31,449 bases of DNA from Candidatus Delongbacteria bacterium (GTDB lineage Bacteria > UBA4055): positions 1 through 31,449 of the forward strand of contig JAFGVM010000012.1 of the NCBI GenBank assembly GCA_016937995.1, read 5' to 3'. Each line of letters begins with the position of its first letter. Position 1 is the first letter of the stretch. This document shows positions 1-31,449 of this stretch, piece by piece. The position numbers were made by a program, and so were the translations under genes. The notes beneath the pieces were generated by a model. That model made no database searches. It was not told the origin of the DNA and saw only the letters and a program-made list of their open reading frames with translations.

Positions 1-2648
1 ATAGTTGTAAAAAACCACTGTTCTTGTACTGTCATAAGTTTCTATCTCAATTGAATCCTGAGTAACTGTATAGTCATAAACACCTTCCAGAGAATGGTCC
101 TCACGATATGAAATATTTTCTTTGAAAGGAATTAATTGCCATACCTTACCGGCATATGTTAATAATGGCGGATAATCTTCAGGATGAACAAAGATCGAAT
201 CCTCCGGTATCGGAATATCAAGATATTCCTGATACTCCACAACATTCTCGTAAACATAATTAACTTTATCTACTGTAAATATCTCAGAATATTCTCTTAA
301 TTCATTTCTGGGTGCGACCGTGATCTGATAACCTTCAAAATCTCTTCTTCTAGAAAAAGTATCAATAGAATGCTCAGGACCTGCTGCTCCTTTCATTCCC
401 TGAATCTCATAAAATTCATGTGAACACCATTCCACTATGACATCTTTATTTGCAAAAGATACTCTTATCTTTGGTGATACCGGTGGTGGTGGAACCTTGT
501 AATCGGGTACTCCATCCCCGGGATCAAGTTTTCCGTTATTATAGCCGTATCTGACGTATTCACCTCTCTGGGGAACACCGTCTGACAAATGATATTTGTT
601 CATCATACCGTAACCCTCACCAGTTTCTCTGGTCCCGGTTATCCCGTAGATATTCTCACTGTCAACTTCTTCCCTGCCGAAAGGAAGAAGGTTATCTTCA
701 TTTGTAGCGGTTCTGCCGTAGGGATCAATGAACTCATTTGTAAAATCGGTTAACTCAAAATCTATTTCCCCTTCATCAGCACCCTCATAAAATCTCTCAT
801 TCCACCAGCATATAGGATTCTGGACAGGATCAGTAAATATTCCGTCAGCTCCTACATCCTCACCATACCATCCGTCAGTTTTAGTTTCACCGTTCCTGGT
901 CACAGGAGTATCATACATAGGCTGATCATATACCCTTTCCGCCCATGAAACATTATAATAAGCATCGTACCAATTGAACAATGAAGTATTTAAACCCTGA
1001 TCAAGATTTACTGAATGTTCACTCAAATACCTTGCCGTTTGATAAATAGAAGTATGAAAATCTTCACTTGCTGTGAAAGCTATTGTTAGTTTTATTGAAT
1101 CTCCGTATGCAAATTTCCAAATTTGTTTATTAATAAAATCATCCAATATACCTAATGAATCCTGATCAGTATCAACAGCTAAATTGACATAGCTTTCACT
1201 ACCTAATGGTCCAAAGGAAAGAACATATTTTATTTCTCCTCCATTTGCTATATCATTTAGTTCTTCGACAGTCCCATCCGCTGTTTCACCTTCTTCTTCC
1301 TCTCCGGTAATGATCCAAGATTGCCATTTGTCAGCTTGGGCGAATGGTGTTCCTATGAGGCTAGGAGGATCTTCGAAAACTCCTGCATAAACTTCCCTAA
1401 TATCAGTAATAGCGTAATCATATTCGAAATTTGACATTACCATATATTTTCCTTTATCACCAAATGGAGTACCTTCAGTTATACCATTTGCTAAGAATTG
1501 TCCATAAGCTGATAAGCTGTCATAATTTACATCATCATATCCTTTTTGTTTAGATGAGAGATCAAATTCCCAATCACTGTGTAACCCGGGTTTCCACCTT
1601 GGACCCCAATCTGTTCTCTCATTCCAATAATTGCCTGAATAAATATTGAACGAATACTTTAAATTTGGATTCGGATTCCTTAATACTCTTAAAGTAGATA
1701 CTCCGGTTGCTCCGTCAAGAGGACTTCCTCTAAGGGGTTCTGCGATTATAGGTACATCTCCACCTGATATTTTAATTTGTTCCCTGCCATCGTTATCAGC
1801 AGCCCATGCAAAATTAAGATCAACAACTCTTTGTTCTCCTGTTGCAGGATCAATATATCCTTCCCATTGTTGCTTAAATCCACATATGTCATCATTCCAC
1901 ATTTGAAGCCCGTCTTTCTTACCAATATCATTATCAATATTAATACCCATGAAAAAATTATAGATGTCTTTCTGATCTTCATTTCTATTGTATAATATAT
2001 AGTCAAGAATTATAAATTTTTCTGCAAATTTATATGACCAGGCATAAGATTTTTGTTTCACTTCTATTCCTAAGGGGATGTGATCAGCAAAATATGGAGT
2101 TTTATCTGTGTACATAGTGCTAAACTGCTCTTCTGCAGATGAACTCGGATCATAAACATCTTCGAATAAGCAATTTATTCGACCTTCAATATTAGAAGTT
2201 TCGTTTATTTTACCCATTGTCGCACCTGAAAGGTCTTCAGAAAATTTAGCTGGAAGTAATTCAAAATCTGTACCCGCCGATACCAATGGACCTTGAAATA
2301 CTGTTGCAGCAGTACCATTTACATTTGCTATTGCAGAGTCTAAATAACCTCCGAACCATAAATCACCCGCGTAAAGATATTGTATATCTTCACCTCCCGG
2401 CATGTCTCCTCCAACGGCCAACCTGCCTGTACATGGATCTGTCCAATAAAAAGGATTTCCAAAAATTCCAATATTGGTAATATGAAGCCAAAAAAACCAA
2501 CTCTGTGCACCCTGTTTTCTGCAAAAATTTCCTGCTTAGAGCCAATCTTATAATATGTCGTAAGCTCTTTTATTTGTTCATATTTATCAGGAATTTGAGC
2601 ACAAATTAATATGATTGTAAGTAAAACAAACAGAATTGCCTTTTTCAT
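1..2648 (-). CDS. Large exported surface protein, frameshifted near 5' end, cut by left window edge
   Basis: The gene starts at ATG 2648 (GGTGG six bases upstream) with a signal peptide (MKKAILFVLLTIILICA). The start frame closes at about 2340. The frame one base over is open without a stop from about 2534 to position 1 (over 800 codons), yet has no usable start at its 5' end. The two therefore look like one gene broken by a single-base indel between about 2534 and 2480. Recognisable text in the downstream frame includes GNPFYWTDPCTGRL, AGDLWFGGYLD and YVLSFGPLG, plus a fibronectin-III-like stretch near the left edge (SPKIRVSFANKDVIVEW and later FEGYQI). This is the style of large secreted proteins in FCB-group bacteria; any C-terminal sorting domain would lie outside the window. 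Function is unknown. The break may be a sequencing error, a real mutation or phase variation. Confidence 0.75.
2490..2496. other. A7 homopolymer, likely frameshift site
   Basis: Seven A on the plus strand (T7 in the gene's sense). Adding one base here joins the signal-peptide frame to the long downstream frame and reads RVGFFWLHITNIG. Shorter runs at 2515-2518 (T4) and 2523-2527 (A5) could also carry the indel. I prefer this run because it is the longest and gives a natural-looking join. Confidence 0.45.
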
Positions 2649-2674
2649 TCTAAACCACCAAATTATTATTTATA

Positions 2675-3124
2675 TTATTTATGTAAATATACCTTGCAAC
2701 CTTTCTTTACAAAACCAAACAGATCAATAATATCCTGATTCTTCATTCTAATACAACCTATTGATCCTTTTTTACCGATGCTCTTTTCATCATTGGTTCC
2801 GTGAATATAAATATATCTGTTTCGAGTATTTGAGTTCTTTTTCTGCAGACCATTCAATCTTAGTATTCTTGAAGTAATTATATCTTTTTCTTTGGCTACA
2901 TTTATATTTGCAATTTTACCGGTGAATTTTCTGTCTTTAAAAATTGCTCCAAATGGTGCTCTTCCGCCTATTTTTTGACATACTTCATGCATCCCCAATG
3001 GAGTTTTCATACTTCCCTCCTCGAATCCCTCACCATATTTGGATGTAGAAACAGGATAAGTAAGCTCAACTTTCCTATGCTTGAAGAAAAGCTTCTGATC
3101 AGATATTGATATAATTATTTTCAC
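2675..3124 (-). CDS. L,D-transpeptidase (YkuD/ErfK family)
   Basis: A cysteine transpeptidase fold of the type that makes 3-3 peptidoglycan crosslinks or attaches proteins to peptidoglycan. The catalytic motif is clear: HGTNDEKSIG followed by KKGSIGCIRM, giving the His and the Ser-x-Gly-Cys-x-Arg of YkuD. The start of the domain (KIIISISDQKLFFKH) and YPVSTSKYGEG also fit. I chose GTG 3124 because AGGA sits seven bases upstream and the family domain begins there. The frame stays open to a GTG at 3193, which would add 23 residues but has no nearby Shine-Dalgarno. No signal peptide is visible. It lies between the coiled-coil gene and the exported-protein gene, all on the minus strand and probably co-transcribed. 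Substrate and partner are not shown. Confidence 0.85.
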   Translation of the reverse strand: MKIIISISDQKLFFKHRKVELTYPVSTSKYGEGFEEGSMKTPLGMHEVCQKIGGRAPFGAIFKDRKFTGKIANINVAKEKDIITSRILRLNGLQKKNSNTRNRYIYIHGTNDEKSIGKKGSIGCIRMKNQDIIDLFGFVKKGCKVYLHK

Positions 3125-3233
3125 TGGATTGTCCTCGATTATAAATAATATTCCGTGTTGTGTGCTGAATATTGAATTCGTTGCGTTTATCACGTTTTAA
3201 AGGGTTTATGTCGGTACGCCCTCCGATCACGAC

Positions 3234-3566
3234 TTAAACTTCTACATCGATTTCATCAGAGATAGACTGTATCTCAATGAACTGCTCTTCCAGCTTATTC
3301 AAAATATCTGCTGCTTCAAGCACCAGCTCTTTTTTATTTATCAATTTATCGATCTTAGACTGTAGATCTTCATTTAGTGATCCTTGCAGGTCCTCGGTCA
3401 ATTCCTCGATCTGATCTTCAATTTCGTCAATTTCATCATCGCAATCGTAATTCATATCCTCAAAGATCAAAAAAGATTTATTTATTTCATCTGTTACTCT
3501 TTTCAGCTCTTTTTTTGCAGCTGATACTTTTTCAAATAATTGTTTTAATTCTTCAAAATCATTCAT
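3234..3566 (-). CDS. Small acidic coiled-coil protein, function unknown
   Basis: A 110-residue protein very rich in Glu, Asp, Lys, Leu and Ile, with heptad-like spacing across most of its length (for example DEIDEIEDQIEELTEDL). It has no signal peptide or membrane segment and is probably a cytoplasmic helical-bundle protein. I chose ATG 3566 because GGAG lies six bases upstream; an in-frame ATG at 3578 has no such site. It is the first gene of the minus-strand group leading into the L,D-transpeptidase. I do not recognise the family. The overall look resembles small helical adaptor proteins, but nothing fixes a function. Confidence 0.7.
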   Translation of the reverse strand: MNDFEELKQLFEKVSAAKKELKRVTDEINKSFLIFEDMNYDCDDEIDEIEDQIEELTEDLQGSLNEDLQSKIDKLINKKELVLEAADILNKLEEQFIEIQSISDEIDVEV

Positions 3567-3672
3567 TGTTAACTCCATTGTCTTTAGTATATCTTATAGA
3601 TTGAATATAATAATAAACTGACCGTTAGACATAGAAAAATATTTACCGTAAAGAAACATTATCTTTAAACTA

Positions 3673-3701
3673 TTGTTTAACAAGACTTAATAATTTATAT
3701 T
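3673..3701 (+). promoter_or_regulatory. Candidate sigma70-type promoter for the 3730 aminotransferase gene
   Basis: TTGTTT (3673-3678), a 17-base spacer, then TATATT (3696-3701), 28 bases before the start codon. The spacing is ideal, but in such AT-rich DNA chance matches are common. Confidence 0.4.
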
Positions 3702-3729
3702 TCATCAAAATAAAATTGGAGATGCAACA

Positions 3730-4827
3730 ATGAAAATTCCTCTGGTAGATCTCAAGGCTAATTATTTATCTATAAAATCAGAAATAGATTCTGCGATTCA
3801 AAATGTAATTGACCGTACAGCATTTGTAGGTGGTCCTGAACTTAAATCTTTTGAAAAGAACTGGGCAGAAAAATGTAATGCAAAATTCTGCTGTGGAGTT
3901 TCTAACGGGACGTCCTCTTTAGAAGTTATTATGAGAGCTTTGGATATCGGTCATGGTGATGAAGTTATTTGCCCATCACATACTTTTGCGGCTACTGCAG
4001 AAGCAATTTTGATGGTCGGTGCTAAACCTGTTTTCGCTGAAGCATTAGATACAACAGCCCTGATCGATCCGGATTCTGTAGCAAAACTTATTACTGATAA
4101 AACCAAAGCATTGATCATTGTAGATCTTTACGGACAACCAGCAGACTATTATTCGGTTAAAGAAGCAGTCAACGACGATAATATTATTATTATTCAGGAT
4201 TCAGCTCAATCTCATCTCGGCAAATATAAAGGAAGAATTGTAGGTAGTTACGCAGATGTAACTTCATTTAGTTTTTATCCAGGTAAAAATCTTGGAGCAT
4301 TCGGTGATGCAGGTGCTATTACAACTAATAACGAAGAGCTTTACAAAAAAATGAGCATGATATCAGATCATGGAAGAACTTCAAAGTATGAACATCAAAT
4401 ACCCGGAGGAAATCTTCGGATGGATAATCTTCAGGCAGCAATACTTGATGTAAAACAAAAGCATTTACCTGAATGGACTGTAAAAAGAAGAGCAGCAATT
4501 GTAAAATACAGGGATAAACTATCTAACTATGTGAAATTCATCAAAGAAGAAGAATATAACGAAGCGGTATATCATCTAGCTGTGATAAGGACCGAGAAAA
4601 GAGATGAATTATTAAAATTTTTAAATGACAACGAAATAGGTGCTGGTATTCACTACCCTATTCCTTTACATTTACAACCTGTCTTTGAATATCTTGGTTA
4701 CAAAAAAGGTGACTTTCCAGTAACTGAAAAGATCGCTTCTGAAATAATTTCTCTACCGATCTTTCCTGAAATAACAGATGAGCAAATAGAATATATTTGT
4801 GACAAAGTCATTAAATTTTTCGAATGA
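3730..4827 (+). CDS. DegT/DnrJ/EryC1/StrS-family sugar aminotransferase
   Basis: A PLP-dependent aminotransferase that converts a keto group on a nucleotide-linked sugar to an amine. The PLP lysine is K186 in SFYPGKNLGAFGDAG, and the cofactor-binding QDSAQSH (D157, Q160) precedes it. Length (365 residues) is normal. The FYPGKNLGA form is common in enzymes acting at C3 of 3-keto sugars (the FdtB/QdtB/WlbE-like group), so a 3-amino sugar is a reasonable guess, not proven. GGAG lies eight bases before the ATG. The gene stands alone between a candidate promoter and a strong terminator, about 1 kb ahead of the main glycan cluster, so it may serve the same glycan while being transcribed separately. 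Its keto-sugar-forming partner is not evident in this window. Confidence 0.9.
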   Translation: MKIPLVDLKANYLSIKSEIDSAIQNVIDRTAFVGGPELKSFEKNWAEKCNAKFCCGVSNGTSSLEVIMRALDIGHGDEVICPSHTFAATAEAILMVGAKPVFAEALDTTALIDPDSVAKLITDKTKALIIVDLYGQPADYYSVKEAVNDDNIIIIQDSAQSHLGKYKGRIVGSYADVTSFSFYPGKNLGAFGDAGAITTNNEELYKKMSMISDHGRTSKYEHQIPGGNLRMDNLQAAILDVKQKHLPEWTVKRRAAIVKYRDKLSNYVKFIKEEEYNEAVYHLAVIRTEKRDELLKFLNDNEIGAGIHYPIPLHLQPVFEYLGYKKGDFPVTEKIASEIISLPIFPEITDEQIEYICDKVIKFFE

Positions 4828-4858
4828 AAAAAAACACGGCTTCAGCCGTGTTTTTAAT
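4828..4858. terminator. Bidirectional intrinsic terminator
   Basis: Perfect hairpin AAACACGGC / TTCA / GCCGTGTTT with a T run after it on the plus strand and a T8 run on the minus strand. It sits between convergent genes (stops at 4827 and 4879) and should end transcription from both sides. Confidence 0.9.
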
Positions 4859-4878
4859 TTATTTAAGTGTAATTATGA

Positions 4879-5583
4879 TCAATTTTGAAAAGTTAATCCC
4901 AGAACTAACGAAATTGTAGAAATTGATTGTTTGAATTTAACATCTCTTTCCATACTTCCGATAACATCACTAAAAGTACCATCGAACTCAAGTGTGGTCA
5001 GATTTACATACTTAACACCTATTAGAACTTTACTCCACATTACAAAACCTGCTCCGATACTGAATGCAAAAGAATTTGAAAGGTCCCATACAATACTTTC
5101 CTCTATTGATCCGTCATCGGTCTTATAATCATAATCAGGTCCGTAAACCATTGACAAACCCACCTGTCCATCAATAAACAATCCGAATTCCTTCTTCTTC
5201 CTGTCAAACATATTCTTAAATCTGAGACCTGTCGTAAAATAAAAACAATTGTAATTCGTCAATTCAACGTTAGATCTTTCAGCGACAACATTAGTAGTCT
5301 CAAGATCATCAAATCTTTGATAAAGGTCATCCCCGACTCCATGACGGGTATAGTTTAAACTTCCGATCCAGTAGAGTTTCTTTCCTATTTCTGATGATAA
5401 GAATTCTATACTTCCTCCGAATCCTGTAGTTGCGAATCCGGCATCAGTATCACCGGCCTTATCATTACTGAAGTCAGTTTGTGGAAACGCTAAAGTACCG
5501 TGAAATGTAAAACCCTGAGCTAAAAGATTTGAGCTTACACTTAAAAGGAAAATTATTCCGATCACTTTAATTAAATTTTTCAT
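4879..5583 (-). CDS. Outer-membrane beta-barrel-like protein
   Basis: A 234-residue protein with a clear signal peptide (MKNLIKVIGIIFLLSVSSNLLAQ, cut after LLA). After it come alternating hydrophobic/polar strands typical of small outer-membrane barrels (LYWIGSLNYTRHG, NCFYFTTGLRFKN, FAFSIGAGFVMW, ISLVLGLTFQN). The end with an aromatic residue near the C-terminus fits a barrel closing strand. Start ATG 5583 has GGAG five bases upstream; the frame extends two codons to a GTG that would overlap this site. It is probably an eight-to-ten-strand barrel of the OmpW/opacity type, but I cannot assign a family. It converges on the aminotransferase gene and diverges from the glycan cluster. Confidence 0.75.
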   Translation of the reverse strand: MKNLIKVIGIIFLLSVSSNLLAQGFTFHGTLAFPQTDFSNDKAGDTDAGFATTGFGGSIEFLSSEIGKKLYWIGSLNYTRHGVGDDLYQRFDDLETTNVVAERSNVELTNYNCFYFTTGLRFKNMFDRKKKEFGLFIDGQVGLSMVYGPDYDYKTDDGSIEESIVWDLSNSFAFSIGAGFVMWSKVLIGVKYVNLTTLEFDGTFSDVIGSMERDVKFKQSISTISLVLGLTFQN

Positions 5584-5821
5584 AAACACTCCGAATTAAT
5601 TTCATCAAATTACGTCTTTAATCAACTCTCATAATAAATGTAATTTTCGTAAAACATTCAAGGAAAAAATTTGCAGTTAAATGGTATTTTAAAACTGCTC
5701 TTCGATCTCTACCGAATATTATAGTAATTAATGTCCTTATTTATTGTATTGCTTATTAAAGGTAAAAACATTATTTTTGGTTATTAAAAAATAAGTTTAT
5801 AAGGCTACTAGCAGGAACTAA

Positions 5822-7711
5822 ATGGACAGTGTAAAAAAACTTTACAAAATAGTTGCTAGATATTGGAAGCTTATGCTTGCTGGTATCTCAACTATGATGA
5901 TCTTCTCAGTGTTAAGCGGTTTAAGTGTAACAATGGCTGTTCCCCTGTTTGATTATGTATTTGGAACAAAGCATATAGAATCAAAAATCGTTAAATTTGG
6001 ACAATTCCTGGATCTAATATCTGAATCAATAGGAAATTTTTTCTCCAACAGTTCTTTAATGACTATCTTCAGCTCTGAAAATGGTGGTAAATTACTTACC
6101 GACATAAAAGAAATTTTATCACTAACCGATCCTGTACTTCTGCTCTACATGATAGGTTTCACAATGATCTTTCTAATCATACTTAAAAGTTTATTTTATT
6201 ATCTAAACGTATTCATCTTCACTACTCTTAGGGGTAAAGTCACTTTAAATCTTAGAAATATGATCTTCAATAAGGCTATGCATTTAAATTTATCTACGAT
6301 ACATAAAAGAACCATAGGTGATCTTCAGGTTAGAATGACATCTGATATCAATATTGTAGGAGAATTGTTCATAAAGTCCATTTTTGGATCATTAAGAGAT
6401 ATCACTCTTGTGATCGGATATGTTTCTGTAGCTTTTATCATAAATCATAAACTATTGCTTTATACAATGATAATAGTTCCAATTTTCAGCATGGTCATAA
6501 GCTATATCGGCAAAAAGATTAAAAAATATTCAAAAAGGATACAGGAGGCTAATTCACTCTTATATTCTAAGATCGAAGAAGTATTTAATGCAATAAAGGT
6601 AGTAAAATCATTTACTAAGGAAGATCATGAATACGGGAAATATAAAATTATAAATCTTAAATTTTATAAAGCATGGCTAAGAGATAGAATGTATAACGCT
6701 CTGAGTGTTCCTTTATCTGAGTTGAATGGAACGATAATTGGAATGATAGTTCTTGTTATAGGTGGCAAAATGGTATTATCTAACCCCGAAGGTTTTTCTT
6801 TTGGTAGTTTTACAACATTCCTTTTTGCTATTTTTTCAACACTTCATCCTATAAAGAACATAACCAATGCTTACAGCCTTATTAAAAAGGCAAAAGTTTC
6901 ACTTGATAGAGTATTTTTAATAGTTGATATGGACCCAGAGGTAAAAGATCATGAAAGATCAATTTCAAAATCTGAATTTAATTCATCTATTAAATTTGAG
7001 AATATCGGTTTCTCATATAACGTTGATAAAAAAGTACTTGATGATGTTTCTTTCGAATTACCGAAGGGTAAAACTTTCGCTCTTGTTGGAAGCAGTGGAT
7101 CCGGAAAAACTACTCTTATAAATTTGATCGAAAGATTCTATGACCCAACCGAGGGTAGCATTTTGATCGATGGTGTTAACATCAAAGATATTAAGATAAA
7201 GGAATTACACAGTTTATTTGGAACAGTTACACAGGAATCAGTTCTTTTTTATGACACAATAGCAAATAACATAAGATATGGTACGAACAAAGAAATTTCT
7301 GATGATGATATTAAGAACGCTGCAGAGATTAGTTATGCTTATGAGTTCATCAAAGACATGCCTCAGGAGTTTAATACAATGCTGGATCCGAAAGGATCTA
7401 ATCTGTCTGGTGGACAGAAACAAAGATTGTGTATTGCCCGAGCAATTGTAGGTGATCCACCAATATTGGTCTTTGATGAGGCTACAAGTGCACTTGATTC
7501 AGAATCCGAACAAAAAGTACAGAAAGCAATAGAAATGGCAACAAAAGACAGAACAGTTATTATAATTGCTCATAGACTTTCAACAATCTTAAATGCAGAT
7601 AAGATAATTGTAATGGAAGAAGGCAAAATTATAGGTACTGGCACACATGATGAACTTATTACCTCGAATAAGAAATATAAATTACTCTACGATATACAGT
7701 TCGCTCAATAA
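5822..7711 (+). CDS. MsbA-like ABC exporter (fused membrane and ATPase domains)
   Basis: A 629-residue half-transporter that would work as a homodimer in the inner membrane. The N-terminal half carries about six membrane helices; an unusually long loop with ELEMENTS such as FSNSSLMTIFSSENG follows the first helix. The C-terminal ATPase has Walker A GSSGSGKTTL (about 422-431), signature LSGGQKQR (about 529-536), Walker B ILVFDEATSALD (about 547-558) and the switch histidine in IIAHRLST. AGGA precedes the ATG by five bases. It is the first gene of the glycan cluster. The natural reading is lipid-linked saccharide or lipid A-core flipping, since no Wzx or Wzm/Wzt is visible here. Drug or other lipid export cannot be excluded. 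No convincing promoter was found in the 238-base AT-rich gap upstream. Confidence 0.85.
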   Translation: MDSVKKLYKIVARYWKLMLAGISTMMIFSVLSGLSVTMAVPLFDYVFGTKHIESKIVKFGQFLDLISESIGNFFSNSSLMTIFSSENGGKLLTDIKEILSLTDPVLLLYMIGFTMIFLIILKSLFYYLNVFIFTTLRGKVTLNLRNMIFNKAMHLNLSTIHKRTIGDLQVRMTSDINIVGELFIKSIFGSLRDITLVIGYVSVAFIINHKLLLYTMIIVPIFSMVISYIGKKIKKYSKRIQEANSLLYSKIEEVFNAIKVVKSFTKEDHEYGKYKIINLKFYKAWLRDRMYNALSVPLSELNGTIIGMIVLVIGGKMVLSNPEGFSFGSFTTFLFAIFSTLHPIKNITNAYSLIKKAKVSLDRVFLIVDMDPEVKDHERSISKSEFNSSIKFENIGFSYNVDKKVLDDVSFELPKGKTFALVGSSGSGKTTLINLIERFYDPTEGSILIDGVNIKDIKIKELHSLFGTVTQESVLFYDTIANNIRYGTNKEISDDDIKNAAEISYAYEFIKDMPQEFNTMLDPKGSNLSGGQKQRLCIARAIVGDPPILVFDEATSALDSESEQKVQKAIEMATKDRTVIIIAHRLSTILNADKIIVMEEGKIIGTGTHDELITSNKKYKLLYDIQFAQ

Positions 7712-7724
7712 ATGAGAGGATAAG

Positions 7725-8279
7725 ATGAAGTTAAAAAAATATCTATATCTGAAGTTCTACATGGTAAAACTCTATGCAAAGAAGAGTTTCTTGGGATTTG
7801 ATCATATTTTAGATGAATTATCAAATTGCCCCGCAGAATTCACAAGAATAATTTTCGAAAAATATGGAGCTCATATTGGAGAAAAGATCAATTTCAAAGG
7901 AAAGATCGTAGTTGACAATGCTTACAAGGATCTATCAAACCTTCTGATCGGCAATAAGTGTTTCATTGGTAAGCAGGTTTTTTTTGATCTACCTGAAAAA
8001 ATCATTATTGAGGATGAATGTGTTATCTCAGCAGGAGTAAAAATAATCACTCATTCAGATTGTGGTGATAGAGCTATGTCAAAATGGTATCCAAGAAAAA
8101 ATAAAGAGGTTAAGATCGGTTTTGGTTCCTGGATAGGTGTTGATTCCATTATACTCAGTGGTGTTTCATTAGGAAAGTGCTGTGTTGTGGCAGCCGGGTC
8201 AGTAGTAACCGAAAGCTTTCCAGACTATTCTGTATTGGCAGGTATCCCAGCAAAAATCGTAAAAAAATTAGAAGCATAA
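7725..8279 (+). CDS. Left-handed beta-helix acyltransferase (WbbJ/maltose-acetyltransferase type)
   Basis: A 184-residue hexapeptide-repeat enzyme. Repeat-like runs start near residue 50 (GAHIGEKINFKGKIVVDN) and continue through KIGFGSWIGVDSIILSGVSLG to VVAAGSVVTESFPDYSVLAGIPAKIV, the usual C-terminal signature of sugar O- or N-acetyltransferases. A likely catalytic His lies in IITHSDCGD. It probably transfers acetyl from acetyl-CoA to a sugar. One candidate acceptor is the 4-amino sugar made by the genes at 9178-11295, but O-acetylation of the finished glycan is equally possible. GAGG lies five bases before the ATG, 13 bases after the ABC gene. Confidence 0.85.
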   Translation: MKLKKYLYLKFYMVKLYAKKSFLGFDHILDELSNCPAEFTRIIFEKYGAHIGEKINFKGKIVVDNAYKDLSNLLIGNKCFIGKQVFFDLPEKIIIEDECVISAGVKIITHSDCGDRAMSKWYPRKNKEVKIGFGSWIGVDSIILSGVSLGKCCVVAAGSVVTESFPDYSVLAGIPAKIVKKLEA

Positions 8280-9164
8280 ATGGATATTCCGAATAAACGT
8301 ATACTATTCATATCATTTGAAACTTTTGCTAATTTAGCATTTGATCTTCTTGGAAATAAATTCAAAACATTTGATGTTATGCAATATTCTGTCTGGAATA
8401 AAATGGGTTTGCTTTCAAAGATCAATCTTGCAAGAAAATACGATTTTATACATAGTTTCTGGGCAAAGAACAGCTATAATGATATAATCGCATGCAAGCT
8501 GACCGGAACAAAATATATCAATCATTATATCGGTTCTGATGTTCTTAAAGCTCTTGATAGTAGAAAATCCCAGAAAAAAGCTAAAAAAATTTATAAGAAC
8601 TCATACAAAACATTAGCTGATGCAGATAATCTGATCGAAGAATTGAAAGAATTAAAAATTAACGATGTTGAACTCTTGTCAATTTACTTTTATGATAAAA
8701 GCGATGAAAGCTACATTGTAACTCCACCTGACACAAAGAAGATCATGACATACATACCTGAGGGAAAAGAGGATTTTTATGGATTTAATTTTATTATTAA
8801 AGCTGCTATAAAATTCCCTCAATATGAGTTTCAGATCTCTGCGAATGAGGGAAAGTATGATAATATGCCATCGAACGTTTCATTCTTAGGTTGGGTAACA
8901 GATATTAATAAATATATTGATGAATGTTTTTTGTATATACGCAGCACAAAGCATGATGGACTTCCCACTTCAGTAATGCAGGCACTGGTAAAGGGCAAGC
9001 ATGTTTTAAGTTCCCACAAAGTACCGTTTACACATGAAGTAAACCTGGATAACATAGAAAAATGTCTTGCAAAAGATAAAATGAATCATGAAGGAAGAAA
9101 GTATATTTTGGATAACTATTCAAAAGAAAAGGTCATTCAGAAATTTAAAGAACTTTATCAATAG
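8280..9164 (+). CDS. Short GT4-like glycosyltransferase, degenerate catalytic motif
   Basis: A 294-residue GT-B-type protein starting at the base after the preceding stop. The C-terminal half has the GT4 layout: a strand-helix FQISANEG, then FLGWVTDINKYI, then HDGLPTSVMQALVKGKHVLSS. In active GT4 enzymes this last stretch carries the E-x7-E pair; here the two positions read D and Q. The protein is also shorter than most GT4 enzymes (about 350 or more). It may be an active divergent transferase or a non-catalytic partner. The tight junctions to both neighbours place it in the glycan operon. Donor and acceptor sugars cannot be read from sequence. Confidence 0.7.
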   Translation: MDIPNKRILFISFETFANLAFDLLGNKFKTFDVMQYSVWNKMGLLSKINLARKYDFIHSFWAKNSYNDIIACKLTGTKYINHYIGSDVLKALDSRKSQKKAKKIYKNSYKTLADADNLIEELKELKINDVELLSIYFYDKSDESYIVTPPDTKKIMTYIPEGKEDFYGFNFIIKAAIKFPQYEFQISANEGKYDNMPSNVSFLGWVTDINKYIDECFLYIRSTKHDGLPTSVMQALVKGKHVLSSHKVPFTHEVNLDNIEKCLAKDKMNHEGRKYILDNYSKEKVIQKFKELYQ

Positions 9165-9177
9165 ATTTGGAAAAACA

Positions 9178-10299
9178 ATGAACTGGAAAATTACTCTAAG
9201 CGAACCTGATATCGGGATTGAAGAATTAGAAGCAGTTAAAAAAGTATTTGCTAGTAACTGGTTTACAATGGGAAGTATTACTCTGGATTTTGAAAATAAA
9301 TTCGCTCAAATGACTAATACAAAATACGCTTTTGCAGTTACAAATTGCACTGCTGCCCTTCATCTGGCTAATTTAGCTCTCGGTATCATTGAAGGTGATG
9401 AAGTGATCGTACCTGCGCTTACATTTGTTGCATCAGCCAATGCATCAAGATACACCGGTGCAAAAGTAGTTTTTGCTGATTCTATATCTGAAAATGATCT
9501 GACTGTTTGCCCGGAACATATTGAATCTCTTATCACAGAGAGAACAAAAGCAATAACAGTAGTTCATTATGCAGGTTTCAGTTGTGATATGAAAGCTGTT
9601 TTGAATATCGCAAAAAAATACGATCTTAAAATAATTGAAGATTGTGCTCATTCACCCCTTGCTCAATGTGAATTGGATGGAGGAAAACTTTATTTGGGTG
9701 GGATCGGTGATATCGGTTGTTTCAGTTTCTTTGGGAATAAAAATATGACAACTGCCGAAGGTGGAATGATCACTACCAATGATGACGAACTAGCTACAAA
9801 ATTAAAGCTCCTTAGATCTCATGGTATGACATCATTAACATTTGACAGACACAAAGGACATCAGAGCGGATATGACGTCGTCAGTCTTGGACTTAACTAC
9901 AGAATAGATGAGTTAAGATCTGCAATAGGTCTTGTTCAACTTGATAAACTTGAGAATTTCAATGAACAAAGAAGAGAAGTATTCAAACTATATGTTAAAT
10001 ACCTATCCGGTAATGATAATATTATTGTACCGTTCAAAGACAGGGACCTTAATTTAGCTACTCCTCATATTATGCCTGTCATTGTAAAAAATTCAATTGA
10101 AAAGATCAAATCAGCTCTTAAAGAAGCCGGGATACAGACAAGTAAACATTATGATCTTATTCCAACATTCACTCTTTACAGGGATGAACCTTTCACTTCA
10201 CAGATAGAACACATTGAGAACATACTGACTTTACCAATGTCACAGAAGCTTACTGAAGAAGATGTAAAATATATTTGCTGTGTCATAAATTCTATTTAA
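9178..10299 (+). CDS. DegT-family sugar aminotransferase paired with LegB-type dehydratase
   Basis: A PLP aminotransferase of 373 residues. The PLP lysine is K188 in SFFGNKNMTTAEGG, with cofactor residues in IEDCAHSPLA (D155, H158). Start ATG 9178 has TTGGA six bases upstream; the frame is open 30 codons further into the previous gene, but that part does not resemble the family. It sits directly before a LegB-like 4,6-dehydratase, so the likely reaction is transfer of an amine to C4 of an NDP-4-keto-6-deoxy sugar, as LegC does in legionaminic acid synthesis. Assignment to LegC itself is not certain, because perosamine- and bacillosamine-type transaminases look similar. Confidence 0.88.
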   Translation: MNWKITLSEPDIGIEELEAVKKVFASNWFTMGSITLDFENKFAQMTNTKYAFAVTNCTAALHLANLALGIIEGDEVIVPALTFVASANASRYTGAKVVFADSISENDLTVCPEHIESLITERTKAITVVHYAGFSCDMKAVLNIAKKYDLKIIEDCAHSPLAQCELDGGKLYLGGIGDIGCFSFFGNKNMTTAEGGMITTNDDELATKLKLLRSHGMTSLTFDRHKGHQSGYDVVSLGLNYRIDELRSAIGLVQLDKLENFNEQRREVFKLYVKYLSGNDNIIVPFKDRDLNLATPHIMPVIVKNSIEKIKSALKEAGIQTSKHYDLIPTFTLYRDEPFTSQIEHIENILTLPMSQKLTEEDVKYICCVINSI

Positions 10300-10320
10300 T
10301 TCAATGGAGATATTTTGAGT

Positions 10321-11295
10321 ATGAAAAAAATATTAGTAACAGGTGCAGGGGGATTTATAGGTTCCCATCTTGTAGAACTTCTTGTGGCCAAAGGATTTGA
10401 TGTTAAAGCATTTGTACACTATAATTCAAAGTCCGATCATGGATGGCTTGAAACTTCGAAAGTAAAAAATGATATCGAAATATATTCAGGTGACGTAAGA
10501 GACTATGATTCAGTTGAAAAATCTGTAGAAGGTTGTGATACTGTATTTCATCTGGCTGCTTTGATCGGTATTCCCTATTCTTACACTTCTCCGATGGCAT
10601 ATATAAAAACAAACGTAGAAGGAACTTATAATATTTTACAGTCTTCAAGAAAACACAATATTTCTAAAGTGATGGTCACTTCTACAAGTGAAACATATGG
10701 AACCGCCCAGTACGTACCTATTGATGAGAAACATCCTCTGGTAGGACAATCACCATATTCAGCTTCAAAGATAGGCGCAGATCAGCTTGCAGTCAGCTAT
10801 TACAGATCATTTGATACTCCAGTTAAAATTATAAGGCCTTTTAATACATTCGGTCCAAGACAATCTGCAAGAGCTATAATACCTACAGTCATCAGTCAAA
10901 TTTTATCTGGTATAACAGATATTAAACTCGGTAATCTCTCTCCGACAAGAGACCTTACTTTCGTGAAGGATACAGTGAACGGTTTCTTAGAGATCGCATT
11001 GGCAGATAATTTGTTCGGTGAAGTTACCAACATAGGTATGAATACTGAGATATCTATCGGAGAACTTGTAAAAAAGATAGCAAAACTTATGGATACTGAT
11101 ATTTCTGTTACAACCGAGAATGATAGAGTTAGACCGGATAACAGTGAAGTTGAGAGATTGTATTGTGCTAATAAAAAGATCGTTGATAATACTTCCTGGA
11201 AACCTCAATATAATTTAGAAGAAGGACTAAAAGAGACCATCGAATGGATGAAAGAAAATATGAAAATATATAAACCTGGAATATATAACATTTAG
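10321..11295 (+). CDS. LegB-like NDP-sugar 4,6-dehydratase (SDR family)
   Basis: An extended short-chain dehydrogenase of 324 residues that would make a 4-keto-6-deoxy intermediate from an NDP-N-acetylhexosamine. Nucleotide-binding GAGGFIGSH is at 8-16, the acidic/threonine motif STSETYGTAQYVP near 121-133, and catalytic YSASK at 146-150. The runs LAALIGIPYSY, QSPYSASKIGADQLA and FNTFGPRQSARA match what I know of LegB, the dehydratase of legionaminic acid synthesis. I chose ATG 10321 because the family begins MKKILVTG. A TTG at 10315 is closer to GGAGA and could be the start, adding two residues. It lies between its probable partner aminotransferase and a nucleotidyltransferase. Confidence 0.87.
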   Translation: MKKILVTGAGGFIGSHLVELLVAKGFDVKAFVHYNSKSDHGWLETSKVKNDIEIYSGDVRDYDSVEKSVEGCDTVFHLAALIGIPYSYTSPMAYIKTNVEGTYNILQSSRKHNISKVMVTSTSETYGTAQYVPIDEKHPLVGQSPYSASKIGADQLAVSYYRSFDTPVKIIRPFNTFGPRQSARAIIPTVISQILSGITDIKLGNLSPTRDLTFVKDTVNGFLEIALADNLFGEVTNIGMNTEISIGELVKKIAKLMDTDISVTTENDRVRPDNSEVERLYCANKKIVDNTSWKPQYNLEEGLKETIEWMKENMKIYKPGIYNI

Positions 11296-11303
11296 GAGTC
11301 TCT

Positions 11304-12011
11304 ATGCAGGCTGTAATACTTGCCGGTGGTAAAGGAACCAGATTAAAACCTTATACAACAGTTTTACCAAAACCTCTAATGCCTATTGGTGACTACCCCA
11401 TACTTGAAGTACTATTAAGACAGTTGAAATATTTCGGAGTAACTGATATTACAATGGCTGTAGGTCATTTAAAAGAACTTATTCAGGCATTTTTCTCCGA
11501 TGGAAGCAACTGGGATCTGAATATTAAATATTCTTTTGAAAATAAACCTCTTGGAACTGCAGCGCCATTGAAGCTGATATCTGAATTAGATGATGATTTC
11601 CTCGTTATGAACGGAGATGTTCTAACAGACCTGGATTTTAAGGAATTCTTTGAATACCATAAAAGTTCAGGTGCTTTATGCTCGATCGCAATGTATAAAA
11701 AGCCTGTGAAGATCGATCTAGGTGTTCTAGATGTTGATAATAAAAACAAGCTAATTGGTTATACAGAAAAACCTACTCTTAATTATAATGTCAGTATGGG
11801 TGTCTATGCATTTAGTAAAAAAGTGATCGAATATATTCCGAATGATCAATATTTTGATTTTCCCGAGTTGATGTTAAAATTAATGGAAATGGGCCAGAAT
11901 GTACAATGCTACCCTTTCAATGGATACTGGCTGGATATTGGCAGACCTGATGACTACGATATTGCAATAGAACAATTCAACAATAATATCGATAAATTCA
12001 TAAGAAATTAA
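11304..12011 (+). CDS. Sugar-1-phosphate nucleotidyltransferase
   Basis: A 235-residue GT-A nucleotidyltransferase that joins an NTP to a sugar 1-phosphate. Signature GGKGTRLKPYT (8-18), LPKPLMPIGDYP, the acceptor-site PLGTAAPL, metal aspartate in FLVMNGDVLTDL and the late WLDIGRPDDY are all present. AGGAG precedes the ATG. The fold and size match the nucleotidyltransferase part of PtmE-type enzymes, which make the GDP-GlcN used in one legionaminic acid route, and also mannose/glucose-1-phosphate enzymes. The base used cannot be told from sequence. Its place right after the LegB-like gene suggests it activates the sugar that the dehydratase and aminotransferase then modify. Confidence 0.85.
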   Translation: MQAVILAGGKGTRLKPYTTVLPKPLMPIGDYPILEVLLRQLKYFGVTDITMAVGHLKELIQAFFSDGSNWDLNIKYSFENKPLGTAAPLKLISELDDDFLVMNGDVLTDLDFKEFFEYHKSSGALCSIAMYKKPVKIDLGVLDVDNKNKLIGYTEKPTLNYNVSMGVYAFSKKVIEYIPNDQYFDFPELMLKLMEMGQNVQCYPFNGYWLDIGRPDDYDIAIEQFNNNIDKFIRN

Positions 12012-12016
12012 ATTTA

Positions 12017-13093
12017 ATGAACATTTTATTCCTAAATTCAAAAAAAAGCTGGGCGGGTGTAGTTTCCTGGAAAACCACACTTGCTAAGAACTTGATCAGT
12101 AAAGGTCACAACTGTTTTATTGTAACAGGCAGAAATTCAGCTTTGGCAAAAAATAAACCTGATGATCTGGAACTGCATACTATAAAATTTGGAATGAATT
12201 ATAATCCCTGGACTTTATTTTTCTTTATTAAATTCATTAGGAAACATAAGATAGATATCATCGTTACAAATATAAAAAAAGAAGTGATCTTTGGTGGAAT
12301 AGCAGGAAAACTGACAGGTGTTACTGTAGTAAGAAGAATAGGAAATGAGAAGGATTTTAAATCCGGTAAGTTTCTTGATAGTAATTTTGTGGATCATTTT
12401 CTCTTCCCGTGCGATTATACAAGAAAACTAGCTATAAACAAAATTAAATGGCTTGATCCAAAAAAAACAAAAGTGATCCATACCGGAAAGATAATTCCTG
12501 AATTTTCTGATGCTGAAATAGCTGATAAAAGAGAAAGCTGGGGAGCAAAAAAAGATGATATCGTGATAGGTATCTCAGACAGACTTGATAAAAATAAAGG
12601 TATTGATCTACTGATAAAGGTCTTTGCATCCTTATCGCAGAAATATGATAACATAAAATTAGTGATCACCGGCAAAGGTAGTTTTGGAACTCAACTTGAA
12701 GAACTGGTAGATGAACTTAATATCAGAGAAAGAGTTTTATTCGCAGGTTTTGTAACTGATGTAATGCTGACTGCAAGATCTTATGATTTAGCTGTACTTG
12801 CCTCTTACCTTGAATCATTTCCAAATTCTGTAATAGAATATATGGCTTCTAACACAGCAGTGATCTGTACGGATGTAGGCGGAGTATCTGAGCTTGTTTA
12901 TAACGGAAGTAATGGTTTCCTTATACCCAAGCAAAATGAAAATGAACTAAGATCAGCTTTAGAAAAACTTATCACGAACAAAAACTTAAGACAAAGTTTT
13001 GCAATAAACGCACTGGATACGATAAAAAAAGGATTCACAGAAGATAAAATGGCTGATAAGGTTATTGAATTTTTTAACGAAATAAAGAGATAG
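12017..13093 (+). CDS. GT4-family glycosyltransferase
   Basis: A 358-residue retaining GT-B glycosyltransferase. The N-terminal acceptor domain begins MNILFLNSKKSWAGV. The C-terminal donor domain has VIGISDRLDKNKGIDLLI, LVITGKG, VLFAGFVTDV and the E-x7-E motif in ESFPNSVIEYMASN, which holds the donor nucleotide sugar. No Shine-Dalgarno is obvious; translation may be coupled to the gene six bases upstream. It probably adds one sugar to the growing glycan at the cytoplasmic face. The linkage is not predictable. Confidence 0.88.
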   Translation: MNILFLNSKKSWAGVVSWKTTLAKNLISKGHNCFIVTGRNSALAKNKPDDLELHTIKFGMNYNPWTLFFFIKFIRKHKIDIIVTNIKKEVIFGGIAGKLTGVTVVRRIGNEKDFKSGKFLDSNFVDHFLFPCDYTRKLAINKIKWLDPKKTKVIHTGKIIPEFSDAEIADKRESWGAKKDDIVIGISDRLDKNKGIDLLIKVFASLSQKYDNIKLVITGKGSFGTQLEELVDELNIRERVLFAGFVTDVMLTARSYDLAVLASYLESFPNSVIEYMASNTAVICTDVGGVSELVYNGSNGFLIPKQNENELRSALEKLITNKNLRQSFAINALDTIKKGFTEDKMADKVIEFFNEIKR

Positions 13094-14362
13094 ATGAAGA
13101 ACTGCTTGATAATTACTACTAATTTTCCGCCTACAGGTGGCATAGGTGTCCAGAGAGTGACCAAGATCACTAAATATCTGCCTGATCATGGTATTAATCC
13201 GATTATTGTTACTGTTCCTTCGTATTCTTCAAAAAGATCCACCAAAGACATTTCAATGCTTGAAGAATTGAGTAAGGATCTTGAAATTCACAGACCGTTC
13301 TTCATTGATTACCGTAAATTCTTTCCCGGAGATATTTCCAAGTTTGTAGATCGTTTTTTCTTTCCTGATAAATACAAATTATGGTGTCATTTTGCTTTTA
13401 AAACAATAAAAAAGATAGCACTTGAAAAAGAAATTGACGCGATCTTCATTACAGTGAAAAGTTTTTCATTATTATCACTGGTCAAACCATTGAAGGAAAA
13501 ATTTGGAATACCGGTAATAGTTGATTTCAGAGATCCCTTCTCATTCAATTTTTATAATGCAGACAAACCACAAAAGATCAAAGATAAAATGATAGCTCTT
13601 GAGAAAGAAGCATTTGAAAATGCAGATATTATCACAACAGTAACACCGTTTATTTCAAACAGATACAAAGAGATTTATCCTAATGCTAATATTCATACGA
13701 TCACCAATGGTTTTGACACGAAGGACTTTCCCATAGTATCCGATGTCAGAGATATTCATGATCTTAAAGAGTTCTCTATCGGATATAGTGGTACTTTCAG
13801 CAAAATGGCACCTATTGATGTGATCATTAACGCTATTATAAAGATCTATGAAGAACATGATATTTCAATAAAACTCAATATTGCTACTCCTATTGCTTCA
13901 GAAGTAATAAAAAAGAAACATCCTAAATTATTCGAATACGGTCTGATAAATCATTTAGGATTTTTACCACATAAAGAAAGTATTTCCAGGCTATATCACA
14001 ATCAGTTGCTTCTTTTTATGCTGATCAATGATAAGAAGACCGAGGGAGTATATTCAGGTAAAATATTCGAATATTTCAATATCCCAAGGCCTGTATTATT
14101 CCTTAATAGAAAAGGAAGCAGCTTAAGCGAACTCATAGAAGTAACTAAAAAAGGTTATACCGTTGATATAAACGATCAAAAAGAAATAACAACGACCCTT
14201 TTGGATCTTTACCATTCATGGAAAAACAAAAAAATGCAATATGATCCTGATCCTGATAAAATATCAGAATTCAGCTATAAAAACATTACAAAGAAAGTTT
14301 CTGAATTGATAAATAATTCTATTAAAAATAATCAGTATGAAGAGGCAAATAATGAAAATTGA
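13094..14362 (+). CDS. GT4-like glycosyltransferase
   Basis: A 422-residue GT-B protein. The N-terminus (CLIITTNFPPTGGIGVQRVTK) has the glycine-rich acceptor-domain start typical of this group. VIVDFRDPF and ADIITTVTPFISNRY mark the domain middle, and FSIGYSGTF and HLGFLPHKESI the donor domain. Near the expected E-x7-E site it reads KTEGVYSGKIFEYFNIPRP, which keeps both glutamates in suitable positions. The start codon follows the previous stop directly, and the end overlaps the next gene by 11 bases, so translation is probably coupled. Confidence 0.83.
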   Translation: MKNCLIITTNFPPTGGIGVQRVTKITKYLPDHGINPIIVTVPSYSSKRSTKDISMLEELSKDLEIHRPFFIDYRKFFPGDISKFVDRFFFPDKYKLWCHFAFKTIKKIALEKEIDAIFITVKSFSLLSLVKPLKEKFGIPVIVDFRDPFSFNFYNADKPQKIKDKMIALEKEAFENADIITTVTPFISNRYKEIYPNANIHTITNGFDTKDFPIVSDVRDIHDLKEFSIGYSGTFSKMAPIDVIINAIIKIYEEHDISIKLNIATPIASEVIKKKHPKLFEYGLINHLGFLPHKESISRLYHNQLLLFMLINDKKTEGVYSGKIFEYFNIPRPVLFLNRKGSSLSELIEVTKKGYTVDINDQKEITTTLLDLYHSWKNKKMQYDPDPDKISEFSYKNITKKVSELINNSIKNNQYEEANNEN

Positions 14363-14735
14363 TATCTCTATTGGAGAACTGGTTGACAAGGTAACAATAC
14401 TGTCGATCAAACTTGAAAAATTTAAAGATGAAGTTAAAAAATCTAATGTTCAGAAAGAATATGACATCTTAACTGTACCTATGAACCAAATTGGAATTAC
14501 TACAGATTCAAAAGAATTTAAAGATCTAAGAGAAATTAATCTGAAACTTTGGCATATTGAGGATGATATCAGAATTGAAGAATCAAAGTCAGAATTCGGA
14601 ACTAAATTTATTGAGTTAGCCAGAAGTGTATACTTCATCAACGATGATAGAGCAGCAGTGAAAAAAGAGATCAATCTGAAGTATAATTCTGATCTGGTCG
14701 AAGAAAAAGAATACGTTGATTATAAAAAGAAATAA
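14352..14735 (+). CDS. Small DUF6165-like protein
   Basis: A 127-residue soluble, charged, mostly helical protein. It starts KIDISIGELVDKVTILSIKL and carries LWHIEDDIRIEE and ELARSVYFINDDRAAVKKEI, a pattern I recall as the DUF6165 family, whose biochemical role I do not know. Start ATG 14352 has AGAGG six bases upstream; an in-frame ATG at 14337 overlaps that site. It overlaps the preceding glycosyltransferase by 11 bases and is followed within 12 bases by the GT9 gene. This points to a role in, or with, surface glycan synthesis. Confidence 0.7.
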   Translation: MKIDISIGELVDKVTILSIKLEKFKDEVKKSNVQKEYDILTVPMNQIGITTDSKEFKDLREINLKLWHIEDDIRIEESKSEFGTKFIELARSVYFINDDRAAVKKEINLKYNSDLVEEKEYVDYKKK

Positions 14736-14746
14736 CTGAGGTAGAA

Positions 14747-15820
14747 TTGGGAAGCAAAGTAGGAAGAAAACTGAGTGCAAAGCAATTAGCTGGGATTAAA
14801 AGAATCCTTGTGATACAATACAAACCTTTTGGTGATGTTTTATTGAACACTGCATACCTGTCCCCTTTAAGAAAAACATTTCCTGAAGCTACGATCGACT
14901 ATCTGGTCCAGAGACCTTTCAAAACTATACTGGAAGATAATCCCGACCTTGATAATCTGATCCTGATGGAAAAGAAGAAAGGTAAGACTTTAGCTTACTA
15001 CTGGGAAAGAGTAAAGACGATCTTCAGAGTTAGAAAATTAAAGTATGATATGATAATAGATCAGATAAGAGGTCCGGGATCATCTCAGATAACTTTATTC
15101 AGCGGGGCAAAATACAAACTTGGATGGAACAGAAAAACACTTCGTAACTGGTTTAAAGGTTATAACTGGGTTTACAATTATAGAGAGGACAGAGATCATA
15201 AAGTCTATGCCGGCAAGGCTAAATTCAAATTGCTTGCCCCTTTAGGTATAGAGTATAACGGTGAAAATTTATTTTATCATGTTAAACCTGGATCTATAGA
15301 GTTTGTAAACAACTGGCTGACAGAAATTGATCTTACTGATAAGAAATTTGTTGTATTTTCACCTGTAACTCCTGTTTACAGGAAACAATGGCCTTTCGAG
15401 CGCTTTGCAAAGGTAGCTGATATGATAAAAGAGATAGCAGGACTTGAGGTTATACTGGTATGGGGTCCGGGAGAAAAAGAGAAAGTAGAGTATATGGCAT
15501 CTCAAATGAAAACAGATCCTGTAATTGCTCCAAATACAACTTTCAATCAGGCTGGAGCATTACTGAAAAGAACTTTTATCTACATAGGCAACGACGGAGG
15601 TATTATTCATCTTGCTGTGGCTATGAACACGCCAACGATAGCTATATTCGGACCTAAGACAGATCCTCTAAAATGGACTTCATGGCACTTACCTATCCAT
15701 AAATATCTAAGGGATTTTGATTTCAGAGATCCTAAGGATAATACATTTAATATTTCACCTGAACAGGTGTTCGATCAGTTTCAGGAACTTAAACAATTTT
15801 TAGAAAACAGGAAATCTTAA
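14747..15820 (+). CDS. GT9-family glycosyltransferase (ADP-heptose:LPS heptosyltransferase type)
   Basis: A 357-residue GT-B protein of the heptosyltransferase family, which adds L,D- or D,D-heptose to the LPS inner core or to related glycans. Family marks are KRILVIQYKPFGDVLLNTAYLSP at the N-terminus, VVFSPVTPVYRKQWP in the middle, and YIGNDGGIIHLAVAMNTPT then AIFGPKTDPLKW near the C-terminus. The start is TTG with GAGG five bases upstream. GT9 presence supports a diderm envelope with a heptose-containing acceptor. ADP-heptose synthesis genes are not in the window, so the donor is inferred from the family. Confidence 0.88.
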   Translation: MGSKVGRKLSAKQLAGIKRILVIQYKPFGDVLLNTAYLSPLRKTFPEATIDYLVQRPFKTILEDNPDLDNLILMEKKKGKTLAYYWERVKTIFRVRKLKYDMIIDQIRGPGSSQITLFSGAKYKLGWNRKTLRNWFKGYNWVYNYREDRDHKVYAGKAKFKLLAPLGIEYNGENLFYHVKPGSIEFVNNWLTEIDLTDKKFVVFSPVTPVYRKQWPFERFAKVADMIKEIAGLEVILVWGPGEKEKVEYMASQMKTDPVIAPNTTFNQAGALLKRTFIYIGNDGGIIHLAVAMNTPTIAIFGPKTDPLKWTSWHLPIHKYLRDFDFRDPKDNTFNISPEQVFDQFQELKQFLENRKS

Positions 15821-16209
15821 TGAAAAAAGTTATTACTTACGGAACATTTGACCTATTTCATATTGGACATTTGAATATTCTTAAAAGAGCAAAAGCACTC
15901 GGAGACTATCTTGTTGTAGCTGTTTCTACTGATGAATTTAATCTTATCAAGGATAAAGTATGCACATATCCATACGAAGAAAGAGCAGCTATAGTGGAAG
16001 CTTTAAAATATGTTGATGAAGTTATACCTGAGAACAACTGGGAACAGAAAATTAAAGATGTACAGAATCACAATATTGATATTTTTGTCATGGGTAACGA
16101 CTGGGTAAGTAAATTTGACTTTCTTAAAGAATATTGTCAAGTTGTATATCTACCGAGAACTGATGGAATTTCAACCACAGAAATAAAGAACGGACTGAAA
16201 AGCAGCTAA
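15820..16209 (+). CDS. tagD: Glycerol-3-phosphate cytidylyltransferase (TagD/GCT type)
   Basis: A 129-residue nucleotidylyltransferase, the usual size for TagD. It joins CTP and glycerol 3-phosphate to give CDP-glycerol. The HxGH signature lies in GTFDLFHIGHLNIL, and the second nucleotide-binding motif in RTDGISTTEIK corresponds to the family's RT-x-GISTT. Other members use ethanolamine phosphate, or ADP/heptose phosphates as in HldE, but the closeness to TagD in size and motif and the CDP-glycerol-transferase-like gene directly downstream support CDP-glycerol. It shares one base with the gene before and one with the gene after. Confidence 0.85.
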   Translation: MKKVITYGTFDLFHIGHLNILKRAKALGDYLVVAVSTDEFNLIKDKVCTYPYEERAAIVEALKYVDEVIPENNWEQKIKDVQNHNIDIFVMGNDWVSKFDFLKEYCQVVYLPRTDGISTTEIKNGLKSS

Positions 16210-17261
16210 TGAAATATTTATTCTACATATCAAAGTCCTATTCAATCACTATTATCAAACCTTTGATGGAATATCTTGATAATACTCAAGATAAATATGT
16301 TATTCTTGTTTCCAGAAAAGTGAAAAAGAAAATAACCGAAGAAAATATATGGACTGATAAAACTGTAATAACTACCGTTCAGGAAGGAATTGAATTCAAT
16401 CCTGACTTCTGCCTGTCACCCGGTAATTATGTTGACTTTAGACTTCCCGGGATCAAAGTTGAGATCTTTCATGGAATTGGGATAGAAAAACCATCTCATT
16501 ATGAGATCAGACATTTCTTTGATGTGTATCTTACTTCTGGTCCTGTTGTAACTGAGAAATTCAATGAACTGCAAAAGAAATATGGATATTTTCTGGTACG
16601 TGAAACAGGCTGGCCTAAAATGGATCATATAATGTCTTATCCGGCTGAGAATATTAGAGAAAAGTACGGATTTCCAACTGTTAAAAAGATAATTCTTTAT
16701 GCTCCGACATTCAGTAAGAAGATGCAGTCAGCTGATGCTCTTATTGGTATTATCCCAGAGATCATAAAAGACGATGAGATCTGGCTGATGAAATTTCATG
16801 AGTTCATGGATAAGGACACAATTCAAAAGATCGGAGAGCTTTCAGATCCACGTATTATTCTGGTGAGCACTCATGATATCACTCCTTATCTGTATATAGC
16901 TGACGTAATGATCTCTGATACTTCTTCAGTGATCTACGAATTCATGGCTCTGGATAAACCTGTTATAACCTTTAGAACAATGAGTAGAAAAGATAAAGGT
17001 ATTGATATTTCATCACCTGAGGAACTAAGATCTGCTTTAGACAGAACTCTCTCTGATCCAGCTGAACATTCTGCTATAAGAATGAAACATCTCAATGAAG
17101 TTAATCCTTATCTCAATAGCAATATTGCTACTAATATTTTCAAAGTTCTCGAAGATATTATTAAAAACAATGAACTCCCGAAGAAGAAAAAACCATTGAA
17201 TATTTTCAGAAAGTTACGGATACTTTATCATGAGAAGTTCAGAAACGGACACTTAAAATAA
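16209..17261 (+). CDS. CDP-glycerol glycerophosphotransferase-like protein (TagB/TagF family), copy 1
   Basis: A 350-residue GT-B-like protein of the family that moves glycerol phosphate from CDP-glycerol to an acceptor. Seen: FHGIGIEKPSHYEI (family HG-x-GxxK region), RETGWPKMDHI, IILYAPTFSKKM and DVMISDTSSVIYEFMALDKPVI, where the family usually has SDYSS. The C-terminal tail is basic (KKKKPLNIFRKLRILYHEKF), which could hold it at the membrane surface. It begins at the last base of the TagD-type gene, strong context for CDP-glycerol as donor. Whether it adds a single glycerol phosphate (TagB-like) or polymerises (TagF-like) is open; the absence of the long N-terminal extension argues for single addition. 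Confidence 0.8.
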   Translation: MKYLFYISKSYSITIIKPLMEYLDNTQDKYVILVSRKVKKKITEENIWTDKTVITTVQEGIEFNPDFCLSPGNYVDFRLPGIKVEIFHGIGIEKPSHYEIRHFFDVYLTSGPVVTEKFNELQKKYGYFLVRETGWPKMDHIMSYPAENIREKYGFPTVKKIILYAPTFSKKMQSADALIGIIPEIIKDDEIWLMKFHEFMDKDTIQKIGELSDPRIILVSTHDITPYLYIADVMISDTSSVIYEFMALDKPVITFRTMSRKDKGIDISSPEELRSALDRTLSDPAEHSAIRMKHLNEVNPYLNSNIATNIFKVLEDIIKNNELPKKKKPLNIFRKLRILYHEKFRNGHLK

Positions 17262-17276
17262 TTGGAATTAAATTAA

Positions 17277-17870
17277 ATGGCTGGAAATTTAACACTTACC
17301 GGAAAACTTGAAGTTACTGCCAGAAAGATGCTAAAAGATGTCTGCAGGATACTTGATGAGAATAATATTCCTTATACTCTTGAAGGCGGAACTCTTTTAG
17401 GTATCATTAGAGAAAACAGGTTACTTCCGTGGGATAACGACCTGGATTTGACCATTACAGATGATCATCTTGATAAACTTATTAAGATCAGATGGAAGAT
17501 CTGGCTTGCAGGATATAGAACCAGAATCAGAAAATCTAAGAAAGATATGCCCCACTTCCCTGCAGGCTCAGTACGACTAATTAAGATCCAAACCAGGAAA
17601 TTTCTTTTGAAAGGTGTAAGTCTTCTTGATGTATTTGTAAAAACTAAGGTTGATGAGAAATATTTCTGGACTGTTGGGATCAAGAATCCTGTACTGAAAT
17701 CCGTACCGTTTCATTTCTATGAGCAACTTACTAAATTCCCGTTTGACGGATACGATTATTCTGTACCTGAAAAATATGAGGATTACCTGACCTATCGTTA
17801 TGATGACTGGAAGATAGCTGTGAAAGAGTATGATTTCAAGAAAGATGATAAAGCTATAGAAAAACCGTAA
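17277..17870 (+). CDS. LicD-family phosphotransferase
   Basis: A 197-residue protein with the LicD core: LEGGTLLGIIRENRLLPW then DNDLDL near the N-terminus, matching the family's GTLLG-x(n)-PWDDDxD metal-binding motif with Asn at one position, and YRYDDWKI near the end. LicD enzymes move phosphocholine (or similar phospho-groups such as ribitol or glycerol phosphate) from a CDP-activated donor to a sugar. It lies between a CDP-glycerol-transferase-like gene and a LicC-like cytidylyltransferase, so phosphocholine, another phospho-base or glycerol phosphate are all possible. The protein is shorter than pneumococcal LicD. Confidence 0.8.
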   Translation: MAGNLTLTGKLEVTARKMLKDVCRILDENNIPYTLEGGTLLGIIRENRLLPWDNDLDLTITDDHLDKLIKIRWKIWLAGYRTRIRKSKKDMPHFPAGSVRLIKIQTRKFLLKGVSLLDVFVKTKVDEKYFWTVGIKNPVLKSVPFHFYEQLTKFPFDGYDYSVPEKYEDYLTYRYDDWKIAVKEYDFKKDDKAIEKP

Positions 17871-17893
17871 AGACGCAACACTTTGCGACTCTT
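17870..17893. repeat. Imperfect hairpin repeat between the LicD-like and LicC-like genes
   Basis: AAGA-CGCAA, loop CACT, TTGCG-(AC bulge)-TCTT: nine base pairs with a two-base bulge, directly after the LicD stop and before the AAGGAG of the next gene. It resembles a dispersed palindrome (GAGACGCAA / TTGCGTCTC) that I recall from several phyla. It lacks a T run, so it is not a normal terminator. It could stabilise or process mRNA. I saw no second copy here. Confidence 0.45.
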
Positions 17894-17911
17894 CAAAAAG
17901 GAGAAAATACA

Positions 17912-18673
17912 ATGAGAGCTATAATAATTGCAGCAGGAAAAGGCACAAGACTATACCCATTGACCAAGAACACACCGAAAAGCCTCCTTGAAATAGGTAA
18001 TGGTATAACTATGCTTGAATCCCAGCTTCATAGTTTAAAAGAAAATAATATAAAGGATGTTACAATTATTGTAGGATATAGAGCAGAACAGATAGAAGCT
18101 AAAATAAAAAAATATCAGGATGATTTTAATATCAATACCGTATTTAATCCATTCTATGACTGTTCTAATAACCTTATTTCAGTATGGATGGCAAGACACT
18201 GGATGAAAGATGAATTTATCACTATAAACGGAGACGATATTTTTAAGCCTTCAGTTATAGAAAACCTTCTTAAAAGCGAAAGTAATATTACTATGGTGAT
18301 CGATGAGAAGGAAAAGTATGATGAGGATGATATGAAGGTGGTTCACAGTGATGGACTTGTTCAGCAGGTAAGTAAAAAGATATCAATGGAAGAAGTAAAC
18401 GGAGAATCAGTAGGTATTATAAAATTCTCCGGCAGAGGTCCACAGATCTATGTTGATACTCTTGAAGAAATGGTCAGAGATGAATCGAACCGTGATGTAT
18501 TTTACTTGAAGGCTATACAGCAGATAATTGATAAAGGATATCCGGTTAATTATTCTAAATGTATGGAAAATGACTGGAGTGAGCTTGACTTCCACCCTGA
18601 CCTTGTAATGATAAAACAATACCTCAGAAGATCTAACTTAATTGATACAATATTCCCCGGAAAGGATAAATAA
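17912..18673 (+). CDS. LicC-like cytidylyltransferase (phospho-base nucleotidyltransferase)
   Basis: A 253-residue GT-A nucleotidyltransferase. Signature AAGKGTRLYPLTKNTPKSLL at the N-terminus, then NPFYDCSNNLISVWMAR and FITINGDDIF, which fit the phosphocholine-cytidylyltransferase-type branch (LicC and phosphonoalkyl relatives) rather than standard sugar enzymes. It would make CDP-choline or a similar CDP-activated base for the LicD-like protein encoded just upstream. AAGGAG eight bases before the ATG gives a strong ribosome site. No choline uptake or choline kinase gene is visible nearby, so the base (choline, ethanolamine, aminoethylphosphonate or other) is unproven. Confidence 0.78.
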   Translation: MRAIIIAAGKGTRLYPLTKNTPKSLLEIGNGITMLESQLHSLKENNIKDVTIIVGYRAEQIEAKIKKYQDDFNINTVFNPFYDCSNNLISVWMARHWMKDEFITINGDDIFKPSVIENLLKSESNITMVIDEKEKYDEDDMKVVHSDGLVQQVSKKISMEEVNGESVGIIKFSGRGPQIYVDTLEEMVRDESNRDVFYLKAIQQIIDKGYPVNYSKCMENDWSELDFHPDLVMIKQYLRRSNLIDTIFPGKDK

Positions 18674-18693
18674 AAATAAGTATTCGATACTCA

Positions 18694-20307
18694 ATGTACC
18701 TTAATAAAACAAAAAACATTATCCTGTATGTTATAATTTCACTGGGAATTGCAGCATCATGTGATTATCTGTACTCTGTTTATAATTCATACTACACATA
18801 CTATCCTACAAAAAGCAACCTGACATATCCTATAATGTTCTTCCTAATGCTTTCCCTTGTATCAAAATTCCGGGTAAGGATAATCATTATATCAGTTTTA
18901 TCTGCGATCACGATGTTCCAGTTCTTTTATTTCCAGTTTTTTGGAAATATTCTACCTCCTATCTCATTTATTCAGTTCTTTCAGAATACAGGAGAGGTAT
19001 TTGAATCATTTGCACCTTTGATCCCACAATTTGTTTTTCCTTTCCTGATCGTAATATTTTTATTCGTCTCACTATTCTACATTAACAAATTATTTCATGA
19101 TAAATTATTCCACTTCAAGTTTTCAAGTTATTTATTGCCTGCAGGTTTAATTATTCATCTGATAATCATATTCTCGGTATTGAATAATTCAAAAGGAAGA
19201 TTAAACAATGCTCAGTCAAGGCTCATTTATCCCAGACCCAACAGACTTGCATTTGAAAATTATATCAGAACCACAAATTACTTTTTAGTTGGGATCTTAC
19301 CTAAGAAAATTAATGGATCTTATGATGAGTTAAGATCATTATCAGAGCCTGAAAAGATCATTGACAAACCAAACAGGAATATCGTTTTGGTCATAGGTGA
19401 ATCTCTTAGGAGCGACAGGCTTTCTTTACTTGGTTATGATCGGAAAACCACACCCAGATTAGATTCATTAGCTGAAAACAGAATAATTTCTTCCCGAAAT
19501 ATTTTCCCGGGAGGAACAATGACCAATACCTCTTTTGCTGTACTTATGAACAGGCTGATCTCCCCTGAATATAATGCTCAAATAATTGACCAGAAGAATA
19601 ATCTTTTCAGGCTTGCAAAAGAAAATGGGTTCTCAACCCATTTCATTTCAAGGAATTCTTTCAGTCAGCTTGAAACCATGCACAGTCTCTTATCAAGACA
19701 GAACATTGATACTTTCTGCAGTAAGTCTAACATGACAGATTTTCTGAAAGAACCTGAAGATTACGATATTGATCTTGTGGGATTACTTAAAAATATCGAT
19801 CTGAACAGCAGTAATTTTATAATTCTGCAGCAGAGAAGATCACATTCTCCCTGTTTCAAGCAGTATCCTGAGTATTTCGGTACTTTTGAAGATGAATATG
19901 ATAATACCGTTCTTTATACAGACCTGGTGCTTAGTAAAATGATAGATCATCTATCAAAGAATTCACCTTTGGAAACATTCTTCATTTTCACTTCTGATCA
20001 CGGTGAGTTACTTGGTGAGAACGGAAGGAACAGTCACGGTTGCTTTGAAGATGGAGTGATCAATGTTCCTTTTGTATTCTATACGAATTCTGAAGCTGAT
20101 TCAATTAAGACCGTAAGTAATAATATCAGATGTCATTTCGACGTTAGTTCATTTATTGGTTTTCTTCTTGGTTACAATACCAAAATTCCAGATGATCCTG
20201 AAAGAGATATTTATATCAACGGAACAGATATTGACGGTTTTGCGGGTTATTTGTATATTAAGACTAAGAATGATACTATCGTTGAGCAACATGAGCTAAA
20301 ATTATAA
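18694..20307 (+). CDS. EptA/MCR-like phosphoethanolamine transferase (sulfatase fold)
   Basis: A 537-residue inner-membrane enzyme: about five N-terminal helices (near 8-25, 45-60, 62-82, 113-132, 147-163) and a periplasmic alkaline-phosphatase-fold domain from about 225. All key positions of this group can be matched: E236 in VIGES, the nucleophile threonine T277 in GGTMTNTS, H384 in RRSHSP, D435-H436 in TSDHGELLGENG and H448 in SHG. YDNTVLYTDLVLSKMIDHL is the family's typical stretch. It would transfer phosphoethanolamine, or another phospholipid head group such as phosphoglycerol, to lipid A, core or glycan. The cysteines that flank the nucleophile in MCR/EptA are absent. No clear Shine-Dalgarno precedes the ATG. 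Confidence 0.82.
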   Translation: MYLNKTKNIILYVIISLGIAASCDYLYSVYNSYYTYYPTKSNLTYPIMFFLMLSLVSKFRVRIIIISVLSAITMFQFFYFQFFGNILPPISFIQFFQNTGEVFESFAPLIPQFVFPFLIVIFLFVSLFYINKLFHDKLFHFKFSSYLLPAGLIIHLIIIFSVLNNSKGRLNNAQSRLIYPRPNRLAFENYIRTTNYFLVGILPKKINGSYDELRSLSEPEKIIDKPNRNIVLVIGESLRSDRLSLLGYDRKTTPRLDSLAENRIISSRNIFPGGTMTNTSFAVLMNRLISPEYNAQIIDQKNNLFRLAKENGFSTHFISRNSFSQLETMHSLLSRQNIDTFCSKSNMTDFLKEPEDYDIDLVGLLKNIDLNSSNFIILQQRRSHSPCFKQYPEYFGTFEDEYDNTVLYTDLVLSKMIDHLSKNSPLETFFIFTSDHGELLGENGRNSHGCFEDGVINVPFVFYTNSEADSIKTVSNNIRCHFDVSSFIGFLLGYNTKIPDDPERDIYINGTDIDGFAGYLYIKTKNDTIVEQHELKL

Positions 20308-20316
20308 CACGGACTT

Positions 20317-21405
20317 ATGATGATAAAAGTACTTTTTGACCTGAAAAAAGAATATTATTTCAATTCACTATATCCACTATACAAAGAAATGGTGAAAGAT
20401 CCCAACTATGATATTTACTTTCGGATCGGTAAAGATCAGAAAAGATTTCTTGGTATATTTCTTATCAATGAAAAGAACCGTATCGCTGAATGGATGAAAA
20501 AAGAGGGTTATAAGCTTACAGATGAGAGAGCTGGATTTGACCTTGTTGTCTGTGGTGATGCATTTAAAGATCCTGAGAAGTACGGTGAGTGTATCAGAGT
20601 TCATCTTGACCATGGTGTAGGAATTAAAACACTTAGGATCAGGAACATCGTAAAGCAGAAGGATTATCACTATCATGTATTCCTTGAAGGTCAGTACTGG
20701 TATGACTATATAAAATCTCTGAACTGGGAAGATAAGGCTGATTTCTATATTACCGGACTTCCTAAGCTTGATCCTTTCTTCTGGGTAGGAGAATATGATA
20801 AAGATTCTCTTGTAAAAAAGATCGGTATCGATCCGGATAAGAAAACAGTTCTTTATGCACCTTCGTATAAACCAAGTTGCATAGAGCATATCAAAGGTAG
20901 AATTGCAGAATTACTACCGAAGTATAATCTAGTAATAAAACTTCACCCTTACAGCTGGGGTGGGAAATATGCTTCACATTCTCAGCATAGATACTATGAA
21001 ATACTGGCTAAAGAGAATTCATCAGTTTTCCTTATCGAAAAAGAAGACTATGACATTTATCCATATATGTACATTTCAGATACTTTGATCAGTGATACTT
21101 CTAGTGTTATCAATGAATTCCTTGCAATGGGTAAACACGGTATAATCTATGAACTTCCTTATGAAAAGCTGAATCACTCTGATGGAATGTCTGTGTTATC
21201 AATAGATCCCAAAGAATGGCTACTTGGAGCTTTCCCCCATATGAAGTCACCAGATGATCTTATTCCTGCTGTAGAGCAAGCCCTCAACCCTACTGAGGAA
21301 ATGAAAGCAAAGCTTGAAGAATACAGAAATTATTTCTTTACCGGTCTTGACGGAAGATCAGGTATCAGAGTTAAAGCAAAGATCGATGAGATAATGGGGA
21401 AATGA
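20317..21405 (+). CDS. CDP-glycerol glycerophosphotransferase-like protein (TagB/TagF family), copy 2
   Basis: A 362-residue relative of the protein encoded at 16209, sharing the layout rather than close identity: HLDHGVGIKTLRI, FYITGLPKLDPF, VLYAPSYKPSC, LVIKLHPYSW and TLISDTSSVINEFLAMGK. The conserved HG and HP histidines of the family are present. Start could be ATG 20317 or the next codon. It is the last gene of the plus-strand glycan cluster, nine bases after the EptA-like gene. Two such transferases in one locus suggest two different acceptors or sequential additions. No terminator is visible before the convergent MFS gene. Confidence 0.8.
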   Translation: MMIKVLFDLKKEYYFNSLYPLYKEMVKDPNYDIYFRIGKDQKRFLGIFLINEKNRIAEWMKKEGYKLTDERAGFDLVVCGDAFKDPEKYGECIRVHLDHGVGIKTLRIRNIVKQKDYHYHVFLEGQYWYDYIKSLNWEDKADFYITGLPKLDPFFWVGEYDKDSLVKKIGIDPDKKTVLYAPSYKPSCIEHIKGRIAELLPKYNLVIKLHPYSWGGKYASHSQHRYYEILAKENSSVFLIEKEDYDIYPYMYISDTLISDTSSVINEFLAMGKHGIIYELPYEKLNHSDGMSVLSIDPKEWLLGAFPHMKSPDDLIPAVEQALNPTEEMKAKLEEYRNYFFTGLDGRSGIRVKAKIDEIMGK

Positions 21406-21428
21406 TCAAATACAAAATATTAATTAAT

Positions 21429-22820
21429 CTATTTAAACAGTCTTTGAGAATACTGGATGATCTTTACTTTAGCAAAAGTATTTAGTCTTGATAATACGAC
21501 CATCATAGTTTTAGCATTGTGTTCATAAATCCAAATAAGCGGGATTATTGCTGTAAGACGAAGAACAGATGTCAAACCGAAAAGAACCTGCTCAGATACA
21601 AGATGAAGACCAAAAATATCCATAGCTCCGGGAAGGAAAGTTCCCGATAAAAGCATCGTTACTACCATTGCTAGACTTGAGACTGCACTAAACATACCTG
21701 AATATACCTGCTGTTTTCCTTGAGGTGCCACAGCAAGAACAAAATTTGTGATGATGACATTCGCACCAGACCACATCACACCGGATAACACTGCTTCAAT
21801 AAACAGGAACCAGTAACTGTCAGGTGTCGCGAAAAGCCAGATGAACGGGTTGATAGAACCGAGTATTATGGCTATTATCATAGCAGGCTTGTTACCGTAC
21901 CTGTCAATGAACCTTCCCCACGGACGTAGCATAAGAAGTGAACCTGCAGTAGCAAAAGTACCGTAGATCTGAAGTTCAAGCATTGACATTTTTAAATTAG
22001 TGATCATGAACGGCTGCCAGAAAGGAGCACCGATACCTATAGCAAGCATCCACCAGCATCCAAAGAAGATCAGTTTACGATAATTCCTGTCCTTGAAAGG
22101 TGAGAACAATAAAGCAACTGAACTTTCAGTCTCTATTTCCTTGGGCAACTCGGGCTGTTTATTAAGTATCTTAAGACCATACAAACCCGCAACGGCTGCA
22201 ATACCAAAGATCACTATAAATGCATAAGGAAGATCATCTTTTATGAAATACTTTCCGATAGAAAATGAATTTTTGATATTCTCTACCACACCACCTTCTG
22301 CAGAATCGAACAGATCAAGAAAAAAACCGAAAATATATCCTGTAAGTACCGCTGCAACAGTCAGATATACCGACCTGTTGGAAAAGAAACGACCTCTGAA
22401 ACGGAGCGGTATGAGATCTGATATCCATGCAATCCACATATTACCAGAAATTGCCAGGATCGTCGAACTGAAAAAGCTGATCGTAAGGAAAAGATATACT
22501 GCGGTATTACTGTCAAAAATAAATGGTATCACCGGATACAACAAAGTCATGAAACGGCCAATTACAGCATATAGAACTGTCTTTTTTTTTCGTGATTCAA
22601 GCTTTCTTGTAATGATCGCACCAAGAGGCTGGGATAACTGAGAAAAAGCACCAATTGACATCAGTACACTGAAATGAAAAGGTGTTGCATTCAGCATGAT
22701 CGCGAATTTTGTAATGAACACTGTACCAATAAATGATAAAGAACCGTAGATCTGAGCAAATACTCCTTCAATTATTGACAATCTGATACCCTGACGAAGA
22801 TCTTTTGACTTATCTTTCAT
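21429..22820 (-). CDS. MFS transporter
   Basis: A 463-residue inner-membrane protein with about twelve hydrophobic helices. Seen are the loop RKLESRKKK between helices 2 and 3, LIPLRFRGRFFSNR in the helix 4-5 region, and the second-half repeat RPWGRFIDRYGNKPAM matching the MFS D-R-x-G loop. AGAAGG lies five bases before the ATG. It is last in a minus-strand operon with RarD-like and Na+/solute symporter genes. Substrate is unknown; there is no sequence clue beyond the family. Confidence 0.85.
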   Translation of the reverse strand: MKDKSKDLRQGIRLSIIEGVFAQIYGSLSFIGTVFITKFAIMLNATPFHFSVLMSIGAFSQLSQPLGAIITRKLESRKKKTVLYAVIGRFMTLLYPVIPFIFDSNTAVYLFLTISFFSSTILAISGNMWIAWISDLIPLRFRGRFFSNRSVYLTVAAVLTGYIFGFFLDLFDSAEGGVVENIKNSFSIGKYFIKDDLPYAFIVIFGIAAVAGLYGLKILNKQPELPKEIETESSVALLFSPFKDRNYRKLIFFGCWWMLAIGIGAPFWQPFMITNLKMSMLELQIYGTFATAGSLLMLRPWGRFIDRYGNKPAMIIAIILGSINPFIWLFATPDSYWFLFIEAVLSGVMWSGANVIITNFVLAVAPQGKQQVYSGMFSAVSSLAMVVTMLLSGTFLPGAMDIFGLHLVSEQVLFGLTSVLRLTAIIPLIWIYEHNAKTMMVVLSRLNTFAKVKIIQYSQRLFK

Positions 22821-22838
22821 TGAAGCCTTCTACCTGAT

Positions 22839-23714
22839 TTATGCTCTAAGTTTACGATTTGAAAAATGACTTTCCAAGCTAAAAATTAACAAAGCTATCC
22901 AAACCAGACTGAAACCGGTAAGATCTGAACTGCTGAAATCTTCTTTGTAAATTATCACGCCTATAAGAAATTGAAACGAAGGAGCAATATATTGAAGTAT
23001 TCCTACTGTTGATAAAGGAATATTTCTTGCTGCAAAAGCGAATAATAAAAGGGGTATACTTGTCACTACTCCTGTTCCGATCAGAAGAATATTTGTTCCT
23101 ATATCAGTAATCAGGAATGATCCACTGCCATTGATACCAATGAAAACAAGATATATCAGAGTAACCGGGAAAACCAGAGCAGTTTCGAATGTCAGCCCGT
23201 AAAGCGAATCCAGAGGAGCAATTTTCTTAACAAGACCGTATAATCCAAAAGTAAAAGCCAGAGAAAGTGCTATCCATGGTATTCGCCCATACATAACTGT
23301 AAGATAAATAACACCAATTGCAGCAAGTAAAACAGGTACCCATTGCAATAGCCTTAATCGTTCTCGAAGAAACACAATGCCGAGTATTACACTGAAAATC
23401 GGATTGATAAAATAACCCAGGCTTGTTTCTACAATTCGTCCTGAGTTTACCCCCAGTACAAAAATGAACCAGTTAACTGTCAAAAGAACTGATGCCAATA
23501 AATAAATTCGAAAAACTTTGAATGATGTTACAGAAGAATAAAATTTTCGCCATTGTTTCTTAATAAGTATGATGACGATCAAAAAAATGAAAGACCAGAG
23601 TATACGGTGCCCGATTATCTGAACAGCTGGAACATCATGAAGAAGCTTCCAGTATATCGGAAATAATCCCCATAAGACATAAGCTGCTATACCGCTTAAA
23701 ATTCCTTTATTCAT
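22839..23714 (-). CDS. RarD-like EamA-family transporter
   Basis: A 291-residue protein with about ten membrane helices. The N-terminus KGILSGIAAYVLWGLFPIYWKLL, the SLGYFINPIFSVILGIVFLRERL stretch and the late TVGILQYIAPSFQFLIGVIIYKE match the RarD branch of the drug/metabolite transporter superfamily. RarD function is poorly known (linked by name to chloramphenicol sensitivity). It overlaps the end of the symporter gene by eight bases and precedes the MFS gene by 18, so it is co-transcribed and probably translationally coupled. Confidence 0.87.
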   Translation of the reverse strand: MNKGILSGIAAYVLWGLFPIYWKLLHDVPAVQIIGHRILWSFIFLIVIILIKKQWRKFYSSVTSFKVFRIYLLASVLLTVNWFIFVLGVNSGRIVETSLGYFINPIFSVILGIVFLRERLRLLQWVPVLLAAIGVIYLTVMYGRIPWIALSLAFTFGLYGLVKKIAPLDSLYGLTFETALVFPVTLIYLVFIGINGSGSFLITDIGTNILLIGTGVVTSIPLLLFAFAARNIPLSTVGILQYIAPSFQFLIGVIIYKEDFSSSDLTGFSLVWIALLIFSLESHFSNRKLRA

Positions 23715-25107
23715 TCTTATCCTTACTAAATTGTGATATTATCCGAGAAGCAGACAATGAAACTACTAAATTAATAATTACATATGCATGTACTGCAAGG
23801 TCTTTAATAAAAATAACTGAAACAATTGAACATATTGCACCCAGAATTGTACCCCAGAATACTCCTGCTGATGTTATCTTTTTTGAGAACATACCTAAAA
23901 CTATCAAAGATAGTATCGGTGCTCCAAATCCGTGTATAATTTTATTTGCTACCACAAAAATACTCCCTTCAGCAGCCATGACCGGGATAAGAATTAAAGC
24001 ACCTGACAAAGACAAAATACCTAAAATAAAAGTTCCTGTTTTCCCCTTAGTCACAGTATCGAATAATTTAATATCATCAGCCAATACTGCCGACATTGCA
24101 TTCAACCCTGAGTCTATTGAACTCATTGAAGCTGCAAGTAATGCTGCTATGAACAATCCTGTGACACCAGCAGGCATTGATTGAATAAAAAATGCCATTT
24201 GTTTCAACGGTGGAATAGATGATTGACCGGGAACTAACGTTACTGTAATCCCCCACAATAAAAGAAGAGTTAGAATAATAAGTGCAGCTCCTGCATTCAG
24301 CAATATCGCTTTTCTTGCTTCTTTTTCAGATTTGGCAGCCATATATCTTTGAACAGTTATCTGGTCAGCTCCGTATCTTGCCATAAAAGCTATGAATGTT
24401 CCGGTCAGTCCGCTCCAAAAGGTAATTCTTACTTTGGGACTGAATGAATAGAAATCATCCGGAAAAGGGTGAGTAGAGAACCATTCTCCTAAAGAATCCA
24501 TAGATAGAAAACCATTGTTTATAGCTACACCAAGTGTCAAGCATATTGTTCCGAATAAAATAAAGAACTGTAACAAGTCGGTAGTTACTACTGCTCTGAA
24601 TCCTCCAATAGAAGAATAGAATAAAGCTGTGATCCCGGTTATTATAATGATTGTATATAAGGGAATTCCTGTAAAAACGGTCAACATTTTGGCAGAAGCA
24701 TATAATGTTACTGATATCCACATTAATCTCCATATTAAGAATAATACTGTTGCCAGATGTTTGGTTTTCGCATCAAATTTTTCTTCCAGAAAATTATAGG
24801 CGGAAAAACCTTTTCTCTGTCTGAAGAAAGGAATAAACCATTTAAATATCGGAAATATTACAATGATAAATACTGGTAGAGATATAAGAACTGCAGGACC
24901 AAATTTTATTATTTCAGATGGAAAAGCTACAAAGTTCACAGCACTAAATGCAGATATCATTACTGATATTCCTAACGGGAACCAGGAGAAAGTTTTTCCT
25001 GCCAAATATAATTGATCTTTGTTTTTACTTTTTCTCGAACTAACGACCCCGATAGAGATCACGATCAGAAGATACAGTAATGCTATTAAAATTTCTATGT
25101 TATTCAT
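23707..25107 (-). CDS. Sodium:solute symporter (SSS family)
   Basis: A 466-residue membrane protein with about thirteen helices. The N-terminal YLAGKTFSWFPLGISVMISAFSA corresponds to the sodium-site region, and SSIGGFRAVVTTDLLQFFILFG is the SSS signature (G-G-x-x-A-V-x-x-T-D-x-x-Q). SMSSIDSGLNAMSAVLADDI near residue 340 is another family mark, holding Na2-site serines. It would import an organic solute with Na+. Substrates in this family range from sugars and sialic acid to proline, pantothenate and vitamins; the FGGY kinase in the same operon makes a sugar or polyol possible. Confidence 0.9.
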   Translation of the reverse strand: MNNIEILIALLYLLIVISIGVVSSRKSKNKDQLYLAGKTFSWFPLGISVMISAFSAVNFVAFPSEIIKFGPAVLISLPVFIIVIFPIFKWFIPFFRQRKGFSAYNFLEEKFDAKTKHLATVLFLIWRLMWISVTLYASAKMLTVFTGIPLYTIIIITGITALFYSSIGGFRAVVTTDLLQFFILFGTICLTLGVAINNGFLSMDSLGEWFSTHPFPDDFYSFSPKVRITFWSGLTGTFIAFMARYGADQITVQRYMAAKSEKEARKAILLNAGAALIILTLLLLWGITVTLVPGQSSIPPLKQMAFFIQSMPAGVTGLFIAALLAASMSSIDSGLNAMSAVLADDIKLFDTVTKGKTGTFILGILSLSGALILIPVMAAEGSIFVVANKIIHGFGAPILSLIVLGMFSKKITSAGVFWGTILGAICSIVSVIFIKDLAVHAYVIINLVVSLSASRIISQFSKDKNE

Positions 25108-25116
25108 TGATCGTTC

Positions 25117-26691
25117 TTATTCAGATAATTGACCTATAGACTCATGAGGAAATATTTCAGCAATACTTCTTGTAAGTTCAGATAATGTAAATGGCTTCTG
25201 AATAAATCCCTTTGCTCCCTGTGCAAGTAACTTCTGAGCTTCACCACTAATACTGTAACCTGAAGAAAGTAAGACATTCAATTCGGGATTTATTTCTTTC
25301 ATCGCATAAAAGGTCTCATTACCACTCAGTCTCGGCATTACCATATCGAGAATAACGAGATCAATATCTTTCCAATTCTTTTTGTATAACTCTACTGCTT
25401 CTATTCCATCTTTGCAAATTGATATTGAATGCCCGTACAACTCCAGCATCTCTTTGCCGATGTTCAGGACCATATCTTCATCGTCCACTAATAGTATTCT
25501 TAATTTTTTGTTTAAAACGACATCTTCAATATCATCTTTGGTTTCTATATCAGATACAGATGAAGAAATTGGCAAATATATTTTAACAGTAGTTCCTTTG
25601 CCTATCTCACTAATAACATCAATGCTGCCGTTATGATTTTTGACTGTTCCGTAAACCGCGGGTAATCCCATCCCTGTTCCCTTTCCTACATCTTTTGTTG
25701 TAAAAAAAGGTTCGAACACTCTATTTTGCGTTTCATTGGTCATACCAGTTCCAGTGTCTGTTATACTTATTTCAATATATTTACCCGGCTGAATTTTTTC
25801 TATTTTTTTGTTACAGTATCCTTCATTCAATTCAACAATATTTGTTTCAAAAACCAGTGATCCACCATTAGGCATTGCATCGCGCGCATTAAGAGCAAGA
25901 TTTAAAAGAGCATTCTGGATCTGAGTAGGATCTCCATTAATTACAGGCGGATTAGCTTTGAATACCTGCTGAAGACTTATTCTTTTGTCGATGGAGTGTT
26001 GAAGAAGAGATATAACCTCCATAATTATTCGATGGACATCTATTTCTACAGAGAGATACTTACCTTTTCTTGCAAATGCCAGTAGCTGATTCGTGAGATC
26101 TGATGAGCGCTTTGAAGCGATCAGTATATTATCAACATAATGCGCAAGCTCTCTGTTATCTTTCAAAGCATACCTTAATAGGTCAGCATAACCTATAATA
26201 CCTGTCAGCTGATTATTGAAATCATGAGCTACACCACCGGCCAACTGACCGATCGACTGTAGTTTTTCAGCCTGATGTAAACGGTTTTCAAGTATTCTTT
26301 TTTCTTCTTCTTTTTTTTTCATACTAGTAATATCATAAAAACATACCTGGATCGCTTCTTTTCCGGTAGCTTCATCAATAAATATATAACTGTTATGTAT
26401 TCCCCATTTATCAGTTCCTTTCAAAGTTCTGATCGAATATTCTAAATTAAATACCTTCTTTTTATCTTTTATTATCCTTCTTAACCTTCCAACTTCACCT
26501 TTGTAATCAAATAGAGATCCGATATTTTCACCTGTAACTGATCCGGGATCTTTAAATATTCCTTCAAGCTCAAAAAAATCAAAAGCTGCCTGATCGATCT
26601 CCAATATCGTTCCGTCGAACATATATGAAAAAAAGCCTATCTTTGCTAACTTAATAGCTTCAGACATTCGCTTATCTTTATTTTGTGACAT
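25117..26691 (-). CDS. PAS / histidine kinase / receiver hybrid sensor protein
   Basis: A 524-residue cytoplasmic hybrid kinase. A PAS-like region spans about 10-125 (ending CFYDITSMKKKEEEK), the HisKA domain has QLAGGVAHDFNN with phosphorylated H156, and the ATPase has NLALNARDAMPNG, ITDTGTGM and GKGTGMGLPAVYG. A C-terminal receiver starts near 397 with acidic VDDED and the phospho-aspartate D449 in LVILDMVMP. No membrane helix or DNA-binding output is present, so it must pass its signal to another protein. Start ATG 26691 has AAGGAG upstream and overlaps the kinase-gene stop by one base; a TTG at 26712 is less likely. Co-transcription with a symporter and an FGGY kinase suggests control of uptake or metabolism. 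Confidence 0.9.
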   Translation of the reverse strand: MSQNKDKRMSEAIKLAKIGFFSYMFDGTILEIDQAAFDFFELEGIFKDPGSVTGENIGSLFDYKGEVGRLRRIIKDKKKVFNLEYSIRTLKGTDKWGIHNSYIFIDEATGKEAIQVCFYDITSMKKKEEEKRILENRLHQAEKLQSIGQLAGGVAHDFNNQLTGIIGYADLLRYALKDNRELAHYVDNILIASKRSSDLTNQLLAFARKGKYLSVEIDVHRIIMEVISLLQHSIDKRISLQQVFKANPPVINGDPTQIQNALLNLALNARDAMPNGGSLVFETNIVELNEGYCNKKIEKIQPGKYIEISITDTGTGMTNETQNRVFEPFFTTKDVGKGTGMGLPAVYGTVKNHNGSIDVISEIGKGTTVKIYLPISSSVSDIETKDDIEDVVLNKKLRILLVDDEDMVLNIGKEMLELYGHSISICKDGIEAVELYKKNWKDIDLVILDMVMPRLSGNETFYAMKEINPELNVLLSSGYSISGEAQKLLAQGAKGFIQKPFTLSELTRSIAEIFPHESIGQLSE

Positions 26692-27974
26692 TATCTGTTT
26701 CTCCTTAACCAATTTGAATATAGTTGATCCCTTTCACTTATTGATATCTTTGGTTCAAACCTTTTATCCAGCTTCCATAGTGATGCTGTTTCTTCAACGA
26801 AATTCCAGAATCCAATTGTAAGTCCAGCCTGATAAACAGCACCTAATCCTGTTGCTTCACCTGTTGCAGGTCTTTCCACCGGAATACCTATAATATCAGC
26901 AAGGAACTGGCATAAATATTCATTTTCAGACATTCCTCCGTCTATACGTAATATTTGAATTGAATGCTTTGAAACATCTTCCATAGACTTAATTATATAT
27001 CTTACCTGAAATGCAATATCTCGAAGTATCTGCTCATCATCCCGGTCACCTTCAATTTCAAAAAAACCTTCAAGTGAGTATGTTGCATCTTTTTTACTCC
27101 CCAATAAAACCGGAGAAAACAGACCATTGGCAGGAGAATTATATTCCTTCCCAACATTCATCACACAAAAACAGCCTGTTCCGAATGTTGCTTTGACCAT
27201 ACCTGAAAATATACACCCCTGACCAAGAACTGCTGCCTGCTGATCCCCCAGCATTCCGGCAATGGGTATTCTCTCACCAAAGAACAATTTTTCTGAAGTT
27301 AAACCATAAATTTCTCCTGTCCCCTTTATTTCAGGTAAAATTTCTTTGGGTATATCAAGCTGATCGAGAACTTTTGTATCATATTTTAGCTCTTTTGCAT
27401 TCTGGAACTGAGTAACAGACATATTAGCAATGTCTGAGCAATGTACTTCTCCATCTGTTAGTTTCCATAATAACCAGCTGTTCACTGTACCGAAAAGAGC
27501 TTCTCCCTTTTCGACACCTTCTTTTACTGATGGATCGTTCTGTAGAAGCCACGTAAGCAACATTGCAGAAGTATTCGGGATCGTGTACATTCCCACACGT
27601 TCAACTGTTTCTGTTCCCAAGATACCGGATAATTTTTCTGATAATGATCCCGCTCTTTTATCAAACCATAGTACCATATTGCTGTAAGGAATACCAGTTT
27701 TCTTATTCCAAACGATCGTAGAGCTTCGTTGATTTGTAATTCCAATTGCTGCTATCTGGCCTAGTAGAATATTGTTGTCTGAAAGTGTTTTCAAGATCAA
27801 ATTATAAACAGAATCCCAAAGAGCAACTGGATCCTGTTCTGCATAACCTTCTTTCGGATGCAAAGTCATAATTTCAGTCGAACCAAAACCGACCTGATCA
27901 GCATCCCTGTTAACGATCATAACCTTTATCAGACTAGTACCGCAGTCGATCCCTAAAATATATTTCTTCTTCAT
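26691..27974 (-). CDS. FGGY-family carbohydrate/polyol kinase, glycerol-kinase-like but shortened
   Basis: A 427-residue sugar kinase. ATP and substrate motifs follow the glycerol kinase pattern: GIDCGTSLIK at the start, ITNQRSSTIVW, catalytic D244 in AGMLGDQQAAVLGQG, FGTGCFCVMN, IDGGMSENEYLCQ and GEATGLGAVYQAG. Glycerol kinases are about 500 residues. Here the segment that normally lies between LEG and the IAFQVR helix, including the VPAFxGLGAPYW block, is missing: YSLEGFFEIEGDRDDEQILRDIAFQVR joins directly. Glycerol-contact residues also differ: Ser at the E. coli E84 site and Asn at the Y135 site. Substrate may therefore not be glycerol, or the enzyme may be impaired. ATG 27974 is preferred; the frame extends to a TTG at 27989. 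Confidence 0.82.
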   Translation of the reverse strand: MKKKYILGIDCGTSLIKVMIVNRDADQVGFGSTEIMTLHPKEGYAEQDPVALWDSVYNLILKTLSDNNILLGQIAAIGITNQRSSTIVWNKKTGIPYSNMVLWFDKRAGSLSEKLSGILGTETVERVGMYTIPNTSAMLLTWLLQNDPSVKEGVEKGEALFGTVNSWLLWKLTDGEVHCSDIANMSVTQFQNAKELKYDTKVLDQLDIPKEILPEIKGTGEIYGLTSEKLFFGERIPIAGMLGDQQAAVLGQGCIFSGMVKATFGTGCFCVMNVGKEYNSPANGLFSPVLLGSKKDATYSLEGFFEIEGDRDDEQILRDIAFQVRYIIKSMEDVSKHSIQILRIDGGMSENEYLCQFLADIIGIPVERPATGEATGLGAVYQAGLTIGFWNFVEETASLWKLDKRFEPKISISERDQLYSNWLRRNR

Positions 27975-28064
27975 GATCATATTCCACAATTATTTCGGCA
28001 TGAATGAGCCATAGATAATTTATTGAATACATCCATTAATGGCAAATTATTAATATTTACTATC

Positions 28065-28775
28065 TTATTCAGGAAACGATGCTTCAGGGAAACTCTCAAA
28101 ACCGGGTTTTGCAAATAACCAGCCCTGATAAATGGTTATACCCTGTTTTTTTAGAAAATCATATTCTTCTTTTTGCTCTACTCCTTCAGCAAGAATATCA
28201 ATACCCAGATCAAAACATAAACTGCATATAGCTCTGACTATTGATTGACGTACACCATCCTGATGAATATTCTGCATTAAATGTATATCTAATTTTATAA
28301 GGTCAGGTAAAATATCAGCAAGCATATTTAGTCCAGCATATCCTGAACCGAAATCATCAATAGCAATAGTAACTCCAGACCTGCGTAATTTACTCAAAAC
28401 CATTGAGAAATCTTCTGTCTGATCAATGATCTCGCTTTCAAGAATTTCAACTACGATCTGCTTAGCAGTAAGTCCGTTCTCTTCAGCAGATCTGATAGTA
28501 TCTTCAACATATCTTCCATTGTCAAAAAGTATAGATCCCATTGTAAAGTTCAAATTCAGGCTGCAATCAAGTCCCAGTTGAGATGCAAGAGATATAGCCT
28601 GTTCTCTGCTCTTCTGATCAAACTCCATCATATTATTGTTCTCAACCTCGTTAAAAACATAACCTGGTGGTTCGTTATGTGGTCCTCTTAATAATACTTC
28701 ATATGAAATTATCTTGCCGGTCTCAGTATCAATAATTGGTTGGAATGCATGCGTAAATTCAATATCGGAAATCAT
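28065..28775 (-). CDS. EAL-domain cyclic-di-GMP phosphodiesterase
   Basis: A single EAL domain of 236 residues that would cut c-di-GMP to pGpG. The signature is E-V-L (E26) in YEVLLRG. Other catalytic and metal-binding positions are kept: FQPI (Q12), NLN (N74/N76), VVEILESE, IDDFGSGY (D140, D141), IKLD (K161), AEGVE (E197) and YQGWLFAKP (Q217). An active enzyme is therefore likely. Start ATG 28775 has GGAGG five bases upstream and forms an ATGA overlap with the BLUF gene stop; an in-frame ATG at 28787 lies on the ribosome site. The pairing with the BLUF protein suggests light control. Confidence 0.9.
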   Translation of the reverse strand: MISDIEFTHAFQPIIDTETGKIISYEVLLRGPHNEPPGYVFNEVENNNMMEFDQKSREQAISLASQLGLDCSLNLNFTMGSILFDNGRYVEDTIRSAEENGLTAKQIVVEILESEIIDQTEDFSMVLSKLRRSGVTIAIDDFGSGYAGLNMLADILPDLIKLDIHLMQNIHQDGVRQSIVRAICSLCFDLGIDILAEGVEQKEEYDFLKKQGITIYQGWLFAKPGFESFPEASFPE

Positions 28776-29203
28776 TCCAGCCTCCATCTTCCTTCAGAAA
28801 AAGCTATAAGGATCTTTTTTGCTCTGCCTTTATCAAGGTCAGTCAGGCAACTGCTTCCCTGAAAAAAATCATTCATACCGTCAATTCTGCTCAATTCACT
28901 CTTGGATAGTGAAGCATAACCCATACTCCAGTTCTTAAATTTTCTTTCAGGAATAGCCTCATTTACAATTTTTACAATATCCATATGGCGTTTATCTTTT
29001 GAAATGGTATTAAAAAGTTTATTAAGCTCTTCTTCCTCACCTTCAAGAACCTGCAAAAAACTACCACTGTCAAAAAGTAGCATTCCTGTAACATTGATTT
29101 CTTCGTTATTTTTCCTAGCGAATTTTAAAATTTCTAATATCTCATTTTCAGTTATGTCATTATCAGCTTTGCTTGCATATATTAAATGTGATAGACCAGA
29201 CAT
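28772..29203 (-). CDS. BLUF-domain blue-light photoreceptor
   Basis: A 143-residue flavin-binding BLUF protein. The residues of the photocycle are all present at the family spacing: Y9 in HLIYASK, N33 in RKNNEE, Q51 in FLQVLEGEEEE, W92 and M94 in KNWSMGY. The 45 residues after the core form a helical C-terminal cap as in other short BLUF proteins (PixD, PapB). It would sense blue light through FAD and act by protein contact. Its gene overlaps the EAL gene by four bases. This matches the arrangement known for the BLUF protein PapB and the EAL protein PapA in Rhodopseudomonas, and the fused BlrP1. AGGG lies seven to eight bases before the ATG. Confidence 0.9.
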   Translation of the reverse strand: MSGLSHLIYASKADNDITENEILEILKFARKNNEEINVTGMLLFDSGSFLQVLEGEEEELNKLFNTISKDKRHMDIVKIVNEAIPERKFKNWSMGYASLSKSELSRIDGMNDFFQGSSCLTDLDKGRAKKILIAFSEGRWRLE

Positions 29204-29233
29204 GATTTCACCCTATTGTTATTGTTTCTTACA

Positions 29234-29263
29234 TTTATATGTATAAAAAATTCATTATATCAA
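29234..29263 (-). promoter_or_regulatory. Candidate promoter for the BLUF-EAL pair
   Basis: On the minus strand TTGATA (29258-29263), 18-base spacer, TATAAA (29234-29239), about 30 bases before the BLUF start codon. Reasonable sigma70 match in AT-rich DNA; not proven. Confidence 0.4.
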
Positions 29264-29290
29264 CAATTTTTATTCATGAAATATTAAATA

Positions 29291-29983
29291 CTACCTTGGT
29301 ATACAGTTTATTGCTGCTGCTGCATCGACATCTGCCCCTGGAGTATTACCTCCGCAATCTGATTTAAGATCTGTTAATTTAATGAATCGGAACTTATCAC
29401 CTGGTGAAACATAATTATGAATATCCACAGAAGCAGTACCACCTGATATTTTTCCGATATCGATCCATGAGTTTCCGTCCTTACTTATTTCAAGCTGCAT
29501 AGGTTCAACCGCCGGACCTATTTCAAAAACATGCAGATCATGCCCTTCCCCATCTACAAGCCAGACATTACCGAATTCGAGTACTACTGATCCTCCACAC
29601 CCGAGAGTAAGATAAGTAGAATCTTTGTTACTCTTGTAATCAGGTTCTCCAATTGGACCATTTTTTGACATAGCTGCATTCATCGGTTTCCTAGTTCCAG
29701 TATCATGATCGATCACTTTGGTTACGAAAGCCGCTTCCCCGCAATTTATCTCTATCTTTTTACCTTTATCAATATATGTTTTAGTAATGGTTTTATCAAT
29801 AGTTTCAGACTTGCCAGAAAATTCAAATTTCATTATATCTTCAGACGGCTTTTGAAGATCGACAACCTGTTTACTCTGATCTTTGAATGTAATAGTTAAA
29901 GTTGATCCGAATCCTGAAAATGTAATCCCAAAAAGAATTAAAAATATTAGAGCAAATACTCTTTTAGTATATGTGTTTTTCAT
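29291..29983 (-). CDS. Exported protein, function unknown
   Basis: A 230-residue protein with a signal peptide (basic KNTYTKR, then hydrophobic VFALIFLILFGITFSGFGS). The mature part ends in a beta-rich domain: LGCGGSVVLEFGN, GEGHDLHVFEIG, LEISKDGNSWIDIG, KFRFIKLTDLKS and NTPGADVDAAAAINC. I have seen this kind of domain in surface and OmpA-associated proteins of several phyla, where it resembles a discoidin-like fold, but I cannot name a function. Four cysteines in the mature part could form disulfides. Start ATG 29983 has GGAGG five bases upstream; the in-frame ATG at 29995 overlaps that site. Confidence 0.8.
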   Translation of the reverse strand: MKNTYTKRVFALIFLILFGITFSGFGSTLTITFKDQSKQVVDLQKPSEDIMKFEFSGKSETIDKTITKTYIDKGKKIEINCGEAAFVTKVIDHDTGTRKPMNAAMSKNGPIGEPDYKSNKDSTYLTLGCGGSVVLEFGNVWLVDGEGHDLHVFEIGPAVEPMQLEISKDGNSWIDIGKISGGTASVDIHNYVSPGDKFRFIKLTDLKSDCGGNTPGADVDAAAAINCIPR

Positions 29984-30050
29984 TAGTTCCTCCATTTTTT
30001 GATTGGTATGTCAAGCACGACAGATTTGTTCTCTTGCAACTTATTTTTAC

Positions 30051-30079
30051 AAATTAACACATCATACTTTTTAAGTCAA
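30051..30079 (-). promoter_or_regulatory. Candidate promoter for the exported-protein gene
   Basis: On the minus strand TTGACT (30074-30079), 17-base spacer, TAATTT (30051-30056), about 70 bases before the start codon at 29983. Good -35 and spacing, moderate -10. No equally good site was found for the divergent mpl-like gene in the same 171-base gap. Confidence 0.4.
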
Positions 30080-30154
30080 CCAGATAAATGTTATTTATAT
30101 TTTAAAAATTCATAATATTTTATATATTACAAAAAACCATCATAAGGAACAACT

Positions 30155-31449
30155 ATGCTCAACATAAAGAAAATACATTTCATAGGAATTTGCGGTACAC
30201 TTATGGGCAATGCCGCAGTGTCGCTTAAAAAAGCCGGTTTTGACGTTCGTGGCAGTGATAAGGCATTCTATCCACCTATTTCGGATATGCTAAAGAATGA
30301 GGGCATGGAGACCTTTAACGAATTCTCAGCCAACAACCTTGACTGGAAACCGGATCTTGTGATTATAGGGAATGCTATCAGCAGAGGAAACCCTGAAGCA
30401 GAAAGAACTTTGAATGAAAGGTTCAGCTACATGGCTTTACCTGAGCTATTAAAATATATGTTCATTAAAGATAAGAATTCTATTGTTATTTCAGGTACAC
30501 ATGGAAAGACCTCTACGACCTCCATCATAGCTAAAATATTTACAGATTCTGAGAAAGATCCTACTTATCTCATAGGTGGCATACCAATAGGTCTTACTTC
30601 TGGTTTTAAGAACGGAGAGGGTGATTTCTTTATCATAGAGGGTGATGAATATGATACCGCTTTCTTTGATAAACGACCAAAGTTCGTTCACTACAGACCA
30701 CATTGCCTGATAATAAATAATATAGAGTTTGATCATGGTGATATTTACAGAGATATAGATCACATAAAGCTTGAGTTCTCGAGACTTGTCAACCTTGTAC
30801 CGGGAAATGGTCGAATTATAGCGAATTATGATGAGCAGAATGTTGTTGATGTTACTTCAAATGCTTTCACTGAGATAGATTCTTTCGGAATGTCGGAGAA
30901 ATGCAAATGGCAGATAAGAAATATTACTCACGATGAAGGTAATACTTCATTCGATATCTATAGAGAAAATGAGCTGATCATCTCCCCTGTTGTAAAACGG
31001 TGCGGAAAATATCAGGTATATAATATCACTGCTTCGATCATTGCTTCATTATTTTATGACCTTGATAAGAATAAAATTCTGGATACTCTTGAAACTTTCG
31101 AAGGTGTGAAGAGAAGAATGGAGTACAGAGGAAAAGTCAACGGAGCTACATTGATAGAAGACTTCGCTCATCATCCTACTGCTATAAAAAATGTTCTTAC
31201 AGAAATGAGAGGGGAATTCCCTGATAAAAAGATCATTGCTGCTTTCGAACCAAGATCGAATACTACCAAGAGAAATATATTCCAGACAGAACTTGGAGAA
31301 GCTTTATCTATCGCTGATGATGTTATCGTAGGTAAGATCGACAGAGAGGAGCAGCTGACAATGGATGAGAAACTTGATATGGTTAAATTACTCTCAGATA
31401 TAAAATCACAGGGAAAAACTGCTGTTCATTACAACGAAAGCTCAGATAT
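30155..31449 (+). CDS. mpl: UDP-N-acetylmuramate:L-Ala-gamma-D-Glu-meso-DAP ligase (Mpl), cut by right window edge
   Basis: A Mur-ligase-family enzyme that reattaches recovered murein tripeptide to UDP-MurNAc in peptidoglycan recycling. 431 codons are inside the window. Seen: IHFIGICGTLMGNAA at the N-terminus, ATP loop ISGTHGKTSTTS, then IIEGDEYDTAFFDKRPKFVHY and INNIEFDHGDIY, and in the last domain IEDFAHHPTAIKNVL and AFEPRSNTTKR. The EGDEYDTAFFDKR and HYRP pattern separates Mpl from MurC. The start ATG has AAGGA six to seven bases upstream. Mpl is typical of diderm bacteria with meso-DAP peptidoglycan, which fits the rest of the window. The C-terminus is missing here. Confidence 0.92.
   Translation, partial: MLNIKKIHFIGICGTLMGNAAVSLKKAGFDVRGSDKAFYPPISDMLKNEGMETFNEFSANNLDWKPDLVIIGNAISRGNPEAERTLNERFSYMALPELLKYMFIKDKNSIVISGTHGKTSTTSIIAKIFTDSEKDPTYLIGGIPIGLTSGFKNGEGDFFIIEGDEYDTAFFDKRPKFVHYRPHCLIINNIEFDHGDIYRDIDHIKLEFSRLVNLVPGNGRIIANYDEQNVVDVTSNAFTEIDSFGMSEKCKWQIRNITHDEGNTSFDIYRENELIISPVVKRCGKYQVYNITASIIASLFYDLDKNKILDTLETFEGVKRRMEYRGKVNGATLIEDFAHHPTAIKNVLTEMRGEFPDKKIIAAFEPRSNTTKRNIFQTELGEALSIADDVIVGKIDREEQLTMDEKLDMVKLLSDIKSQGKTAVHYNESSD

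Follow-up and report, generated by a model that had tools for sequence, protein, structure and literature searches.

The window is a 31,449-nucleotide stretch of DNA from an assembly (2.75 Mb, 97% complete) of Candidatus Delongbacteria, a phylum that to our knowledge has so far been seen only in metagenomes. The coordinates of its open reading frames were all confirmed. Sixteen co-directional genes occupy positions 5822 to 21405 on the forward strand, at intergenic distances of −77 to +41 bases, and because they share one strand and lie so close together they probably form one transcription unit. Scanning these genes for promoters and terminators gave sites no commoner than in shuffled sequences. 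The 3′ end of the run is a glycerol-phosphate module; enzymes that build glycerol-phosphate chains are best known from Gram-positive cell walls. A sequence-only reading had grouped a TagD, two TagF-like, a LicD, a LicC-like and an EptA-like gene here, downstream of a GT9 gene and an MsbA-like exporter, and profile searches bore out both the positions and the families:

5822..7711, forward strand: MsbA-like ABC exporter that opens the run (TIGR02203, 460.6 bits, cut-off 602)
7725..13093, forward strand: variable sugar genes (Pfam/NCBIfam matches)
13094..14362, forward strand: GT4-type glycosyltransferase (PF13439, above cut-off)
14337..14735, forward strand: DUF6165 protein (PF19662, 56.8 bits)
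14747..15820, forward strand: GT9 heptosyltransferase-type glycosyltransferase (PF01075, 1e-29)
15820..16209, forward strand: TagD, glycerol-3-phosphate cytidylyltransferase (TIGR01518, 180.3 bits, cut-off 165.4)
16209..17261, forward strand: TagF1, single-domain TagF-like predicted glycerol-phosphate transferase (PF04464, 69.9 bits, cut-off 22.1)
17277..17870, forward strand: LicD-family phosphotransferase with a PWDxDxD motif (PF04991, 67.7 bits, cut-off 22.6)
17912..18673, forward strand: LicC-like predicted CTP transferase (NTP_transferase; 1JYK 2.7e-18, 6PD1 5.8e-10)
18694..20307, forward strand: EptA-like putative periplasmic phosphoethanolamine transferase (PF00884; NF028537, 114 bits, cut-off 500)
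20317..21405, forward strand: TagF2, single-domain TagF-like predicted transferase (PF04464, 62.4 bits, cut-off 22.1)

The strongest assignment in the module is TagD, which exceeds a curated equivalog cut-off and scores just 61 bits, far below, against heptose adenylyltransferase; its proposed identity as a TagD-type cytidylyltransferase thus held. Within the assembly, PF04464 matches TagF1 and TagF2 and no other protein, and the epimerase family stays under its own cut-off for both. These single-domain proteins have 350 and 362 residues, respectively, which places them beside TagB and TarF and apart from the large polymerases of the TagF and Cps type. TagF1 matches TarL/Cps3D, and Cps3D is the best solved sequence relative of both proteins. 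Activity requires the catalytic histidines H444 and H584 in TagF (PMC5974469) and H479 and H609 in Cps3D (PMC11666461). The corresponding residues are H88 and H197, invariant in 23 TagF1 sequences, and H99 and H210, invariant in 30 TagF2 sequences, with the correspondence to Cps3D/TarL positions made partly by motif. The HGTP sequence of TagF and Cps3D is replaced by HGIG or HGVG in TagF1 and TagF2.

Structure prediction against TagF and TagB, proposed along with the original assignment, gave a divided answer. Both AlphaFold2 models are of high confidence. That of TagF2 (pLDDT 87.7) was closest of all to TagF (Z 24.9), followed by TarL (23.7), with epimerases at 22 or below. The TagF1 model (pLDDT 90.2) matched TagF with a Z of 23.4, a tie with UDP-GlcNAc 2-epimerases (23.9), and fold comparison was therefore rejected as proof for this protein. 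Because its fold does not tell TagF from the epimerases, the sequence profile carries the TagF1 assignment. With PF04464 above its cut-off and the catalytic histidines retained, the description of both proteins as CDP-glycerol glycerophosphotransferase-like stands; neither fell into an unrelated GT-B family, nor did 15820 prove to be a heptose adenylyltransferase. The presence of TagD in the operon suggests that the two enzymes transfer glycerol phosphate from CDP-glycerol.

The LicD-family protein is the only PF04991 match in the genome and also matches Fukutin-related protein. It contains GTLLG and PWDxDxD, and the motif is invariant in 17 relatives. For the LicC-like protein the best solved relative is Streptococcus pneumoniae LicC (1JYK), and its orthologues in Delongbacteria and Cloacimonadota are 67–90% identical, indicating that its role is conserved. 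Both family names are thereby upheld. The EptA-like label fared less evenly: the protein belongs to PF00884 and its best NCBIfam model is phosphoethanolamine–lipid A transferase, but the score falls well short of that model's cut-off. We keep an EptA-like function as putative, since catalytic motifs of the sulfatase type can be read in the protein. The gene is optional, being missing from three of the related clusters (L026, L028 and L033).

Upstream, the 5822 protein is the top TIGR02203 scorer in the genome, yet it lies under the cut-off for lipid A flippases. It is the best candidate for this function in the genome, although it resembles other glycan exporters too, and two more exporter loci encode proteins of a kind that could flip lipid A. 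The variable sugar genes encode a hexapeptide acetyltransferase, a glycosyltransferase, a DegT aminotransferase, a LegB-type 4,6-dehydratase, a sugar nucleotidyltransferase and a GT4 enzyme; one related cluster (L025) is without LegB, the aminotransferase and the NTP transferase. The DUF6165 gene lies between a glycosyltransferase gene and the GT9 gene, a position kept in two Cloacimonadota contigs (L045 and L060). RfaQ/heptosyltransferase III models match the GT9 protein under their cut-off.

Genome contigs were scanned with TagF2 as the query, yielding 37 loci, 33 of them with a TagF2 orthologue. These orthologues come from Delongbacteria, Cloacimonadota, Calditrichota, Fidelibacterota (Neomarinimicrobiota) and Fermentibacterota, and make TagF2 the most widely conserved component of the module. 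Identity to the window protein is 62–93% over 29 relatives and 62–75% outside Delongbacteria. Among the 33 loci, 24 have a TagF1 orthologue no more than 9 kb from TagF2 (directly adjoining in 18), another PF04464-like protein is nearby in 26, LicD in 13, the same MsbA subfamily (at least 600 bits) in 12 and TagD in 11, all of them lower bounds because many contigs are short. The TagF2 tree clusters by phylum beyond shuffled labels, a pattern that fits long residence in these lineages and may also reflect old transfers. The sequence-only reading had not seen this multi-phylum span.

The proposed comparison of gene neighbourhoods found the order of the module again in related genomes, and such recurrence is not expected by chance. 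In Delongbacteria the order GT9-TagD-TagF1-LicD-LicC-(EptA)-TagF2 recurs, with LicD-LicC replaced by another PF04464 protein in contigs L024, L031 and probably L030. A second order, MsbA-pyruvyl transferase-GT4-GT9-DUF6165-(ATP-grasp)-GT9-TagF1-TagF2, is common to Delongbacteria contig L028, which alone has the ATP-grasp gene and carries extra genes interspersed, and Cloacimonadota contig L045. After the TagF pair the loci differ, with LicD/LicC in some, a TarL-like protein in others and an inositol-phosphate synthase cassette in yet others.

The genome encodes LpxC (9.5e-82) and KdtA (6.1e-37), as in diderms, so LPS is very likely; of the 13 family genomes, G001 and G008 yielded no LpxC, and the module is present in both. 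The following absences come from single-family searches, in this genome of the 97% complete assembly. The KpsC/KpsS family (PF05159) has no match here or in 12 of the 13 family genomes, and a PF00953 search for a TagO/WecA-type enzyme returned MraY only, as judged by sequence and motif. On these grounds the glycan is unlikely to be anchored either as a group 2 capsule or as a TagO-primed wall teichoic acid. The run contains no ligase gene. A single Wzy_C protein is encoded in the genome, in what appears by eye to be an exopolysaccharide-type cluster with Wza/Wzc-type genes. Of the LPS- or capsule-like glycan originally envisaged, the LPS half fits the lipid A genes of a diderm, and the capsule half is unlikely given the missing KpsC/KpsS family.

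The DNA itself shows which families the enzymes belong to, their catalytic residues, how the operon is laid out, that genes for lipid A and Kdo transfer are present and that the module is conserved in other phyla; the acceptor (lipid A-core), the sequence of transfers, the length of the chain and the cargo of LicC and LicD are inferred from this. The reading that we lean towards is that the operon builds a lipid A-core oligosaccharide and adds glycerol phosphate to it, and that the MsbA-like protein exports the product. On the cytoplasmic side, GT4 and GT9 enzymes would extend lipid A-Kdo with the core oligosaccharide, and TagD would supply CDP-glycerol. TagF1 and TagF2, as TagB/TarF-type enzymes, would attach one glycerol-phosphate unit after another, in the way that wall teichoic acid is begun by TagB and TarF or a capsule is primed by CpsA. 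LicC may activate a further phospho-alcohol with CTP for LicD to place on the chain or on a sugar. The completed glycolipid would then be flipped by the MsbA-like exporter, and the EptA-like enzyme could add phosphoethanolamine from the periplasmic side. We consider the chance that lipid A-core is the acceptor a little over one half; it is favoured because it requires no further ligase and agrees with the presence of GT9 genes and of an MsbA-like exporter. Counted against it are the sub-cut-off score of that exporter, the further exporters, the TagF1 fold tie, the HGIG/HGVG substitution and the two family genomes without LpxC.

Some of these points would suit a separate teichoic-acid-like glycolipid, built on undecaprenyl phosphate, diacylglycerol or another lipid and exported outside LPS by a dedicated MsbA/PglK-like protein. 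The likeness of the 5822 protein to other glycan exporters and its score below the MsbA cut-off are in keeping with such a route, as are the other exporters that could serve lipid A. We nevertheless regard it as doubtful: MraY was the only TagO/WecA-type protein in a search that covered PF00953, the run is without a ligase, the sole Wzy_C protein sits in another type of cluster, and the GT9 genes adjoining TagF1 suggest a core oligosaccharide.

The phospho group handled by LicC and LicD is a separate matter. In a Lic-type pathway they would put phosphocholine on the glycan alongside glycerol phosphate, as the relationship of 17912 to LicC and the adjacency of the two genes (in reversed order in Cloacimonadota contig L054) might suggest. 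In S. pneumoniae LicC and Treponema denticola PntC, however, acidic residues are found at the substrate amine, D105/D192 and E104/E196, respectively (PMC6697681). The 17912 family has an invariant Asn (N106) where the alignment places D105 and E104, and the D192 position, aligned by hand, is occupied in its relatives by Lys, Met, Arg or Ala. The best choline kinase match in the genome reaches 24.4 bits, under the cut-off of 29, and lies away from the cluster. LicC-family enzymes also handle inositol phosphate, phosphoglycerate and phosphonates (PMC12275187, PMC6697681), and LicD-family proteins such as CpsC can polymerise glycerol phosphate (PMC11666461). Because of these residues, the weak choline kinase match, the other substrates of the LicC family and the possible polymerase role of LicD, phosphocholine is not supported as the carried group, the Lic-type pathway appears unlikely and the phospho-base originally predicted on the glycan was not sustained. 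Inositol phosphate was rejected as the LicC substrate here, as none of the 13 family genomes has an inositol-1-phosphate synthase. The CDP-alcohol phosphotransferase that adjoins LicC in Cloacimonadota was not found in the 13 family genomes with a query run without a positive control.

LicD might instead act as a glycerol-phosphate polymerase in the manner of CpsC, giving a poly(glycerol phosphate) chain, with LicC working at a different step. LicD directly follows TagF1/TagF2 in many loci, several of which have no LicC orthologue nearby, but LicD and LicC adjoin in several others and LicD is missing from some TagF1-TagF2 loci, and we judge this role improbable. A group 2-type capsule of the kind made by Actinobacillus and Neisseria, with a TagF-like polymerase acting on poly-Kdo phosphatidylglycerol as the anchor, is very improbable, since the affinity of both TagF proteins to Cps3D and the known pairing of CpsA (PF04464) with CpsC (LicD family; PMC11666461) are set against the missing KpsC/KpsS and the short, single-domain form of TagF1 and TagF2.

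Beyond the lipid A-core reading of this operon, we tentatively entertain a modular "teichoic LPS" of deep diderm lineages, in which TagF1 and TagF2 would make a conserved glycerol-phosphate link on the core and swappable cassettes would add phospho-alcohols. The cassettes could conceivably be LicC/LicD, a TarL-like protein, or a set in which inositol-1-phosphate synthase is accompanied by a cytidylyltransferase and a separate TagF-like enzyme. Inositol phosphate would then, with the same reserve, be among the phospho-alcohols added.

The closest parallels each share part of this arrangement. CpsA/CpsC/CpsD of Actinobacillus pleuropneumoniae (PMC11666461) likewise operate in a diderm with CDP-glycerol, a PF04464 primer enzyme and a LicD-family enzyme, and use a Kdo-containing acceptor for glycerol phosphate, as is proposed here. 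That capsule, however, relies on a poly-Kdo anchor of the KpsC/KpsS type and on a polymerase that is large and multi-domain, neither of which was found here; the Delongbacteria run instead has single-domain enzymes, GT9 genes and an MsbA-like exporter as its first gene. The wall teichoic TagB/TarF/TagF and TagD systems of Bacillus and Staphylococcus have in common with it TagD, the two catalytic histidines and a TagF to which the TagF2 model is nearest, whereas here the host is a diderm, no TagO/WecA was found, there is no long TagF polymerase and the run has no TagGH-type exporter. Adjacent LicC-like and LicD-family genes recall the Lic phosphocholine pathway of S. pneumoniae and Haemophilus influenzae, but there is no clear LicA here and the choline-contact residues of LicC are not kept. 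With EptA/MCR the 18694 protein shares the sulfatase fold and an EptA-type best model; it falls under the curated cut-offs and its gene is optional.

Teichoic-acid-type polyol phosphates are a textbook Gram-positive trait, to which the capsules of a few pathogens are the diderm exception. The kind of system is already known, as TagF-like enzymes were reported in diderms in 2018 as capsule polymerases (PMC5974469). The literature searched, mostly open-access, held no description in Delongbacteria or Cloacimonadota, in agreement with the view that such a polymer had not been described for this lineage. What appears to be new is that an MsbA/GT9 operon lacking capsule and wall-teichoic anchors carries a pair of short TagF proteins, conserved in several mostly uncultured phyla and followed by swappable cassettes. 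Both TagF proteins recur in four or more further phyla, which suggests that the surface glycolipid of these bacteria bears a teichoic-acid-like decoration not yet described. If this is true, the conservation of a TagF pair in an MsbA/GT9 operon across five or more diderm phyla would make surface glycolipids decorated with glycerol phosphate an old and widespread feature. It would bear on the relation between monoderm and diderm envelopes, for which the operon offers named enzymes for testing.

The window protein at 10315-11295 matched a LegB-type 4,6-dehydratase model with a score above its cut-off and is accompanied by an aminotransferase and a nucleotidyltransferase. Since no further legionaminic acid genes were found within the run of 16 co-directional genes (5822-21405), the product of this set is probably a different amino sugar. 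A DUF6165 protein (14337-14735) is encoded between a glycosyltransferase and the heptosyltransferase-type GT9 gene, a position common to Delongbacteria and Cloacimonadota. TagF1 (16209-17261), a predicted glycerol-phosphate transferase, ends in a basic C-terminal tail at residues ~325-350, FRKLRILYHEKFRNGHLK, which is conserved in TagF1 proteins of several phyla and could possibly contact the membrane or a partner. In one Delongbacteria genome (locus L026), TagF1 lies between two LicD genes (8610-9221 and 10308-10910). Beyond the run, the window encodes on its minus strand:

26691-27989 (-), glycerol-kinase-like protein of 432 aa, matching GlpK in two stretches, with ~65 middle residues seemingly missing
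28065-29203 (-), BLUF-type light sensor protein, then an EAL-type protein (both read by eye only)

Among the loci collected with window TagF2, several of Cloacimonadota carry further nucleotidyltransferases or a CDP-alcohol enzyme, and an inositol cassette is shared with Fidelibacterota:

L041 (3820-5620), L043 (5120-6327), L048, L051, L053 and L059, one to three HldE-domain-II-like cytidylyl/adenylyltransferases adjoining TagF1-TagF2, which would charge a phospho-sugar or alcohol; none is over the cut-off of a curated model
L052 (12812-15467), L057 and L045, LicC orthologue whose neighbours are a Maf gene and one for a divergent CDP-alcohol phosphotransferase
L045 (12213-15390), L060 and L055, inositol-1-phosphate synthase, second LicC-like cytidylyltransferase and TagF-like protein

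For the second group, the nearest NCBIfam models were inositol-phosphate lipid synthases, with scores below cut-off. The inositol cassette is located behind TagF1-TagF2 in L045 and L060 and behind TagF2 in L055, which suggests that inositol phosphate is a building block in these three loci.
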